From Planctomycetaceae bacterium (GTDB taxonomy: Bacteria; Planctomycetota; UBA1135; GCA-002686595), in assembly GCA_011525785.1 (NCBI GenBank), contig WYBT01000035.1:124001-188000 (forward strand): a stretch of DNA of 64,000 nucleotides, written 5' to 3'. Position numbers and translations under genes: made by a program. Position 1 is the first letter of the stretch; every line of letters begins with the position of its first letter. Under the pieces are notes generated by a model, which searched no databases, was not told where the DNA came from, and worked only from the letters and a program-made list of their open reading frames with translations. This document shows positions 1-64,000 of the stretch, in pieces.

Positions 1-1
1 C

Positions 2-946
2 GAATTGCTGTCGTGGAACTACGGCGGCGGACTGAACAGCGCATCAGTCCTGGGGACGGTGCGGTCTGCCGGCGGCAGCCCCATCTTCCTCACCGGACTG
101 GCCTATGGCGGCGGACGGTTGTATGGCGCCACCACCGACCGTCGGGTGTGGGAGATCTCGACCTCCACCCTGAGTGCGGGAGCCACGCCGGTGGTCAACT
201 TCATCGGATTCGTCTGGGGCCTTTCCTACGATTCCGCCACTGGGCTTTTCCATGTGGCCGAGGAGGTCGGGACTGCGCCGTATCGAATCGACATCCACGC
301 CGTCGATCTGAACGGTGGCGGCGCGCCAAGCTTCGTCAGGCGCCTTACGAGCTGGCAGGGCGCCAATGCGTGCGTCTACGGAGGCATTGCCTATGCCATG
401 GGCCCCTACGGCGTTTGGATCAGTCGCCACGATCTCGTCTCCGGCGTCGAAGATGAGAAGGCGCTGCGCGCTCCATGGGGCGTTGGCTACGCCGACTGCG
501 GGTCGGAGTACGCGCCTGGTCTCGTGCCACCCTCGGGAGTCGCCGTCTTTTGCGAGCCATCCACTCAGGCTAGTTCCGTTTCCCCGCACCCGATTGGTGT
601 TCCCAGCGCGAGCGCTGGCTCGGGCTTCGCTCTGCGGCACGTACGGGTTTACGGGGGCGCGCGGGTGCAGCCGCACTTCTCGTTCTCCGGACGTTCGCCG
701 TCGCCACTTCCGGCCGGCTACCGCTGTCTGAATCCCCCGGTGTTTCGCTTGCCGCCCGCGGTTTTGCCGGGGAACGCCAACGTGGCTTTCGACTGGGAGG
801 TGGACTTCAACGCCGTGATAGCCAATGGCGTGCATCCGGCCTTGGTCGCGGGTCAGACAGTCTGGTTCCAGGCATCGCTCCGCGCACCCATCTACGGGCC
901 CTCCTTCGTCTTCCCCCCTGCGGTCGAGTTCACGATTCTCCCGTGA
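2..946 (+). CDS. Secreted beta-propeller-like protein, 5'-truncated
   Basis: The gene is cut by the left window edge. Its frame is open from base 2, and the TTG at 5 is the first possible start codon but probably not the real one. About 313 residues are visible. The first ~175 are Gly/Tyr-rich short-strand repeats such as GGGRLYGATTDRRVWEI, typical of beta-propeller or NHL-like extracellular proteins. From residue ~181 (VFCEPSTQ) to the end (AVEFTILP) it resembles a divergent form of the C-terminal module found in five other secreted proteins here: one Cys, a stretch of short strands, then an aromatic WFQ motif and a final hydrophobic strand. No catalytic residues are evident. An extracellular or surface location is inferred from the module. 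Function unknown. Confidence 0.75.
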   Translation, partial: ELLSWNYGGGLNSASVLGTVRSAGGSPIFLTGLAYGGGRLYGATTDRRVWEISTSTLSAGATPVVNFIGFVWGLSYDSATGLFHVAEEVGTAPYRIDIHAVDLNGGGAPSFVRRLTSWQGANACVYGGIAYAMGPYGVWISRHDLVSGVEDEKALRAPWGVGYADCGSEYAPGLVPPSGVAVFCEPSTQASSVSPHPIGVPSASAGSGFALRHVRVYGGARVQPHFSFSGRSPSPLPAGYRCLNPPVFRLPPAVLPGNANVAFDWEVDFNAVIANGVHPALVAGQTVWFQASLRAPIYGPSFVFPPAVEFTILP

Positions 947-1007
947 ACGTGGCGAGTTCTGGCGGCCAGAAGGGGACTTGGCGAACGTGTGGCCCGTTCC
1001 GCCGCAA

Positions 1008-1931
1008 TTAGGCCTGCGCGCGCAGCTTCTTGACGAGCTTCACCGCGCCGAGCACCAGCGCGCCGGCGGCGATGCCGACCAGGCCGCTCGTAGCCGCGGA
1101 CCCCGCTGACTCGGCGAGGCTCCCGAAGCCCTCGAGCGCGTGGTGCACGAAGCCTTCCAGGCCCGGGATCGCGTGCGCGAGGATGCCGCCGCCCACGAGG
1201 AACATCGCGATCGTTCCGAGCACGCCGAGCAGCTTCATCAGGCGCGGCGCGAAGGCCAGGATCGCGCTGCCCAGCGCGCGTTGGGCCGCTGCCGCGCCGC
1301 CGCCCGTGCGCGCGCGCAGCCACAGGCCGGCGTCGTCGAGCTTCACGATGCCCGCGACCAGGCCGTAGACGCCGATCGTCATCACCAAGCTGATCGCGAC
1401 GAGCACTCCCGCGCGCCGCGCGAAGTCCGCGTCGCCGACGGCGCCGAGCGAGATCACGATGATCTCGGCCGAGAGCACGAAGTCCGTGCGCACCGCGCCC
1501 TTGATCTTGTCCTTCTCGAAGGCGACGAGGTCGACCGCGGGGTTCGAGACGGCCTTGGCGAGTTCGGCGTGGTGCGCCGCCTCTTCGCCGCGGTGCGGGA
1601 AGAGCTTGTGCACGACCTTCTCGAAGCCCTCGAAGCACAGGAACGCGCCGCCGAGCATCAAGAGCGGCTGGATCGCCCACGGCGCGACGGCGCTGATCCC
1701 CAGCGCGGCGGGCACGAGAATCGCCTTGTTGACCAGCGAGCCCTTGGCGACTGCCCACACGACGGGCAGCTCGCGGTCCGCGTTGACGCCGGCGACTTGC
1801 TCCGCGTTGAGCGCGAGGTCATCGCCGAGCACTCCGGCGGTCTTCTTCGTCGCGACCTTGGTCATCGCGGCGACGTCGTCGAGGAGCGACGCGATGTCGT
1901 CGAGCAGTGCGAGCAGACTCGTTCCGGCCAT
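1008..1931 (-). CDS. DUF808 (YedI-like) inner-membrane protein
   Basis: 307 residues, close to the usual length of DUF808/YedI proteins. The N-terminus MAGTSLLALLDDIASLLDDV and the GVLGDDLALNAEQV segment are the family signature. Several hydrophobic helices follow (for example around ALGISAVAPWAIQPLLMLGG and the C-terminal TSGLVGIAAGALVLGAVKL), so it is an integral cytoplasmic-membrane protein. The family's function is not established. The ATG at 1929-1931 sits one base from the edge of a perfect 40-bp inverted repeat, so any ribosome binding site would lie inside that arm, and no Shine-Dalgarno is visible there. Upstream on the same strand is a sigma/kinase operon ending at 2051. Read-through from that operon is possible, but the hairpin lies between them. 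Confidence 0.9.
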   Translation of the reverse strand: MAGTSLLALLDDIASLLDDVAAMTKVATKKTAGVLGDDLALNAEQVAGVNADRELPVVWAVAKGSLVNKAILVPAALGISAVAPWAIQPLLMLGGAFLCFEGFEKVVHKLFPHRGEEAAHHAELAKAVSNPAVDLVAFEKDKIKGAVRTDFVLSAEIIVISLGAVGDADFARRAGVLVAISLVMTIGVYGLVAGIVKLDDAGLWLRARTGGGAAAAQRALGSAILAFAPRLMKLLGVLGTIAMFLVGGGILAHAIPGLEGFVHHALEGFGSLAESAGSAATSGLVGIAAGALVLGAVKLVKKLRAQA

Positions 1932-1932
1932 C

Positions 1933-2041
1933 GCGTGGTTGTACCGTGCCAGAGCAATCTGTCCCACGCCGCCGTTGCTCACGGGCTGCCCGGAACTCTT
2001 CGCGGCGTGGGACAGATTGCTCTGGCACGGTACAACCACGC
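1933..2041. repeat. Perfect 40-bp inverted repeat, 29-bp spacer
   Basis: The left arm 1933-1972 and right arm 2002-2041 are exact reverse complements over 40 bases, starting GCGTGGTTGT on the left. The spacer 1973-2001 is unrelated. The structure lies between the kinase stop (2051, reverse strand) and the DUF808 start codon (1929-1931). In RNA it would form a very stable hairpin and could act as a terminator for the kinase operon, as a translation block on DUF808, or be two copies of a small repeat element. There is no T-tract. Perfect arms imply recent origin or active maintenance. Confidence 0.95.
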
Positions 2042-2050
2042 CGACGTGGG

Positions 2051-5023
2051 TCAGCGCGGGACCACGTGGGTTCCGGAGAGCGAGTCGTACCAGCTCGTGG
2101 CGGGCCGCAGGAGCGCGTTCACGACGCCGAAGGTGCAGACCGCGATGGCGCCGCACGCGCAGAGCCAGCCCATCGGCGTGTTTCCGCCGCGGGCGAGCGC
2201 CAGGCCGAGCACGCACAGGACGAGGGGCACTGCGACGGCGATCAGCGTTCGCAGCGCGCAGCGCAGGCTCGACGCGGGCGCGCCTGCGCGATCGAGCACG
2301 TGCAGCGACGCGAACTTGACGCCCAGCCCTCCGCGCCACGCGAAGGCCGAGACGATCGACAGGCCTGCGACCACGATCCAGGCTTCGCACAGCGAGCGGA
2401 GCGCCACCTCCCACTCGTCGACGCCGATCGGCTCCGGCGGCAGGCCGTACTCGCGCAGCCGTTCCGCGCGCGCGAGCAGGTGCGTGCGAGCACGCGCGAC
2501 GTCGGTGCGGTCGGGCGCCGGATGGGCGGCGCGCGCCGCGCGCTGGAGCTCGAGATGCTCGTCGGACCCCTCGACGGCCCCGCTGGTCGTCAGCGCCGCG
2601 ATCAGCAGCTCGCGCGCCTCGAAATCGGCGCGCCATTCGCGCTCCTCGATGTCGTCGCGGCGCTCGAGCCACTGCACTTGCGCTGCGCTGTGTCGGTCGA
2701 GCTGCTCGTGCAGTTCGGCCGAAGCCGTTCCGAGCACCAAACTCAGCATGAGCAGCCCGCCGAAGACGACCGTCGGAGTCAGTTGCGACAACCGCATGCG
2801 TCGAGTCACGGCCGCTGGCGTGCTCAGCGAGTCCTTCAGCGCAGTCGCGACCCAGCGCATCCCGAGCACGTCGGCCGGGCCAGCGCAGGCCCTTCGCGCA
2901 GCGCGGACCGCGTGAGTCGGGACGCCCGGGAACGTCTCCGTCCCACGCTCTCCGACCGGCTGCAGCAGGCTGCGAGCGCACAGCGCCAGCAGCTCCCCGG
3001 GCTCGAGTTCGCGTTCGAGCTCCGCGCCAAGCGCCACGGCGGCGATGCGCAGCTTGTGGTCGACGTCGATCCACAGTCGGCTCGGCGCGAGCGCTTCGGG
3101 TTGCTCGGCGAGGATCGCCGCGAGGTCGGCGAGGATCGCGCGCGCGTGCGTCCAGCGCATGCGGCCCGTTCGCTGCGCGAAGGCGAGCAACGGCTCTCCC
3201 GCGATCGCCTCGAGCACGTCGAAGCTCGCGTCGCCGAGCTCGAAGTGCGCGATGCGCCGCGCGTGCACGCCCTCGATTGCCGAGGCTTGTTGCGCTTCGA
3301 TTGCGCGCGACGCGGCGTTCGAGAGCGCGCGCTCGTGCAACCACACATCGCGGTTCAGTCGCTCGTCGCGGGCCAGGAGCACGCGGCCATGTGCGCTTCG
3401 CCCGAGCTCGCCCACGGCGAGGTAGTCACCCAGCCGCACCGACTCGATGGGCGTCGGCTCGATCGGTTGCGGCGAGCTGTCGGCGCCGTGGACGAGGTCC
3501 GCGCCCAGCACGCTCTCGCTCGCGCGCACCACGCGCGTCCCGCTCGCGAACTCGTGCACGGCGCGCCATCCGTTGGAACGGCGCATGGTGAGAAAGCCGG
3601 CAGCCAGGGTCGCGGCCGCGAAGTTGTTGACGCTGATCGCGCCCATCACCGCGGGGCCAGTCAGCCCATCGGTGACCCACTCGACGAGTTGCGTCGGCGC
3701 GAAGAGGACCACCGCACGGATGGCGACCGCGCCTGCGGACGCGGGGTGGCCTGATGCGCTGACCACGCGCAGGCCGAGCAGCCACTTGCCCAGCGTCGCG
3801 CCGTACTTCGCCTCCAGGACGATGAAGTAGGCGCTCGAGAGCATCAGCGCGAGCAGCTCGCCGAGCATGGAGCTGATGTGGTCCGACAGCCATGGAAACC
3901 TGATCGTGACGACTGCGGTTGGGACCAGGACCACGCATGCGTCCACCGAGTAGGCCAAGAAGCGCGCGCCTCGGCTCGCCGGCTGGAGCTTGGTCGCCAC
4001 GAAGGGCTGCAGCGCGGCGGCGAACTCGCTCGCAGTGGCGAAACGCTTCGCGGGATCCTTCGAGAGCGCGCGGAGCACGACGTCTTGCAAGCGCTGAGGG
4101 ATCTGCGCGCGACGCTCGCGCGGCGGCGTCGCCGGTTCGCTGAGGATGCGCGCGATCAGCTCGCCGAGGTCGTCGGCCGTGTGCGGCGGTTCGCCGGTGA
4201 GCAGCGCGTAGAGCGTCGCTCCCGCGGCGTAGATGTCGGCGCGGCCGTCCAACTCGTGGCCGAGCAGCTGTTCGGGTGCGGCGTACAGCGGCGAGCCGAT
4301 GAAGCGGCCCGTCGCCGTCAGGCGCAAGTTGCGTTCGACGAGCCGGGACAGTCCGAAGTCGCCGACCTTCACGCTTCCGCTCGCGGTTACGAAGCAGTTC
4401 GCCGGCTTGAGGTCGCGGTGCACGATGCCCGCGCGGTGCGCTGCTTCGAGCCCTTCGAGGATCTCCAGCGTCCAGCGCACAGCCTTCTCGATCGTTAGCC
4501 GCGCGCCGCTGTCGAGCGTGTCTTGCAGCGTCGCGCCGCTCACCAGCTCCATCGAGATCGCGAGCAGTCCGTCGAGCTCGTGCACGCCGTACACGAACAC
4601 GCAACGCGGATGGCTGAGCGCCGCGGCGATGCGCGCCTCGCGCTGGAAGCGCGCGACGGCCTCCTTCGAGCTGCGCAGTTCCGGCGTCAGCACCTTGAGT
4701 GCGACGCGCCGACCGCTGCGCTCCTGCGCTTCGAACACGATGCCCATGCCGCCCTGGCCGATGCGGCGCAGGATGCGGAAGCCGCCGAGCTCAGCGCCGA
4801 CGTCCGGGATCCAGTCGTCGCCGCGCTCGGGAGTCTCCTGCGAGTACGCCTCCGCGGCGCGGAAGATCGCGTCGACCTCCGCCAGGCGCGCGGCGAGCGA
4901 GCGCGGAGCGTCGCCGTTCGCAGCGAGGAACTGCTCGGGCGAGAGCGGATCGCCGCGCAGGCGAGCTGCGGTGAAGCGCGCCACCCAGGCATCGTCGTGA
5001 GCGCCTCCGTCGCGAGTGTCCAT
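2051..5023 (-). CDS. Ser/Thr protein kinase-RDD protein with degenerate second kinase-RDD half
   Basis: 990 residues. Residues ~80-345 form a complete PknB-type kinase: glycine loop GQGGMG (89-94), ATP-binding Lys110 in VALK, catalytic HRDLKPAN (202-209) and DFG (222-224). An RDD-type membrane domain follows (~350-510, with the 'GATLGKWLLGLRV' signature). A second kinase-like domain (~530-770) starts SVRLGDYLAVGELGRSAHG but lacks the ATP Lys, HRD and DFG, so it looks like a pseudokinase. The C-terminus (~830-990) is again hydrophobic and ends in SLSGTHVV, an RDD-like ending. The protein therefore looks like an internal duplication with one inactive half, anchored in the membrane. It starts 7 bases after the stop of the ECF sigma gene (5031-5744), so the two are probably co-transcribed and act in one signalling circuit. 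Confidence 0.9.
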   Translation of the reverse strand: MDTRDGGAHDDAWVARFTAARLRGDPLSPEQFLAANGDAPRSLAARLAEVDAIFRAAEAYSQETPERGDDWIPDVGAELGGFRILRRIGQGGMGIVFEAQERSGRRVALKVLTPELRSSKEAVARFQREARIAAALSHPRCVFVYGVHELDGLLAISMELVSGATLQDTLDSGARLTIEKAVRWTLEILEGLEAAHRAGIVHRDLKPANCFVTASGSVKVGDFGLSRLVERNLRLTATGRFIGSPLYAAPEQLLGHELDGRADIYAAGATLYALLTGEPPHTADDLGELIARILSEPATPPRERRAQIPQRLQDVVLRALSKDPAKRFATASEFAAALQPFVATKLQPASRGARFLAYSVDACVVLVPTAVVTIRFPWLSDHISSMLGELLALMLSSAYFIVLEAKYGATLGKWLLGLRVVSASGHPASAGAVAIRAVVLFAPTQLVEWVTDGLTGPAVMGAISVNNFAAATLAAGFLTMRRSNGWRAVHEFASGTRVVRASESVLGADLVHGADSSPQPIEPTPIESVRLGDYLAVGELGRSAHGRVLLARDERLNRDVWLHERALSNAASRAIEAQQASAIEGVHARRIAHFELGDASFDVLEAIAGEPLLAFAQRTGRMRWTHARAILADLAAILAEQPEALAPSRLWIDVDHKLRIAAVALGAELERELEPGELLALCARSLLQPVGERGTETFPGVPTHAVRAARRACAGPADVLGMRWVATALKDSLSTPAAVTRRMRLSQLTPTVVFGGLLMLSLVLGTASAELHEQLDRHSAAQVQWLERRDDIEEREWRADFEARELLIAALTTSGAVEGSDEHLELQRAARAAHPAPDRTDVARARTHLLARAERLREYGLPPEPIGVDEWEVALRSLCEAWIVVAGLSIVSAFAWRGGLGVKFASLHVLDRAGAPASSLRCALRTLIAVAVPLVLCVLGLALARGGNTPMGWLCACGAIAVCTFGVVNALLRPATSWYDSLSGTHVVPR

Positions 5024-5030
5024 GCGTGGT

Positions 5031-5744
5031 TCAGCTCCTCGCCCGCGCGCGTGCGATGGCGCGCTGGACCGCCATGCGCGTTGCGTCGCGCGAGAGACCG
5101 TGATCGGCCGCGATCTCGTCGATCGAGCGGCCGGCCAGGAACGCGCTCAACAGTCGCCGATCGCGCTCGGGCAAGCGCACGATCAGCTGCACCAACATCT
5201 CCCAGTCGTCGGGGTCGACGGCGGCGCTCAGGCCGTCGCGGCGGCGCTCGTCGGAGGACAGGGTCTGCTCATCGAGCTCGACGCGCGCGTTCTCGCGGCG
5301 CTTGTCGGCTTCGAAGCTGCGCGAGCGGTCGGACGCCTTCCAACGCAGACGCTGCGAGAGGAACGCGAGGAACTGCGGGCGCGTCGTGAAGCGCACCGCG
5401 GCCAGGCTGGGCCACGCGTCCGCGAGCATGGACTGGACCAGGTCGCCGGTGTCGAGGAAGCGCTTCAACTGCCGCGCTCGCAAGCGCTGTCCGGCGCGCG
5501 TCAGATCGGGCAGGAAGTGGGCCAGGAACTCGTTCGCGACCTGGGCGTCGCGCGCGGAGGCGGCGTGGATCTCCGCCAGCACGGCGCTGTCGAGTTCCTC
5601 GCCGCGTTCGATGCGCGCCAGGACGGACTCGTTGACTTGCGGCTGCGCGAGCACTTGCGCGCTGGCGGGCCCGAGCTGCGCTTGCGCCCAGGCGAACGCG
5701 CGCGCCGCGAGCGCTGTTCGAGAGTCGTCGGAAGGGGGGAGCAT
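5031..5744 (-). CDS. ECF-type RNA polymerase sigma factor, kinase-linked
   Basis: 237 residues. After an ~85-residue N-terminal extension, region 2 begins near RQLKRFLDTGDLVQSMLADAW, and region 4 is the C-terminal helix-turn-helix (LPERDRRLLSAFLAG, then IDEIAADHGLSRDATRMAV). It directly precedes the membrane kinase gene (7-base gap), an arrangement seen for planctomycete ECF groups in which the kinase is thought to control the sigma factor. ATG start at 5742-5744; no clear Shine-Dalgarno. Its target promoters cannot be read from the window. Confidence 0.9.
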   Translation of the reverse strand: MLPPSDDSRTALAARAFAWAQAQLGPASAQVLAQPQVNESVLARIERGEELDSAVLAEIHAASARDAQVANEFLAHFLPDLTRAGQRLRARQLKRFLDTGDLVQSMLADAWPSLAAVRFTTRPQFLAFLSQRLRWKASDRSRSFEADKRRENARVELDEQTLSSDERRRDGLSAAVDPDDWEMLVQLIVRLPERDRRLLSAFLAGRSIDEIAADHGLSRDATRMAVQRAIARARARS

Positions 5745-5870
5745 CGGGGGCTCGAATCGCGGTCAGGCCGCGTTCGCAGGCCGCCAGTGTGCCTGCCCGG
5801 GCTCCAAAGAGACGGAGCGCCCCGTTGAACACTCAAGCGGGATTTTCTTCCCGACACAGCCGTACGGCTG

Positions 5871-8036
5871 CTACGGCAGCGTCATGAACTCGAGCGCGTT
5901 CGAGAGGTTGGTCGACTTCACCGCCGGCGGGTCGCGGAACCAGCCCTGCGCGTTGACGACCATTCCGGCGCCGAACGGCTGGCCGAGTGCGCCCGGTTGC
6001 GCCGCGAGGTACGCGAGCCAGTCCTGGCTGAGCACGCCGTCGCAGGCGCCGAACGTTCCGCCCGAGAGCAGCTTGTTCATGCGTTGGTTGGGGACCTTGA
6101 CGCACATCGTGCTCGTCCCGCCCGCGCCCCAGCTCACCGTCGCGCGCCCGCTGATCCCGTAGAACATCAGTCCGGCGCGCTGGCCCTCGACGTTCGAGGT
6201 CGTGAGCACGTAGCCGCTCGCCGCGCCGATGCTCGGCACACCGCTGGCCGAGATCGTCGCCAGGCAGCCGTTGGAGGTCGTGCCCGGCGTGCAGTAGTTG
6301 AGCCCGCCCGGGCCGGTCGAGGTGAAGCTCTTCAGCACCGACAGGCCCACGTTGCCGTTGCGGTCGGTGGCGCGCACGCGGTACTCGACCACCCCGTCGA
6401 GCAGCCCCGGGATCTCGCCGCGCCAGATCTGGCCCGCGCTCGAGCGCATGGGCGTCGAGACGAAGGCCGCCGGCGCGACGCGGTGCTCCAGCACGACGTC
6501 GATGTACCAACTCTCGTAGTACGCCGCGTTGTCGTACACCTGCGCGCGCACGACGGTCGGGGCCGGACCGGCGAAGCGATCCGGCGCCTGCTCGAGGCGC
6601 GGGACGCGCGGCGCGTGCGTGTCGGCGACGTTCGACTGGTTCGTGAAGTAGTACTCCACCTGGTCCGCGCTGTTCGCGACCACGACATCCGTGTCACCGT
6701 CGTTGTCGAGGTCGGCGCAGTCCGCGTCCAGTCCGATTCGATTGGCCGTCGGCAGCTCCGTCGCCGTGACGTTGGTGTGAGAGAAGCCCGCGCCCGCGAA
6801 GTCGTTGCGGTAGAGCCGATCCTGTCCACCGAAGTTCGCCACGTACACGTCGAGGTCGCCGTCGTTGTCGTAGTCGAGGAGGTCGGCTTCGTTGTCGTCG
6901 GGCTGGGAGTTGGCCAAGTTCTGGTTGGTCGCGAAGACCCCAGCCCCGTTGTTGGAGAACGTGGTGTCTTGGAAGGCCAAACTCGCGTTCCAGTTCAAGC
7001 CGTAGATGTCGAGGTCGCCGTCGTTGTCGCAGTCGCCCATCTCCTGCTCGTAGTGGCCGTTGCCAGCCGCCCAGTTCGGCGGGAACGCGGCGTTCGAAAC
7101 GTCGGTGAAAGCGGTCAGCACGCCGCCGTTCTCCGTCAGTCGATTGCGGAACATGCGCGGGTCCTCCTGGCGCGAGCCGTGCAGCAGGTCCAGGTCGAAG
7201 TCGCCGTCGATGTCGCCCCAGTCGACGTCGAGCGCCGACGAAGCCACGTCCGAGTTCAGGCCGGTCGTGTTCGTCGTGTTCGCCTGCTGCTGGCCTTGCG
7301 CCCACAGCGCCGGACTGCCGCTCGCGATATTCGCGCGGAGCAGGCGGAAGCCCGAGGGGTTGTACTCGCGGAACACGCCCGCGCCGTCGTTGAGGAACAG
7401 TCGCGTGGGCACGGCGCCGCTGAACGAGGCGCCATACGTCGAGTGCGCGAGATCGAGGTCGCCGTCGTTGTCGATGTCCGCGAAGTCGCCGTCGCCGGAC
7501 CAACACACGAACCCGCCCGAGGGCAGGAGCAGCGCGCTCCAGATCGAGGTCGGCGCCACGTTCAGGTCGGGCCAGCGCGCGGCAGTCTGATCCTGATAGA
7601 AGCCCGCCGTCCCGCCCTGGACGCCGCCCATGTTGATCCACCAGCGACTCGACTGGTTGGAGAGCTGCGCCGTATTCGCGAGGTAGATGTCGGGGTCGCC
7701 GTCGCCGTCGATGTCCGCGAACTCGATGTCGCGGCTCTGATACAGGGCGTTGGGGAACTGCGCAGCGGTTCGATCGGCGAAGAACCCGATCGTCCCGCCG
7801 GGCTCGAACCCGCGGTTGATCCACAGGTTGCTCCGGTCGTTGCCGCTGTCGCCGCCCTCCGCGATGGCGGCATCGAGATCGCCATCGCCGTCGACATCTG
7901 CAAAGTCGACGTTCTCGGTGTCGTCGGCGTTGGTGGGCAGCTTCGTCGGGGTGCTGACGAAGGTCTGCGCGGTCGCGCCGGCGTTCAGACGGACGATGAG
8001 GGCGAGCACGATGAGCGAGCGGCAGGTGTGCGGCAT
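5871..8036 (-). CDS. Secreted FG-GAP/VCBS-repeat protein with C-terminal cysteine module
   Basis: 721 residues. The signal peptide runs through LIVLALIVRLNAGATAQ. At least seven repeats carry DxDxDxD-type calcium-binding loops (DVDGDGDLDAA, DIDGDGDPDIY, DIDNDGDLDLA, DCDNDGDLDIYG, DYDNDGDLDVY, DLDNDGDTDVV), typical of FG-GAP/VCBS beta-propellers. A short region resembling a bacterial Ig-like or interaction domain follows (~500-575, 'VEYRVRATDRNGNVG'). The last ~140 residues are the lineage module: YCTPG, GLMFYG, MCVKVP, SGG, CDG, WFRDP, LSNALEF. No catalytic motif is visible. An extracellular or cell-surface structural or adhesive role is inferred. It is transcribed alone: the upstream neighbour at 8173-8790 lies 136 bases away. 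Confidence 0.88.
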   Translation of the reverse strand: MPHTCRSLIVLALIVRLNAGATAQTFVSTPTKLPTNADDTENVDFADVDGDGDLDAAIAEGGDSGNDRSNLWINRGFEPGGTIGFFADRTAAQFPNALYQSRDIEFADIDGDGDPDIYLANTAQLSNQSSRWWINMGGVQGGTAGFYQDQTAARWPDLNVAPTSIWSALLLPSGGFVCWSGDGDFADIDNDGDLDLAHSTYGASFSGAVPTRLFLNDGAGVFREYNPSGFRLLRANIASGSPALWAQGQQQANTTNTTGLNSDVASSALDVDWGDIDGDFDLDLLHGSRQEDPRMFRNRLTENGGVLTAFTDVSNAAFPPNWAAGNGHYEQEMGDCDNDGDLDIYGLNWNASLAFQDTTFSNNGAGVFATNQNLANSQPDDNEADLLDYDNDGDLDVYVANFGGQDRLYRNDFAGAGFSHTNVTATELPTANRIGLDADCADLDNDGDTDVVVANSADQVEYYFTNQSNVADTHAPRVPRLEQAPDRFAGPAPTVVRAQVYDNAAYYESWYIDVVLEHRVAPAAFVSTPMRSSAGQIWRGEIPGLLDGVVEYRVRATDRNGNVGLSVLKSFTSTGPGGLNYCTPGTTSNGCLATISASGVPSIGAASGYVLTTSNVEGQRAGLMFYGISGRATVSWGAGGTSTMCVKVPNQRMNKLLSGGTFGACDGVLSQDWLAYLAAQPGALGQPFGAGMVVNAQGWFRDPPAVKSTNLSNALEFMTLP

Positions 8037-8172
8037 GGGGGCGTGGGGTGGTTCGAGACTGGGTGCAATCGACGAGCTGGGGCCGGGGCGGCCATGCGTT
8101 GGTCCCCGCCAACGTTGGAGAATTCTGCCCGAGCCGCGCTGAATCGTGTGAGGGGGACGCGGCGCCGGCCCC

Positions 8173-8790
8173 TCAGCCTTCGAACAGCGCTAGGAGCTGG
8201 GGACGCTCTCCCAGCTGCTTGCGCAGCCGCTGCCAGCGCTTGGCGGCTGCCGTCGCGCTGATGCCCAGGCGTCGCGCGGCTTCTTCGGGGCCCAGCTCCT
8301 CGAGTCCGCAACAGGCCACGAGCACGCGGTCGGGCTCGTTCAGGGCGCTCAGCTCCGCGGCGAACTGCCGGAGCACTTCGGAGCGGGCCGCGGCGCGCGT
8401 GATGCTCGTCACGCTGTCGGGGCAGGCCGCGAGCGCGAACTCGGAATGCTGTGCGTCGAGGACCGCACCCTGGCGCGTGAGGGCGCGCAGCGCTTCGAGC
8501 AGCACATTGCGCCCGATGCCGATCAGCCAGGCGCGAAAGGGCCCCTTCGACGGGTCGAAGCTCGGCAGAGCTCTGATGGCGCGCATCCAGGTTTCCTGGA
8601 CCAGTTCATCGGGCTCCAGTCGCCGCTCCAGCCCCCGCGCGAGCTGGAGCCGGGCCCAGACGGTCAGCGCGGGCGTGACGCGCGCGCACAGTTCGTCGAG
8701 CTCCTTGTTTCCCGGCCGCGCGGCTCCGGACAGCAGCGCAGTGACCGTGTGTTCGAGGTCGCCGGTCATGGGGCCGCGAGTATCCCTCAC
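8173..8790 (-). CDS. ECF-type RNA polymerase sigma factor
   Basis: 205 residues from the GTG at 8788-8790; an in-frame ATG at 8767-8769 (MTGDLEHT) is an equally good start. Region 2 reads RLEPDELVQETWMRAIRALP followed by FRAWLIGIGRNVLLE. Region 4 is LNEPDRVLVACCGLEELGPE followed by EAARRLGISATAAAKRWQRL, a helix-turn-helix. It is transcribed divergently from the kinase-FGE gene that begins about 65 bases away, so the shared intergenic region probably holds both promoters. Partnership with that kinase is inferred from position and from the same pairing at 2-6 kb. Confidence 0.9.
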   Translation of the reverse strand: MRDTRGPMTGDLEHTVTALLSGAARPGNKELDELCARVTPALTVWARLQLARGLERRLEPDELVQETWMRAIRALPSFDPSKGPFRAWLIGIGRNVLLEALRALTRQGAVLDAQHSEFALAACPDSVTSITRAAARSEVLRQFAAELSALNEPDRVLVACCGLEELGPEEAARRLGISATAAAKRWQRLRKQLGERPQLLALFEG

Positions 8791-8842
8791 CGTTCCAGCG
8801 TTCGCGAGGGGGGGACCCGCGGCCGCCTCTCGAACGCGGCGC

Positions 8843-8848
8843 TACCAT
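8843..8848 (+). promoter_or_regulatory. Candidate -10 box TACCAT before kinase-FGE gene
   Basis: The hexamer TACCAT lies 6 bases before the GTG at 8855. At that spacing transcription would begin at or next to the start codon, giving a leaderless mRNA. No convincing -35 box is visible. Confidence 0.35.
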
Positions 8849-8854
8849 CGATCC

Positions 8855-11740
8855 GTGGTCGGCGCGTCCCCGCCGACGAGCGCTGCGCGCGCGCGGCGAC
8901 CCGACGTGACCAGCTCCCCGATCTCCGCCGCCGCCCAGGACGTCTGGCTGCGCTTCGTGACGCAAGCCGTCGCCGGAGGAGGAGGCGACTTCGAGGCGCT
9001 GTGCGCTGCACACCACGAGCTCGCGTCCGAGCTTCGCGAACTCCACGCGCAGTGGCTCGCGCCGGCAGCGGAGACGGCGCCGCCGCCGGCTGCTGCCGAG
9101 GCGTCGATCGAGGAGTTGCTCGCGCGCTTGGCGCAGCCCGCTCTGCGCCGCGAGCGCTACCGCTTCGGTCCCGAGCTCGCGCGCGGCGGCATGGGCATCG
9201 TGCGGCGCGCCTGGGATGAGGATCTCGGCCGTCCGCTCGCCGTCAAGGTGCTCAAGCGCAATCTCGAGGCCTTCGACGCGCGCACGCTGCGGCGTTTCGT
9301 CGAGGAAGCGCGACTGGTGGCGCGGCTCGACCATCCGGCGATCGTGCCCGTGTACGACCTCGGCGTCGACGAGCTGGGGCGCCCGTTCTTCGTCATGAAG
9401 TTGGTCGAGGGCCGCGACCTGCGCGAGGTGTTCGAGTGCGTGTGGCGCGCAGCGGACGGCTGGACGTTGACGCGCGCGGTCGACGTGCTGCTGCGCGTGT
9501 GCCAGGCCGTCGGATACGCGCACGAGCGCGGCGTGATCCACCGCGACCTGAAGCCGTCGAACGTGATGGTCGGCGAGTTTGGCGAGGTGTACGTCATGGA
9601 CTGGGGCGTGGCGCGCCTGTGCGAGGCCGTGGTCGGCGCTGCCAAGCCTGCGCAGAGCGTCGCGGACGCATCCCCACAGGCTGATCTGACGCTCGACGGG
9701 GAAGTGGTCGGCACCGTGGCCTACATGGCGCCCGAGCAAGCGCGGGGTGAGCGCGCTGAACTCTCGCCGCGCACCGACGTGTACGCCGTAGGTGCGATGC
9801 TCTACCAGCTGCTCTCGCGCCGCACGCAGCATGGCGCGCCGGGCGAATCGAGTCGCGCGGTGCTCGAGCGGCTGTTGAGCGGACCGCCGGCGGCGTTGCG
9901 CGAGTGCGCGCCGCGGGCGCCGAATGAGCTCGTGGCGATCTGCGAGAAGGCGATGGAGCGCGAACCCGCGCAGCGCTACTCGGACTTGAGCGAGCTGGCC
10001 GACGATCTGCGCGGGTATCTGGAAGGCCGGGTCGTGCGCGCGCACCGCGTCGGGCCGCTCGCCATCGCCGCGAAGTGGGTGCTGCGCAATCGCGGGCTCG
10101 CCGCCGCGATGGGTGCGGCCGCGGCGCTCGGCGCATGGGCCGTCTCGTCGTGGCAGCGCAGCACCCAGGCGCGCGGCCATCTGGAGCTCGTTGCGCAGCT
10201 GCGCCAGCCGACCGAACTCCTGCGTCGCTACGAGCTGCTTTGGCCCGCCCGCGTCGAGCGTCGCAGTGCGTTCGAACGCTGGCTGGCCGAGGCCGAGCAA
10301 GCGGCGCAGGGGCTCGAGTCGTACCGCGCGATGCTCGCGGACCTGCGTGCACGCGCCGAGCCGTGGGAGCGCTCGTCGGCCGCGGAGCAGGCTGCTGAGC
10401 GAGCGCTCGCGCTGCGGCTGGCCCGAGCCGAGCGGCTCTTCGCACATCTCGAGCGCGAGCGCGCGGTGCTGCTTGCGACGGGCGCAGCCGAGACCTTCGA
10501 CGGCATGTCGCTCGAGGCCATCGAAGAGCAGCTCGTGCGCGATCGCCCGATTCTCGAGGCGCGCCGCACAGCCGCGGTGTCGCGCCTGACGTGGACCTTC
10601 GCGAGCGTCGAGGACCAGTTGCTCCACGATCGCCTCGTCGCGCTCGTGCCGGACATCGAGGCCTTGGCCGAGGCCTCGAACGGACACTCGCGCATCGAGC
10701 GCGTGCGCGCGGCGCTCGCGTACTTGCAACGCGAGGAGGCCTCGGACGGCGCCGAGGGTCGCGCGCTGTGGGATGCGGCCCGCGCGTCGATTCGAGATCC
10801 GCTCCAGTGCCCGCAGTACCGCGGACTCGAGCTCGCCGTGCAAGCAGGGCTGCTGCCGATCGGACGCGACCCCAGTTCGGGCCTGTGGGAGTTCGCGCAC
10901 CTGCAGTCGGGTGCGCCAGCGGTGCGGCGCGCGGACGGCGGGCTCGAGTTCGACGGCGAGAGCGGCATCGTGCTCGTGCTGCTGCCGGGCGGCGAGTACC
11001 GCCACGGAACTCAGAACGAGGACCCGCGCGCGCCGCTGTTCGATCCGTGGCACCAAGTGGTTGAGGGCCCGATCATGGCCGTCGTGCTCGATCCGTTCTT
11101 CGTCTCGAAGTACGAGGTCACACAGGCGCAGTGGGAGCGTTGGACGGGCGCCAATCCGAGCTACCCGGCGCAAGAACTTGACAGCGCCACGCGACCGGTC
11201 GAAATGGCGGGCTGGGAGAGCTGCGATCTGTTCGCGCTCGAGCTGGGCCTGGCGCTGCCCACCGAGGCGCAGTGGGAGTACGCCGCGCGCGCCGGCACGG
11301 ACACGCCCTGGCACGACGCCGGTGGCATCAATTCGCTGCACCTGTTCGCGAACCTGTGGGACCAGCAGTTCGAGGCTCATTTTTGCGCGGTGGCGGCGAA
11401 GACCGAGGCGAGGAACGCGGCGATCGCGCTCGCTGCCAGCGATGGTTTCGTCGGCACGGCGCCCGTGGGCTCGCTGCGGCCCAACGCGTTCGGGCTGCAC
11501 GACGTGCTGGGCAACGTGCTCGAGTGGTGCTCGGACCCGGGTGACCTCAAGTACGGCACGCCCCGCTGGCTGGGCACGGGCGCGCGCGCCACACAGGGCG
11601 CAGACCTGTTCGCGCGGGTTGCGCGCGGCGGCAGCATCTACAGCGCGCCGTCCGACGTCCGCTGTGGGGCGCGGCACTTCGTCGGCGCCCAGTGGGCCAA
11701 CGCCGACCTGGGGCTGCGTCCGATTCGCTCGGTCGACTGA
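8855..11740 (+). CDS. Ser/Thr protein kinase fused to FGE-sulfatase domain
   Basis: 961 residues if started at GTG 8855; an in-frame GTG at 8906 is an alternative and the choice is uncertain. The kinase domain spans ~102-370: GGMGIV loop (111-116), Lys131 in LAVKVL, HRDLKPSN (229-236), DWG in place of DFG (249-251) and the APEQ motif in the activation segment. A transmembrane segment follows (~410, 'GLAAAMGAAAALGAWAVSSW'), then ~270 residues rich in charged helices. The C-terminal ~250 residues are a formylglycine-generating-enzyme-type domain: LPGGEYRHGTQNED, FFVSKYEVTQAQWERW, LPTEAQWEYAARAG, GLHDVLGNVLEWCSD, RVARGGSI and a final GLRPIR. In such kinase fusions this domain is usually taken as a ligand-binding sensor rather than an active FGE. 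It is divergent from the ECF sigma gene at 8173-8790. Confidence 0.92.
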   Translation: MVGASPPTSAARARRPDVTSSPISAAAQDVWLRFVTQAVAGGGGDFEALCAAHHELASELRELHAQWLAPAAETAPPPAAAEASIEELLARLAQPALRRERYRFGPELARGGMGIVRRAWDEDLGRPLAVKVLKRNLEAFDARTLRRFVEEARLVARLDHPAIVPVYDLGVDELGRPFFVMKLVEGRDLREVFECVWRAADGWTLTRAVDVLLRVCQAVGYAHERGVIHRDLKPSNVMVGEFGEVYVMDWGVARLCEAVVGAAKPAQSVADASPQADLTLDGEVVGTVAYMAPEQARGERAELSPRTDVYAVGAMLYQLLSRRTQHGAPGESSRAVLERLLSGPPAALRECAPRAPNELVAICEKAMEREPAQRYSDLSELADDLRGYLEGRVVRAHRVGPLAIAAKWVLRNRGLAAAMGAAAALGAWAVSSWQRSTQARGHLELVAQLRQPTELLRRYELLWPARVERRSAFERWLAEAEQAAQGLESYRAMLADLRARAEPWERSSAAEQAAERALALRLARAERLFAHLERERAVLLATGAAETFDGMSLEAIEEQLVRDRPILEARRTAAVSRLTWTFASVEDQLLHDRLVALVPDIEALAEASNGHSRIERVRAALAYLQREEASDGAEGRALWDAARASIRDPLQCPQYRGLELAVQAGLLPIGRDPSSGLWEFAHLQSGAPAVRRADGGLEFDGESGIVLVLLPGGEYRHGTQNEDPRAPLFDPWHQVVEGPIMAVVLDPFFVSKYEVTQAQWERWTGANPSYPAQELDSATRPVEMAGWESCDLFALELGLALPTEAQWEYAARAGTDTPWHDAGGINSLHLFANLWDQQFEAHFCAVAAKTEARNAAIALAASDGFVGTAPVGSLRPNAFGLHDVLGNVLEWCSDPGDLKYGTPRWLGTGARATQGADLFARVARGGSIYSAPSDVRCGARHFVGAQWANADLGLRPIRSVD

Positions 11741-11970
11741 GCTGCGTCAGCGCCGCGTCGAGTCCGGCGCGCGGCGTCGTCCTTCGAGAGAAATCGCAGA
11801 TTGTTGTCGTTGCGAGCCGCTCGAGCTCAAGGGTCTTCGAGCGCGCCGCGAAGTCGATCGCGGAGCCGTCCGCGACCGCTGCGCGCTCGGAGAGTCCTCG
11901 AGGAAGAGCGGCGAGCGCAAACATGCGAGAGCGAGAGCACAGTGAGGCGGCGTGGTCGAGAGCGGGCGCG

Positions 11971-14805
11971 ATGCGCGCAGGGCTGACGATGGGAGCGCTC
12001 TCATGCGTGCTCAGCGGCGTCGCAACGGCCCAGTGCGGCTGGTCGGACCGCTTCGCGGCCCCGGGCGCTGGCGAAGGTGTGAACGCGCGCATCTACGACA
12101 TGGTCGTGCACGACTTCGGGCTGGGCGCGGGGCCGCAACTCATCGCCGGCGGCTCCTTCACCGCCGCGGGTTCGGTCGGCGCCGCGACGCATGTCGCTGC
12201 CTTCGATGGAACGAGCTGGAGCGCCGCGGGTGGCTCGGGCGTCACGGACAACGTCGTCTTCGGACTGGCCAGCTCGCCGAACTGGGGCGTCGTCGCCGGC
12301 GGCGCGTTCACGCAGATCGACGGTGTCGCGGCGCGGCGCGTCGCGCTGTTCGATGGATCGACTTGGTGGCCCGTGCTGGACGTGTCCACCGGCGTCGACG
12401 GAGTCGACGGCGACGTGTACTCCGTGCTCGTCCACGACTTCGGCTTCCCGTTCTCCACGGTGTTGTTCGCGGGCGGCCTCTTCACGTCGGCCGGCGGAAA
12501 GGCGGCGAACAACGTCGCCATTTGGGACGGCGGCAACTGGTTCCCGCTCGGCAACTTCCCTTGTGGCGGCGGCACGGCGGGCGGGAGCTTCTCTGGCCGC
12601 GTCGACGCGCTGTGCGTGTTCGACGATGGCGCCGGACCCAAGCTCTACGTCGGCGGCTTCTTCGCGAGCGTCGACTGCGGCACGCCGGCGAGCCGCGTGG
12701 CGAGCTGGGATCCGTTCACGAACACCTGGGCGGCGGTGGGGGCGCTCGCCGGCACGAACGTGTACGACCTGATCGTGTTCGACGACGGAGCGGGGCCCGC
12801 GCTCTACGCCGGCGGCGACTTGCCGGGCATGGGCAACGTCGTGCGCTGGGACGGGCTGAGCTGGACGACGGTGGGAGACGGACTCAACGACGCCGTGCGC
12901 GACCTGCTCGTGTACCAGTGTTCGGGTGCGCCGCAACTGGTCGCGGCCGGGCACTTCACGGCCTCCAACGGCGGCGCTGCTTGTCCGCGCGCGGCTCGGC
13001 TGCTGGGTGCGGAGTGGGTCGGCTTCGACGACGCAGGCGCGGGGATCAGCGGCTCGGTCGGCGGGAGCCCGCCGATCGGACTTTGCATGGCGGACTTCGA
13101 CGACGGGGAGCATCTCGAGGACCTGCACATCGGCGGGATCTTCAACACGGCCGGCGGCGCGCCGTCGAGCTTCATCGCGGCCACCTGCGCGTGCGCCGCG
13201 GCGCCCTTCCCAATGATCAACGGCGAGGTCGCCGTCACGACGATGGGCGACGTCGACGACGCCTTCGTGCTCTCGCTGGTCGACGTGCGGCCGCCGTTCC
13301 CCGCGCCCAACACCAACTGGCGCGCGCCGATGTTCCACAACGAGTTCGCGCCATCCGCGCCGAGCGAGGTGTGGACTCGCGCGAACCTCGGACAGGTGTT
13401 CGGCGTGTGCCTGGACACCGCCAGTCCGCCCAACATCTACGTCGCGTCGACTTCGATCTACCCGGACATCTCCAAGGTCTTCACGCCGGACGGGCCGGGC
13501 GCCGTGTTCAAGATCGACGGCGCGAGCGGAGACATCTCGACCTTCCTCACGACCGGGAGCGGAGCGCTCGGCTCGGCGACACTGCCGAACACCGGACCGG
13601 CGCTGGGCGATATCTGCTACGACCGCTTCCGCGACCAGTTCTTCGTCTCGAACTTCGAGGACGGGAAGATCTACCGCATCAAGGGCGGCGTCGTGGTCCA
13701 GACGCTCGACCCGTTCGCGGCGGACAACGGCGCCGCGGGGCTCGCGCCGCTCGGCGAGCGCGTGTGGGCCGTTCAGGTCTTCAACCCGCGCCAGCTGTAC
13801 TTCAGCCGCTGGAGTGAAGACGGCGCGTCGAATGGCCCGTTCGTTCCCGACAACTCGATCTGGGTCGCAACCCTGAACGGCGACGGCTCGTTCTCCGGCG
13901 CCACGGCCAAGGTCATCGACCTGCCGCCCGAGTCGGGCCAGTTCTTCGCGATGCCCTGTTCGGACATCACCTTCTCGCCCGACAACAAGCGCATGTTGAT
14001 CGCCCAGCGCACGATGGTCGGCGGGACGGAGTCGCTGGCGCACGCGTCCGCGGTGCAAGAGTTCATCGGCGGCTCGATCAGCTCGGTCGCGTGGACTCGG
14101 ACGGGCGCCAACGATCACTGGGTCGGCGCCTATGTCGGGCACTTGAACGCCGCCGGCGGCGCCGACTACGACTGCTCGCTCGCGGTGTTCGCGACCGGCG
14201 ACGCGCTGCGCTTTGCCGTCGGCGCGTACATCTACGGTCTCCAGCGCATTCCGCCCGGCGGCAACACCTTCGGGGCGGGCGCAACCTCGACCAGCCAACT
14301 GCACGACATGAACGGCGAGACGTCGGTCAGCAACAAGGTCGAGATCGGCGACTGCGAGGTGTATCGACCGGCGTGCCCGTCGAAGGTCTGGTGGTACTGC
14401 TCGTCGAAGCTCAACAGCCTTGGTTGTTACCCCGCCATCGACGCGGTCGGCCAGGCGAGCGCGTCGATGAGCAGTGGCTTCACGGTGAGCTGCAGCCAAC
14501 TGGTCGGCCAGAAGCTCGGGCTGATGTTCTACGGAACGCAGGGGCCGCACGCCGCGCCGTTCCAAGGCGGAACGCTGTGCGTGAAGCCGCCGCTGCGACG
14601 CACTCCTGCGGCGAACTCGGGCGGGACTCCGAGCGCGTGCGACGGCGCGCTGGCGGTCGACATGAACGCTTTCGCTGCCGGCGGTTCGAACCCGACGCTG
14701 TTGATTCCGGGCACGCTCGTCGCCTGTCAGTTCTGGGCGCGTGATCCCGCCAGTCCGAGCACGACCTCGCTGTCGGACGCGCTGGAGTACTACATCGACT
14801 TCTAG
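11971..14805 (+). CDS. Secreted beta-propeller protein with delta-60-like repeats and C-terminal cysteine module
   Basis: 944 residues from the ATG at 11971, chosen because it gives a compact signal peptide (MRAGLTMGALSCVLSGVATA). An in-frame ATG at 11923 would add 16 residues. The first ~330 residues hold repeats of the form 'GGxFTxAGG..VAxWDGxxW' (LFAGGLFTSAGGKAANNVAI, LYAGGDLPGMGNVVRWDGLS), like the delta-60/Kelch-type repeats of large secreted proteins. The middle (~450-700) reads as an NHL/SMP-30-like propeller (AVFKIDGASGDISTFL, YDRFRDQFFVSNFEDGKIYR). The C-terminal ~135 residues are the shared module: YCSSKLNSLGCYPAI, GLMFYG, PFQGGTLCV, NSGG, CDG, QFWARDP, LSDALEYYI. No catalytic residues are recognised. 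The preceding 230 bases (11741-11970) contain nothing I can identify. Confidence 0.85.
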   Translation: MRAGLTMGALSCVLSGVATAQCGWSDRFAAPGAGEGVNARIYDMVVHDFGLGAGPQLIAGGSFTAAGSVGAATHVAAFDGTSWSAAGGSGVTDNVVFGLASSPNWGVVAGGAFTQIDGVAARRVALFDGSTWWPVLDVSTGVDGVDGDVYSVLVHDFGFPFSTVLFAGGLFTSAGGKAANNVAIWDGGNWFPLGNFPCGGGTAGGSFSGRVDALCVFDDGAGPKLYVGGFFASVDCGTPASRVASWDPFTNTWAAVGALAGTNVYDLIVFDDGAGPALYAGGDLPGMGNVVRWDGLSWTTVGDGLNDAVRDLLVYQCSGAPQLVAAGHFTASNGGAACPRAARLLGAEWVGFDDAGAGISGSVGGSPPIGLCMADFDDGEHLEDLHIGGIFNTAGGAPSSFIAATCACAAAPFPMINGEVAVTTMGDVDDAFVLSLVDVRPPFPAPNTNWRAPMFHNEFAPSAPSEVWTRANLGQVFGVCLDTASPPNIYVASTSIYPDISKVFTPDGPGAVFKIDGASGDISTFLTTGSGALGSATLPNTGPALGDICYDRFRDQFFVSNFEDGKIYRIKGGVVVQTLDPFAADNGAAGLAPLGERVWAVQVFNPRQLYFSRWSEDGASNGPFVPDNSIWVATLNGDGSFSGATAKVIDLPPESGQFFAMPCSDITFSPDNKRMLIAQRTMVGGTESLAHASAVQEFIGGSISSVAWTRTGANDHWVGAYVGHLNAAGGADYDCSLAVFATGDALRFAVGAYIYGLQRIPPGGNTFGAGATSTSQLHDMNGETSVSNKVEIGDCEVYRPACPSKVWWYCSSKLNSLGCYPAIDAVGQASASMSSGFTVSCSQLVGQKLGLMFYGTQGPHAAPFQGGTLCVKPPLRRTPAANSGGTPSACDGALAVDMNAFAAGGSNPTLLIPGTLVACQFWARDPASPSTTSLSDALEYYIDF

Positions 14806-14826
14806 CTCGAGCGAATTCGCCATCGC

Positions 14827-14873
14827 GACGCCCCACGAGGTCGGATGCCCAGCGCATCGCCTCGCGGGGCGTC
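14827..14873 (+). terminator. Hairpin terminator-like stem after secreted propeller gene
   Basis: Arms 14827-14840 and 14860-14873 pair over 14 bases with one mismatch around a 19-base loop, 21 bases after the stop codon at 14805. There is no T-tract, as expected at this GC content. Confidence 0.55.
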
Positions 14874-14912
14874 GGCGTGCCGCTCGCTCTCGCCAGGCTT
14901 GGCCGTGTTGGC

Positions 14913-14918
14913 TACCAT
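14913..14918 (+). promoter_or_regulatory. Candidate -10 box TACCAT for the 2-oxoacid dehydrogenase operon
   Basis: The TACCAT hexamer is followed by ~81 bases of leader before the ATG at 15000. It is the same hexamer seen before 8855 and, on the reverse strand, before 27274. The -35 region is unclear. Confidence 0.3.
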
Positions 14919-14999
14919 CCGCCAGATTGCGGACAGGGCTTGCAGTGCGCGGCGCAGGGCGTCGCCGCTGGAGGCGCTCCGCAGGCCACCGCGAACGCC

Positions 15000-16118
15000 A
15001 TGACCGCCCCCGATACCCTCACGATCCTCGCGCCGGACGGCTCGCTGAAGGGCAGCGAGCCCCAGATCGCGCCCGACGAGCTGCTCCACTGCTACCGCAC
15101 CATGGTGCGGGTGCGCGCGTTCGACGACGTGTGCCTCAAGCTGCAGCGCTCGGGCCGCATCGGCTTCTCGATCCCCAACAAGGGCGTCGAGGCCTGCCAG
15201 GTGGGCGCGGCGAGCGCTCTGGCGAAGACCGACTGGATCTTCCCCAGCTACCGCGACTTCGGGATGGCGCTGTACCACGGCGTCACGCCCACGGACATGA
15301 TGCACAACATGTTCGGCAACGACCTCGACACCGCTCGGGGCCGCCAGATGCCGGTGCACTTCTCGTTCACCGAGCCGATCAAGTTCGTCTCGATCAGCTC
15401 GCCGCTGGGCACGCAGATCCCGCAGGCCGTTGGCGCCGCGTACGCGATGAAGTTGCGCGGCGAGAAGACCGTCGCGCTGACCAGCTTCGGCGACGGCAGC
15501 ACCTCGACCCTGGGCTTCCACAGCGGCATGAACTTCGCCGGCGTGTGGAAGGCGCCGGTGGTGTTCCTGTGCCAGAACAACGGCTACGCGATCAGCTGCT
15601 CGACGGCCGAGCAGACCGCGAGCGAGAGCTTCGCGATCAAGGCCAAGGCCTACGGGATGCCGGGCGTGCGCGTCGACGGCAACGACCTGCTCGCGATGCG
15701 CGCGGCCACGCTCGAAGCGGTCGAGCGCGCGCGCCGCGGCGAGGGGCCGACGCTGATCGAGGCGGTGACCTTCCGCATGGGCGGGCACTCGACCTCTGAC
15801 GATCCGACGCGCTACGTGCCCAAGGAACTGGTCGAGGAGTGGGCCAAGAAGGATCCGATCGATCGCTTCGAGCGCTACCTCAAGAAGAAGAAGCTGTGGA
15901 CCAAGGAGCTCGGTGAGCGCACCTACGCCGAAGCCGTGGACGAGGTCTCGGCCGCGGTCAAGGTCGCGGAGAGCACTCCTGCGCCCAAGCTCGAGAGCAT
16001 CTTCAGCGACGTGTTCGCGAGCGTGCCCGAGCACCTGCGCCGCCAGGGCCAGGCTGCGTTCGACCTCGCCGCGCGCAAGGGCGACGCGGGCGCCGGCGAC
16101 GGCAAGTTCCCGCTCTGA
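15000..16118 (+). CDS. bkdA1: 2-oxoacid dehydrogenase E1 component alpha subunit (branched-chain type)
   Basis: 372 residues. This is the ThDP-dependent decarboxylating subunit of a 2-oxoacid dehydrogenase complex; it oxidatively decarboxylates the 2-oxoacid and, with E1 beta, passes the acyl group to the lipoyl arm of E2. The ThDP-binding motif is FGDGSTSTLGFHSGMNFA with GDG at 164-166 and QNNGYAIS at 192-199. The MGGHSTSDDPTRY phosphorylation-loop-like segment favours the branched-chain (BCKDH-like) rather than the pyruvate branch. The ATG at 15000 is chosen because the conserved N-terminus follows it. E1 beta starts 64 bases downstream and E2 after that, forming an operon. Substrate specificity (branched-chain 2-oxoacids versus pyruvate) is inferred. 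Confidence 0.9.
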   Translation: MTAPDTLTILAPDGSLKGSEPQIAPDELLHCYRTMVRVRAFDDVCLKLQRSGRIGFSIPNKGVEACQVGAASALAKTDWIFPSYRDFGMALYHGVTPTDMMHNMFGNDLDTARGRQMPVHFSFTEPIKFVSISSPLGTQIPQAVGAAYAMKLRGEKTVALTSFGDGSTSTLGFHSGMNFAGVWKAPVVFLCQNNGYAISCSTAEQTASESFAIKAKAYGMPGVRVDGNDLLAMRAATLEAVERARRGEGPTLIEAVTFRMGGHSTSDDPTRYVPKELVEEWAKKDPIDRFERYLKKKKLWTKELGERTYAEAVDEVSAAVKVAESTPAPKLESIFSDVFASVPEHLRRQGQAAFDLAARKGDAGAGDGKFPL

Positions 16119-16182
16119 ATCGAGTCCTGCTACCACCCTGCTGATCCGCGCGAAGCGCAGCACCCGGACACACGAGAAGACA

Positions 16183-17157
16183 ATGGCGACGTTGACGATG
16201 GTTCAGGCGGTGAACGACGCGCTCAAGGTGGCGATGCGCCGCGACGAGAGCGTGCTGGTGTTCGGCGAGGACGTCGGCCCCAAGGGCGGCGTGTTCCTCG
16301 CGACCGAAGGCCTCACCAAGGAGTTCGGCAAGGGCCGCTGCTTCGACACGCCGCTGTCGGAGGACGGCATCGTCGGGACCGCGATCGGCATGGCGATGAA
16401 CGGCCTCAAGCCGATCGCCGAGATCCAGTTCCAGGACTTCATCTTCCCGGCCTTCGACCAGATCGTCAGCGAGGCGGCGAAGATGCGCTATCGCTCCGGC
16501 GGCCAGTACACCGTGCCGATGGTGATCCGCACGCCCTACGGCGGCGGCATCCGCGGCGGGCTGTACCACTCGCAGTCGGGCGAGGCCTACTTCTGCCACA
16601 CGCCGGGCCTCAAGGTGGTCGTGCCCTCGACGCCGGAGGACGCCAAGGGGCTGCTGCTCGCCTCGATCGAAGACCCCGATCCGGTGTTGTTCCTCGAGCC
16701 CAAGGCGCTCTACCGCACCACCAAGGCCGACGTGCCCGAAGGCCATTACACGACGCCGCTCTCGACCCTGCGCACCGCGCGCACGGGCAAGGATGTGACG
16801 GTGTTCTGCTACGGCGCGATGGTGCCGGTGTGCTTGAAGGCGGCGGAGCAAGCTGCTGAGAAGGGCATCGAGTGTCTGGTCGTCGACCTGCGCACGTTGA
16901 TGCCGCTCGACGAAGAAGGCGTGCTCGAGGCCGCCAAGCAAACCGGCCGCGTGGTGGTCGTGCACGAGGCGCCGCGCTTCTGCGGCTTCGGGGCCGAGAT
17001 CAGCGCGATGATCGCCGAGAACATCATCGAGTACATGGAAGCCCCGGTCGCGCGCGTCACGGGCTTCGACACGCCCTTCCCCAACACGCTCGAGCACCAC
17101 TACATGCCCGATGCGCGCCGCGTGCTGGACGCCATCGAGCACGTCGCCGGCTTCTGA
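16183..17157 (+). CDS. bkdA2: 2-oxoacid dehydrogenase E1 component beta subunit
   Basis: 324 residues, the normal length. Starts MATLTMVQAVNDALKVAMRR, which is the family's beginning, with GAGAAG just before the ATG at 16183. Diagnostic segments include FGEDVGPKGGVFLATEGL, FDTPLSEDGIVGTAIGMA, IRTPYGGGIRGG, the glycine-rich C-terminal domain entry (VTVFCYGAMVPVCLKAA) and DLRTLMPLDEEGV. It forms the alpha2beta2 E1 heterotetramer with the upstream subunit and contributes to the ThDP site. Located 64 bases after E1 alpha and 23 bases before E2. Confidence 0.93.
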   Translation: MATLTMVQAVNDALKVAMRRDESVLVFGEDVGPKGGVFLATEGLTKEFGKGRCFDTPLSEDGIVGTAIGMAMNGLKPIAEIQFQDFIFPAFDQIVSEAAKMRYRSGGQYTVPMVIRTPYGGGIRGGLYHSQSGEAYFCHTPGLKVVVPSTPEDAKGLLLASIEDPDPVLFLEPKALYRTTKADVPEGHYTTPLSTLRTARTGKDVTVFCYGAMVPVCLKAAEQAAEKGIECLVVDLRTLMPLDEEGVLEAAKQTGRVVVVHEAPRFCGFGAEISAMIAENIIEYMEAPVARVTGFDTPFPNTLEHHYMPDARRVLDAIEHVAGF

Positions 17158-17180
17158 CTCCCATCCCACGCACAACGACC

Positions 17181-18878
17181 ATGGCCAACCTCGAATTCAA
17201 GCTGCCCGACATCGGCGAAGGCGTCGCCGAGGGCGAGATCGTCAAGTGGCTCGTCAAGAGCGGTGACGCGGTCAAGGAGCACCAGGCGGTCGTCGAAGTG
17301 ATGACCGACAAGGCGACCGTCGAGATCCCCGCGCCCGCGGCGGGCGTGATCAAGGAAACGCGCGCCAACCCGGGCGATGTCGTGCCGGTGGGCAGCGTGA
17401 TCTTCGTGCTCGATACTGGCGCCGCCGCCGCGCCTGCGCAGAAGTCGCATGCACCGGCAGCGCCCGCTGCTGCAGCGCCCAAGGCCGCCGCTGCGCCTGC
17501 CGCGCCGAAGGCTGCAGCGCCCGCGTCTGCGCCCGCTCCGGCTGGTGGTCACGGGCCCTCCAAGGCCGTCGGCGGCAAGCTCGAGTTCAAGTTGCCCGAC
17601 ATCGGCGAAGGCGTCGCCGAGGGTGAGATCGTCAAGTGGCTCGTCAACGCGGGCGACGCGGTGAAGGAGCACCAGGCGGTCGTCGAGGTCATGACCGACA
17701 AGGCCACGGTCGAGATCCCCGCGCCGGCAGCGGGCAAGGTGCTCGAACTGCGCGCCAAGGCTGGCGATGTCGTGCCGGTGGGCAGCGTGATCTTCGTGCT
17801 CGAGACTGCGGGCGGCGCTGTGGCTGCGCCTGCCCATTCATCGGCGCACGCGCCGGCCCAGGCCGCGCCCGTTGCTGCGCCGGCTGGAGTCCCGGCTCTG
17901 GCGACCGTTGGCGCTGCCGCCGCGCCGGCCAAGCGCGCGAGCGATGAACGCGTGCTCGCCGTTCCCAGCGCCCGCCGCGTCGCGCGCGAGTTGGGCATCG
18001 ACCTCGGCGCTGTCGGCGGCTCGGGTCGCAACGGCGTCGTGCGCCGCGCGGACGTCGAAGCCTTCGCCAAGGCCCAAAGCGCCGCTCCCGCCGCCAAGCC
18101 GGCCGCTGCTGCGCCCGCAGCGAGCGCGCCCGCGCGTCCGGCCGCTGCGCCGGTTTCGTTCGCGCCCGGCGAGCGCGAAACGCGCATCCCGTTCCGCGGC
18201 GTGCGGCGCAAGATCAGCGAGGCGATGGTGCGCTCGAAGTTCACCGCGCCGCACTTCACGGTGGTCGAGGAAGTCGACGTCACCGAACTCGTGCGCCTGC
18301 GCGAGAGCGCCAAGGCCCTCGGCGCCGAGAGCGGCGTCAAGGTCACCTTCATGCCGTTCATCATGAAGGCCTGCGCGCTGGCGCTCGCCAAGTACCCGAT
18401 GCTCAACGGCCACCTCGACGAGGCGAGCCAAGAGCTGGTGCGCTGCCACTACGTGAACCTGGGCATCGCGATGGACACCGACAACGGCCTGATCGTGCCG
18501 GTGGTCAAGGAAGTGCAGTCCAAGGGCATCCTGCAACTCGCGCAGGAGCTGAACGAACTCGCCGAGCGCACCAAGGCCGGCAAGGTCAAGCCCGACGATC
18601 TCAAGGGCTCGACCTTCTCGATCACCAACGCGGGCAACATCGGCGGCATCCTCGCCACGCCGATCATCAACTTCCCCGACATCGCGATCATGGGCGTGCA
18701 CCGCATCGTCAAGCGCCCGGGCGTCGTCGAGACTCCGCAGGGCGACAAGATCGAAGTGCGCCAGTACATGAACTTCTCGGCCTCGGTGGATCACCGATTG
18801 GCCGACGGCGCCGACGGCGCGCGCTTCCTGGTCTACATCAAGCGCTTGCTGGAGAACCCGGGGCTGCTCGCGCTCTGA
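17181..18878 (+). CDS. bkdB: 2-oxoacid dehydrogenase E2 (dihydrolipoyl acyltransferase), two lipoyl domains
   Basis: 565 residues. Two nearly identical lipoyl domains (residues ~2-78 and ~132-208) each carry the modified lysine in EVMTDKATVEIP (Lys44 and Lys174). Ala/Pro-rich linkers separate them from the peripheral-subunit-binding domain (~255-295; VPSARRVARELGIDLGAVGG then RNGVVRRADVEAF) and from the catalytic core. The core ends with NFSASVDHRLADGADGARF, giving the active-site His and Asp. The protein forms the core of the complex, accepts the acyl group from E1 and transfers it to CoA. It needs an E3 (dihydrolipoamide dehydrogenase), which is not encoded next to it. Start ATG 17181; no strong Shine-Dalgarno. 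A strong hairpin follows the stop codon. Confidence 0.95.
   Translation: MANLEFKLPDIGEGVAEGEIVKWLVKSGDAVKEHQAVVEVMTDKATVEIPAPAAGVIKETRANPGDVVPVGSVIFVLDTGAAAAPAQKSHAPAAPAAAAPKAAAAPAAPKAAAPASAPAPAGGHGPSKAVGGKLEFKLPDIGEGVAEGEIVKWLVNAGDAVKEHQAVVEVMTDKATVEIPAPAAGKVLELRAKAGDVVPVGSVIFVLETAGGAVAAPAHSSAHAPAQAAPVAAPAGVPALATVGAAAAPAKRASDERVLAVPSARRVARELGIDLGAVGGSGRNGVVRRADVEAFAKAQSAAPAAKPAAAAPAASAPARPAAAPVSFAPGERETRIPFRGVRRKISEAMVRSKFTAPHFTVVEEVDVTELVRLRESAKALGAESGVKVTFMPFIMKACALALAKYPMLNGHLDEASQELVRCHYVNLGIAMDTDNGLIVPVVKEVQSKGILQLAQELNELAERTKAGKVKPDDLKGSTFSITNAGNIGGILATPIINFPDIAIMGVHRIVKRPGVVETPQGDKIEVRQYMNFSASVDHRLADGADGARFLVYIKRLLENPGLLAL
17190..17807 (+). repeat. Direct DNA repeat encoding two lipoyl domains
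   Basis: Copies at 17190-17417 and 17580-17807 (228 bases each, offset 390) encode the two lipoyl domains. They differ mainly near the 3' third, so recent duplication or gene conversion within the E2 gene is likely. Confidence 0.85.
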
Positions 18879-18899
18879 GATCGTCGCGCGCGCGAACCA

Positions 18900-18940
18900 A
18901 CGCGGCCCCGCTGCAGCTTCCGGCCGCAGCGGGGCCGCGT
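18900..18940 (+). terminator. Strong hairpin terminator after E2 gene
   Basis: Perfect 15-bp stem (18900-18914 with 18926-18940, GC-rich) and an 11-base loop, beginning 22 bases after the E2 stop. The -10-like box of the next gene lies immediately downstream, so this stem probably insulates the dehydrogenase operon from the ATPase pair. Confidence 0.7.
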
Positions 18941-18942
18941 GC

Positions 18943-18948
18943 TAGTCT
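18943..18948 (+). promoter_or_regulatory. Candidate -10 box TAGTCT before ATPase gene
   Basis: TAGTCT sits 12 bases before the ATG at 18961 and directly after the terminator stem. Transcription from it would leave a leader of only about 5 bases, with no Shine-Dalgarno. Confidence 0.4.
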
Positions 18949-18960
18949 TCCCGCCCGGCC

Positions 18961-20229
18961 ATGCTGACTCGAATCGAAGCGTATCGGTACCGAAGCCTTC
19001 GGCGTGTGGAGCAGCCGCTCTCGCGGTTCCATGCCCTCGTTGGCGCCAACGGTTCGGGCAAGTCCACGTTCCTCGACTGTGTCGCGTTCCTGTCGGACAT
19101 GGTTCAGCGCGGACCGCTAAAGGCCTGCCAGGGCAACGGCGACGCGCCGCCGCGAGCTGCGCGCGGTGCGGATCTGGTCTGGATGCGGTCGGATCGTCGC
19201 TTCGAGATCGCGCTCGAGTTCGAGATCCCGCATGAGCGTCGCGCGGCTCTGGTCGATGGACCGTTCGACCGAGTGCGCTACGAGGTGCAGATCGACACCG
19301 GCGATGAGTCGACGCCGCTGGGAATCGCGATCGAGAACCTCGTGCTCGTCCCCGCGGACTTCGCCCGGCCCGCGGAGCGGCAGCGGCAAATGTTCCCGGA
19401 GGCTGTCGACGATTCCAGCGGCGTCGCCAAGCGCAATCTGCCGAAGGGTTGGCGCTCAGTGTTGAAGCGCGTGGACGGCGGCAACGACTACTTCGCTGCG
19501 GAGACATCGAACTGGAAGTCGCCGTTCAAGTTGGGCGGCGCGCGCTCACTGCTCGCCAACCTGCCCGAAGACGAGGAGAAGTTCCCGGTCGCGACCTGGG
19601 TGCGCCGCATGCTTGTCGACGGGGTTCAGCGCATAGCTCTCGACTCGTCCAAGCTCCGTCGCTCGAGCCCGCCCGGCTCGAGCCACGTATTCCTGCCCGA
19701 CGGAAGCAACCTGCCGTGGGTCATCCATGCCTTGGAACAGCACGCGCCCAAACGACATGCCGATTGGGTCGCCCACGTGCGGACAGCCTTGCCAGACCTC
19801 GTGAACGTGACCACCGTCGAGCGCGAGGACGATCGGCATCGCTACCTGCGCCTGGAGTACTCGAGCGGCTTGCAAGCGCCCTCGTGGCTCGCCTCTGACG
19901 GAACGCTGAGACTCCTCGCCTTGACGTTGCTGGCCTACGTGCCCGACCAGCGCGGGATCTTCCTCATCGAAGAGCCCGAGAACGGCATCCATCCCCAGGC
20001 GATCGAGACGGCGCTGCAGTCGCTGTCCAGCATCTACGATGGTCAGGTGCTGTGCGCTTCGCACTCGCCAGTGGTGTTGGGTCTGCTGAAGCCCGATCAG
20101 GTGCTGTGCTTCGCGAAGGATGCGAACGGCGCGACCGACGTCGTCGAGGGCTCGCATCATCCCATCCTGCGCGATTGGCAAGGCGCACTGGACCTGTCCA
20201 CGGTCTTCGCGTCGGGAGTGCTCGGTTGA
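18961..20229 (+). CDS. AAA/SMC-like ATPase of a two-gene, possibly defensive, module
   Basis: 422 residues, of the AAA_21/AAA_15 (RecF/OLD-like) class. Starts MLTRIEAYRYRSLRRVEQPL, the family's first strand. Walker A is GANGSGKST (28-36), the ABC-signature-like segment is SDGTLRLLAL (312-321), Walker B is IFLIEEPENGIHP (333-345) and the switch His is in ASHSP (366-370). There is no fused TOPRIM nuclease domain. The downstream gene overlaps by 3 bases and should supply the effector. From memory, similar ATPase + small-partner pairs occur in published multi-gene phage-defence loci, including a methylation-associated one, but no methyltransferase is present here. Defence is therefore an inference; the ATPase assignment is firm. 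Confidence 0.88.
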   Translation: MLTRIEAYRYRSLRRVEQPLSRFHALVGANGSGKSTFLDCVAFLSDMVQRGPLKACQGNGDAPPRAARGADLVWMRSDRRFEIALEFEIPHERRAALVDGPFDRVRYEVQIDTGDESTPLGIAIENLVLVPADFARPAERQRQMFPEAVDDSSGVAKRNLPKGWRSVLKRVDGGNDYFAAETSNWKSPFKLGGARSLLANLPEDEEKFPVATWVRRMLVDGVQRIALDSSKLRRSSPPGSSHVFLPDGSNLPWVIHALEQHAPKRHADWVAHVRTALPDLVNVTTVEREDDRHRYLRLEYSSGLQAPSWLASDGTLRLLALTLLAYVPDQRGIFLIEEPENGIHPQAIETALQSLSSIYDGQVLCASHSPVVLGLLKPDQVLCFAKDANGATDVVEGSHHPILRDWQGALDLSTVFASGVLG

Positions 20230-20843
20230 CCGGCGACCTGGGAGTGCTCGTCGCCGACAAAGACATGCAGCAAGCCTTGCGGGGTTTGCTCGAGCGCTCG
20301 AGCAGCCTCGAAATCCGCCCGCTGGTTGGAGTGAGAGTCGAGGCGATGCAAGGCCACGATCCCGCGGTTCGGCTTCGCGGCGTGCAGTTCGCTCGCAATG
20401 TCTTCGCGAGAACGCACGCACACTTACTGCTAGTGATGGATCTGGAGGGCAGCGGCGCCAGCGAACCTGCCGAGTCCATTGAGGCCCAACTCGACGAGCA
20501 ACTCCGAGCCCAATGGGGCGAACGCGGTCGCGCCGTGGTCATCGACCCGGAGTTGGAAGCGTGGGTCTGGAGCCGCTCGCCTAACGTCGGGCCCGAGCTG
20601 GGATTCGAGAGCACCGAGATCCTGCGCAACTGGCTCGTCGAACGCGGCCTTTGGCGGCCCGGCGCGCCCAAGCCGATCAGACCCAAGGACGCTGTGCTAG
20701 CTGCGCTGCGCGAGTCGCGTCTGCAGGTTTCGTCGGCGCGTTTCGCTGCTTTGGCGCACAAAGTTTCGCTTCGCAACTGCGAAGATCGCGCCTTCGGGCG
20801 CCTCGTCGCGACCTTGCGAGAGTGGTTCCCGCCGCCCCGTTGA
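20226..20843 (+). CDS. Small partner of AAA ATPase (MAD4-like, function unproven)
   Basis: 205 residues from a TTG at 20226 that overlaps the ATPase stop (TTGA), implying translational coupling. The N-terminus LGVLVADKDMQQALRGLLER, an aspartate-centred strand LLLVMDLEGSGASEP and then VVIDPELEAWVWSRSPNV look like an alpha/beta fold with acidic clusters at strand ends, compatible with a TOPRIM-like metal-binding site (inference). It resembles, from memory, proteins labelled MAD4 in methylation-associated defence systems; this is unverified. An alternative is a helper that controls the ATPase. The following gene is convergent, 15 bases away. Confidence 0.72.
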   Translation: MTGDLGVLVADKDMQQALRGLLERSSSLEIRPLVGVRVEAMQGHDPAVRLRGVQFARNVFARTHAHLLLVMDLEGSGASEPAESIEAQLDEQLRAQWGERGRAVVIDPELEAWVWSRSPNVGPELGFESTEILRNWLVERGLWRPGAPKPIRPKDAVLAALRESRLQVSSARFAALAHKVSLRNCEDRAFGRLVATLREWFPPPR

Positions 20844-20858
20844 GCGCCGCGCGCCGTC

Positions 20859-21422
20859 TCACTTCACGCGCACGTACTCGGCGCGCATGAACTCCGTCCA
20901 CGCGCCGTCGGGGCTCTGCACCGACGAGATCAGGCGCTTGTGGTTCGCGTCGACCAGCTCGATCTGGTCGCGGTAGTTCGCCATCGTCGACGGGTCGGTG
21001 AAGCTCGGCCCTTGGGCCTCGAGCGTGAGCGTCTTGCGCGCTGCGTCGAGCGAGCCTCGATAGGTCCACATGTGCGTTTGCATCGTGTCGACCCACGAGC
21101 CGAGGAACTGCTGCAAGGCGGGGTCGTAGCCCACCGTCATCACCGACTTGAAGCGCGTGCCGTCCATGTTCGCGTCGCCCTCCGCGATCACCCACAGGCC
21201 GCCGAGCGAACGCACGCGCTCGGTGCTCTCGAACTTCGTCGGCGGCTGGTCGGGGCCCATGCTTGCTTCGGTGCTGGCCTTCCATTCACCGACGAGCTGC
21301 TGGAGCCAGACGTGCTCCGGCGTCGCGGCGGCGGCCTCGTGCGGCGGCGGCGGGTTCGAGTGGGTGCTCTGGCACGACACAGCGAGCAGGGCGGGGAGCA
21401 GGAGCGGCAGCAGCGACTTCAT
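20859..21422 (-). CDS. DUF1579 family lipoprotein
   Basis: 187 residues from ATG 21420-21422, chosen because it gives a lipoprotein signal (MKSLLPLLLPALLAVSC, lipobox Cys17). The mature part matches DUF1579: WLQQLVGEWKASTEA, then RSLGGLWVIAEG, MTVGYDPALQQFLGSWVD and a C-terminal strand with MRAEYVRV. The family is a small beta-barrel of unknown function. It diverges from the subtilisin gene (155 bases between starts) and converges on the ATPase partner gene. Confidence 0.88.
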   Translation of the reverse strand: MKSLLPLLLPALLAVSCQSTHSNPPPPHEAAAATPEHVWLQQLVGEWKASTEASMGPDQPPTKFESTERVRSLGGLWVIAEGDANMDGTRFKSVMTVGYDPALQQFLGSWVDTMQTHMWTYRGSLDAARKTLTLEAQGPSFTDPSTMANYRDQIELVDANHKRLISSVQSPDGAWTEFMRAEYVRVK

Positions 21423-21577
21423 CGGCGTTGTTCGGGCGCGGCGGGGGCCGCAGAGCGGGTCGGAATTGCGGATCGGATCGTAACGGCCGAGCGCGCCGCT
21501 GGATCTCCAACCTGTGCCGCAGTGCGTGCGCGTTGGAGCGCAGCGCGCTCGCGGTCTCCAGCTCTCGGAAGGTCCCC

Positions 21578-24500
21578 ATGCTCTTCGTCCTGTCCTCACT
21601 GATCGCGCCCCAGTCGTTCGAGCCCCAATCCGCAAGCTTTGCCCGCGTTCCTGTCCCGACGACGGTCGTCGAACGGGGCGCCGAGCTGCACCCGCCGAGC
21701 TTCAACGAGCTGGTCGTCGGAGTCCCGATGAGCGAGGGCTCCACGTCAGAGCTGGACGACCTGCCGCCGCTGCCGACTCCGGAGATCGTCGAGCCGCGCG
21801 CCGGCGGGGACGTGGTCGTTGCGCCCGCCAGCGGCGATCCGTTCTTCCTCGGCTTCGTCGCGGGCAAGCACTACCCGCCCGCCGATGAGCGCATCGATCC
21901 GGCGCTGCTGGCGGCCGTGCGTGCGCAGTACGACGACGGTCGCCCCGCCGACGAGACGTACGCCTTCGTGATGTTCGAGAAGCGCATCACCGAGGCGCGC
22001 AAGGCGCAGCTCGCCGAGCTCGGCGTGCGCGTGCTCGAGTTCCATCCGCACTACACGCTCAAGGTGGCTCTGCCGCCGCTCGCGATCGACGCGGTCGCGG
22101 CGCTCGACTTCGTGCGCTGGATCGGCGCGGCTCAGGGCTGGCAGAAGACGCACCCGATGATGGAGCGCTTCGTCGCCGAGCGCCGTCCGGGCGCGCCGAT
22201 CGAGTGCTACATCAACGTGTTCGATTCGGACCTGAACGAGGCCTCGACCTGGCGCGCGATCGGAACGGTCGAATACAACACGCCCGACGGCGTCGTGCAG
22301 GTCGCGGACGCCGAGTACGCGCCCAAGGCCTGGATGTCCAACGGCTGGCAGCAGCGGGCGCTGCAGAACATGGGGATCGACGTGCGCGAGTACGTGGACT
22401 CGATCCGCGCCTTCCGCGTCTTGCTGCAGCCCGAGTCGCTCGAGCAGCTCGCCGGGCTCGACTTCGTGCAGTTCGTCGAGCCCATTCCGCCCAAGACCGT
22501 CGGCCACGACGAGTCGATGCCGATGGTGCACCTGGACAAGTCGCGCATCAGCTACGACGGCGGCGCGAACAACGCGGCGGTCGCAGGCGAGGTCGACAGC
22601 GGCATCTACTACGCGCACGACGCGCTCACCGGCTACTACTGGTGGGCGACCAACTTCACGGGCGAGGCCTCGACCGACGACTTCTGCCTGCACGGCACGC
22701 ACGTGGCCGGCACGATCCACGGCGGCGACGCCGTGGAGGACAGCCACGAAGGCGCGGCGGATGGACTGGGCGGCACGACGACGACGCGCTTTTTCAACAC
22801 CAAGCTCTTCTCGGGCTCGCAGTGCTCGTACGCCTCGGGCACTTCGCTGGCGTCGATTCTCGGTGCGACTGACGGCGCGGTCACCGATGGCAGCGGCAAC
22901 GTGACGCCGCGTGCGATGGTGCTGAACCACTCGTGGGGCTCGGGCGCGACTACGGGCGGCTACATCGGATCGGAAGCGGACTGCCGCACGATCGACAACA
23001 ACGTCTACGTCTACGACCAGCTGCAGTGCTTCATCGCGCACAACCACGGACCTGCGGCGAGCACGACGAGCCAGCAGGGCTCGGCCAAGAACTCGTTCAC
23101 CGTGGGCGGCGTGATCGACTACCGCAACGGCGCGCTCGATCCCGGTGAGATGTACAACGCCTCGGGTCGCGGCCCCACGGGTGACGGACGTTGGAAGCCG
23201 AACGTCACCGCGCCCGGCCAGTGGGTCACGTCCACGCGCGCGCACACGGCGACGGGCTATCTCACCTACAACGGCACGTCGATGGCGGCGCCGCACGTCA
23301 CGGGTCTGGCGTCGCAGCTCGTCGATCACATGCCCTTCCTGCGCCACAACGCGCCGTCGCTGGGCGCGCTCTTGATGGCGACCGCGACGACGAAGGACAA
23401 CCAACTGATCTCGTCGGAGGCCGACAGCCACCTCGACAACTGGGGCGCGGGGCGCATCCAGGCCTGGCGCGCGCACGCCTTCACGGGCGCGACCTACATC
23501 TACGGCTGGACCGGAACGGGCTACGTGTTCGCCGATGTCCCGGTCAACGCCGGTGCGACGCGGATCGTCGCCTGCATGTGGTACACGGAAGCCGCGGCCT
23601 CGTCGGGCGCGAGCCAGGCGCTGGTGAACAACTACAACCTGTACCTCGACGAGCCGCCGATCTCGGCCGCTGGAAACACGGGCGAGTACGTCGCGCAGCA
23701 CTCGAATCTCGACAACGCCGAGCTGCGCAGCCTCGACAACCCGACACCCGGCACTTGGCGCATCAAGCTCTGGCCGCAGAGCGTGACCAGCACGTGCAAG
23801 CTCGGTCTGGTGGTGTGCGTCTACTACGACGACACCACTCCCGATCCGACGCTCTCGGTGACGGCGAACGACACGTACGTGCAGCCCAACGACTCGGTGC
23901 AGCTCACGGCCACGTACTCCAACCCCGATTTCATCGCGTCGGCGGTGTTCCTCGACTCGACGTCTTCGGGCGACACGCTGCTCGCCTCTTCGACGACGCT
24001 CGAGGACGGCGCGGTGTCCGATCTGATGGGGAACCAGCAGTCGGGCCGCGAGGTCCTGCTCGGCGATGTTGCGCCCGGCGACTCGCGTCAGGCGCGCTGG
24101 ACGACGCGATGGTCCACCGAGGGGCTCAAGAGCTTCTCGGTGAACGCCCGCTCGGACAACGCGGTCGACAAGACCGTGGGCGTGAACGTGTACGTCGATG
24201 GCACGCCCCCGGGCTTGCCGACCAACCTGCAATCGTCGACGCACACGCCCAACGTGTGGACGAACGACACGACCATCACCTACACGTGGTCGGCGGCGCT
24301 CGACGGCCTCTCGGGTGTCGACGGCTACGGCGTCTACACCGCGGGGGCGCCGGGGCTTCCGGGCGCGACCAAGGACATCGAGCAAGTGACCAGTTACGCC
24401 GAGACGCTCTCGCAGGGCACCTGGCACTTCATGCTGCGCTCCGTCGACAACAGCGGAAATTGGAACGCCAGCTATGTCAGCACCGGGCCTTATCGCATCG

Positions 24501-25234
24501 ACACCACCGCGCCCGGGGCGATCAGCGGGCTGAGCTCGACGACGCACGCAGTGAACACGGTCAACTGCTCGACTACGGTGCAGATGAGCTGGAGCGCGCC
24601 GTCCGACAGCGGCGGCTCGGGCGTGGCGGGTTACGTCGGCGAATGGAGCCTCTCGCCCTCGACCATTCCGATCGGTCCGATCAACACCTTCGGCACGAGC
24701 TCCTCGACCAACATCGGCTCCTCGAGCTTCCCGCGCTACTTCCACGTCCGCGCGGTCGACAACGCCGGCAACTACGGCCCGACGGCGCACTACGGCCCGG
24801 TGCTCGCCGACACGACTCCGGTGGACATCTACTGCACGGCGAAGACCAACAGCGCCGGCTGCGCGCCGCGCATCGACAGCAACGGACTCTCGCCGTCGAA
24901 GTCCGCGGGCACGTTCGCAGTGACCTGCTCGCTCGTGCTGAACCAGAAGAACGGCCTCTTGTTCTTCGGCGCCACGCCTCTGGCTGCGCCGTTCCAGGGC
25001 GGAACGCTGTGCGTGGCGTCGCCGACGATCCGCACGCCCTCGCAGAGTTCGGGCGGAACCGTGGGCGGCTCGGACTGCTCCGGCACCTTCAGCTTCACCT
25101 TCACCAACGCGTTCATGACGCTGGTCGGACTCGACCCCGGCGAGACGGTCTACGCGCAGTACTGGTACCGCGATCCGCAGGCTCCGTTCACCACCGGCCT
25201 CTCGAACGGGCTGGTGTTCACGATCTGCCAGTGA
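21578..25234 (+). CDS. Secreted subtilisin-like serine protease (S8) with Ig/FN3-like and C-terminal cysteine modules
   Basis: 1218 residues. The ATG at 21578 has a good ribosome binding site (GGAAGG at 21567-21572) and starts a short signal sequence (MLFVLSSLIA). Residues ~95-320 are a prodomain-like region. The S8 catalytic triad is complete: Asp340 (VAGEVDSGI), His372 (CLHGTHVAGTI) and Ser568 (YNGTSMAAPHVTG). After the protease come beta-sandwich regions (~740-1080) with FN3/Ig-like features (YTWSAALDGLSGVDGYGVY, YFHVRAVDNAGNYGP). The last ~135 residues are the shared module: YCTAKTNSAGCAPRI, GLLFFG, PFQGGTLCV, SSGG, DCSG, QYWYRDP, LSNGLVFTI. It is an exported endopeptidase, probably retained at the surface by the module (inference). 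Confidence 0.92.
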   Translation: MLFVLSSLIAPQSFEPQSASFARVPVPTTVVERGAELHPPSFNELVVGVPMSEGSTSELDDLPPLPTPEIVEPRAGGDVVVAPASGDPFFLGFVAGKHYPPADERIDPALLAAVRAQYDDGRPADETYAFVMFEKRITEARKAQLAELGVRVLEFHPHYTLKVALPPLAIDAVAALDFVRWIGAAQGWQKTHPMMERFVAERRPGAPIECYINVFDSDLNEASTWRAIGTVEYNTPDGVVQVADAEYAPKAWMSNGWQQRALQNMGIDVREYVDSIRAFRVLLQPESLEQLAGLDFVQFVEPIPPKTVGHDESMPMVHLDKSRISYDGGANNAAVAGEVDSGIYYAHDALTGYYWWATNFTGEASTDDFCLHGTHVAGTIHGGDAVEDSHEGAADGLGGTTTTRFFNTKLFSGSQCSYASGTSLASILGATDGAVTDGSGNVTPRAMVLNHSWGSGATTGGYIGSEADCRTIDNNVYVYDQLQCFIAHNHGPAASTTSQQGSAKNSFTVGGVIDYRNGALDPGEMYNASGRGPTGDGRWKPNVTAPGQWVTSTRAHTATGYLTYNGTSMAAPHVTGLASQLVDHMPFLRHNAPSLGALLMATATTKDNQLISSEADSHLDNWGAGRIQAWRAHAFTGATYIYGWTGTGYVFADVPVNAGATRIVACMWYTEAAASSGASQALVNNYNLYLDEPPISAAGNTGEYVAQHSNLDNAELRSLDNPTPGTWRIKLWPQSVTSTCKLGLVVCVYYDDTTPDPTLSVTANDTYVQPNDSVQLTATYSNPDFIASAVFLDSTSSGDTLLASSTTLEDGAVSDLMGNQQSGREVLLGDVAPGDSRQARWTTRWSTEGLKSFSVNARSDNAVDKTVGVNVYVDGTPPGLPTNLQSSTHTPNVWTNDTTITYTWSAALDGLSGVDGYGVYTAGAPGLPGATKDIEQVTSYAETLSQGTWHFMLRSVDNSGNWNASYVSTGPYRIDTTAPGAISGLSSTTHAVNTVNCSTTVQMSWSAPSDSGGSGVAGYVGEWSLSPSTIPIGPINTFGTSSSTNIGSSSFPRYFHVRAVDNAGNYGPTAHYGPVLADTTPVDIYCTAKTNSAGCAPRIDSNGLSPSKSAGTFAVTCSLVLNQKNGLLFFGATPLAAPFQGGTLCVASPTIRTPSQSSGGTVGGSDCSGTFSFTFTNAFMTLVGLDPGETVYAQYWYRDPQAPFTTGLSNGLVFTICQ

Positions 25235-25322
25235 TCTCTGCGCTCAGCGCTGGCCGCGCAATGCGGGCGAGCGGAAGGTGAGCGCTCTGGAGCGTGCGGC
25301 CTCGGCGCGGCGTCGCACGCTC

Positions 25323-26126
25323 CTAGTGCTCGCGCACGAGGCCGTGAGCACAACGCACGCGCGTCGAGCGCTCTTCCTCGGCCACGCGCGACTGGATCGC
25401 CTCGGAGTTGGGGCGCTCGAGGTGGTGCAGGTGGTAGACGATCGCGCGGTTGATGAGCGCAGCGAAGCGCCAGCCGCCGCGCGCGAGGCGCAGGTCGAGG
25501 TCCTTGTCGCCGCGCCGGCCCGGCCAGGCCTCGTCGTAGCCGTTCACGCCTTCGAAGGCCGCGCGCGAGAGCGAGAAGTTGACGCCCATGAGCTTGCGCG
25601 GGCGCGGGTGCAGCGCGCGCGCGAGCGGAGTGGGCAAGCGCAGGCCGAGCGCCACGCGTTCGTTGTCGCCCAGCAGTCCGTTCCACAGCACGGGGCCGAA
25701 CGGCCGTTCGAGTGCGCCGCTCTCGAGCAGCGCGAGATCGACGCGCTTGGAGAACTCCGGTCCGAGCTTCACCCGTCGACCGCACAGCACGTCGCCGTAG
25801 CGCGTGTACGCGAGGTGGTCGGCTATCCAGTGGCGGTGGGGGATCGAATCGCCGTCGAGGAAGATCAACCACTCGCCGCGCGAGCGCCGCACCGCCTCGT
25901 TCGACACGGCCCACTTGCGAAAGCCCTGGTCTTCGTGCCACACGCGCTCGAAGCGGCAACCGGCGGGCGGCGCGAAGGCTTCGATCACGCGCGTCGTGGC
26001 GTCGCCCGAGCCGTCGTCGGCGACCAGGATCTCATCGGGCGTGCGCGACTGGCGCGCCAGCCCCGCGAGCACGAGCGCGAGCTTGTCGGGCTCGTTGTAG
26101 GTCGTGACGATCACGCTCGCCTTCAC
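25323..26126 (-). CDS. Family 2 glycosyltransferase
   Basis: 267 residues from GTG 26124-26126, overlapping the stop of the upstream glycosyltransferase by 3 bases (GTGA), so the two are translationally coupled. GT-A fold signature: KASVIVTTYNEPDKLALVL at the N-terminus, LVADDGSGDAT, DQGFRKWAVSNEAV, and the metal-binding acidic motif FLDGDSIPH. An ENGYDE-like acceptor segment reads GVNGYDEAWPGRRGDKDLDL. It transfers a sugar from a nucleotide-sugar; donor and acceptor are unknown. It probably modifies a glycan or polysaccharide together with its neighbour. Confidence 0.88.
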   Translation of the reverse strand: MKASVIVTTYNEPDKLALVLAGLARQSRTPDEILVADDGSGDATTRVIEAFAPPAGCRFERVWHEDQGFRKWAVSNEAVRRSRGEWLIFLDGDSIPHRHWIADHLAYTRYGDVLCGRRVKLGPEFSKRVDLALLESGALERPFGPVLWNGLLGDNERVALGLRLPTPLARALHPRPRKLMGVNFSLSRAAFEGVNGYDEAWPGRRGDKDLDLRLARGGWRFAALINRAIVYHLHHLERPNSEAIQSRVAEEERSTRVRCAHGLVREH

Positions 26127-27274
26127 CGTGCGCGCTCCGCCAGCTCGTCGTAGATGCGCTCGAGCGCCGCGACTTGTCGCGCTGCGCTGTAGTTCGCTTC
26201 GACATGCGCTCGCCCCGCGCGGCCCCACTCGCGCCAGCGCTGCGGCGAGCTCACGGCCTCGACCAGCGCCGCTGCGCCGCCTTCGATGTCGTTCTCGTCG
26301 AAGAGCAGGCCGCTCACGCCGTGCGGCGCGACTTCGGGGATGTCGCAGTGCTTCGAGGCGACGATGGGGATGCCCGTGGCCGACATGTCGATCAGCGTGA
26401 CCGGTGCGCCGCCCTCCGCGTCGCCGTCGGAGGCGTGCCGGCTGGGCGCGAGGAACACGTGGTAGCTCTCGAGCGACTTGCGCCACGCTGCGTAGGGCAG
26501 GGGCGGCGGGAAGTCGACACACATTGAGAGATCGAGCTCGCGCACGAGCGCTTCGAGCTGCGCGAGCACAGCCTTTTCCTCGTCGCTCTTGGCGATGACC
26601 ATCACCGACATGCGCAAGCCGGGCAGCTCGCGCCGCGCGGCCGAGAAGATGCGCAGCGCCTGGTCGTGGCCCTTCTTCTCGACCGCGCGGCCGCAGATCA
26701 GCACCTTCACCACGCCGTCGGCCGGCGCTGCGCGCTCGGCGAAGTTCACCGCGTCGACGTCGACGCCCAGGTGGTGCACGCGCACCTTGTCGGGCGCGCA
26801 GCCGAGCGACACGACCTTGTCGCGCATCGCGCCGCCCTCGACCAGGAACAGGTCGCCCTCGCGCCACAGATCCTGGTAGCGCGTGCGCCACTTGTGCGAG
26901 CGCGAGCTGCGCCAGATGTCGGCGCCGTAGAACGAACTGGCGTGCGGCAGACCCGTGGCGCGCGCGAGCGCGATGTCCTGCCAACCTTTGCCGGCGAAGT
27001 GCGAGTGCAGCACGCGCGCGCCCTCGCGCCGCGCGACGTCGATCATGAACGGAAACGCGCCGCGTACGGCCTTGAGCGTCTGCTCGAGCCACTGGCGCGG
27101 CGCTGGCAGGTCCGAGAGCGCGTGCACGTTCTCGAATGGAAATTGTTCTTTGTTCTCACGCCGCTTGCAGACCACCGCCGCGCGCCAGCGCTCGAGTCCG
27201 CGCAACTGGCCGTAAACCCAGCTGCCCGTCCCGAACAGGAACGGGTTGACCGAGTGCAGGACGAGCGGCTTCAC
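26123..27274 (-). CDS. Family 4 (GT-B) glycosyltransferase
   Basis: 383 residues from GTG 27272-27274. N-terminal domain: VKPLVLHSVNPFLFGTGSWV, HSHFAGKGWQDIALARATG, and the SSFYGADIW motif common in GT4 enzymes. C-terminal nucleotide-sugar-binding domain: VLICGRAVEKKGHDQALRIF, PSRHASDGDAEGGAPVTLID, and the E(x7)E-type region GGAPVTLIDMSATGIPIVAS. It is coupled to the GT2 gene downstream. A TACCAT box 8 bases before the start on this strand suggests a leaderless transcript. The sugar and acceptor are not predictable. Confidence 0.9.
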   Translation of the reverse strand: MKPLVLHSVNPFLFGTGSWVYGQLRGLERWRAAVVCKRRENKEQFPFENVHALSDLPAPRQWLEQTLKAVRGAFPFMIDVARREGARVLHSHFAGKGWQDIALARATGLPHASSFYGADIWRSSRSHKWRTRYQDLWREGDLFLVEGGAMRDKVVSLGCAPDKVRVHHLGVDVDAVNFAERAAPADGVVKVLICGRAVEKKGHDQALRIFSAARRELPGLRMSVMVIAKSDEEKAVLAQLEALVRELDLSMCVDFPPPLPYAAWRKSLESYHVFLAPSRHASDGDAEGGAPVTLIDMSATGIPIVASKHCDIPEVAPHGVSGLLFDENDIEGGAAALVEAVSSPQRWREWGRAGRAHVEANYSAARQVAALERIYDELAERAR

Positions 27275-27282
27275 GGCGCGCG

Positions 27283-27288
27283 ATGGTA
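27283..27288 (-). promoter_or_regulatory. Candidate -10 box TACCAT for glycosyltransferase pair
   Basis: On the reverse strand TACCAT ends 8 bases before the GTG at 27274. It is the same hexamer at similar short spacing as at 8843, supporting a recurring leaderless promoter design. Confidence 0.4.
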
Positions 27289-27351
27289 GGACGCGCGCCG
27301 CCGCGGTTCGACCCACTGGACGAACGCGCTCGGAGCACCGACGATTTCGCC

Positions 27352-28071
27352 ATGAAGGTTCGAACGTCGGCGTTCGCGCGCGCGGTGGCGGTGTTGGCGG
27401 CTTCGGTGGCGGCGCTGAGCACAAGTGCGCGGGCGCAGACTCGCGACGACGGCGGTCTGTGGGCGATGTGGCTCGCCCAGGGCGACTTCAGTTCGTGTGG
27501 CGAGGAGTTCAAGCAAGTGCGCTGGTTCGTCGACGTGCAGGATCGCAACCGCGACGAAGGACAGTCGTTCGACACCTTCTTCGTCCGCGGGGCGCTGGGC
27601 CACGCCGTGAGTTCGCGCGTCACCGCCTTCCTGGGGTACGGGGTGTTCGAGAGCGAGCCTGAAGCACGCTCTCCGATCTGGGAGCACCGCATCTTCCAGC
27701 AGCTGACCTGGAACTTGCCGGTGGAGGGCTTCACGCTCCAGTCGCGAACGCGCTTGGAGCAGCGCTTCATCGAGGGCCAGAGCGACACGGGCAGCCGCTT
27801 GCGTGAGTTCGTCAAGGCCACCGTGCCGCTGCGCTCGGGCAACAGCGTGTTCGCGAGCTTTTACGACGAGGTGTTCGTCGATCTGAACGACACGGACTGG
27901 GGCCAGCGCAGCGGCCTGCGCCAGAACCGCGCGTTCGCCGGACTGGGCTTCTTCCTCGACGACGCCCACCACCACTCGCTCGAGATCGGCTACCTCAACC
28001 AGTGGATCGACCGGCCCGACGAGGACCGACTCAACCACATCCTCTCGATCAACCTGTTCAGCAACTTCTGA
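27352..28071 (+). CDS. DUF2490 family outer-membrane-like protein
   Basis: 239 residues with a signal peptide (start MKVRTSAFARAVAVL, cleavage near ARAQT). The mature protein matches DUF2490: WFVDVQDRNRDEGQSFDTFF, a WEHRIFQQLTW strand, LQSRTRLEQRF, RLREFVKATVPL, FASFYDEVFVDLND and a C-terminal aromatic strand HILSINLFSNF. The alternating strand pattern and terminal Phe suggest an outer-membrane beta-barrel. Function of the family unknown. It diverges from the glycosyltransferases and is followed by the glnA promoter region. Confidence 0.85.
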   Translation: MKVRTSAFARAVAVLAASVAALSTSARAQTRDDGGLWAMWLAQGDFSSCGEEFKQVRWFVDVQDRNRDEGQSFDTFFVRGALGHAVSSRVTAFLGYGVFESEPEARSPIWEHRIFQQLTWNLPVEGFTLQSRTRLEQRFIEGQSDTGSRLREFVKATVPLRSGNSVFASFYDEVFVDLNDTDWGQRSGLRQNRAFAGLGFFLDDAHHHSLEIGYLNQWIDRPDEDRLNHILSINLFSNF

Positions 28072-28114
28072 GCGGGCGACGCGGACGCCGCGGATGGGCG
28101 GGCCGCCGCAGTGC

Positions 28115-28142
28115 TTGACTTAAAGTTCAAGCCAGTTAGCCT
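28115..28142 (+). promoter_or_regulatory. Sigma-70-type promoter for glutamine synthetase
   Basis: TTGACT (28115-28120), 16-base spacer, TAGCCT (28137-28142). It is the clearest -35/-10 pair in the window. The -35 box is embedded in an inverted CTTGA...TCAAG repeat (28114-28131), which could be an operator for a nitrogen regulator (inference). Transcription would start near 28149. Confidence 0.6.
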
Positions 28143-28158
28143 TCTGCGCCGAAGATTT

Positions 28159-28192
28159 AGGCTTGGCGACGCCACTTTTAGCGTCGCAGCCT
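28159..28192 (+). promoter_or_regulatory. Leader hairpin upstream of glutamine synthetase
   Basis: A 12-bp stem (28159-28163 with 28188-28192, and 28166-28172 with 28181-28187) with a 2-base bulge and an 8-base A/T-rich loop CACTTTTA. It would be the first structure in the glnA mRNA, about 45 bases before the ATG. I do not recognise it as a known riboswitch; it may be a stabilising or regulatory element. Confidence 0.4.
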
Positions 28193-28237
28193 GGCCGGAA
28201 GCCTCTTCGCTGCCCCTTGCGGGCGCCGCCCCCAACC

Positions 28238-29680
28238 ATGCACACCACGCCGCAACTGCGCGACTTCCTGGAGATTCCCTACGACCAGCTCGAGGAGATG
28301 AACCTCGAGGCCAAGCAGCAGCGCCTCGACCGCATCGACCCCGACAAGCTGCGCAAGGAGCGGCTCAAGTACCTCGAGTCGGAGAAGCGCATCAAGGCCG
28401 TCACCGTGTGCTTCACCGACCTCGAGGGTCGGCTGCACATGCTGGACTACGACAAGAAGTTCCTGCTGCGCAGCTACGACAACCTGACCTTCGACGGCTC
28501 GTCGATCCGCGGCTTCTCGCAGCAGGCCGAGAGCGACTTGCGCCTGGGCGTCGACTGGCCGGCGTTCTACTGGCTGCCGGCGGACGTCTTCGGGCCCGGC
28601 AAGGTGCTGGTGTTCGGCGAAGTGTTCGCGCGCGACGGCTCGATCTACGAAGGCGACATGCGCGGCCGGCTCAAGGGCTTCCTGCGCGATCTGCACGCCA
28701 AGAAGGGCCTGACCTGCTTTGCGGCCAACGAGATCGAGGGCTTCCTGTTCAAGGGCCGCGACGCCGAGCGGCGCTTCCCCGAGACCGGCCGTTTCGAGTA
28801 CTGCTCGACGGGCGGCTACTACCACTCGCTGCCCAGCGATCCGCTGCGCAAGTTCATCGATGCGGCCGCTGAGGCGCAGCGCGCGATGGGCTTCGTCAAC
28901 GAGAAGGACCATCCCGAAGTGGCGCCGAGCCAGTTCGAAATGAACTTCAGTTACTCCGAGGCGCTGATCGCCTCCGACCAGTTCCAGCTCTACAAGCTGC
29001 TCTGCCGCCAGGTCGCGGCGACCATGGACCTGACGGCGTCGTTCCTGCCCAAGCCGGTGGTCGGCATCAACGGCTCGGGCGCGCACACCAACATCTCGGT
29101 CGGCAAGGGCAAGACCAACCTGTTCTACGACCCCAAGGGCCAGGACGGCGTCTCGAAGCTCGCCTGGGATTTCATCGACCGGATCCTGAACAGCGCCAGC
29201 GACATCTGTCTGGTGCTCAACCCCAGCGTCAACGCCTACCGCCGGCTCGACCCGCACTTCGAAGCGCCCAACCAGATCAAGGTCTCGGCCATCGACCGCG
29301 GCTCGATGATCCGCATCCCGCTGGGCAACGAGAAGAGCGCGCGCATCGAAGTGCGCTCAGTGGGTCCGGACGCGAACATCTATCAGACGCTCTACACCCT
29401 GCTGCGCACGGGTTTCGAGGGCCCTGCGAGCGACCCCAAGGACGACGCCAAGCGCACGCGCACCCGCTTCCTGCCCGACAACATCCAGGACGCGATCCGG
29501 CTCTTCAAGGCGAGCAAGTGGAACGCGGATCTGTTCGGCGAGAACGTCGCGTCGAAGTTCGCCGAGCTCAAGCTCGCCAGCGCCGAGCGCTGCCCCAAGG
29601 CGCTGGGCACGATGGTCAAGGCCGCCGAGGTGCAGTTCCACCACGAGGTCACCAACCAGTACCTCTGGAACCACTTCTGA
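28238..29680 (+). CDS. glnA: Glutamine synthetase (divergent type I)
   Basis: 480 residues from ATG 28238, near the usual length. It would make L-glutamine from glutamate, ammonia and ATP in the cytoplasm. Recognisable elements: FDGSSIRGF (85-93), the metal-ligand glutamates in NEIEGFLF and HPEVAPSQFEM, PKPVVGINGSGAHTNIS, NAYRRLDPHFEAPNQIKVS, DRGSMIRIP and ARIEVRSVGPDANIYQTL. The Tyr adenylylation motif (NLYxLPPEE) of enterobacterial GSI is absent; this region reads FEGPASDPKDDAKRTRTR. Regulation by GlnE-type adenylylation is therefore unlikely. Start choice: an in-frame TTG at 28163 lies within the leader hairpin and gives non-family sequence. No Shine-Dalgarno; the bases before the ATG are C-rich. 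Alternative: a related gamma-glutamyl ligase. Confidence 0.85.
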   Translation: MHTTPQLRDFLEIPYDQLEEMNLEAKQQRLDRIDPDKLRKERLKYLESEKRIKAVTVCFTDLEGRLHMLDYDKKFLLRSYDNLTFDGSSIRGFSQQAESDLRLGVDWPAFYWLPADVFGPGKVLVFGEVFARDGSIYEGDMRGRLKGFLRDLHAKKGLTCFAANEIEGFLFKGRDAERRFPETGRFEYCSTGGYYHSLPSDPLRKFIDAAAEAQRAMGFVNEKDHPEVAPSQFEMNFSYSEALIASDQFQLYKLLCRQVAATMDLTASFLPKPVVGINGSGAHTNISVGKGKTNLFYDPKGQDGVSKLAWDFIDRILNSASDICLVLNPSVNAYRRLDPHFEAPNQIKVSAIDRGSMIRIPLGNEKSARIEVRSVGPDANIYQTLYTLLRTGFEGPASDPKDDAKRTRTRFLPDNIQDAIRLFKASKWNADLFGENVASKFAELKLASAERCPKALGTMVKAAEVQFHHEVTNQYLWNHF

Positions 29681-29697
29681 GCGTCCGCGCACCGCGC

Positions 29698-29738
29698 GCC
29701 GCCCTCGCTCGCACCTGGCCGGTGCGCGCGAGGGCGGC
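29698..29738 (+). terminator. Hairpin terminator after glutamine synthetase
   Basis: 18-bp stem with one mismatch (29698-29715 with 29721-29738), 5-base loop, followed by TT. It starts 18 bases after the glnA stop. Confidence 0.7.
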
Positions 29739-29762
29739 TTCGTATCGCGCAGTGGATGCCGA

Positions 29763-29768
29763 TAAGCT
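29763..29768 (+). promoter_or_regulatory. Candidate -10 box TAAGCT before membrane glycosyltransferase operon
   Basis: TAAGCT is 12 bases before the ATG at 29781. The identical hexamer precedes genes at 50726 and 61817 by 14-15 bases. Confidence 0.4.
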
Positions 29769-29780
29769 CGGCCGCGACGC

Positions 29781-31517
29781 ATGCAGGCCGCCAGCTCCGC
29801 TCTCCAAGATCCGGCGGCGGAGTCCGTTGGCGCGACGCGTGCGATCCACTGGTCGTGCCTCGCGCTGCTACTCGCGCTGGGCGCCCTGTTCCGGCTCGGG
29901 TTGGTCGAGCGACTCGCGCCGCAGCGGCCCGAGCCCGACGCGTACTACGCGCTGCAGCTGGATGTCTTGACCGGGCACGTGCCGGGCGGGCCGACCGCGC
30001 GCGGCAAGGCCGAGCAGCTCTTCGGCGCCTATCCGAACTTCGTCGTGCGTCCGCTTGCAGCTCTGGTGGGGGATCAGCTCTACCAGCCGGCCGCGCTCGA
30101 CGCTTCCCTGGAAGAGCACCTGAAGGCAGCCGCGCGCCCGCTCGTCGCCGTGCGCACGTGGTGCGCCGCGCTGTGCGTGCTCGGAGTGCTGGGCGTGTTC
30201 TTCCTCGCTCGCGAGTTCCTCGCGCCGCGCTCCGCGCTGCTGGCCTGCGCGCTCGTCGCGTTCAGTCTGCTGCACCTGGTGTATTCGCATCAGGCGCGGC
30301 CCCACGCGCCGCACATGAGCTTCCAGGTCTGGGCGCTGTGGGCTGCGGTGCGCTACCAGCGACGCGCCAGTCCCGCGCGCCTGGCGGCGGCCGCGCTGAC
30401 GCTGTGGGCGGGCTTCGCGAGTCTCCAGACCGGCGTGTTCCTCGCGCCCGCCTTCGCGCTGGCGGTCGTGCTGTCGGGCGGCTTGCGGATGGTCAAGACG
30501 ACGGCCGCGGCGGCCGCGCTCGCTGCATGGCTGCTCGCTCAGCCTTTCCACGTCGGCGGACTCGAGGTCTCGCGCGAAGGAATCTCGATGGCGAGCGGCG
30601 GACACGCGGTCGAGCTCTCGGAACTCGACGGCGGCGGCTTCGGACCGACCTGGCGCGTGCTCAGCGAACAGGAGCCCGTGGCGAGCGTGCTCGCGCTCGT
30701 GGGGCTCGTAGCGTTGCTCGCTGCGCGCGGCGGCGCGCAGCATGTCCGCGGCTGGCTGGTGCTCGCCAGCTATGCCGCGCCGTACTTCGCGTTCGCGCTC
30801 CTCAACCAGGCCACGCGCGATCGCTACTTGATCCCGCTGCTGCCGTTCCTGGCCGTGCTCGCGGCCTTCGCGCTGCAGCGCGTGGCTTCGCTCGCGCCGT
30901 CGCGCTCGAATCTGCTGTGGGGCCTGCTCGCCGGCGCGAGCGTGGCGCTGCCTGCTCACGACGCGACGCTGTTCTGGCGCACCGCGGCGCGCGAGGACAC
31001 GCTCTCCCAGGCCGCTGCGTGGATCGCTGCGCAACCGGCCGAACAGCGCGCGCGCATCGTCACCAGTCCCTATGTCGTGATGCCGCTCGCATCCACGCGC
31101 GCGGCGCTCGCGAGCGTTCCGCGTCGGACGGCTGAAGAGTCGGCATGGCTGCGCTACCAGCTCGCTCTCGGCGGGGATCCCGCCGGCGTCGAGCTGTGCG
31201 ACGTGCGTCCGTTCACGCCGGGCCGCGATGGCAAGGACGGCGGCGAAGAGGCGCTGCGCGAGCGACTCGAGGAATTGGCGCCGACGCTGGTCGTGCTCGA
31301 GCCTTCGAATCGACAGCGTTCGTTGCCCTGGCACGCGAGCTTCGAGGCCCTGGTTCGCGAGCGCGGCGTCCGCGTCGCGAGCTTCGCCCCGGAGACCGAG
31401 GGCCCGCCGCGTTCGGAGCTGCTCGAGTACGGTGATGTGGTCGGGTTGCGGGCGCGGCTGCGCGCCGCGAACCGCATGGGGCCGCCGCTCGAGGTCTATC
31501 GCTGGACGGAGCGCTGA
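29781..31517 (+). CDS. GT-C-type membrane glycosyltransferase (PMT/ArnT-like), putative
   Basis: 578 residues with about ten hydrophobic helices between residues ~20 and ~400, starting AIHWSCLALLLALGALFRLG. The first periplasmic loop carries an acidic pair right after helix 1 (PEPDAYYALQL), as in polyprenyl-phosphate-sugar-dependent GT-C enzymes, which use that Asp as the catalytic base. A soluble C-terminal part (~400-578) follows. It would add sugars to lipids or proteins on the outer face of the membrane (inference). The stop overlaps the next gene's ATG by one base (TGATG), so both are translated as a pair. Confidence 0.75.
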   Translation: MQAASSALQDPAAESVGATRAIHWSCLALLLALGALFRLGLVERLAPQRPEPDAYYALQLDVLTGHVPGGPTARGKAEQLFGAYPNFVVRPLAALVGDQLYQPAALDASLEEHLKAAARPLVAVRTWCAALCVLGVLGVFFLAREFLAPRSALLACALVAFSLLHLVYSHQARPHAPHMSFQVWALWAAVRYQRRASPARLAAAALTLWAGFASLQTGVFLAPAFALAVVLSGGLRMVKTTAAAAALAAWLLAQPFHVGGLEVSREGISMASGGHAVELSELDGGGFGPTWRVLSEQEPVASVLALVGLVALLAARGGAQHVRGWLVLASYAAPYFAFALLNQATRDRYLIPLLPFLAVLAAFALQRVASLAPSRSNLLWGLLAGASVALPAHDATLFWRTAAREDTLSQAAAWIAAQPAEQRARIVTSPYVVMPLASTRAALASVPRRTAEESAWLRYQLALGGDPAGVELCDVRPFTPGRDGKDGGEEALRERLEELAPTLVVLEPSNRQRSLPWHASFEALVRERGVRVASFAPETEGPPRSELLEYGDVVGLRARLRAANRMGPPLEVYRWTER

Positions 31518-33037
31518 TGGACGCTGAGCTGCGATCGACGGAGCACCCGCCGCTCACCCGCGGCGCGCGCGCGCTCGTGCTGGCGCTCGCGCTGGCCTCG
31601 GCCTTGGCCGTCGGCTGGGCGACCGCGCCCTACGGGCCGGGCGGTTGGCACTTCGCGATGAACAACATCGCCGCCGCCGATCACCTGCTCGCGGGCGAGG
31701 GCGTGATCCAAAGCCGCGGCAATCCGTTCCTGTCCTGGCCGCCGCTGATGCCGGCGTTGATCGCGGGCCTGAAGCTGTGCGGCTTGCGCTACGTCGAAGC
31801 CACCTGGTGGATCGCGATCGCCGCGGCCTTCGCGGCGTCCTACTTCCACGGCCGGCTGCTGCTCGAACTCTCGCGCCGCGCTTGGGTGGCCGCCGCCGGG
31901 ACGCTGCTCGTGTGGAGCGCACCCGGCTTCTTCCGCTTGATGTGCTCGACGCTCTCGCAGCCCCTGTTCATCGCGATCGGCGCCGGCGGAGCGTGGGCGC
32001 TGGTGCGTTGGACCGCGGCGCCCAGCACGCGTCTAGCCGTCGCGCTCGGCCTGCTCGGCGCGGCGGCGAGCCTGCATCGTTACGACGGACTGGTGTTCGT
32101 CCCGGTGTGTGCGCTCGTCATGGCGAGCACGCCCAGCAGCGCGCCGCTCGCGCGCCGGGTCGCTCGGGCGGCGCTGGTGGCCCTTGCCGCCGCGCTCGCG
32201 CCGCTCGCTTGGTTGCTGCGCAATCGCGCGCTCAGCGGGTCCTGGACCGGGGAGCGGGCGCCGAACCGGCTCCCGTTGAGCGAGGTGCTGGCCGACCTCG
32301 CCCACATGGCGCGCGTGGCCCTCGCGCCGGGGCTCGACCCCGATTCCGGCGCGGCGCTGACGCTCTCAGCGCTTCTCGCGCTCTTCGCGCTGCTGGGGCT
32401 CGCTTGTGCGCTGCTGCGCCGTGAGCCAGCGCTGTCGCTGGCGGCAGCGCTGTTTCCGTTGGCCTACGGCGCGGCGCTCGCGCTGATGGCCTCGCGCGTG
32501 CAGATGGACCGCCTGAGCGATCGCCTGGCCCAACCGCTCGTGCCGCCGCTGCTCGCCGCGGTGGTGCTTGGCCTGAGCGAGCGAGATCTGTGGCGCTCAG
32601 TGGCTGCGCGCGTGGGGCGCTGGGCGCCCATGCTTTTGTGCGGCGGCTACGCGCTGTTCGCGTTGGCCGACCGCGCCGGTCCGACCTTGGCCGTTGCTCG
32701 AGAGCTGCGCACGAAAGGGGCCGGAGGGTTCGCGTCAGCGCGCTGGCAGGACAGCGAACTCGCCCTGTGGTTGCGCGGGCATCCTCTCGAGGGTGCGTTG
32801 TTCAGCAACGCGCCCGAGGCCGTCTTGCTGGGGGCCGACCGCATGCCGGAGGTGCTCGAAGAGGACGGCTGGGAAGCCACGTTGGACTCCGTCGAGGGGC
32901 CGGCGGTGCTGATCCTGACGCTCGCGCGCCGGCGCGACCGTCGACTGCTCGAGCACATTGGAGTGCGCTACCGCCTGAGCGCCTTGGCCGAGTTCGCGGA
33001 GGCCGGCGTGTACCGCCTCGATGGGAAGGCTGACTGA
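31517..33037 (+). CDS. Second GT-C-like polytopic membrane protein
   Basis: 506 residues, about nine to ten hydrophobic helices (for example ARALVLALALASALAVGWAT and LAAALFPLAYGAALALMASR) and a soluble C-terminus ending HIGVRYRLSALAEF. Its layout parallels the upstream gene: first helix, a loop with NNIAAADHLLAGEGV, then a helix bundle, then a ~130-residue soluble tail. Sequence motifs for a specific family are weak, so 'glycosyltransferase' rests on architecture and on coupling to the upstream gene (1-base overlap). It converges on 33068-33556 with a small hairpin between them. Confidence 0.7.
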   Translation: MDAELRSTEHPPLTRGARALVLALALASALAVGWATAPYGPGGWHFAMNNIAAADHLLAGEGVIQSRGNPFLSWPPLMPALIAGLKLCGLRYVEATWWIAIAAAFAASYFHGRLLLELSRRAWVAAAGTLLVWSAPGFFRLMCSTLSQPLFIAIGAGGAWALVRWTAAPSTRLAVALGLLGAAASLHRYDGLVFVPVCALVMASTPSSAPLARRVARAALVALAAALAPLAWLLRNRALSGSWTGERAPNRLPLSEVLADLAHMARVALAPGLDPDSGAALTLSALLALFALLGLACALLRREPALSLAAALFPLAYGAALALMASRVQMDRLSDRLAQPLVPPLLAAVVLGLSERDLWRSVAARVGRWAPMLLCGGYALFALADRAGPTLAVARELRTKGAGGFASARWQDSELALWLRGHPLEGALFSNAPEAVLLGADRMPEVLEEDGWEATLDSVEGPAVLILTLARRRDRRLLEHIGVRYRLSALAEFAEAGVYRLDGKAD

Positions 33038-33043
33038 GCCCCG

Positions 33044-33063
33044 CGGCCCCGCGCCGGGGGCCG
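33044..33063. terminator. Bidirectional hairpin between convergent genes
   Basis: 7-bp GC stem CGGCCCC/GGGGCCG with a 6-base loop, placed between two convergent stop codons (33037 and 33068). It could serve both strands. Confidence 0.45.
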
Positions 33064-33067
33064 TTGC

Positions 33068-33556
33068 TCAGCAGATGCCGCTCTCGAACAGGCTGGCGGC
33101 GATCAGCACCTCGTCCGGGCAGGCCCCGGCGTCGCAGTGGGCGACGCGAATTTCGGGGGGCGGCGCCCCGGCGGCCAGCGCGCACTGATATACGCGCACC
33201 AGGTCGAGCACGCGGTCTTCCAGGCGACGCCCCGCGGGAACCTGCAGGACGTATTCGACCTTGCCCTCGCCGACCACTTCGGCGTCGATCTGCGGCAGTT
33301 CGGCCGCGCACACTTCGCGGATCAGTGCGCCTTTGGGCTCGGGATGGAATTCCGAGCGCGCGCGCAGGCCCCACAGTCGGACTCCGTCGTGGGCCTTGAG
33401 GCGCCACTCGACCACCTCGATCCCCGGGCTCGAAAGATCCGGGCGCGGAAACAGCGCCTGGCACGGCGGCACGCGCTGGAGCTGCTCCAACTTGGCGCGC
33501 CAGTAGGCCGGATCCAGCAGCAGCGGAGACGGAGCGCGCTTGCGGGGTGCGGACAT
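33068..33556 (-). CDS. Conserved-looking protein of unknown function
   Basis: 162 residues from ATG 33554-33556. I do not recognise a family. It starts with a basic tail (MSAPRKRAPSP), then LLDPAYWRAKLEQLQRVPP, a mixed alpha/beta stretch (GIEVVEWRLKAHDGVRLWGL, KVEYVLQVPAGRRLEDRVLD) and a cysteine-containing end (AHCDAGACPDEVLIA, ESGIC). There is no signal peptide or membrane helix, so it is probably cytoplasmic. A TAGGCG box lies 8 bases before the ATG, matching the short-leader promoter pattern. Monocistronic, convergent with the membrane glycosyltransferases. Confidence 0.7.
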   Translation of the reverse strand: MSAPRKRAPSPLLLDPAYWRAKLEQLQRVPPCQALFPRPDLSSPGIEVVEWRLKAHDGVRLWGLRARSEFHPEPKGALIREVCAAELPQIDAEVVGEGKVEYVLQVPAGRRLEDRVLDLVRVYQCALAAGAPPPEIRVAHCDAGACPDEVLIAASLFESGIC

Positions 33557-33564
33557 GATTCGTC

Positions 33565-33570
33565 CGCCTA
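33565..33570 (-). promoter_or_regulatory. Candidate -10 box TAGGCG
   Basis: Reverse-strand TAGGCG ends 8 bases before the ATG at 33556; same short spacing as other -10-like boxes in this window. No Shine-Dalgarno. Confidence 0.3.
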
Positions 33571-33712
33571 GCCGAGCGGGGCGCGGGCGCCGAACGCCCA
33601 ATTGCCGATTGCTTGCTCGGAACTTGGCTCGGGTGCCGTAAGTGGGCCGTAACCGGAGCAAAATTCCCAGTGCCGCGGCTCGGGACGCTGGCGGCCCGCG
33701 CTCGGGCCTCAC

Positions 33713-33718
33713 TATCAT
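33713..33718 (+). promoter_or_regulatory. Candidate -10 box TATCAT ahead of the amidohydrolase operon
   Basis: TATCAT in an otherwise GC-rich 237-base gap; it is the best -10 candidate before the eleven-gene operon, about 75 bases upstream of its first start codon. The -35 is not convincing. Confidence 0.3.
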
Positions 33719-33793
33719 GCGCCCCTCACGCGCGCGGGGCGCCTCCAGCAGGGGTCCCGCGCCCTTTCGTCCCTAGAGCGCGCGCCGAGCCCC

Positions 33794-35443
33794 GTGCGAC
33801 CGCCGCGCAGCCATCGCAGGCGCCCATCCTCGTGGTGGGGTCCTGGTCGCAGGAGTCTCCCCAACTTGCTAGCGATCGCCAGCCTTCTTGTGTGCGGGCT
33901 CGTACCCGAGCCCGCGTCCGCGATTTCCGCTGCAGCGCCGCACCGAGCGGCTCCCGGGTCCCACCCCGGCGCCATCACGGCCAGCGGCACGCCCTCGAAC
34001 GCGCTCCCAGATGCCCTTTTTGACGACCCGCCCGAGGCGGCTAAGTCCTCGGGCAAGTCTGCGGGCAAGAAGACCGCTGACGAGGCCGACGACAAGCCGA
34101 AGGCCGGCGAAAAGGCGGCTGGCAAGTCGGAGTCGGCGGGGGACGACGCCGTCGCTGCCGATGCGCCGCCGCCGCCGGTGTTCATCAAAGCCGGCAAGCT
34201 CTACGCGCGTCCGGACCGGGTGCTCGAGGGGGTCGGGATCCTGGTTGAGCGGGGGCGCGTGGTCGCCATCGGCGCCGAACTCCAGGCGCCCAAGGACGTG
34301 CGCAAGCTCGAGGCTGCGGTCGTGTGCGCGGGCTTCATCGACGGCTGGTCGTCGTTCGCGCTCGACCCGACCGCCTGGGGCGACGAGCGCGTGAGCCCCT
34401 CGTCGTCGGCGCTCGACGCCGTCGATCCGTACGTCGATCCGCGCTGGGAACGCGAGATCCTGCGGGCCGGCGTCACCAGCTATCGCCTGCAGGCTGCGGC
34501 TGGCGCGCGGGTCGGCGGGCTCTGCGCGCTGCTGCGCCTCCACCCCACGCGCGCCACCGCGGACTCGGTGTTGCTGGGCGACTCTTCGGTCGGGCTCTCG
34601 CTCGCCGTTTCTCGCTCGGGCGACGTCTTCGAGCGCGCCGCCGAGACCGAGCGCGTGCTGGGCGCGATTGCCGAGGGCTGGGGCTATCTCGAAGAGAAGA
34701 ACGAGTACAAGCACGAGCTCGCCGAGTGGGAGAAGAAGATCGCCGAGAAGCGCAAGGAACTCGACGACGGCTTCAAGAAGGCCAAGAAGGACCGCGAGAA
34801 GGCTGAGGCGGAGGCCAAGGAGAAGGGCGGCGAGTTCAAGGAGAAGGAATACAAGGAGGACAAGAAGCCCAAGGCGCCGCGTTACGACGAGGACAAGGAA
34901 GTCCTCGCGCGCGTCGCCAACGGTGAGCTGCCGCTGGTCGTCGAAGCGCATAGCGCGGTGCAGATCCGCTCCCTGCTGGCCTCGGCAGACCGATTCAAGC
35001 GCGCGCGACTCGTGCTGGCCGGCGCGACCGAGGCCGCGCCCTTCGCCAAGCAACTGGCCGAGCACCGCATCGCCGTGCTGATCGCGCCCACGCCGCTGGG
35101 CTTCTACCGCGACTCGACCAGCGCCAACGCAAGTCTGGCGCTGGCGGCCGAACTCGAAGAGGCCGGGGTCGAAGTGCTTCTCGGCAGCGGCGGTCCGTCG
35201 GCCCTGGCCTCGCGCGATCTGCCGCTGCTCGCCGCGCTGGCCATCGGCCACGGGATGAGCCCGCAGGCGGCGCTGGCGGCGCTGACCACGCGTCCCGCGC
35301 GCGTGTTCGATGTCTCCTCGCGCGTCGGTTCGGTGGAGCTGGGGCGCGACGCCGACCTGCTCCTGCTCGACGGGGAGCCCTTCGCGGCCTCGACCAAGGT
35401 GAAGTACGTGCTGAGCGGCGGCGACGTCGTGATCGAGGAGTGA
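33794..35443 (+). CDS. Exported amidohydrolase-like protein, metal site missing (operon gene 1)
   Basis: 549 residues from GTG 33794. A basic n-region and the hydrophobic LPNLLAIASLLVCGL give a signal peptide, followed by a low-complexity Lys/Ala/Asp linker (~75-125). The amidohydrolase N-terminal strand pair is readable (VFIKAGKLYARPDRVLEGVG, ILVERGRVVAIGAEL). At the HxH position it has CAGFIDGWSSFALDP, so the metal ligands are absent. Residues ~300-360 are a Lys/Glu-rich, probably coiled-coil insertion. The C-terminus keeps the family ending: ALTTRPARVFDVSSRVGSVE then DADLLLLDGEPF. It overlaps the next gene by 4 bases. A non-catalytic (structural or binding) role is inferred; an unusual active site cannot be excluded. 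Confidence 0.85.
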   Translation: MRPPRSHRRRPSSWWGPGRRSLPNLLAIASLLVCGLVPEPASAISAAAPHRAAPGSHPGAITASGTPSNALPDALFDDPPEAAKSSGKSAGKKTADEADDKPKAGEKAAGKSESAGDDAVAADAPPPPVFIKAGKLYARPDRVLEGVGILVERGRVVAIGAELQAPKDVRKLEAAVVCAGFIDGWSSFALDPTAWGDERVSPSSSALDAVDPYVDPRWEREILRAGVTSYRLQAAAGARVGGLCALLRLHPTRATADSVLLGDSSVGLSLAVSRSGDVFERAAETERVLGAIAEGWGYLEEKNEYKHELAEWEKKIAEKRKELDDGFKKAKKDREKAEAEAKEKGGEFKEKEYKEDKKPKAPRYDEDKEVLARVANGELPLVVEAHSAVQIRSLLASADRFKRARLVLAGATEAAPFAKQLAEHRIAVLIAPTPLGFYRDSTSANASLALAAELEEAGVEVLLGSGGPSALASRDLPLLAALAIGHGMSPQAALAALTTRPARVFDVSSRVGSVELGRDADLLLLDGEPFAASTKVKYVLSGGDVVIEE

Positions 35444-36549
35444 GCGCGATGAAGAACTGGGTCCTGATTGCCGGCGCGCTGCTCGGTGCGCCGCTCGCGG
35501 CTGGCGCCAACGACGCGCCCTTTGCCGTCAGCGCCAAGCACATCGTCGTCGACGGCAAGACGACCGTGCTCGACGGAGTGCTGGTGGTGGAGCGCGGCAA
35601 GGTGCGCGAAGTGCTCGACGCGAAGCAGAAGTCCAAGGCCGCTGGCTTGCCTACCGTCGAACACGACGGGTGGGTGAGCGCCGGGATGATCGCGGCGCGT
35701 TCGCACCTGGGCACGCGCGGCGAAGTCTCCGAGCCCAAGCGCTCGTTCGCCGCCGATGCGCGCATGCTCGATGTGGTCGACTTCGGCCATCCCGAGCTGG
35801 CGGCCGCGCTGCAGGCCGGGATCACGACCGTGGTGATCGCGCCGGACGCTTCGAATCTGATCGGTGGACGCACCGCCGTGATCAAGACGCACGGGCGTGC
35901 GGTGCTCGACCCCGACGCGCACCTCTTGATCGCGCCTGCGGCGAGCGCCCTGCGCCCCAATCGCGAGCCCACCAGCTTCGCGGGCGCGATGGCGCTCCTG
36001 CGCGAGCAGTTCGAGCGCCCGCAGGGACCGGTTGCGGAAGTTGCGGCGGGCAAGCTGCCTGTGTTGCTCGAGGTCGGCGCCCGCGACGAACTCCAGCGCG
36101 CGCTCGAGTTCGCTCAGACCTACAAGCTGCGCGGCGCGCTCAGCCACGCGCCGCTGGCCGGCGAGCTCGCGGCCGACGTCAAGCGCTCGGGCCTGGCCGC
36201 GATCGTCGGTCCGTTCGGACTCGGCGCGCATCCGCGCGTGCTCGACTCGGTGCGGGCCCTCGCGGCTGAAAGCGTTCCGCTCGCCTTCGGGCTCGACTGG
36301 AATTCGGCCCCGCAGGAACTGCGTCTGAGCGCGGTGATGTGCGTGCGCCAGGGACTGTCGAGCGAACTGGCCTGGAACGCGCTGACCTCGCACGCGGCCG
36401 CGGTGCTCGGGCTGCAGGAGCGCGTCGGCACGCTGCGCGCCGGCTGTGATGCAGATTTCGTGCTGTGGAGCGGCGCGCCGCTCGAGTTGACCAGCCGCGT
36501 GCAAGCGGTGTTCGTGGGCGGAAGCCACGTCTTCGGAGGCCAGCAGTGA
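35440..36549 (+). CDS. Exported amidohydrolase-like protein, metal site missing (operon gene 2)
   Basis: 369 residues from GTG 35440 (GTGA overlap with the previous stop); ATG 35449 gives the compact signal MKNWVLIAGALLGAPLAAGA and may be the true start. The N-terminal strands (AKHIVVDGKTTVLDGVLVVE) and the C-terminal signature (LTSHAAAVLGLQERVGTL, CDADFVLWSGAPLELTS) are amidohydrolase-like. The HxH strand reads SAGMIAARSHLGTRGE, with one lone His. The ITTVVIAPDASNLIGGRTAV segment aligns with the IPGSGTNxGG segment of the active paralogues. No K/E-rich insertion; the smallest member. Overlaps gene 3 by 4 bases. Confidence 0.85.
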   Translation: MSAMKNWVLIAGALLGAPLAAGANDAPFAVSAKHIVVDGKTTVLDGVLVVERGKVREVLDAKQKSKAAGLPTVEHDGWVSAGMIAARSHLGTRGEVSEPKRSFAADARMLDVVDFGHPELAAALQAGITTVVIAPDASNLIGGRTAVIKTHGRAVLDPDAHLLIAPAASALRPNREPTSFAGAMALLREQFERPQGPVAEVAAGKLPVLLEVGARDELQRALEFAQTYKLRGALSHAPLAGELAADVKRSGLAAIVGPFGLGAHPRVLDSVRALAAESVPLAFGLDWNSAPQELRLSAVMCVRQGLSSELAWNALTSHAAAVLGLQERVGTLRAGCDADFVLWSGAPLELTSRVQAVFVGGSHVFGGQQ

Positions 36550-37808
36550 GCGCTCGATCCTCTACCTGCATCGCCGTGGCGCTGACGCTTTTGGCGTCGG
36601 ACGCGTTCGCCGCCAGCCAGGCCAAGAAGTCCGACGAGCAGCGCTCGTGGACGATCACCGCCGAGCGCGTCTACACCGCCGAAGGCGACGCCATCGAGGA
36701 CGGCGAGATCGTCGTCGAAGGCGGCAAGATCCGCGCGGTCGGCAAAGGCGGCGGCGGCGACCTCAAGGTCTACGCGGTCACGCCTGGACTGGTGGACCTC
36801 TCCATTCGCATCGATCAGGGGCGCTACTCCGTCGAGCAGGCCAGCGAGGTCACGCCGCACGTGCGCGCGGCGGCCTCGCTCGACGTGTTCGACGAAGCTT
36901 GGCTGCGCGCGGCGCGCAGCGGCGTCACCACCGCGATGCTCAACGTGCCCGACCGCAACGTCATCGGCGGGCTCTCGGTGGTGGTCAAGACCGCGGGCGA
37001 GCCGAGCGCCCAGGCGCGCGTGGTCAAGGCCGACGCGGCGCTGTACGGCGCGATCGGCAGCGCGCCGTCCTCCGGCAATCGCACCGCTGCGCCGCGGCCC
37101 GAGGACTTCTTCGTGCGACGGCCGACGACGCGCATGGGCGTTGAGTGGGAGTGGCGCAAATCGCTGTTCGACGCCGCGGCCGCGCGGGTCGAGCCGGCGC
37201 GCGCCAAGCCCGGCGACGGTGAGTTGCAGCGCGCGCTCGACGGTCAGCTGCCGCTGGTGATCCAGGCCTGGGCCTCGCAGGACATCCGCACGGCGGTGTT
37301 CCTGGTCGAAGAGGCGCGCCGCGAGGGCTGGGGCAATCCCCGGCTGATCGTCGACGCCGCCGCCGAGGCTTGGCGCGAGCCGCAGTTGCTGGTGCGCTCC
37401 AAGGCCGCCGTCGTGCTGCCGCCGTTCGCGCCGCTGGGCCGCACCGGCGATCGCGCCTTCTTCGCGCTCGACACGGCCGCCAAGCTGGAGGCGCTCGGCG
37501 TCCCGGTGGCGCTGTCCGGGCACGACGCCGAGGCGCTCGAAGATCGCCTGTGCTACCAGCCGGGCTACGCCATGCGCGGCGGCCTGAGCTTCGCGAGCGC
37601 GCTCGCCGCGGTCACGCTCACACCCGCGCGACTGGTCGGTGTCGACCAGCGCGTCGGATCGATCAAGGCCGGCAAGGACGCCGACCTGGTGCTGTGGAAC
37701 GGCGAGCCCTTCCAACCCACTTCCAAGGTCGTCGGCGTGCTCGTCGACGGACGTCTGATCGTCGACCCGCGCCAAGCCGCGAACGCCCCCTCGAGCTCGA
37801 ACAAGTAG
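36546..37808 (+). CDS. Exported amidohydrolase-like protein, metal site missing (operon gene 3)
   Basis: 420 residues from GTG 36546 (GTGA overlap). Signal peptide STCIAVALTLLASDAFA. Amidohydrolase N-terminus ITAERVYTAEGDAIEDGEIV. The HxH position is TPGLVDLSIRIDQGRYS, so there are no metal-binding His residues. The NVIGGLSVVVKTAGEPSAQA segment is the family's second loop. C-terminus: AVTLTPARLVGVDQRVGSIK then DADLVLWNGEPFQPTSKV. Probably a non-catalytic paralogue. Confidence 0.85.
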   Translation: MSARSSTCIAVALTLLASDAFAASQAKKSDEQRSWTITAERVYTAEGDAIEDGEIVVEGGKIRAVGKGGGGDLKVYAVTPGLVDLSIRIDQGRYSVEQASEVTPHVRAAASLDVFDEAWLRAARSGVTTAMLNVPDRNVIGGLSVVVKTAGEPSAQARVVKADAALYGAIGSAPSSGNRTAAPRPEDFFVRRPTTRMGVEWEWRKSLFDAAAARVEPARAKPGDGELQRALDGQLPLVIQAWASQDIRTAVFLVEEARREGWGNPRLIVDAAAEAWREPQLLVRSKAAVVLPPFAPLGRTGDRAFFALDTAAKLEALGVPVALSGHDAEALEDRLCYQPGYAMRGGLSFASALAAVTLTPARLVGVDQRVGSIKAGKDADLVLWNGEPFQPTSKVVGVLVDGRLIVDPRQAANAPSSSNK

Positions 37809-37825
37809 CCCCTGCCCCATCCCAC

Positions 37826-39469
37826 ATGAAGCACCTTCGCTCCACTGCCCAACGCCTGGTCTCGCGCGGAACGCGGCGCGTGTGTGTCCTGGCTGCCGCC
37901 GCTGCGCTGTGCTCCGGCGCTGCGCACGCCGACGGCAAGCTCGCCATCAAGGCCGGTCGCATCGTGACCGCGCCGGACGCGCCCGTGATCGAGAAGGGCG
38001 TGATCGTGATCGAGAACGGCCGCATCGCCGCGGTCGGCAAGGACAAGGACGTCAAGATCCCGTGGGACGCCCCGGTGATCGACGCGCCGCACGCGACGGC
38101 CTTCCCCGGCTACGTCGAGGCGCACGTCTCGCGCGGCATGGACCGGCCCAACGAGAGCCCCGAGATCGTGATCCCGTTCCTGACCGTGCGGGACTCGATC
38201 GATCCGGTGAACTTCTTCTTCGAGGACTGCCTGCGCTCGGGCATCACGACCATCAACGTCCAGCAGGGCAACGACTGCATCGTCGCCGCGCAGGGCATGG
38301 TCGTGCGCCCGATCGGCCTCACCATCGACGACATGGCGGTCAAGTACCCCGCCGGCGTGAAGATGTCGGCTTCGCCGCGCCGTGGGGCCTCCGCCGCGAC
38401 GCAGGCGCAGTCGCTGCGCCGCGTGTTCAGCGACCTGCGCCGCTACCTCGAGCAACTCGTCCAGGACAAGAAGGACGGCAGCGATCGCGCCCGCCGTGAA
38501 GCGCTGTACCAGGGCCGCGACCTCGAGGGCGAGAAGTCCAAGGGTCGCGCCATGGAAGGCAGCGCCTGGAAGGTCCAGGGGCTCGAGCTGATTCCGCGCG
38601 GCGAGATCGACGAGAAGCAGGAGCCGCTGCTGGCGCTGGTCGAGGGCAAGCTGCCGGCGTTCATCTGGTGCGGTCGGCCCGCCGACGTGCACCTCGCGAT
38701 CGAAGTGGCTCGCGAAAACGGCTTCCTGGCGCGCACCACGCTGGTGATCGACCCCTCGTGCTGGAAGGCGGCCGATGTCATCGCCGCGGCCAAGGTCCCG
38801 GTCGTGCTGCAAGGCAACGTCCTGCACCTCGAGATCGATCCGCTCACTGGCAAGGAAGTCGAGACCTTCGTGCCGAAGGTGCTGCACGACAAGAAGATCC
38901 CCTTCGCGCTCAGCTCGCTGAACTCGACCAACCAGGCGCTGTGGTTCCAGGCCGCGCTGTGCGTCGGCCACGGACTGCCGCGCGCGGCGGCGCTCGCCGC
39001 GGTGACGACCGCGCCGTCGAAGATCCTGGGCCTCGACAAGCGCGTCGGCAGCCTCGAAGTCGGCAAGGACGGCAACGTGCTGCTCCTCTCCGGCGATCCG
39101 CTCAGCGTCACGACCTGGGTCGAGCGCGTCGTGATCGAAGGCCGCGACGCCTACGACCGCTCGAAGGACGTCCGCGTCCAGCACCTCGTGGCCGGCAAGC
39201 AGCCCGCCAACACCGCGGCTATGAACGCCGAGGAACTCGACCCCAGCAAGGTGTGCTGCGACGGCTCCGACGAGAAGGCGCACGCCAAGCACCTCGAGGC
39301 GCAGAAGCGCGCGGCCGACAAGGGCGAGGGCGGCAAGGACGACGAGAAGAAGGGCGACGACAAGAAGGACGAGAAGAAGCCGGACGAGAAGAAGGGTGAC
39401 GGCTCGCACGAGGGCCACGACCACGGTGACGGCGCCCATGCGGACGGCGCCGAGGGGGCGCGGCTGTGA
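37826..39469 (+). CDS. Exported amidohydrolase-like protein with acidic/His-rich tail, metal site missing (operon gene 4)
   Basis: 547 residues from ATG 37826 (17-base gap after gene 3). Signal peptide ending LCSGAAHA. N-terminus KLAIKAGRIVTAPDAPVIEK. At the HxH position: FPGYVEAHVSRGMDRPNE (single His). A helical insertion at ~205-255 (RVFSDLRRYLEQLVQDKKDG). C-terminal signature: AVTTAPSKILGLDKRVGSLE then KDGNVLLLSGDPLSVTTWV. After the fold comes a ~75-residue Lys/Asp/Glu-rich tail that ends in a His-rich stretch (SHEGHDHGDGAHADG), possibly a metal-binding or anchoring tail. Overlaps gene 5. Confidence 0.85.
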   Translation: MKHLRSTAQRLVSRGTRRVCVLAAAAALCSGAAHADGKLAIKAGRIVTAPDAPVIEKGVIVIENGRIAAVGKDKDVKIPWDAPVIDAPHATAFPGYVEAHVSRGMDRPNESPEIVIPFLTVRDSIDPVNFFFEDCLRSGITTINVQQGNDCIVAAQGMVVRPIGLTIDDMAVKYPAGVKMSASPRRGASAATQAQSLRRVFSDLRRYLEQLVQDKKDGSDRARREALYQGRDLEGEKSKGRAMEGSAWKVQGLELIPRGEIDEKQEPLLALVEGKLPAFIWCGRPADVHLAIEVARENGFLARTTLVIDPSCWKAADVIAAAKVPVVLQGNVLHLEIDPLTGKEVETFVPKVLHDKKIPFALSSLNSTNQALWFQAALCVGHGLPRAAALAAVTTAPSKILGLDKRVGSLEVGKDGNVLLLSGDPLSVTTWVERVVIEGRDAYDRSKDVRVQHLVAGKQPANTAAMNAEELDPSKVCCDGSDEKAHAKHLEAQKRAADKGEGGKDDEKKGDDKKDEKKPDEKKGDGSHEGHDHGDGAHADGAEGARL

Positions 39470-42408
39470 TGCGACTCGCTCAGCTCTGTGCGGGCGCGCT
39501 GACGCTCGCCGCGCTGGCCTGGGCCGGCGACTCGCACTCGGAGGCCTCGGGTTCGTCGAAGCCCGCGCGCGCGGTGCTGCTCAAGGCCGGTGCGATCCAC
39601 ACCATGGGCGAGGCCGGCGTCGTGCTCGGCGGCGCGCTGCTCGTCGAGCGCGGCAAGGTCGTCGCGGTTGGCAAGGACTTGAGCGTTCCGCCCGGCGCAG
39701 AGGTGGTCGACTACGGCCCCGACGCCGTGATCGTCCCCGGCCTGGTCGCGGCGCGCTCCAACTACGGCGCGAGCTTCGCAGCCTCGCCGCGCAGCGCCGA
39801 TCCGTTCCTGCGCGCGGCCGATCACTTCGATCCGTACTCGCGCGCCTACGTCAGCGACCTGATGGGCGGCGTGACCACCGTCTACGTTGCGCCGGCGCGC
39901 AACCGCCTGATCGCGGGCCAAGGCGCCGTCGTCAAGCTCGCCGGCAGCGGCGAGAGGATCGTGGCGGACACCAGCGCGCTGCACGGGACGATCACCGCCG
40001 AAGCGCGGCGCGTCCCCGGCTACTGGGACCCGCCGATCCCGGCCACGATCGAGAACGGACTGGGCGTGGTCGAGCAGCAGTTGCCGGGCTCGGCCATGGG
40101 CGCGGTGATGGCGCTGGACGAGTTGCTCGCCATCGCGCGCGGCAAGGCGCGCGACAGCGGCGCCTGGGGGCCCGACACGGCTTCCAAGCTGCGCGAGATG
40201 CTCGACGCCAGCGTGCCGTGGCGGCTGGGCGCCGACACGGCTGAGGAGATCCGCGCGCTGCTCGAGCTAGCGCGCCGCGAGAAGCTGCCGCTGGTGATCG
40301 AGGGCGGCGGCGAGTCGTCCGGGCTGAGCGAGGAACTCGCGCACGCCGGCGTGACGGTGGTGCTCACGGTCGATGTCGCGGGCCAGAGCAGCGGGCGCGA
40401 TCTGGGCAAGGGGCTCGACGAACGCCGGCCCCGCTACGACAACGCGGTCCAACTCTCCAAGGCGGGAGTCAAGCTGGCGATCGCGCCGGGCGGCGCGCTG
40501 CGCGCCCGTGACGTGCGATTCGCGGCCCAGGTGGCTTCGCGCGGCGGTCTGAGCGCCGACGCGGCCCTGCGTGCGATCACCATCGACGCGGCCGAGGCGC
40601 TGGGCGTCGCCGCGCGCGTCGGAAGTCTCGCCCCCGGCAAGGACGCCGACGTGTGCGTGCTCAATGGCGAGCCGCTCTCGACCGGCGCGAGCGTGCTGGC
40701 CACCTGGATCGAAGGCGAGCGCGTGTGGAGCGCCAGCTCGGCCTCCGCCGTCGTCATCGACGCGCAGGAGGTGCATCTGGGCGACGGACACGTGCTGCGT
40801 CCCGGTCAGGTGCTCCTGCGCGACGGCAAGGTCGCCGAAGTTGGCGCACGCGTGGCGCGCCCCGTCGGCGCGCGCGTGGTGCGCGGCTTCGCGGCCATGC
40901 CGGGGATGATCGACGCGCTCGGCTTCCTGGGACTGGACGGCTCGCAACAGACGCCAGCCACGGACTTCAGCTTGTCCAAGATCCTCGACGCTCCCGATCA
41001 CGTCGACCGCGAGGTTGCGCGCAGCGGTGTCACGACCGTGGTGATGGCGCCGCGCGGCGTGCGCGACACCGGCTCGCCGATGATGGCCTACAAGCCCGCC
41101 AGCACCGACCTCGAGCGCCAGGTCATCGCCGACCCGACCGCGCTGCGCCTGCAGTGGAGCGACTCGAACCGCCTCAAGTCGGGTGAGAAGGTCCGTGCGC
41201 AGCTCAAGCGCGCCGCGGACTACGCCAGGAAGTGGAGCGAGTACGAAGAGGCGCTGCGCAAGTGGACGCCCCCGGCGCCCGAAGCGGCCCCAGAGGAAGA
41301 GGCCGCCGACGACAAGGCCGAGGCCAAGTCCGACGCCAAGTCCGACGCCAAGGCCGACGCGAAGGCCGACGCCAAGCCCGAAGAGAAGAAGGACGAGAAA
41401 AAGGACGAGTCCGCCGGCGACAAGAAGGACGCCGACAAGAAGGACAGCAAGAAGAAGGGCAAGGAGGAGGAGGAAGCCGATCCGCTCACGGGCGTGTGGG
41501 CTGGCGAACTCGAGGCCGCGCCCGAGGTGAGCGAGCGCGAAGTGCGGCTGCGGCTCGAGCTGAAGGGCGAGGGCGTCGTCGGCGCGTTGCGCTGCGATCA
41601 CGTCTCGGCGGTCCTGGTCCCGCTCGTCGGCTCGTGGAGCGACAAGAAGCTGAGCGTCAGCGGCTGGGGCTCGCGCGGCGCGATCACGCTCACCGGCTCG
41701 GCCAAGGGCGGCAAGTTCGAGGGCGAACTGCAACTCGGCGAGGCCAAGCTGAAGCTCACGGCGACGCGCGAGAGCAAGGAACTGCCGGTCGCGGCGCGCA
41801 GCGAGGTCCGGCGCCAGAAGGCGAGCGAGACGCCTGAACCCAAGGGCAAGCCGCGTTCGCCCGGGATCGACGGCAAGCTCGAACCGTTCCGACGCGCCAT
41901 GCGCGGAGATGCGGCGATCATCGTCGCCGTCGATCGCGAGGACGAGATCCTGGCCTGTGTGGCCGCCTTCGAAGAGGTCGGCATCAAGCCGGTCCTGCAG
42001 GGCGCGGAGGACGCCTGGCTGATCGCGGACAAGCTGCGCGGCCGCGTTGCGGGCGTGCTGCTGTCGCACGCCGTGCTGATGGTCGAGGAAGGCAAGGGCC
42101 TGGACGAGATGCGCAACCGCTACGCGGATCTGGCGGCCCACGGCATCCCGCTGGCGTTCCACAGCCTGGCGGAGGAGGGCGCGGCCGAACTGCCCATGTT
42201 TGCGAGCTACGCCGTCTCGCTCGGGTTCAGCCCCGACGTGGCGCTGCGCGCTCTCACCAGCGACGCCGCGACGATGCTCGGCATCCACGCGCGCGTCGGG
42301 CGGCTCTCCCCTGGCCTCGACGGCGACGTGCTGGTGCTCGACGGCGCGCCGCTCGAGCCCGCCACGCGCGTGCTCAAGGCCTTCGTCGACGGCGTCGAGG
42401 TGCGCTGA
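39466..42408 (+). CDS. Tandem fusion of two amidohydrolase-like units, metal sites missing (operon gene 5)
   Basis: 980 residues from GTG 39466 (GTGATG; ATG 39469 is equally possible and overlaps the previous stop by one base). Signal peptide MRLAQLCAGALTLAALAWA. Unit 1 (~30-430): AVLLKAGAIHTMGEAGVVLG, VPGLVAARSNYGASFA at the HxH position, and C-terminal AITIDAAEALGVAARVGSLA. Unit 2 (~430-979): MPGMIDALGFLGLDGS at the HxH position and DAATMLGIHARVGRLSPG. Between unit 2's halves lies a Lys/Asp-rich segment (~620-670) with repeated AKSD/AKAD units and a beta-rich insert (~675-770; ADPLTGVWAGELEAAPEVSE...). Neither unit has HxH, so it is a double pseudoenzyme by appearance. Confidence 0.85.
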   Translation: MMRLAQLCAGALTLAALAWAGDSHSEASGSSKPARAVLLKAGAIHTMGEAGVVLGGALLVERGKVVAVGKDLSVPPGAEVVDYGPDAVIVPGLVAARSNYGASFAASPRSADPFLRAADHFDPYSRAYVSDLMGGVTTVYVAPARNRLIAGQGAVVKLAGSGERIVADTSALHGTITAEARRVPGYWDPPIPATIENGLGVVEQQLPGSAMGAVMALDELLAIARGKARDSGAWGPDTASKLREMLDASVPWRLGADTAEEIRALLELARREKLPLVIEGGGESSGLSEELAHAGVTVVLTVDVAGQSSGRDLGKGLDERRPRYDNAVQLSKAGVKLAIAPGGALRARDVRFAAQVASRGGLSADAALRAITIDAAEALGVAARVGSLAPGKDADVCVLNGEPLSTGASVLATWIEGERVWSASSASAVVIDAQEVHLGDGHVLRPGQVLLRDGKVAEVGARVARPVGARVVRGFAAMPGMIDALGFLGLDGSQQTPATDFSLSKILDAPDHVDREVARSGVTTVVMAPRGVRDTGSPMMAYKPASTDLERQVIADPTALRLQWSDSNRLKSGEKVRAQLKRAADYARKWSEYEEALRKWTPPAPEAAPEEEAADDKAEAKSDAKSDAKADAKADAKPEEKKDEKKDESAGDKKDADKKDSKKKGKEEEEADPLTGVWAGELEAAPEVSEREVRLRLELKGEGVVGALRCDHVSAVLVPLVGSWSDKKLSVSGWGSRGAITLTGSAKGGKFEGELQLGEAKLKLTATRESKELPVAARSEVRRQKASETPEPKGKPRSPGIDGKLEPFRRAMRGDAAIIVAVDREDEILACVAAFEEVGIKPVLQGAEDAWLIADKLRGRVAGVLLSHAVLMVEEGKGLDEMRNRYADLAAHGIPLAFHSLAEEGAAELPMFASYAVSLGFSPDVALRALTSDAATMLGIHARVGRLSPGLDGDVLVLDGAPLEPATRVLKAFVDGVEVR
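41320..41475 (+). repeat. Short tandem repeat encoding Lys/Asp/Ala-rich segment
   Basis: Imperfect 12-base repeats (GCCAAGTCCGAC-like) encode repeated AKSD/AKAD units followed by KKDE runs in operon gene 5. Such repeats are prone to length variation. Confidence 0.75.
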
Positions 42409-42415
42409 GGTTCAC

Positions 42416-43714
42416 GTGGCGCTCGCACTGGCCATCGCTTGCGCGCTCTCGCTCGAGGGCGCGGCGCTCGAGTCCGCCACTCCGCAGCCGGGGGAGCGGG
42501 GCGGGCCCGGTCTGGCGCTGTTCGCCGCCAAGGCGCTGACGGCGGCGTGGAAGGGCGAGCAGGCGCTCGACAACGCCGTGCTGCTCGTGCGCGACGGCCG
42601 CATCGAGGCCGTCGGAGCGCGCGACAAGGTTGCGGTGCCCGCGGGCTACGTCGTGCGCGATCTGGGTTCGCTGTGGGTCATGCCCGGCATGATCGACCTG
42701 CACTGCCACGCGGCGGGCACGATGGACATCAACGACCTGGTGTACGTCACGCAGCCCGAGCTCTCTGCGCGCACCTCGGTCATCCCCGACAACCCGGCCT
42801 TCCGCCGCGGCATCGCGGCCGGCGTCACGGCGGTTCTCTTCATCCCCGGCTCGGGCGTCAACTGCGGCGGCCGCGGCGTGCTGCTCAAGACCGGCCCAGA
42901 GCGTTACGAGGACGCGCTGATCCGCGACCCCGGCTCGCTGAAGGTGGCGCAGTGGGGCAACCCGGAGAGCTACGCCTTCGGCGTGGGCAAGACCTGGGAG
43001 AACTACCACCTGCGCCACATGTTCCGCACCGGGCAGGCGTACGCCAAAGCGTGGTCGGAGTTCGAGGCCGGCAAGGGACCGCAGCCCGAGCGCAAACTCG
43101 AGCTCGACGTGTTCCGCGACCTGTTCGCCAAGCGCACGCAGATCTCGACCCACACCCAGATCACGCAGGTGGTGATGATGACCCTGCTGATGATCCGCGG
43201 CGAGTTCGGGCTCGACGTGTACATCGACCACGGCGAGTTCGGCGGCTACCGCATGGCGGAGCTGGCCGAGAAGATGGGCGTGCCGGCGATCCTCGGTCCG
43301 CGCAACGTCGAGACCATGAGCCTGGGCATGATGCTCTTCACGGGCGAGTCGCCCGAGCGCTTCCAGGGCATCGCCGCCGGCTATCAGGAGCGCGGGCACT
43401 CGATGATCGGCTTCAACACCGATTGCCTGCCCTTCCCGGGCTTCACACCGTCGCTCGAGGACCTGCCCACGCAGGGCGCGATCGCGGTGTATTACGGCTT
43501 CGACGACCGCGACATGGCGACGGTGCGCGGGCTCACGATCGTGCCGGCCAAGACCGCGGGCATCGACCACCGCGTCGGCAGCCTGGAGGTCGGCAAGGAC
43601 GCCGACATCGTCGTCCTCACCGGCGTGCCCTCCGATCCGCGGCGGGCCGTCGAGCAGGTCTACGTCGAAGGTCGCCGGCTCTACGACACGGCGAGCAACA
43701 GGAGACGCTGGTGA
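42416..43714 (+). CDS. Exported metal-dependent amidohydrolase, imidazolonepropionase-like (operon gene 6)
   Basis: 432 residues from GTG 42416, preceded by TGAGG (42406-42410). A short hydrophobic N-terminus acts as a signal (MALALAIACALSLEGA). Metal-site elements are complete: HxH at His96/His98 (MPGMIDLHCHAAG), a later His in ISTHTQITQV, His in DVYIDHGEFGGY and the final Asp in GFNTDCLPF. The second-loop motif reads IPGSGVNCGGRGVLLKTG and the ending is GLTIVPAKTAGIDHRVGSLE then DADIVVLTGVPSDP. It should hydrolyse a cyclic amide, imide, lactone or peptide-like bond outside the cytoplasm; the substrate is unknown. Closely related to gene 7, which begins at the shared stop (TGATG). Confidence 0.9.
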   Translation: MALALAIACALSLEGAALESATPQPGERGGPGLALFAAKALTAAWKGEQALDNAVLLVRDGRIEAVGARDKVAVPAGYVVRDLGSLWVMPGMIDLHCHAAGTMDINDLVYVTQPELSARTSVIPDNPAFRRGIAAGVTAVLFIPGSGVNCGGRGVLLKTGPERYEDALIRDPGSLKVAQWGNPESYAFGVGKTWENYHLRHMFRTGQAYAKAWSEFEAGKGPQPERKLELDVFRDLFAKRTQISTHTQITQVVMMTLLMIRGEFGLDVYIDHGEFGGYRMAELAEKMGVPAILGPRNVETMSLGMMLFTGESPERFQGIAAGYQERGHSMIGFNTDCLPFPGFTPSLEDLPTQGAIAVYYGFDDRDMATVRGLTIVPAKTAGIDHRVGSLEVGKDADIVVLTGVPSDPRRAVEQVYVEGRRLYDTASNRRRW

Positions 43715-45087
43715 TGTTGGAACGGCTTCGAGTCCGTGGGTGGTGCGCGCTGGCGTTGGCGCTGTCCCAGGCGTATGGGTTCGCGCAGTCGACGCCGGCA
43801 GCGAGTGGGAGCCTGCGCGCGCCCGATCCGCGCCGCTCGGCGTACACAGTGGACGACGCGCTCGCCCCCCCCGCGCCCGGCGCGAAGGGCGGCCCGGGTC
43901 TCGCGCTGCTGGTGAGCAAGGCGCTCACGGCGCAGTGGGGCGGCGCGCAGACCATCGACAACGCGCTCATCCTCGTGCGCGACGGGCGCATCGAGAGCAT
44001 CGGGCCGCGCGAGGGGACCAGCGCTCCAGCGGGCTACGTGGTGCGCGACCTGGGCGCGCTGTGGGCCATGCCGGGGATGATCGACCTGCACTCGCACGTC
44101 GGCGGGTCGATGGACATCAACGACATGGTCTACGTGACCAATCCCGAGTTGAACGTGCGCGCCTCGGTGATTCCCTCGAACTCGAACTTCGAGCGCGCCA
44201 TCGCTTCGGGCGTGACCAGCGTGCTGTACATCCCCGGCTCGGGCACCAACTCGGGCGGCCAGGGCGTGCTGCTCAAGACGGGCCTGCCCAACTACGAAGA
44301 GTCGGTCATCCGCGATCCCGGCTCGCTCAAGGTCGCGCAGTGGGGCAACCCCGAGCGCTGGGGCTTCGGGGTCGGCAAGACCTGGGAGAACCACCACCTG
44401 CGTGACATGTTCATGCAGGGCCGCGCCTACGCCGCGCGCTGGCGCGCCTTCGAGGAAGGCAAGGGCCCGCAGCCCGAACGCGATCTGCGCCTGGACATCT
44501 TCCGCGAGCTGTTCTCGCACCGCACGCAGGTCTCGACGCACACGCAGGTCGCGCAGGTGGTGATGATGACCATCCTGATGATCCGCAAGGAGTTCGGGAT
44601 CGACGTGTACATCGACCACGGCGAGTGGGGCGGCTACCTGTACGCGGAGCTCGCCAAGGAACTCGGCGTGCCGGGGATCATCGGGCCGCGCAACGTCGAC
44701 AACGCGCGCACCGGTCCGGGGCCGTGGGGCGGCTCGAACCCCGAGAAGATGACCGCCATCGCCGGCGAGTATCAGGCGCGCGGAATGGACATGGTCGGCT
44801 TCAACACCGACTCGCCCGTGATCCCGCAGGAGGAGCTGTTCCTCCAGTCGTCGGTCAACGTGCGTTACGGCTTCCGGAACGACGACGCACAGGCCGTGCG
44901 CGGGCACACCATCGTCCCGGCCAAGACGGCGGGGATCGATCAACGCGTGGGCAGCCTGGAAAAGGGCAAGGACGCCGACATCGTGATCCTGAGCGGCGAT
45001 CCCAGCGATCCGCGCACCAGCGTGGAAGTGGTCTTCATCGAAGGCCGGAAGGTCTACGACACCGCCGTCGACGTGAGGCGCTTTTGA
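43714..45087 (+). CDS. Exported metal-dependent amidohydrolase, imidazolonepropionase-like (operon gene 7)
   Basis: 457 residues from ATG 43714 (1-base overlap with the previous stop; AGGAG at 43700-43704 precedes it; GTG 43711 is also in frame). Signal peptide through WCALALALSQAYGFAQ. Metal residues: His126/His128 (GMIDLHSHVGG), STHTQVAQV, YIDHGEWGGY and FNTDSPVIP. Long stretches match gene 6 (DPGSLKVAQWGNPE, FGVGKTWEN, GKGPQPER), showing recent tandem duplication. C-terminus: IVPAKTAGIDQRVGSLEKGK then DADIVILSGDPSDP. Substrate unknown. Confidence 0.92.
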   Translation: MLERLRVRGWCALALALSQAYGFAQSTPAASGSLRAPDPRRSAYTVDDALAPPAPGAKGGPGLALLVSKALTAQWGGAQTIDNALILVRDGRIESIGPREGTSAPAGYVVRDLGALWAMPGMIDLHSHVGGSMDINDMVYVTNPELNVRASVIPSNSNFERAIASGVTSVLYIPGSGTNSGGQGVLLKTGLPNYEESVIRDPGSLKVAQWGNPERWGFGVGKTWENHHLRDMFMQGRAYAARWRAFEEGKGPQPERDLRLDIFRELFSHRTQVSTHTQVAQVVMMTILMIRKEFGIDVYIDHGEWGGYLYAELAKELGVPGIIGPRNVDNARTGPGPWGGSNPEKMTAIAGEYQARGMDMVGFNTDSPVIPQEELFLQSSVNVRYGFRNDDAQAVRGHTIVPAKTAGIDQRVGSLEKGKDADIVILSGDPSDPRTSVEVVFIEGRKVYDTAVDVRRF

Positions 45088-46397
45088 GGCGAGTCGCGCG
45101 CACGCTGGCCCGCGTCGGACGCTCTGCTGCGCTGTGCTGCGCGGCGAGCCTGTCCGTCGTGAGCGCGGCGCGCGCCGGCGTCGAACTCGAAACGCGCTCG
45201 CCGTCGCCCGGCGAGCCCGGCGCTCCCGGACTCGCGCTGCTGGCGCGCAAACTGCTGATCGCTTCCGAGCGCGGGGAGCAGGTCGTCGACCACGGCGTGT
45301 TGACCCTGCGCGACGGCCGCATCGAGTCGATCGGGCCGCGCGAGGGCGCCGCGATTCCGGCGGGCTACGTCGTGGTCGACCTGGGCGAGCACTGGCTCAT
45401 GCCCGGCATGATCGACCTGCACAGCCACATCGGCGGGTCGGGCGGCGACATCAACGACATGGTCTTCCAGACCAACGAGGGGCTGCGCGTCGGGCCCACC
45501 GTGGTCCCGCGCAACGACAACCTGCTGCGCTGCCTCGCCGCGGGCGTGACGACGGTGCTCTACATCCCCGGTTCGGGCACGAACATCGGCGGCCAGGGGA
45601 TGCTCATCAAGACCGGCCTCGACACCTTCGAGGAGCTCGTCCTGCGCGAACGCGGCTCGCTCAAGATCGCGCAGGGCGACAACCCCACGCGCTGGGGCTA
45701 CGGCATGGGCCGGGCGATGATGAACTACCACATCCGCTCGACCGTGCGGCGCGGCCTCGCCTACGCCGAGCAGCACGAGCGCGACGCGCAGGCGCGTCCC
45801 TACGACCCGCAGTTCGACGTGTTCCGCTCGCTGGCCGCGCACGAGACGCAGATCTCGACGCACACGCAGATGTACCAGCTCGTGCTCAACACGATCACGA
45901 TGCTCAAGGGCGAGTTCGGCCTGGACGTGTACATCGACCACGGCGAGTGGCGCGGCTTCCTGGCGGCCGAACTCGCGCAGCGCGTGGGCGTGGCGGCGAT
46001 CTGCGGGCCGCGCGAAGTCGACTGGCCGGGCGGCCGCAACGGCGATCCCGATGGCCGTGTGCTGTCCTGCGCCGGCGAGTACCAGCGCCGCGGGCTCGAG
46101 CGCATCGGCTTCAACACCGACGCGCCTGTCGTGCCGGCCGAAGAGCTGCCGTTGCAGGCCGCCGCCTCCGCGCGGCACGGCTTCGACACGGCCGCGATGC
46201 AGGCGGTGCGCGGCTTGACGATCATTCCCGCGCTCGTGGCAGGCGTCGACCACTCCGTCGGCAGCCTGGAGCCGGGCAAGCACGCCGACATCGTGGTGCT
46301 CTCGGGCGACCCCGTAGATCCGCGCAGCGCCATCGAGCGCGTGCTCATCCAGGGGCGCGAGGTCTACACGCGCCAGAGCGGGGGACGCCCGTGGTGA
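45084..46397 (+). CDS. Exported metal-dependent amidohydrolase (operon gene 8)
   Basis: 437 residues from TTG 45084 (TTGA overlap with the stop of gene 7), chosen because it gives a good signal peptide (RRVARTLARVGRSAALCCAA, cleavage near SAARA) and keeps the overlap pattern. Metal residues: His113/His115 (GMIDLHSHIGG), STHTQMYQL, YIDHGEWRGF and FNTDAPVVP. IPGSGTNIGGQGMLIKTG marks the second loop. C-terminus: GLTIIPALVAGVDHSVGSLE then HADIVVLSGDPVDP. Active enzyme predicted; substrate unknown. Confidence 0.9.
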   Translation: MRRVARTLARVGRSAALCCAASLSVVSAARAGVELETRSPSPGEPGAPGLALLARKLLIASERGEQVVDHGVLTLRDGRIESIGPREGAAIPAGYVVVDLGEHWLMPGMIDLHSHIGGSGGDINDMVFQTNEGLRVGPTVVPRNDNLLRCLAAGVTTVLYIPGSGTNIGGQGMLIKTGLDTFEELVLRERGSLKIAQGDNPTRWGYGMGRAMMNYHIRSTVRRGLAYAEQHERDAQARPYDPQFDVFRSLAAHETQISTHTQMYQLVLNTITMLKGEFGLDVYIDHGEWRGFLAAELAQRVGVAAICGPREVDWPGGRNGDPDGRVLSCAGEYQRRGLERIGFNTDAPVVPAEELPLQAAASARHGFDTAAMQAVRGLTIIPALVAGVDHSVGSLEPGKHADIVVLSGDPVDPRSAIERVLIQGREVYTRQSGGRPW

Positions 46398-47719
46398 GCC
46401 CCGTGGCGAGCGCGGCGCAGCGCGAGTCGGGTCGCAGCACGTCGAGCGCCTCCACGCGCCTCGTGGCCGCGGCGTTGGCTGCGTGCTGCGCGGCAGCGTG
46501 CACGGCGAGCGGACCGCGCTCGGAGCGCTCCTCCGCCGCGGCGTCGCCACAAGCGCGCGGCGAGATCCGCGCGCTGGCGGAGGGCGAGCAAGGCTTCGCG
46601 ATCGTCGCCGGCAAGGTTCTCACCGCCGATGAGCGCGATCAGGTCTTCGAGCCCGGTCTGGTGGTCGTGCGCGATCGCTGCATCGACTACGTCGGCCCGC
46701 TGGTCGAGCTGCCCGAAGGCTACGAGCGCCTCGACGCGCCGGAGCTGTTCGCCGCGCCGGGCATGATCGACCTGCACTCGCACGTGCAGTCCGGCGGCTG
46801 GGGCGACCTCAACGACATGGTGATCTCGCTCAACCCCGAGTTCCGCAGCTCGCCGACGCTCGTCCCGGGCAACGAAAGCGTGCGGCGCGCCTGCGCGGGC
46901 GGCATCACGACCTTGTTCGGCATCCCCGGCAGCGGCACGAACAACGGCGGCTTCGGCGTGCTCTACAAGACGCGCTGCGAGAGCACCTACGACGGCTGCG
47001 TGCTCGCCGATCCGGGCGGCATGAAGGTCGCGCAGGCCTACAACCCCGAGCGCGGCGCGGACCTGGGCGCGACGCGCGCCGGAATGGCCTGGAACCTGGC
47101 GCGCGCCAACGAGATTGCGCTCGCGGCCAACCGCGACGGCCGCGACCACTTCGCGCTGCGCAACCTGCAGAAGGTGCACACCAAGGAGCTGCCGCTCCTG
47201 ATCCACACCGCCGGACCTGCGTGCCACACCACGATCGACATGTGGGGCGAGCGCTATCCCGTGCGCGCGGTGCTCAGCCACGGGTGCTTCAACGGCTGGC
47301 GCTTCGCGCCCTACGCCGCGCAGGTCGGCATGCCGATGAACCTCGGGCCGCGCACCTTCGACTGGTTCTCGTCGCGCGAGGGCCAGGTGATCGGCACGCC
47401 GCAGCGCTACGAACAGGCCGGCGCCGCGCTGATCTCGGTCAACACCGACGCGCCGGTCATGCCGCAGGAAGAGCTGGCGCTCCAAGGCGCGATGGGCGCG
47501 CGGCTGGGCGCGAGTTCGTACCTGATGCTCAAGGCCTGCACCTACAACCCGGCCAAGTCCTTCGGTCTCGAAGACAAGGTCGGGAGCCTCTCCCCCGGCC
47601 GCCACGCCGACATCGTGCTGTGGCGCGGCGATCCGCTCGACCCGCGCGCGCGCGTGGAGCGCGTGTGGATCGAAGGCCGCCTCGAATACGACCGCGAGCG
47701 CGACGGACAGCGCTTCTAG
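46394..47719 (+). CDS. Exported metal-dependent amidohydrolase, possible lipoprotein (operon gene 9)
   Basis: 441 residues from GTG 46394 (GTGA overlap; GTG 46391 also in frame). The N-terminus contains TRLVAAALAACCAAACTASG, with Cys residues placed as in a lipoprotein signal, so membrane anchoring is possible. Metal residues: His128/His130 (GMIDLHSHVQSG), LIHTAGPACHTT, AVLSHGCFNGW and VNTDAPVMP. Less similar to genes 6-8 than they are to one another, but the same layout: IPGSGTNNGGFGVLYKTR and a C-terminal GLEDKVGSLSPGRHADIVLW. Active enzyme predicted. Confidence 0.9.
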   Translation: MSPVASAAQRESGRSTSSASTRLVAAALAACCAAACTASGPRSERSSAAASPQARGEIRALAEGEQGFAIVAGKVLTADERDQVFEPGLVVVRDRCIDYVGPLVELPEGYERLDAPELFAAPGMIDLHSHVQSGGWGDLNDMVISLNPEFRSSPTLVPGNESVRRACAGGITTLFGIPGSGTNNGGFGVLYKTRCESTYDGCVLADPGGMKVAQAYNPERGADLGATRAGMAWNLARANEIALAANRDGRDHFALRNLQKVHTKELPLLIHTAGPACHTTIDMWGERYPVRAVLSHGCFNGWRFAPYAAQVGMPMNLGPRTFDWFSSREGQVIGTPQRYEQAGAALISVNTDAPVMPQEELALQGAMGARLGASSYLMLKACTYNPAKSFGLEDKVGSLSPGRHADIVLWRGDPLDPRARVERVWIEGRLEYDRERDGQRF

Positions 47720-47751
47720 CCCGACTCGAATCCGTTCGACTCGAAACCAAC

Positions 47752-49044
47752 ATGCTCCTCCGAACCTTCCTCTCGTCCCTCCTGCCGGTGGCGTTGGCCG
47801 CCAGCGCGCTCGCCGCGCCGGCCGATCTCCTGGCGATTCGCGTCGGCCGCGCCGAAACCGTTTCGCACGGCGCCATCGAGCACGCGGTGCTGCTCATCGA
47901 AGACGGGCGCATCGTCACCATCGGCGCCGACCTGCCCGTGGAGCGCGGCATTCCGGTGCTCGAGCGGCCGGAGTGGACCGTGATGCCCGGACTGGTGCTG
48001 CCCTACTCGCGCCTGGGGCTCGACGGCCGCGCCGGCGCGGAGTTCACGCCCGAGGTCAGCCCCGCGGCCGAAGTCTTGCCGCGCATCAGCGACTACCGCG
48101 ACGCGCTCGAACTGGGCATCACCACGATCGGCCTGTACCCGCCGGGCAACGGCGTTCCCGGTCAGGCCATCGCGATTCGCCCCAAGGGCGACACGCTCGA
48201 GGAGATGCTGATCAAGGAAGGCGCGTACTTGAAGGTCTACTTCCGCGCCGACGCGCGCTCGAAGAAGATGGTCAAGGACGCCTGGGCCAAGGTCGACGAG
48301 TACGACGACAAGGTCAAGAAGGCCAAGGAGAAGTGGACCAAGGACCAGGAGAAGTCCAAGTCCGCCAAGAAGCCGGCCGAGGGCGAGAAGAAAGACGAGG
48401 AGAAGCCGGCCGACAAGCCCGCCGAGAAGAGCGGCGACGCCGGCAAGGGTGCGGCCAAGGGCTTCGTTCCGCCGCCGCCCGACGACAAGGTGCGGCCGTT
48501 CCTGCGCGTGCGCGACGGCAAGCTGCTGCCGCTCGTTTCGATCTCACAGGCGGCCGACTGGGCGCACTGGCTCGACGCGATCGGCGAGCGCAAGTTCGAC
48601 TTCGCGCTGCGCGTGGTGATGCAGCGCGAGCTCGACCTGTACTACGTGCTCGAGGAAGTCGCCAAGCGCAAGTGCACGCTGGTGATGGAGCCGGAGATCA
48701 CCTACCAGATCGCGACCATGCGCCAGCGCAACCTGCCGGCGGAGTTCGCCGCTGCGGGCAGTCGCATCGTGCTGATTCCGCGCGGCGAAGACCTCGACTC
48801 GCACGCCGCCTGGCGCGTCGATGTCGGCGACCTCGTCAAGAACGGTCTGGAGCGCAAGACGGCGCTCGACGCTCTCACGCTCGCCGGCGCGTCGGTGATG
48901 GGGCTCGAAAAGGACTACGGCAGCCTCGAGAAGGGCAAGGTGGCGAACCTGCTGTTCCTCGACGGCGATCCGTTCGAACCCGCGACCAAGGTCATGGCCG
49001 TCATGCTCGACGGCGAGTTCGTCCACGGCGAGGTGCGCCAGTGA
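47752..49044 (+). CDS. Exported amidohydrolase-like protein, metal site missing (operon gene 10)
   Basis: 430 residues from ATG 47752 (32-base gap). Signal peptide MLLRTFLSSLLPVALAASAL. N-terminus LAIRVGRAETVSHGAIEHAV. The HxH position reads MPGLVLPYSRLGLDGRAG. ITTIGLYPPGNGVPGQAIAI replaces the second-loop motif. A Lys/Glu-rich helical insertion spans ~165-240 (KAKEKWTKDQEKSKSAKKPA and more). C-terminus: LTLAGASVMGLEKDYGSLEK then VANLLFLDGDPFEPATKV. Looks non-catalytic. The next gene starts just downstream. Confidence 0.85.
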   Translation: MLLRTFLSSLLPVALAASALAAPADLLAIRVGRAETVSHGAIEHAVLLIEDGRIVTIGADLPVERGIPVLERPEWTVMPGLVLPYSRLGLDGRAGAEFTPEVSPAAEVLPRISDYRDALELGITTIGLYPPGNGVPGQAIAIRPKGDTLEEMLIKEGAYLKVYFRADARSKKMVKDAWAKVDEYDDKVKKAKEKWTKDQEKSKSAKKPAEGEKKDEEKPADKPAEKSGDAGKGAAKGFVPPPPDDKVRPFLRVRDGKLLPLVSISQAADWAHWLDAIGERKFDFALRVVMQRELDLYYVLEEVAKRKCTLVMEPEITYQIATMRQRNLPAEFAAAGSRIVLIPRGEDLDSHAAWRVDVGDLVKNGLERKTALDALTLAGASVMGLEKDYGSLEKGKVANLLFLDGDPFEPATKVMAVMLDGEFVHGEVRQ

Positions 49045-49079
49045 AGCTCTCGATGAAGGCTGGAGTGGGAGGATCGGTG

Positions 49080-50501
49080 ATGCGTTCTGCAGCCTGGTTG
49101 TTCGCGCTGGCGCCGCTGCTGGCGGGAGACGTGTTCGCGCAGGAAGGCGGCGGCGAGCCCCCGGCCGGCGGCGAGGGCGACGCGGCGGGCGCCGACGCGC
49201 CCAAGGACGAGGGCGAGTGGTTCGCCGTGGTCGGCGGCGATGTCTACACCGGCACGGGCGCGGTGCTGCGCGGCGCGACGGTGCTCGCGCGCGGCGGCGT
49301 GATCCGCGAGATCGGCCACGAGGTCGAGATCCCCGAAGACGCCAAGCGGCTCGACGCCACGGGGTTGAGCGTCTACCCCGGATTGGTGGCGCTCAACGTG
49401 CGCGGCGTCGCCAACCGCCTCGGCGCGGGCGACTACGCCGACAGCTTCGATCCCTACAGCCAGAACCTGGTGCTGGCGCTCGCGGCCGGCATCACGACCG
49501 TCTCGGAGGGCAGCGTGGCCCTCAAGCTCAAGCGCGGCGAGGTCAAGGGCGTGGTGATGCGCGAGCGCTTCCTGTCGACCTTGGGCTACAGCACCAGCGC
49601 CCCGCGCTCGAAGGGCGAGCTCGACGAGAAGTTCGCCGCCGCTGCGGCCTACCTGCGCCGCTACCGCGACTGGGAGGAGCAGAAGAAGACCAACAAGGAG
49701 CTCAAGGAGCCGCCCGCGCGCGGCGTCGATCCGTCGATCCGCGCGATCCTCGAGAACCGCACGCTGGCGCGCTTCAACGCCACGACGCGCACCGACCTGC
49801 TCGGCATCGCGCGCCTGGCGCAGAAGCACAAGTTCCGGCCGGTGATCGAGGGCGCCGTCGAGGCCTGGACCGTGGCCGACGAGTTGGGTCGCGCCGGCGC
49901 GTACGCCGTGGTCGTGCCGCGCAGTCGCCGCGACAAGAGCGAGGAACTCGTGCGCCCCGGCGGCTCGAGCATCGAGAACGCCGCCATCCTCCACAAGAGC
50001 GGCGTGCAGGTCGCGATCCAGGCCAGCTCGACCTTCATCGACCTGGGCGGCATCGCCGGCCGCGACATCCTGCACCTGCCGATCGAAGCGGGCTTCGCCG
50101 TGCGCGGCGGACTGCCCGAGCAGGCGGCGCTCGAGGGCATCACGATCGTCCCGGCGCGCATCCTGGGCGTCGACCATCGCGTGGGCAGCCTCGAGGTCGG
50201 CAAGGACTGCGACCTGATCCTGCTCGACGGCGATCTGCTGCACTACCAGTCGCTGGTCCAGTACACCGTGGTCGACGGCAAGCTCGTCTACGAGAAGGAC
50301 AAGGAGCTGTACTACGCGCACATCCGTCCGCGCCCGTCGACGCAGCCCGCGGACGCGCCTGAGGCGCGGCGCGACAAGGGCGAGGAGGAGGTCAAGGCCT
50401 CCGACAGCGAGGGCGAGGACAAGCCTGAAGACAAGCCCGAAGAGAAGCCGGAGGAGAAGCCCGAGGAAAAGCCGAGCGACGGCGCCTCGGACGAAGGCTG
50501 A
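49080..50501 (+). CDS. Exported amidohydrolase-like protein with repetitive Lys/Glu/Pro tail, metal site missing (operon gene 11)
   Basis: 473 residues from ATG 49080, supported by the strong ribosome binding site GGGAGG (49067-49072) and a clean signal peptide (MRSAAWLFALAPLLAGDVFA). GTG 49041 (overlapping the previous stop) and ATG 49053 are in-frame alternatives. The HxH position reads YPGLVALNVRGVANRLG. A helical insertion RRYRDWEEQKKTNKELKEPP precedes the second half. The second-half ending is intact: GITIVPARILGVDHRVGSLE then DCDLILLDGDLLHYQ. The C-terminal ~40 residues are repeats of EDKPEEKPEEKP. This is the last gene of the operon; a 16-bp hairpin follows. Confidence 0.85.
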   Translation: MRSAAWLFALAPLLAGDVFAQEGGGEPPAGGEGDAAGADAPKDEGEWFAVVGGDVYTGTGAVLRGATVLARGGVIREIGHEVEIPEDAKRLDATGLSVYPGLVALNVRGVANRLGAGDYADSFDPYSQNLVLALAAGITTVSEGSVALKLKRGEVKGVVMRERFLSTLGYSTSAPRSKGELDEKFAAAAAYLRRYRDWEEQKKTNKELKEPPARGVDPSIRAILENRTLARFNATTRTDLLGIARLAQKHKFRPVIEGAVEAWTVADELGRAGAYAVVVPRSRRDKSEELVRPGGSSIENAAILHKSGVQVAIQASSTFIDLGGIAGRDILHLPIEAGFAVRGGLPEQAALEGITIVPARILGVDHRVGSLEVGKDCDLILLDGDLLHYQSLVQYTVVDGKLVYEKDKELYYAHIRPRPSTQPADAPEARRDKGEEEVKASDSEGEDKPEDKPEEKPEEKPEEKPSDGASDEG

Positions 50502-50524
50502 GCTCCGCTGGAGTTTGCTCGCTG

Positions 50525-50573
50525 CGCGCTCGCGCTCGCCTCGTGGGTCTCCCCGGGGGTGAGCGCGAGCGCG
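50525..50573 (+). terminator. Hairpin terminator at the end of the amidohydrolase operon
   Basis: 16-bp stem with one mismatch (50525-50540 with 50558-50573) and a 17-base loop, 24 bases after the last operon stop. The rest of the 224-base gap to 50726 holds only the next gene's -10-like box. Confidence 0.6.
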
Positions 50574-50704
50574 TGGTGCTTGGGGCGGACCGCTCGAGAG
50601 CTCGCGCGCCGAGCGCTGGTCTCCGCTGCGGGACGCGCGAGGAATCCGCGCGTCGAGTGCCTCGCGCCGGCTGTCGGCGCCGGGACATTCGCTGTCGCGC
50701 TGCG

Positions 50705-50710
50705 TAAGCT
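50705..50710 (+). promoter_or_regulatory. Candidate -10 box TAAGCT before TrpD2-like gene
   Basis: TAAGCT lies 15 bases before the ATG at 50726; identical hexamers lie at 29763 and 61797. Confidence 0.4.
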
Positions 50711-50725
50711 GGTGGGCCTCCCCCG

Positions 50726-51790
50726 ATGATCCTGCGCGATCTCCTGCGACTGCTAGGGTCCGCCAAGCGCGACGGGCGCAACCTGACGCACGACGAGGCC
50801 TATCGAGCGTTCGAACTGATCCTGTCCGAGTCGCGCAGCGACATCCAGGTCGGCGCGTTCCTGATCGCCTTGCGCTGGAAGGGCGTCACGGTCGAGGAGC
50901 TCACCGCCTTCGCCGAAGCGGCGCGCGCGCACGCCACGATCCCTTGCCGCGGCATGCAGGACCTGGTGTGCGTCTGTCCGCCGCAGGACGGTCTGGAAGC
51001 GAACGCGCCGCTCGAAGTCGCCGCCGGTCTGATCGCCGCCGCCGCGGGTCTGCGCGTGTTGATCATCACGGACCGCTGCGTGCCGCCCAAGCGCGGGCTC
51101 ACGGCCGCCAACGTGCTCGACGCGCTGGGCCTGGACATGACCTGGGACCCGGCCGAGGCCGAGGACTGGGTCGCGCGCGCGCGCTTCGCGGTGGCTTCGG
51201 CCTCGGGCCTCCTGCCGGCGCTCATGGGGCTGCGGCGCGTGCGAGCGGAGATCGGCGTGCGCACGCCGATCGCGACGGTCGAGAAGCTCATCGCCCCGCG
51301 CAACGCCGCGATCGTGATCGGCGCGCAGGCCGGCCCGGTGCTGGGCATGGCGGTCGAGGTGCTGCAGGCGCTCGGCCATCCGCGCGGCCTGGCGATCCAG
51401 GGCGCCGAGGGCGGCGTGATCCCCTCGGTGGTGCGCCGCTCGCGCGGGATCGAGCTCTCCGGCGGGTTCCAGACGCCGCTCACCGTCGAGCCCGCGGACG
51501 TCGGCATGTCCGCCGGCGCCGAGCCCGACCTCCCGATGTTCGGGCCGCCGGACGACGGCTACGGCTCGGGTGACAACCCGGCGCTGACCAAGGCCTGCGG
51601 CGAGCTGACGCAAGCGGTCCTCGCGGGCCAGCACGGCGCGGCCCGCAACGCGTCCCTCTTGGGCGCGGCGTTGATCCTCAAGGCCGGCGGCAAGGCGCTC
51701 ACGATCGCCGACGGCGTGTCGCTCGCCACCGAAGCGCTCGACAGCGGCGCCGCGCGCGAGCTGGTGGCGCGGCTCAAGACCCTCAAGTAG
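50726..51790 (+). CDS. TrpD2/YbiB-like family protein (anthranilate phosphoribosyltransferase homologue)
   Basis: 354 residues with the fold pattern of nucleoside phosphorylase/anthranilate phosphoribosyltransferases: an N-terminal helical domain (LTHDEAYRAFELILSESRSD, QVGAFLIALRWKGVTVEEL), then an alpha/beta domain (AAGLIAAAAGLRVLIITDRC, KRGLTAANVLDALGLDMTW). The catalytic TrpD motifs (GTGGD, the KHGNR loop) are replaced (CPPQDGLEANAPLEVA, TDRCVPPKRGLT), as in TrpD2/YbiB proteins that bind nucleic acid rather than make tryptophan. Stand-alone gene, not with other trp genes. Function inferred only by family resemblance. Confidence 0.8.
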   Translation: MILRDLLRLLGSAKRDGRNLTHDEAYRAFELILSESRSDIQVGAFLIALRWKGVTVEELTAFAEAARAHATIPCRGMQDLVCVCPPQDGLEANAPLEVAAGLIAAAAGLRVLIITDRCVPPKRGLTAANVLDALGLDMTWDPAEAEDWVARARFAVASASGLLPALMGLRRVRAEIGVRTPIATVEKLIAPRNAAIVIGAQAGPVLGMAVEVLQALGHPRGLAIQGAEGGVIPSVVRRSRGIELSGGFQTPLTVEPADVGMSAGAEPDLPMFGPPDDGYGSGDNPALTKACGELTQAVLAGQHGAARNASLLGAALILKAGGKALTIADGVSLATEALDSGAARELVARLKTLK

Positions 51791-51927
51791 CGCCGGCCCA
51801 GAAGCGATTTCTTCGGCCCGCGGCCGGAAATCTGGGTCTTTGGGGTGTGTAGGAGGCGGGGAGCGGCCTCGCAGAGGCGCGGCGAGCGCGCGCCCGATTG
51901 TCGGGCGTGCTCCGCGCCTCACGCCCC

Positions 51928-54528
51928 ATGAAACACTCCGTCGTCGCGCGTCCCCACGCGCCCGCTGCACGCTCCATCGTCACCCTGGCCGCCGCCCTGC
52001 TCGCCCCCGCAGCCCTGGCGCAGCAGCCCGACCTGCGAGCGCTGTCGATCGACACCGCGCTCGTGTCCGGCAACTGGCAGGCGCTGACCTTCGCCGGCTC
52101 GCTCGACGTGTTGGTCGACAACGCAGGCGACCAGGATGCAGGCGGCGCGTTCGATGTGCTCGCCTTCACCGACGAGAACTTCAACGAGCTGTACGACGCC
52201 GGCGTCGACACGCTGCTCGGCGCGGGCGCTCTGCCCGACCTCGCGTTCGGATCGCAACAGCTGGTCACGCTCGCGCTGAGCGGGCCGGCGCGCTTTCGCG
52301 GCGATCGGATCCACGTCGTGATCGACAGCGCCGATGCGGTGCTCGAGTCGGACGAGAACAACAACGTGCTCGAGTCGGGAAGCGACTGCGCGAACAGCGC
52401 GCCGCCCGGCTCGATCACCCCGGTGTTGCAGTGGGCCTGGACCTCGAGCGCGGTCGAGCCCGCTTCGCTCAACGTGATGATGACTCCGGTCGTGATCGAC
52501 GTCAGCGGCGACGGCGTGCCCGACGTGGTGTTCGGCTCGACCGACTCGACGGGCGGCGGCTTCGTGGAGATCGGCATCCTGCGCGCGCTCGACGGCGCGA
52601 GCGGCGCCGAGCTGTGGACCGTGACCGACCCTTCGCTCGCGTTGAACGTCGCCTTCAACATCGCGGCGGGCGACCTCGACGGCGACGGACTGGTGGAGAT
52701 CGTCGCCGCCGACGTGAACAACACTCAGCTGGTCTGCTTCGAGAACGACGGCTCGTTCAAGTGGCGCAGCGCGGTGCTCGAGAATCAGGACTGGGGCTCG
52801 GTCGCGCTCGCCGACCTCGATGCCGACGGCAGTCCTGAGATCGTGACGGGCCGCCAGGTGCTCGACAGCAGCGGCAATCTGCTGTGGACCGGCGCCGGCG
52901 GCGCAGGGACGATCGGCTCGGGCTCGCTCTCGATCGTGTGCGACTTCGACCTCGACGGGCTGGGCGACGTCGTTGCGGGCAACACGGTCTACAACGCGTT
53001 CGGCGCCGTGCTGTGCGAGGACCCCGCGCTCGCCGACGGCTATCCGGCCGTGGCCAACTTCGACTCGGACGCCGAGCCGGAGATCGCGCTCGTGAACAAC
53101 GGCTCGCTCTACCTGCTCGAGCGCGACATCAACGCGCCGGGACAGCTCGCCACCGTCTGGGGGCCGGTGCTCTTGGTCGGCGGAGGCGGCGGCGCGCCCA
53201 CCATCGCCGACTACGACGGCGACGGACTGCCGGAGATCGCCGTCGCGGGCGCTGCGGCCTTCGAGGTGTACGAACACGACGGCACGCTCAAGTGGGTGTC
53301 GGTCACGCAGGACGGGAGCAGCTACCGCACGGGCTCGTCGGTGTTCGATTTCAACGGCGACGGCGCGGCGGAAGCGATCTACCGCGACGAAACGGATCTG
53401 CGCATCTACGACGGCTCGAGCGGCGCGGTGCTGTTCCAGACGCCGATGAGCTCGTGCACGTGGCACGAGTACGTGCTCGTGGCAGACGTCGACGCCGACG
53501 GCAACGCCGAGATCGTCGCGGTCGCCAACACCAACTGCGGCTTCGGCCCGCAGCAGGGCGTGTACGTCTTCAGCGACCTCAACGACGACTGGGTGCCGAC
53601 GCGCAAGGTCTGGAACCAGTACAGCTACCACATCACCAACGTGGACGAGTCCGGCGCGATCCCGCTGGCCGAGAACCCCAGCTGGCTCTACCCGGCCGGT
53701 GCGCCGTTCAACAACTACCGTCAGAACACGCTCAGCACCGCGCAGCCCGCGGCCGCGCCCGACCTGACCGCGAGCCGCATCGAGCTCACGCCGATCGGCG
53801 CGCCCGACACGCTCGTCGCGCGCATCGGCAACGGCGGCGCGTTCTTCGCTGCGGTGGGCGTGCCGGTCGCGTTCTACGACGGCGATCCCAACGCGGGCGG
53901 CACGCTGCTGGGCGTGGCCTACACCTCGGCGCCGATCACGCCGAGCGGCTACGAAGACGTCGCGCTGTTCGTGGGCTCGGCGCCGGCCGCGGCCTGGGTC
54001 GTGGCCGACGACGCGGGCGGGCTCATTAGCACCGTCGACGAGTGCGACGAAACCAACAACGCGTTCGGCGTCCCCGTCGCGCCGCAGATCTACTGCACGG
54101 CCAAGCTCAACTCCGCGGGCTGCTCGCCCTCGATCTCCTTCAGCGGACTGCCGAGCGTCTCGCTCAACGCGGGCTTCGTCGTGCAGTGCACGGACGTCGT
54201 GAACAACAAGAGCGGCTTGCTGTTCTATCGCGCTCCGGGCGTCCAGAACGCGACGACGATCCAGTGCGGCACGCTGTGCGTCGCCACGCCGCTGCGCCGC
54301 ACGGCGGTGCAGTTCTCGGGCGGGAATCCCGGTCCGAACGACTGCTCGGGCGCTTGGAGCCTCGACATGAACTGCTTCGCCGCGGGCGGCTGCGGACTGG
54401 TCGTTCCGCCGCCCGAACTGCTCATCCCGGGCATGCAGGTCAACTGCCAGTACTGGGGCCGCGACACGGGCGTCCCGCCGTGCAACACGCAGCTCTCCGA
54501 CGCGCTGGAGTACACGATTTTGCCCTGA
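51928..54528 (+). CDS. Secreted FG-GAP/CARDB protein with C-terminal cysteine module
   Basis: 866 residues from ATG 51928 (an upstream in-frame TTG at 51898 is less likely). Signal peptide through LAAALLAPAALAQ. A CARDB-like adhesion domain at ~35-145 (DENFNELYDAGVDTLLG, DSADAVLESDENNNVLES), then FG-GAP/VCBS repeats with DxDGDG loops (DVSGDGVPDVVFG, DLDGDGLVEIVA, DLDADGSPEIVTG, DYDGDGLPEIAVA, DFNGDGAAEAIY, DVDADGNAEIVA). A second CARDB-like domain (~610-715) ends ECDETNNAFGV. The C-terminal module has an extra Cys pair: YCTAKLNSAGCSPSI, GLLFYR, CGTLCV, FSGG, DCSG, QYWGRDTG, LSDALEYTI. Surface or extracellular; ligand unknown. Confidence 0.88.
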   Translation: MKHSVVARPHAPAARSIVTLAAALLAPAALAQQPDLRALSIDTALVSGNWQALTFAGSLDVLVDNAGDQDAGGAFDVLAFTDENFNELYDAGVDTLLGAGALPDLAFGSQQLVTLALSGPARFRGDRIHVVIDSADAVLESDENNNVLESGSDCANSAPPGSITPVLQWAWTSSAVEPASLNVMMTPVVIDVSGDGVPDVVFGSTDSTGGGFVEIGILRALDGASGAELWTVTDPSLALNVAFNIAAGDLDGDGLVEIVAADVNNTQLVCFENDGSFKWRSAVLENQDWGSVALADLDADGSPEIVTGRQVLDSSGNLLWTGAGGAGTIGSGSLSIVCDFDLDGLGDVVAGNTVYNAFGAVLCEDPALADGYPAVANFDSDAEPEIALVNNGSLYLLERDINAPGQLATVWGPVLLVGGGGGAPTIADYDGDGLPEIAVAGAAAFEVYEHDGTLKWVSVTQDGSSYRTGSSVFDFNGDGAAEAIYRDETDLRIYDGSSGAVLFQTPMSSCTWHEYVLVADVDADGNAEIVAVANTNCGFGPQQGVYVFSDLNDDWVPTRKVWNQYSYHITNVDESGAIPLAENPSWLYPAGAPFNNYRQNTLSTAQPAAAPDLTASRIELTPIGAPDTLVARIGNGGAFFAAVGVPVAFYDGDPNAGGTLLGVAYTSAPITPSGYEDVALFVGSAPAAAWVVADDAGGLISTVDECDETNNAFGVPVAPQIYCTAKLNSAGCSPSISFSGLPSVSLNAGFVVQCTDVVNNKSGLLFYRAPGVQNATTIQCGTLCVATPLRRTAVQFSGGNPGPNDCSGAWSLDMNCFAAGGCGLVVPPPELLIPGMQVNCQYWGRDTGVPPCNTQLSDALEYTILP

Positions 54529-54545
54529 AGCGGCGCTGATTCGGA

Positions 54546-54580
54546 CCGGGCCGAGCTCTCGGCGCGCAGCACCGGCCCGG
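54546..54580 (+). terminator. Hairpin after FG-GAP/CARDB gene
   Basis: Perfect 8-bp stem CCGGGCCG/CGGCCCGG with a 19-base loop, 17 bases after the stop codon. Confidence 0.45.
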
Positions 54581-54645
54581 CCCTGGGCTCGGGCTGCGCG
54601 CCCTTTTCTCGCAGCGGGGGTCGGGATGTCGTAGAACCAGCCGCG

Positions 54646-55665
54646 ATGTCGAGCCCCGATCCGTTCCGCGAGAGCAACTGGTCGGCGGCGCCGATCCGCG
54701 ACCTGGGGCTCACGATCGAGGGCACGCGCCTGGAGCCGGTGCTGGCGGAGTTCGAGCGCGAGCGCGAGCAACTCGGCCTGCGCGTGAAGCCGCGCTACTA
54801 CCTCTCGACCGACTGGGGCGTGGTGACCGACACGGTCGCGATCGCGATTCCCTTCTACCTCGCGCGGCCCGAGCTGTCGGAGCTGCACGCGCAGCAGATG
54901 GGCATGATCGAGGGCGAAGGTCGGCGCGCGCTGCTGGGCTACCTGCGCCACGAGTTCGGGCACGTCGTGAACTACGCCTACAAGCTCTACGACGAGGGCG
55001 AGTGGGTGCGCTTGTTCGGGCCCATCACCAAGCCCTACCTCGAGGAGTACCACCCCGCGCCGTTCTCGCGCCGCTTCGTGCGCCATCTGCCGGGTTGGTA
55101 CGCGCAGAAGCACCCCGACGAGGACTGGGCCGAGACCTTCGCGGTGTGGATGACGCCCGGGCTCGACTGGCGCGCGGACTACGCCGAGCTCTCGACGGCG
55201 CTCGCCAAGCTCGAGTACTGCGATCGCACGCTGGGCGCGCTGCGCGAGCGCGAGCCGCTCGTGACCGCGGTCGAGACCGAGGAGCCGGTCGAGTCGCTCA
55301 CGCTCTCGGTCGAGGAGCTCTACAAGGGCGCGCAGCAGCCCACCGAGATCCCGCGCGGCCTCGACGGCGCGCTGCGCGCGATCTTCGACGAACTGGGCGC
55401 CGACGACGCCAGCTCGCGCGAACTCTGGCGACCCGCCGCCGAACTCCTGCGCGACATCGAACGCCCGCTGGTCGCCTGCGTGTTCCGCTGGACGGGCCAT
55501 TTCCCCGAGCGCACGCGCCTGCTCGTGCGACGCCTCGCGGCGCGCTGCGAAGAACTCGACCTCAGCTATCCACCCGAGCGCCGCTCCGACGCGCAGATGG
55601 CGATCACGACCTTCGTCACGACGCTGGCGATGAACTTCGTCGCGTCGGGCGATTACGAGCCGTAG
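54646..55665 (+). CDS. Putative zinc-binding metallopeptidase
   Basis: 339 residues from ATG 54646. Contains LRHEFGHVVNYAYKLYDEGE, where HEFGH (102-106) is the HExxH zinc and catalytic motif, followed ~57 residues later by DEDWAETFAVWMTPG, whose Glu163 is a good third zinc ligand. This gluzincin-like spacing and the WAETFAVWM motif fit a family of putative zinc metallopeptidases. No signal peptide, so probably cytoplasmic. The C-terminus ends TLAMNFVASGDYEP; the DNA for this end is duplicated after the neighbouring ATPase cassette. A TAGAAC box at 54632 lies 8 bases before the start. A hairpin overlaps the stop codon. Confidence 0.82.
   Translation: MSSPDPFRESNWSAAPIRDLGLTIEGTRLEPVLAEFEREREQLGLRVKPRYYLSTDWGVVTDTVAIAIPFYLARPELSELHAQQMGMIEGEGRRALLGYLRHEFGHVVNYAYKLYDEGEWVRLFGPITKPYLEEYHPAPFSRRFVRHLPGWYAQKHPDEDWAETFAVWMTPGLDWRADYAELSTALAKLEYCDRTLGALREREPLVTAVETEEPVESLTLSVEELYKGAQQPTEIPRGLDGALRAIFDELGADDASSRELWRPAAELLRDIERPLVACVFRWTGHFPERTRLLVRRLAARCEELDLSYPPERRSDAQMAITTFVTTLAMNFVASGDYEP
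55621..55661 (+). repeat. 41-bp direct repeat, copy 1 (3' end of metallopeptidase gene)
   Basis: Exact 41-base match to 57560-57600, covering the last 13 codons before the metallopeptidase stop and part of a fourteenth (starts ACGCTGGCGATG). The two copies bracket the AAA ATPase + DUF4276 cassette, 1939 bases apart. Confidence 0.95.
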
Positions 55666-55684
55666 CGGCGCGCTGATCGCCGCT
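55664..55684 (+). terminator. Small hairpin overlapping the metallopeptidase stop
   Basis: 7-bp stem AGCGGCG/CGCCGCT with a 7-base loop, starting inside the TAG stop. The -10-like TAGGCT of the ATPase gene follows 11 bases later. Confidence 0.45.
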
Positions 55685-55695
55685 GCGCCGGACGC

Positions 55696-55701
55696 TAGGC
55701 T
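55696..55701 (+). promoter_or_regulatory. Candidate -10 box TAGGCT before second ATPase gene
   Basis: TAGGCT lies 9 bases before the ATG at 55711; transcription would begin almost at the start codon. Confidence 0.4.
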
Positions 55702-55710
55702 CTGGCCATC

Positions 55711-56805
55711 ATGAAGCTCGACCGGCTCGAAGTCTCCGGCTTCCGATCGATCCAGAGCACGGACCTGACGTTCGCGCCGCTCAACGTGCTGATCGGCGCG
55801 AACGGGTCGGGCAAGTCGAACCTCCTCAGCGCGTTCGAGCTGCTCGGAGCGCTTGCCGACGATCGACTGGCGGTCTACGCGCGCGAGCGCGGCGGTCCCG
55901 ACGCATTGCTGCACAACGGACCGAAGTTCACGTCGCGGTTCGAGTTCGTGGTGGAGTTCGAGCCAGCGCGGTACTCCGTTCAGATCGCGTTCGACGATGA
56001 CGGCAAGGCGTTCGCCGCTCGCGAGGGATTCGCCCAGCGCATGCCGGACGGCGCCTTTCGTCCGGTCCACGACTTCCTCACGCAGGGTGGAGCCAACCGC
56101 CCCGCGTTGTTGCTCGAGGCCAAGGCGTTGCCTGCGGGCCAGGCCGTGCTCGAGGCCCTGCGCGGCTTTCGCGTCTACCACTTTCACGACACGAGCAGGA
56201 ACTCTGCTGTCCGTCGCGCTTGCGAACTCGGCGACAACCAGTTCCTTCGAACGGATGCGAGCAATCTGGCGGCTTGGCTCTACTTGCTCCGAACGACCGC
56301 GCCTGACGCGTACCAGCGGATCGTCGCGGCCGTGCAACAGGTGGCGCCGTTCTTTCGCGACTTCGACCTGCGGCCGGATCCGAGCGACACCAGTCGGATC
56401 CGACTCGAGTGGCGCGAGCGTGATTCCGATCGCTACTGCTCGCCGAGCCGTCTTTCCGACGGCACGCTGCGCTTCATCTGCCTCGCTGCGGCGCTGCTGC
56501 AACCGAACCCGCCGGCGCTGCTGGTTATCGATGAGCCTGAGCTCGGGCTCCATCCGTACGCGATCGTGCAGCTCGCGGCGCTGCTCAGAGTCGCTGCGCA
56601 CAAGTCACGGGTGCTCGTGGCAAGCCACTCGGTCACGCTCGTCAACCAGCTCGAGCCGGAGGACTTGATCATCGCGGAGCGCGTCGCCGGCGCCTCGCAG
56701 TTCCGCCGGCCAACGCCGGCGGAGGTCGCGACTTGGCTCGACGACTACTCGCTCGGTGAGCTGTGGGAGAAGAACGTTCTGGGCGCAAGACCGAGCGCGA
56801 CGTGA
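55711..56805 (+). CDS. AAA_21-type ATPase paired with DUF4276 protein, candidate defence ATPase
   Basis: 364 residues. Starts MKLDRLEVSGFRSIQSTDLT, the RecF/SMC-like first strand. Walker A GANGSGKSN (29-37), signature LSDGTLRFICLA (248-259), Walker B ALLVIDEPELGLHP (269-282), switch His in VASHSVTLV (303-311). It lacks a fused nuclease; the DUF4276 gene that overlaps its stop (GTGA) is the partner. Such split ATPase/TOPRIM-like pairs resemble OLD- and PARIS-type anti-phage systems in design (inference). The pair is bracketed by direct repeats of the upstream gene's 3' end, which suggests insertion or exchange as a cassette. Related in type but clearly different in sequence from the ATPase at 18961. 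Confidence 0.88.
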   Translation: MKLDRLEVSGFRSIQSTDLTFAPLNVLIGANGSGKSNLLSAFELLGALADDRLAVYARERGGPDALLHNGPKFTSRFEFVVEFEPARYSVQIAFDDDGKAFAAREGFAQRMPDGAFRPVHDFLTQGGANRPALLLEAKALPAGQAVLEALRGFRVYHFHDTSRNSAVRRACELGDNQFLRTDASNLAAWLYLLRTTAPDAYQRIVAAVQQVAPFFRDFDLRPDPSDTSRIRLEWRERDSDRYCSPSRLSDGTLRFICLAAALLQPNPPALLVIDEPELGLHPYAIVQLAALLRVAAHKSRVLVASHSVTLVNQLEPEDLIIAERVAGASQFRRPTPAEVATWLDDYSLGELWEKNVLGARPSAT

Positions 56806-57470
56806 CGACGCTCTTGTTGCTCGTCGAGGGTCAGTCCGAGGAGACCTTCGTGCGCGACGTGCTCGGCCCGCACCTCGGTGCTCGCGGTGTCGATGCGAGG
56901 TGCATCATCGCCGCAACCAAGCGGGTGAAGTCCGGCGGCAAGTTCCGTGGCGGCGTGGTCAGCACGCAGCAGGTGCACCGAGAGCTTGCAGAACTTCTGC
57001 GCGATTCCAGCGCACACGTGTCGACGATCTTCGACTACTACGCTCTGCCTGCGGACTTCCCAGGGATGGCGAGCCGACCGACCGGCGCCGCGCGCAAGCG
57101 AGTGGAGTTCGTGGAAGCTGAATGGAGCAAGGCCGTTCAGCGCGCCAAGTTCATCCCGCACATCGTGTTGCACGAATTCGAGGCTTGGCTGTATGCGGCG
57201 CCTGTCTCGTGCGCTCAGCTATTCAGGCCGCCCAAAGTCGCTCAAGAGCTCGAGCGGATCGCGAGGCAAGCCGGGGGGCCGGAGCAAGTGGACGACGGAC
57301 GCGACACCGCGCCGTCCAAGCGCCTGCTCCGGTTGTGGCCTGACTACCAGAAGGACCTCGACGGACCACGCATCCTCGGCGCGATGGGACTCGAGGTCGT
57401 GCGAGACGCTTGTCCGCACTTCGATGCGTGGCTCAGGCGACTCGAGCAGCTCGGCTCGTCCCCGGCGTAG
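56802..57470 (+). CDS. DUF4276 family protein, partner of AAA ATPase
   Basis: 222 residues from GTG 56802 (GTGA overlap with the ATPase stop). Good DUF4276 match: LLLVEGQSEETFVRDVLGPH at the N-terminus, IFDYYALPADFPGM, AKFIPHIVLHEFEAWLYAAP, and a C-terminal LRLWPDYQKDLDGPRI. The acidic residues at strand ends (Glu9 in VEG, the Asp in IFDYY, Glu in HEFEAW) fit the TOPRIM-like metal site proposed for this family; nuclease activity is an inference. Coupled translation suggests a fixed stoichiometry with the ATPase. Confidence 0.87.
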   Translation: MTTLLLLVEGQSEETFVRDVLGPHLGARGVDARCIIAATKRVKSGGKFRGGVVSTQQVHRELAELLRDSSAHVSTIFDYYALPADFPGMASRPTGAARKRVEFVEAEWSKAVQRAKFIPHIVLHEFEAWLYAAPVSCAQLFRPPKVAQELERIARQAGGPEQVDDGRDTAPSKRLLRLWPDYQKDLDGPRILGAMGLEVVRDACPHFDAWLRRLEQLGSSPA

Positions 57471-57559
57471 CGAACCTTGCGTCGCTTGCGCTTGGAGTAC
57501 GAGCCCGAACCGTGCGCTTGCTGACTGCAGGCGTGGCGATCACTGGCAGCGCTCTCGTC

Positions 57560-57600
57560 ACGCTGGCGATGAACTTCGTCGCGTCGGGCGATTACGAGCC
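57560..57600 (+). repeat. 41-bp direct repeat, copy 2 (relic of metallopeptidase 3' end)
   Basis: Exact copy of 55621-55661, with a further 10-base match (TGGCGATCAC) at 57534-57543 offset by three bases. The reading frame still spells TLAMNFVASGDYEP and ends in TGA at 57602-57604. The surrounding 57471-57755 carries no gene that I can support. Confidence 0.95.
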
Positions 57601-57604
57601 CTGA

Positions 57605-57657
57605 GCTACGACTCCTTGGATCCTTCGCGCTGCGCGCAGGATCCGAGAGGGAGTAGC
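57605..57657 (+). terminator. Imperfect hairpin downstream of ATPase/DUF4276 cassette
   Basis: Outer GCTAC/GTAGC and inner GGATCCT/AGGATCC arms around a GC-rich loop, directly after repeat copy 2. Probably ends the cassette transcript. Confidence 0.5.
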
Positions 57658-57755
57658 GACCCAACCAACGTTTCAGCGCGACCGAACGCCGCGGGGCGCA
57701 GCGGCGCTCTGGCCGATGCGCCCATTGAATGCAGCGTGAAGGCCGCGCTGAGGCG

Positions 57756-59363
57756 TCAAGGGATCGGCACGCACAAGAGCGAGCCGGGGCCGGGGCCGAC
57801 GGTCAGTTCCCAGGTCGCCGACCATTCCTGGCTGAAGACGTGCAGCTTGGCGCGCGCGCCCGAGCCGGGCGAACTGCCGCTGAATTCGCGCACCAGCGCG
57901 CACGCTCGTCCGCCGAGCGCGGGCTCGCCGGACACTTCGCCGAGCACGTCGTCGATGGCCGCGATGTCGACGATCTGCGGCGGGAACGTGCTGAGCGGGA
58001 TCGAGTACTGCGGATCGCCGTTCCAGTTGCGGTAGTACAGCTCGTGACCGCTCGCGTCGCTCGACCAAGCGTGCAGCCACACGCCGTCGCGCAGCGGCAC
58101 GGCGCGCAGTGCGGTGTCGAAGTAGGGCAGCGCGACGCTCTGCACTGGACCAGCGAGCGCTTCGGGGCGCGCGAGGGCCAACGAGACGCCGGGCATGTTG
58201 GGCAGGCCGACGAGCGAAGCGAAGACGCCGACCTGCGGAGCGACCGCGATCGTGCGGGCGTAGCCGTACCAGGGCAGCACTGTGACGCTCGGCGCGCCGG
58301 ACTCGTCGATGCGGGTCAAGCGCGCTTGCCACGCGCCGATCAGCGGCTCGCTGCGCATCAGCACGAACACGCTGCGTCCGGTCGCGGCGCTGTCGACCCA
58401 GTGCGTGAAGCCCGGCGCGGCGATGTCGAGCCGACCGGTCGGCGCGCCGCTCGCGAGGTCGATGCGCTCGACGAACGGCTGTTGCGATGCGCGGTCGACA
58501 GCGAGCGCGTAGGCGAAGCGCGAGTCGCCCGTCGCGATCCACGCGGCGCGATAGCTCGCGGTCGGCAGCGGCTCGTCCGCCAGCCTAGTGCTCGTGTTCA
58601 GGTCGAAGCGCGCGAGGTGCGCGCCCTGTCCGCCGCCCGCTTCGTCCGGCGCGAAGACGTACAGCGTCTCGCCGTCCGGGCTCGTGAACAGCCGCGGCGA
58701 CGACGGCGCGAGCGCGTGGCGTGCGTGCTCGGCGCCGAAGAACGGGTCGAACAACGACAGTTCGGTGGGGGAGATGAGCAACGCTCCGCGCGAGGAGTTC
58801 GCGTTGAACGCCGGCCAGGCCTCGCGCGCCACGGTCGGGAGCGGCGCGTCGTAGTCGATCCTCGCCGTGACGCGCGGCTGCGGCAGTGTCGCGATCGTGA
58901 GGCTCGCGCCGATGGGGGCGAGCGGGTCCGTCACGCCTGCGCTCAGCACGTAGGCGCGCGAACCGAGCAGCCGCAAGTGCGCCACCTGCGACACCGCGGT
59001 CGTGCTCGCAGAGCGAACCAGCGCCTGGTAGTGGCGCGGCGCCTCGGCGAGCGCAGTCGCCAGCGGCACGTCCCAACTCCAGGTGAATCGACCCTGCGCA
59101 TCCGCCGGACCGAAGGCCACGCGCGCCATCGCCGTGCGCTCGAGTTCCCAGACGCCGAACGGCGTGGCGGTCTCGTCGCGCCACGCGCTCTCGAACAAGT
59201 CGATCCACGCGCCGGGCGGAGCGCCTTCGAGCGTGAGCTCGAGCGAATGGCCCACGAACGGCGCGCTGTGGCGCAGCGTCACTTGGGCGAGGCCCGAGGC
59301 GCTCAAGTGGCTTGCGGCGGCGAGAATCAGGGCGAACATCACAGCCCGATTGCGTGCGAACAT
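57756..59363 (-). CDS. Secreted protein of unknown function, beta-propeller-like
   Basis: 535 residues. The ATG at 59361-59363 has a near-consensus Shine-Dalgarno (AGGAGGT on this strand, 59375-59369, 5-base spacing), unusual for this window. Signal peptide through MFALILAAASHLSASGLAQ. Repeated strand motifs (SPRLFTSPDGETLYVFAPDE, GDSRFAYALAVDRASQQPFV, TGRSVFVLMRSEP) suggest a seven-bladed propeller; the N-terminal ~120 residues look like a beta-sandwich. It ends LTVGPGPGSLLCVPIP, without the cysteine module of the other secreted proteins. No catalytic motif. Divergent from the frameshifted gene at 59574. Confidence 0.82.
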   Translation of the reverse strand: MFARNRAVMFALILAAASHLSASGLAQVTLRHSAPFVGHSLELTLEGAPPGAWIDLFESAWRDETATPFGVWELERTAMARVAFGPADAQGRFTWSWDVPLATALAEAPRHYQALVRSASTTAVSQVAHLRLLGSRAYVLSAGVTDPLAPIGASLTIATLPQPRVTARIDYDAPLPTVAREAWPAFNANSSRGALLISPTELSLFDPFFGAEHARHALAPSSPRLFTSPDGETLYVFAPDEAGGGQGAHLARFDLNTSTRLADEPLPTASYRAAWIATGDSRFAYALAVDRASQQPFVERIDLASGAPTGRLDIAAPGFTHWVDSAATGRSVFVLMRSEPLIGAWQARLTRIDESGAPSVTVLPWYGYARTIAVAPQVGVFASLVGLPNMPGVSLALARPEALAGPVQSVALPYFDTALRAVPLRDGVWLHAWSSDASGHELYYRNWNGDPQYSIPLSTFPPQIVDIAAIDDVLGEVSGEPALGGRACALVREFSGSSPGSGARAKLHVFSQEWSATWELTVGPGPGSLLCVPIP

Positions 59364-59573
59364 GGGTGACCTCCTGGGTCGAGGCGCCGCTCACGCGGCG
59401 CGGGGTTCACGTCGCGCAAGCTAGGTCTTCAACCGATTTGCGCGCGCCCGCACCAAGGCGAACTCGCCGTGTCCGCCAGTGCGCAGTCCGCGCAGCGCAC
59501 AATTCACGGCGATCAAATATCGTCGAGGACCGTTCGCGGGCGGGCGCAACGGACAGGCCTCGGAACCGAGAAG

Positions 59574-61234
59574 ATGATCCAGTGCAAGAAACTGGCGGCT
59601 GGAGCCGTGCTCCTCACGCTCAGCGCGAGCACCCGCGCTCAGACGATCGCGTGGCTGTCGCAGAAGCCCGGCGGCGGCTCGGCGAACGGCGCGTGCAGCA
59701 ACTTTCCGCCGGGTGCCGTGCTCTCGAGCGACGGGCGCTTCGTCGCCTTCGACAGCGCGGCCTCCGACCTCGTAGCGGCCGACACCGACGCGTTCTTCGA
59801 CACGTTCGTGCTCGACCGTCTCACGAACACGCTCGATCTCGTGAGCACCTGGGGTGCGGGCGCGACGACGAACACCAACGGCACACAGGTCGGCGGCATC
59901 TCCGACGACGGCAACTGGGTCGCGTTCCTCTCGTGGGGGCTCAACCCCGCCGACCTCGACGACTCCGCCGACGTCTGCCTGCGCGATCGAGCTTCGGGCG
60001 TGACGATCGAACTCTCGCCCAACCACACTTTTTCGAGCGTGTTCTCGATCTCGCGCCCGCCGCAGATCAGCGCGGACGGCCGCTATGTCGCCTTCGAAGA
60101 GTCCGAGGCCGCCTGGGCCACTCGCGCGTTCGTGTGGGATCGGAGCGCGGGCGCGTTCGTGTGGGCGCGCACGGGGACGAACACGAACTGGATCGGCGCG
60201 TCACTGGTCGGCGATCCGAGCTTGGCGCGCGACGGCGCGTGGGTGACGTACCTGTTCGCTTACCTCGACGGGAACTTCAGCTGGCAGCGCGAGCTGCGCC
60301 GCGCTCCGTTGACGGGCGGCGGCCCCGAGCAGGTCTTCTTCAGCGCTGCGAGCGCCACTTTGCGCAACCAGTTGCTGTCGGCGGACGGTCGCTGCTGCGT
60401 GTACACCACCAGAACAAGCTGTGGCTGTACGACGCGACGAGCGGCCTGACCGAAAGGCTCGATCCGACGCTGGATGGAACGGGCCTGTCGGCAGTTCAGG
60501 CGAGCTACGCGACCTCGATCTCCGCTGACGGTCAGCGCGTGGCGTTCGTGAGCAGCTCGCCCAAGTTCGTCACCGGCGATACGAACAATCTGATTGATGC
60601 CTTCGTGCGCGATCGCCTCACGCAGCGAACGCTGCGCGCGAGCGTCGACGCGAACGGCGGGCAGATCGCGAGCGAGACTCGCGCCATTGCGCTGACCCCC
60701 GACGGAAGCGCCGTGTGTTCTGTCAACGCCGCCAATGGACTGGTCGCGGGCGACACCAACGGCTTCGCGGACGTGTTCCTGCGCGTGCTCTACGGGCTCG
60801 ACGGCGGCGCCTACTGCGCCTCGACCACCGTGCCCGGCGGCTGCACGCCGTCGATCTCGGCCGCGGGCGCGCCGAGCGTGTCGCAAGCATCGGGCTACAC
60901 CGTGACCGTGTCGCAGGTTCCCGGCCTGCGCAACGGGCACGTCTTCTACGGCGCGGTCGCGAAGTCGACGCCGTTCGCTTCGGGTCATCCGAGTTTGCTG
61001 TGCTTCGGCGCTCCGCGTCAGCGCACCGACGTCGCGAGCAGCGGCGGCACGGCCGGCGCGTGCGACGGCGTGCTCGCGCTCGACATTCTGAGCTGGGCCG
61101 CGGCGCATCCCGGCGCGCTCCTCACGCCGCTCGCGGCGGGCCAAGCGATGTACTTCCAGGGCTGGTTCCGCGAGTCCTCGCTCCAGCCGGCGTCTGCGCT
61201 CTCGAACGCGTGGACCGTGACGCTGGACTACTGA
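59574..61234 (+). pseudogene. Secreted WD40/TolB-like repeat protein with C-terminal cysteine module, frameshifted
   Basis: The reading frame starting at ATG 59574 (signal peptide KLAAGAVLLTLSASTRAQ) stays family-like to about 60400, then becomes nonsense and stops at 60449. The continuation (NKLWLYDATSGLTERLD and onward to 61234) is one frame over, so one base has been lost near 60400-60412. Both halves share repeats of the type 'SxDGRxVAFxSxASDLVxxDTNxxxDxFVxDR' (LSSDGRFVAFDSAASDLVAA; SISADGQRVAFVSSSPKFV). The C-terminus is the lineage module: YCASTTVPGGCTPSI, GHVFYG, LLCFGAP, SSGG, CDG, QGWFRESS, LSNAWTVTL. It is either a recent pseudogene or a sequencing or assembly error in an intact ~553-residue secreted protein. 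There is no slippery heptamer at the junction. Confidence 0.8.
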
Positions 61235-61710
61235 TCGTTTCGATCGCTCGTCTCGCGCGCTCCACGTTCGCTCGCTGCAGTGGAGCGCGCGGTCTCCGTC
61301 CACGCCTCGCCGCGCACGCGCCACACGCGAAGCTCGAACTCGCCGCGCGTGTCGCGGCCGACGATGGCGTGCAGCCAGCCGTCCCACGCGCTCGCGCGAT
61401 CGGTCGCTGACGGCCGGGCCGGCCCGCGCGGATGCGAGTGCCACGCGCCGACGATCGCGAGCCCCGCGCGCTCGGCCTCGAGCGTGAGCGCGAGGTGGTC
61501 CTCGGGGTGAAGTTCGAACGCTTGCGCGGGATCGCGTGCGACGTTGCGGCCTGCGCGCACGTCGCGAACGTCGACTCGTGGCGCTTCGACTCGCCCGAGC
61601 AGCAGCCCGCAAGCCTCGTTCGGCGCCGCGGCGCGCGCCCACTCGACGAGTTGCTCGCGCAGTTCGCGCGCGAGGTCGAGCTTCTCCGGCGTGTTCGAGT
61701 CCAGCGACAT
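61228..61710 (-). CDS. JAMM/MPN-domain metallopeptidase
   Basis: 160 residues from ATG 61708-61710. The JAMM motif is complete: Glu32 (APNEACGLLLGR), His91 and His93 (GAWHSHPRGPARPSATD), Ser101 and Asp104. It would coordinate zinc and cleave isopeptide or peptide bonds; bacterial relatives act on sulfur-carrier or ubiquitin-like proteins, or on cysteine-precursor adducts. No ubiquitin-like or E1-like partner is encoded nearby, so the substrate is unknown. Cytoplasmic. Its 3' end overlaps the end of the frameshifted gene on the other strand by 7 bases. Confidence 0.85.
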   Translation of the reverse strand: MSLDSNTPEKLDLARELREQLVEWARAAAPNEACGLLLGRVEAPRVDVRDVRAGRNVARDPAQAFELHPEDHLALTLEAERAGLAIVGAWHSHPRGPARPSATDRASAWDGWLHAIVGRDTRGEFELRVWRVRGEAWTETARSTAASERGARETSDRNDQ

Positions 61711-61796
61711 CGCGAACCACTCGAACCCATGGCAGGGCCGTTTGGAAGCCGTGCGAGCCCGTTTCTCGGCGCTCGGGCGCGTCGCGTCACGCGCCG

Positions 61797-61802
61797 TAAG
61801 CT
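61797..61802 (+). promoter_or_regulatory. Candidate -10 box TAAGCT before FG-GAP membrane protein
   Basis: TAAGCT lies 14 bases before the ATG at 61817; third occurrence of the identical hexamer at this spacing. Confidence 0.4.
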
Positions 61803-61816
61803 GGGAGCATCGCGCC

Positions 61817-63334
61817 ATGCCCAAGGAGACCCTCGCCGCGCTCGCCATCGTCATCGCTGCCGCCGCGGCGTGTGCGGTCGTCGTCGGAGAACTCGACGCG
61901 CGCTTCGTGCTGCTCGAGATCCTCGCGGCCGCGCTGCTGGCGTTGCTCGCAGTCGTTGCCGCGCTCCTGGCGGCGCGCCGAGCCGTGTTCGAGCGTCGTC
62001 GGAGCGCCACGTTCGCCGTCGCGGCCAGCGGGCTCGCGCTCGCGTCGGGCTGGACCTTCGTCGCTCCACGCGGTGCTCACGACCCGCGCCAGCAGCCGAC
62101 TCTGCTCGAGCACGCGCTGTACGTCGTCGACGAAGTTCGCGGCGAGGTGTTCCTCGTGTCCGACAACGACGGCGACGGCGTCGCAGACCTCGTCGCGGTG
62201 CGCGGGCCGCGCACCAACGGTTCGGCGCGCATCGATCTGCTCTCCGGCGCGAGCGGGGCGTTCTTGCGCACGTTGTGGACGCCCGACATCGGCCGCGACC
62301 ATCTCCGCGCGCTGCGCGCGGGGCCCGATCTGAACGGCGACGGCGCGTCGGAGCTCTTGTTCGGCGGGATCTCGTTCGACGGGGCCTGGCGCGCGAAGTT
62401 GATCTCGTCGCGCGACGGTTCCGTGCTGCGCAGTTGGACGGCCGAAGCCGGACGCGGGGCGCTCGGCAGCTCCGTGGATTTCCTCGGCGATCTCGACGGC
62501 GATGGGGTGGACGAGCTCGCGCTCGGCTCGCCGCCCCGCGGCGTGCGCATCATGTCCGGTGCGTCGGGCGCCGAGCTCGGTTGCATCGACGACGACTCTC
62601 CGGAGCCCGACTTCGGTTCGCACGTGCGCGCGCTCGGCGACCTCGACGGCGATGGAGTGCGCGAATGGCTGGTCGAGTGCGGAGACACGAGCTCGGCGCC
62701 GGCGCGCATCTACTCGGGGCTTGGGAAGGCAGCGCCGCGCACGCTAGACACCGGCCGCGGCTGGGGCGGCGCCGCAGGCGACCTCGACGGCGACGGACAG
62801 CCCGATCTGTACTTCGACACGTTCGCGAAGGACTCGTACGCGCGCTGGGGGGGCGTGCGGTGCTTCTCAGGACGAGATGGCCGCGAGCTGTTCACGTTGG
62901 CGTATCCGGATTGGGCGTCGTCGAGCTCCGGCTCCACGGCCGCACTGGGCGACCTCGACGGCGACGGCTTCGCTGAGATCGGCGTCGGCGATCCGAACTT
63001 CCACCTCCGCGGCCCGGGCGATCCGGGATTCACCGCGGCCAAGTCCATCTTCATCGAGCGCATGAGCCTCGAAGTCGCGCTGCGCGTCGACAGCGATCCG
63101 TGGAACGCCTTCACGCACGAGAGCGGCTGCGCCTGGATCTACTCGAGCAAGACGCGCAAGGTGATCTGGGGCGCTTGGGGGCCGCCGGGTTCGCGCGAAG
63201 GGCTCGGCTACCACATGGCGAGGCTGGACGACGTGAGCGGCGACGGCTGGCCCGACATTGCCGTGACTTCAGGCGACAAGTTGTTCGTCTTTCGCGGCCC
63301 GGGTCGCGATCCGACGCTGCCTCGCGAGCGCTGA
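61817..63334 (+). CDS. Membrane-anchored FG-GAP/integrin-like repeat protein
   Basis: 505 residues from ATG 61817. Two hydrophobic segments at the N-terminus (LAALAIVIAAAAACAVVV; LLALLAVVAALLAARRAVF) and a possible third near residue 65 anchor it. Residues ~95-500 contain FG-GAP repeats with calcium loops (DNDGDGVADLVAV, DLNGDGASELLFG, DLDGDGVDELALG, DLDGDGVREWLVE, DLDGDGQPDLYFD, DLDGDGFAEIGVG, DVSGDGWPDIAVT) and the 'GSSVDFLGDLDGDG' phrase typical of integrin-alpha-like blades. No C-terminal cysteine module, in contrast to the secreted FG-GAP proteins. Role unknown, probably extracytoplasmic binding. Converges on the partial FG-GAP gene 7 bases away. Confidence 0.87.
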   Translation: MPKETLAALAIVIAAAAACAVVVGELDARFVLLEILAAALLALLAVVAALLAARRAVFERRRSATFAVAASGLALASGWTFVAPRGAHDPRQQPTLLEHALYVVDEVRGEVFLVSDNDGDGVADLVAVRGPRTNGSARIDLLSGASGAFLRTLWTPDIGRDHLRALRAGPDLNGDGASELLFGGISFDGAWRAKLISSRDGSVLRSWTAEAGRGALGSSVDFLGDLDGDGVDELALGSPPRGVRIMSGASGAELGCIDDDSPEPDFGSHVRALGDLDGDGVREWLVECGDTSSAPARIYSGLGKAAPRTLDTGRGWGGAAGDLDGDGQPDLYFDTFAKDSYARWGGVRCFSGRDGRELFTLAYPDWASSSSGSTAALGDLDGDGFAEIGVGDPNFHLRGPGDPGFTAAKSIFIERMSLEVALRVDSDPWNAFTHESGCAWIYSSKTRKVIWGAWGPPGSREGLGYHMARLDDVSGDGWPDIAVTSGDKLFVFRGPGRDPTLPRER

Positions 63335-63341
63335 CGCGAGC

Positions 63342-64000
63342 TCACTTGCCCGCGGGCTTCGCGGTCGGCTTCTGCACTCGCACGCTGTCGCCGCGGCGGT
63401 GCAACTCGGCGATCGTGCGGCCCGAGCCCGCGTCGAGCACGTCCACAACCCCGTCCAGGCGCGCCCGGATGTGGGCGACACCGACCGCGATGTCGACTTT
63501 GCCATCGCCGTCGACGTCGCCGAGCACGTCGAGCGCCCAGCCGTCGAAGGGATAGTGGCTTGTTCCCGCACTCCAGCCGGACCTACCCGCGCTGTCGACG
63601 ACACCGATCCTCTGTCCCAAGCAGTCGTCATCGAAGCCTGCGTACGCGAAGTCGAGCCGGCCGTCGAAATTCACGTCCCCAACAGCCCGGACAACGCCGT
63701 AGCTGGCGAGCGCGAGCGAAATGGGTTGGAGGCGCTCGCCGCTGTGGCCGGAGAAGACGTGGCGCCAAGCCTGCGCGGAGTCAACGCCGCCGACTCCGAT
63801 GAAGTCGGCGCAGCCGTCGCCGTCCATGTCACCGCACAGCTCGATCACGCGAATGGGCTCGCGCCACAGCCCGCGAACTCCCGTGCGCGCGGAGTGGAGG
63901 CGCCAGCCGGTGCTGGACTCGATCGCCAGCTCCGCAAGGCCATCGCCGTTCGCGTCGCCGAGCGCGAGCACCCGCTCGCCAAAGCGCGTGCCCGCCGCGT
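63342..64000 (-). CDS. FG-GAP repeat protein, truncated by right window edge
   Basis: The frame is open to base 64000, so the gene starts outside the window. About 219 C-terminal residues are visible, with blades GTRFGERVLALGDANGDGLA, DMDGDGCADFIGV, DVNFDGRLDFAYA and DVDGDGKVDIAVG, ending SVRVQKPTAKPAGK. The GTG at 63969-63971 lies inside a blade and is not a credible start. Convergent with the FG-GAP membrane protein; the two may be an inverted duplicate pair (inference). Confidence 0.82.
   Translation of the reverse strand, partial: AAGTRFGERVLALGDANGDGLAELAIESSTGWRLHSARTGVRGLWREPIRVIELCGDMDGDGCADFIGVGGVDSAQAWRHVFSGHSGERLQPISLALASYGVVRAVGDVNFDGRLDFAYAGFDDDCLGQRIGVVDSAGRSGWSAGTSHYPFDGWALDVLGDVDGDGKVDIAVGVAHIRARLDGVVDVLDAGSGRTIAELHRRGDSVRVQKPTAKPAGK

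Follow-up and report, generated by a model that had tools for sequence, protein, structure and literature searches.

The window, a stretch of 64,000 nucleotides taken at its full length, carries between positions 33794 and 50501 eleven consecutive genes on the + strand (g1 to g11), which together encode twelve PF01979-type domains, g5 being a two-domain protein. These genes make up an eight-slot cassette with the order g1-g2-g3-g4-g5-(catalytic slot, one to four copies)-g10-g11, the catalytic slot here being occupied by g6 to g9. Judged by sequence family, all eleven would be called amidohydrolases, yet they behave as one conserved unit, in mostly uncultured planctomycetes. The probable product of the cassette is an exported hetero-oligomer with amidohydrolase activity, whose single catalytic type would be surrounded, and probably gated, by seven non-catalytic paralogues. 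The features are as follows.

33794..35443, + strand: g1, predicted exported non-catalytic paralogue, 549 aa, with a Lys/Glu-rich barrel insertion; PF01979 at 44.8 bits, no HxH
35449..36549 (alternative start 35440), + strand: g2, predicted exported non-catalytic paralogue, 366 aa; PF01979 at 38.4 bits
36546..37808, + strand: g3, predicted exported non-catalytic paralogue, 420 aa; PF01979 at 52.6 bits, ligands lost
37826..39469, + strand: g4, predicted exported paralogue, 547 aa, with a charged C-terminal tail; PF01979, first His and Lys kept, other ligands rare
39469..42408, + strand: g5, two-domain non-catalytic protein, 979 aa; two PF01979 stretches, AF2 mean pLDDT 84.0, no ligand set
39469-40731, + strand: g5a, first domain of g5
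40732-42405, + strand: g5b, second domain of g5
41491..41775, + strand: predicted insertion of g5b resembling an eight-stranded beta-barrel; the AF2 model places its strands at residues 675-769
42416..43714, + strand: g6, catalytic-slot amidohydrolase, 432 aa; HCH motif, full ligand set
43714..45087 (alternative start 43711), + strand: g7, catalytic-slot amidohydrolase, 457 aa; full ligand set, AF2 pLDDT 77.7, best structural match 3ooq
44089..44097, + strand: HxH metal motif codons of g7 (H126, H128), invariant in 109/109 catalytic-slot domains
44329 (K206), 44539 (H276), 44617 (H302) and 44809 (D366), + strand: first bases of the other ligand codons of g7
45084..46397, + strand: g8, catalytic-slot amidohydrolase, 437 aa, TTG start; assigned from the ligand alignment
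46394..47719, + strand: g9, catalytic-slot amidohydrolase of a more distant subtype, 441 aa; assigned from the ligand alignment
47752..49044, + strand: g10, predicted exported non-catalytic paralogue, 430 aa, with a charged insertion; PF01979, ligands lost
49053..50501 (alternative start 49041), + strand: g11, predicted exported non-catalytic paralogue, 482 aa, with a charged tail; PF01979

The original prediction of eleven consecutive same-strand genes is borne out, as third-position GC, the junctions and the PF01979 scores all agree. There are also long overlapping frames, such as that at 42439-45087 (882 aa), but third-position GC favours the shorter frames and these were rejected as GC-driven extensions of true genes. 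From g1 to g11 the junctions are -4, -4, +17, -4/-1, +7, -4/-1, -4, -4, +32, and -4/+8 bases, as tight as had been described, with the largest gap corrected from 35 to 32 bases, a value that depends on the choice of start. Promoter and terminator consensus scans returned nothing above shuffles. When the amidohydrolase-superfamily HMM search that had been proposed as a check was run, all eleven proteins passed the Pfam gathering score of PF01979, mostly through their C-terminal part. The predicted export signals are likewise seen, there being a hydrophobic core at every N-terminus by a simple heuristic, used in place of SignalP and with the core of g5 judged by eye, which suggests that all eleven proteins are exported. 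The C-terminal signature is also present throughout, with a sequence of the RVGS-x-GKDAD type closing each of the twelve domains. Identity between slots is about 41% in the C-terminal region versus 19-23% in the barrel. The g6 to g9 proteins share 35-65% identity (50-65% among g6 to g8) and appear from this to be recent relatives; the remaining paralogues are far more distant, their best matches often covering the C-terminal part only.

The amidohydrolase fold, a TIM barrel with a beta-sandwich, is supported by single-chain AF2 models of g7 and g5, both of which match 3ooq, an amidohydrolase of Thermotoga maritima. This is the closest solved structure to g7 (sequence E 3.5e-41; Foldseek E 3.6e-30) and to g5, and the residues taken as the reference ligand set, H126, H128, K206, H276, H302, and D366 of g7, align with matching residues in it. 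Among the twelve aligned domains the HxH motif is found only in g6, g7, g8, and g9, the other eight being without HxH and without most of the other ligands. Across the loci of the order and the phylum, all six metal ligands (HxH, Lys, His, His, Asp) are kept in 109/109 catalytic-slot domains. The signal region of g9 contains a possible lipobox, LAAC; as a general anchor of the catalytic slot this was discounted, only 8/110 having one.

Outside the catalytic slot, 475/480 domains from the same order and phylum loci have no more than three of the six ligands left. None of the six remains in 58/60 orthologues of g11 or in 46/54 of g1. In the g4 slot the first His is kept in 55/65 and the Lys in 58/65, with the other ligands mostly gone, and the Asp is kept in 43/63 of the g10 slot. 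On these alignments, the non-catalytic slots are members of the fold that are not competent metal-dependent enzymes of this type, although some of these 'inactive' members may bind metal or perform other chemistry, as the His and Lys of g4 and the Asp of g10 might allow. The sole domain with all six ligands among the 480 is g2 of L048 (14594-16459), from family f4 of the same order. Because it holds the full ligand set, it would appear that the g2 slot has decayed late or repeatedly, and the L048 copy may be a record of an ancestral active g2.

In the case of g5, two domains are visible in the AF2 model. The barrel-like insertion of g5b is preceded by a charged linker (about 41266-41484) and has conserved Gly675 and Trp677; it has no Pfam match.

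The original prediction was to fail if the genes lay scattered in relatives, but their order recurs throughout the class, and other families of the phylum have it too. With per-slot profile HMMs, first built from the family of the source genome, slot order is identical in 40/40 loci from that family and others in its order, the loci having been picked by their g5 match only and some being cut by contig ends. It is likewise identical in all 80 kept loci of a second collection, in which 84,980 species, overlapping with those of the first, were scanned with one short peptide pattern, the g4 motif; 69 of these 80 loci come from genomes named as Planctomycetota, the other 11 having no phylum given. 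The g5 gene is present in 151/151 genomes of the class, and in a phylum sample 139/294 genomes match at E <= 1e-30, strong g5-type matches (E <= 1.4e-119) being counted by hand in 51 genomes of 19 families outside the order. As read from these genomes, most of the carriers being metagenome assemblies, no fewer than 27 planctomycete families keep the same gene order. That dozens of genomes conserve this order excludes chance.

Of the 36 phylum loci, the 29 with strong matches carry the cassette, or whatever part of it fits on the contig, and the seven with weaker matches (L067-L073) do not. All eight slots are present in 51 of the 56 loci whose cassette falls wholly inside the DNA examined. Four of the five exceptions are an artefact of domain-level scoring, with whole-ORF scoring restoring the order (in L061, g1 and g2 are fused), and the fifth, L161 of genome G319, is a real split. 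Each inactive slot is single-copy while the number of catalytic copies varies, with one, two, three, and four copies in 22, 19, 8, and 2 of the 51 all-slot loci. Junctions across loci have a median of -4 bases over 465 gene pairs, and in 422 of these a potential start lies no more than 60 bases from the preceding stop. The whole cassette is present even in genomes of 2.0-2.1 Mb (G110, G085), which, together with the presence of g5 in every genome of the class, makes this look like a core function.

There are also loci in which slots have been joined or separated. A single reading frame of 1355 aa fuses g1, g2, and g3 in L063, g1 and g2 are fused in L061 and L064, and g4 and g5 are fused in L170. 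In two genomes of one genus (g205), G319 and G292, g1 to g5 are on one contig and the catalytic slot, g10, and g11 are on another; in G319 this second half sits inside a 422-kb contig. In a related genome, G263, both parts are on the same contig. Since linkage alone would not keep both halves after a split, their retention speaks for a function held in common. The fusions among inactive slots and this co-retention may be taken as indirect hints of physical association.

In a FastTree phylogeny of 152 domains, the catalytic slot, g2, g3, g4, g10, and g11 each form one clade across the phylum, with support of 89-100 (g10 having 89), and g1, g5a, and g5b would each need one extra change to form single clades. 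That six slots are single clades phylum-wide would suggest that the slots arose before these families diverged. In comparison with a congener (G001), a single pair assessed by simple counting, dN/dS is 0.225-0.389 for the non-catalytic genes versus 0.242-0.394 for the catalytic ones, which suggests that active and inactive genes are under similar purifying selection.

No published description of the cassette was found in open-access full text, and for 3ooq no reported function was found. The latter is a single protein and its entry has no attached set of inactive paralogues, unlike the cassette. Other structures with the same fold are related to the catalytic slot, including Cc2672 (3mtw), 2qs8, 3mkv, 3feq, ADH3 (8ihs), and the ochratoxinase of A. 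niger (4c5y), although identity to these dipeptidase, carboxypeptidase, and ochratoxin hydrolase structures is low, at about 14-21% in the Foldseek lists. The nearest characterised relatives include peptidases and amide hydrolases, with scores far under the family cut-offs: g6 to g9 reach 58-82 bits, best for g8, against a cut-off of 500 for Xaa-Pro dipeptidase (NF051886, NCBIfam), and the best score among g1 to g10 is 50 bits against a curated cut-off of 298 for imidazolonepropionase (HutI, TIGR01224). That the substrate is an amide bond in a peptide-like compound is a guess.

In the mechanism proposed here, the catalytic position, in this genome with its four copies g6 to g9, would supply the active sites, each formed by HxH, Lys, His, His, and Asp in a TIM barrel, in the periplasm or envelope. 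The eight domains of g1 to g5, g10, and g11 would be pseudo-hydrolases that retain the fold and the C-terminal strand pair. On the simplest reading, the inactive paralogues probably fill places that are held by identical subunits in related homo-octamers; the ochratoxinase of A. niger is a D4 homo-octamer (PMC11342369). These inactive slots could give architecture, stability, substrate gating, or anchoring, and candidates for docking or anchoring are the charged insertions of g1, g5, and g10, the charged tails of g4 and g11, and the predicted eight-stranded barrel of g5. Active and inactive paralogues are conserved together across loci; co-transcription, a physical complex, and a role for the inactive members are inferred. 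Against a complex, co-regulation alone can preserve gene order, and against the octamer analogy, nine to twelve domains fit an octamer poorly.

There are precedents for inactive relatives serving beside an enzyme. An inactive pseudo-dihydroorotase of the amidohydrolase superfamily is required for assembly of the active ATCase of P. aeruginosa (PMC7053772), but there a single pseudo-subunit serves an unrelated enzyme, whereas the cassette has seven inactive slots with their own active paralogue and appears to be exported. The chloroplast CLPPR core mixes catalytic P with non-catalytic R subunits (PMC6508832), and FtsHi pseudo-proteases are a further plastid case of active and inactive paralogues serving together (PMC8197885); these are unrelated protein families in plastids, in contrast to the ordered bacterial cassette here. 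Whether nine or more non-identical amidohydrolase-fold domains are assembled into one particle with one catalytic type, as an obligate exported machine with a core function in much of the phylum, is evenly balanced in our judgement. The further suggestion that bacteria would then have their own counterpart to the ClpP/R principle of plastids, in a new class of enzyme, is an analogy to which we give equal measures of belief and doubt.

The original prediction had offered either a multi-subunit envelope complex or a dedicated degradation route, and of these the complex fits best. A catabolic route in which a cyclic or amide substrate is broken down by one hydrolase after another, each gene serving one step, would agree with a single apparent operon whose members are all exported amidohydrolase-fold proteins; it is nevertheless highly improbable, since seven of the eight slots have lost the metal ligands, and g5, being in every genome searched in the class, does not look like part of a niche pathway. 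It is hardly credible that the genes are a tandem-duplication array with no function in common and its redundant copies in decay. While g6 to g8, with the identities given above, do resemble recent duplicates and the catalytic copy number varies, the distinct clades in constant order and dN/dS well below 1 largely refute this.

It is unlikely, too, that these are co-regulated but separate exported proteins, the non-catalytic members binding ligand or presenting substrate to one enzyme with no stable complex. Between slots the barrel has diverged widely (about 19-23% identity) and the C-terminal region much less so, and g4 has conserved residues of its own, as might be expected of such proteins; the fixed order in many families, the slot fusions, and the co-retention after a split better suit stoichiometric partners, and in the flanks compared only a phosphoribosyltransferase-like gene and a divergent ORF stand out. 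Another reading has the inactive paralogues acting on the catalytic chain as chaperones, inhibitors, or regulators instead of being built permanently into the structure; it would accommodate single inactive slots beside one to four catalytic copies, numbers that do not plainly point to one fixed stoichiometry. Seven distinct regulators, each as constrained as the enzyme, would be unusual, however, and this reading is distinctly improbable. If the cassette does encode a hetero-oligomeric complex, it would be an extreme case of enzymes evolving by duplication and inactivation, and could point to an envelope process that is central to these planctomycetes. This is testable because Pla86, a named strain with a complete genome, has a full copy of the cassette.

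Amidohydrolase domains with and without HxH also occur together outside the cassette. In the same genome there is an unlinked adjacent pair of amidohydrolase genes, one with HxH and one without (L199, G000:C38:1-6000), and a two-domain protein of 889 aa with a single HxH lies beside a relative of 814 aa (L198, G000:C33:219000-229000); the pair and the two-domain protein are possibly of a related design. In four of the planctomycete loci without the cassette (L067, L068, L069, L072), a single protein combines two or three amidohydrolase domains with just one HxH between them, possibly pairing active and inactive domains within one chain.

Just upstream of g1, at 33068-33718 on the - strand, is a divergent ORF of 216 aa that has no Pfam match, with homologues at the same place in the loci of 13 relatives. 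Downstream of g11, at 50726-51790 on the + strand, is a gene of glycosyl transferase family 3, anthranilate phosphoribosyltransferase-like, which recurs in about 20 loci; as it is the only gene to recur downstream, the flanks were set aside as uninformative about function. Elsewhere in the window, at 21263-25234 on the + strand, a 1323-aa ORF contains a subtilase domain (PF00082).
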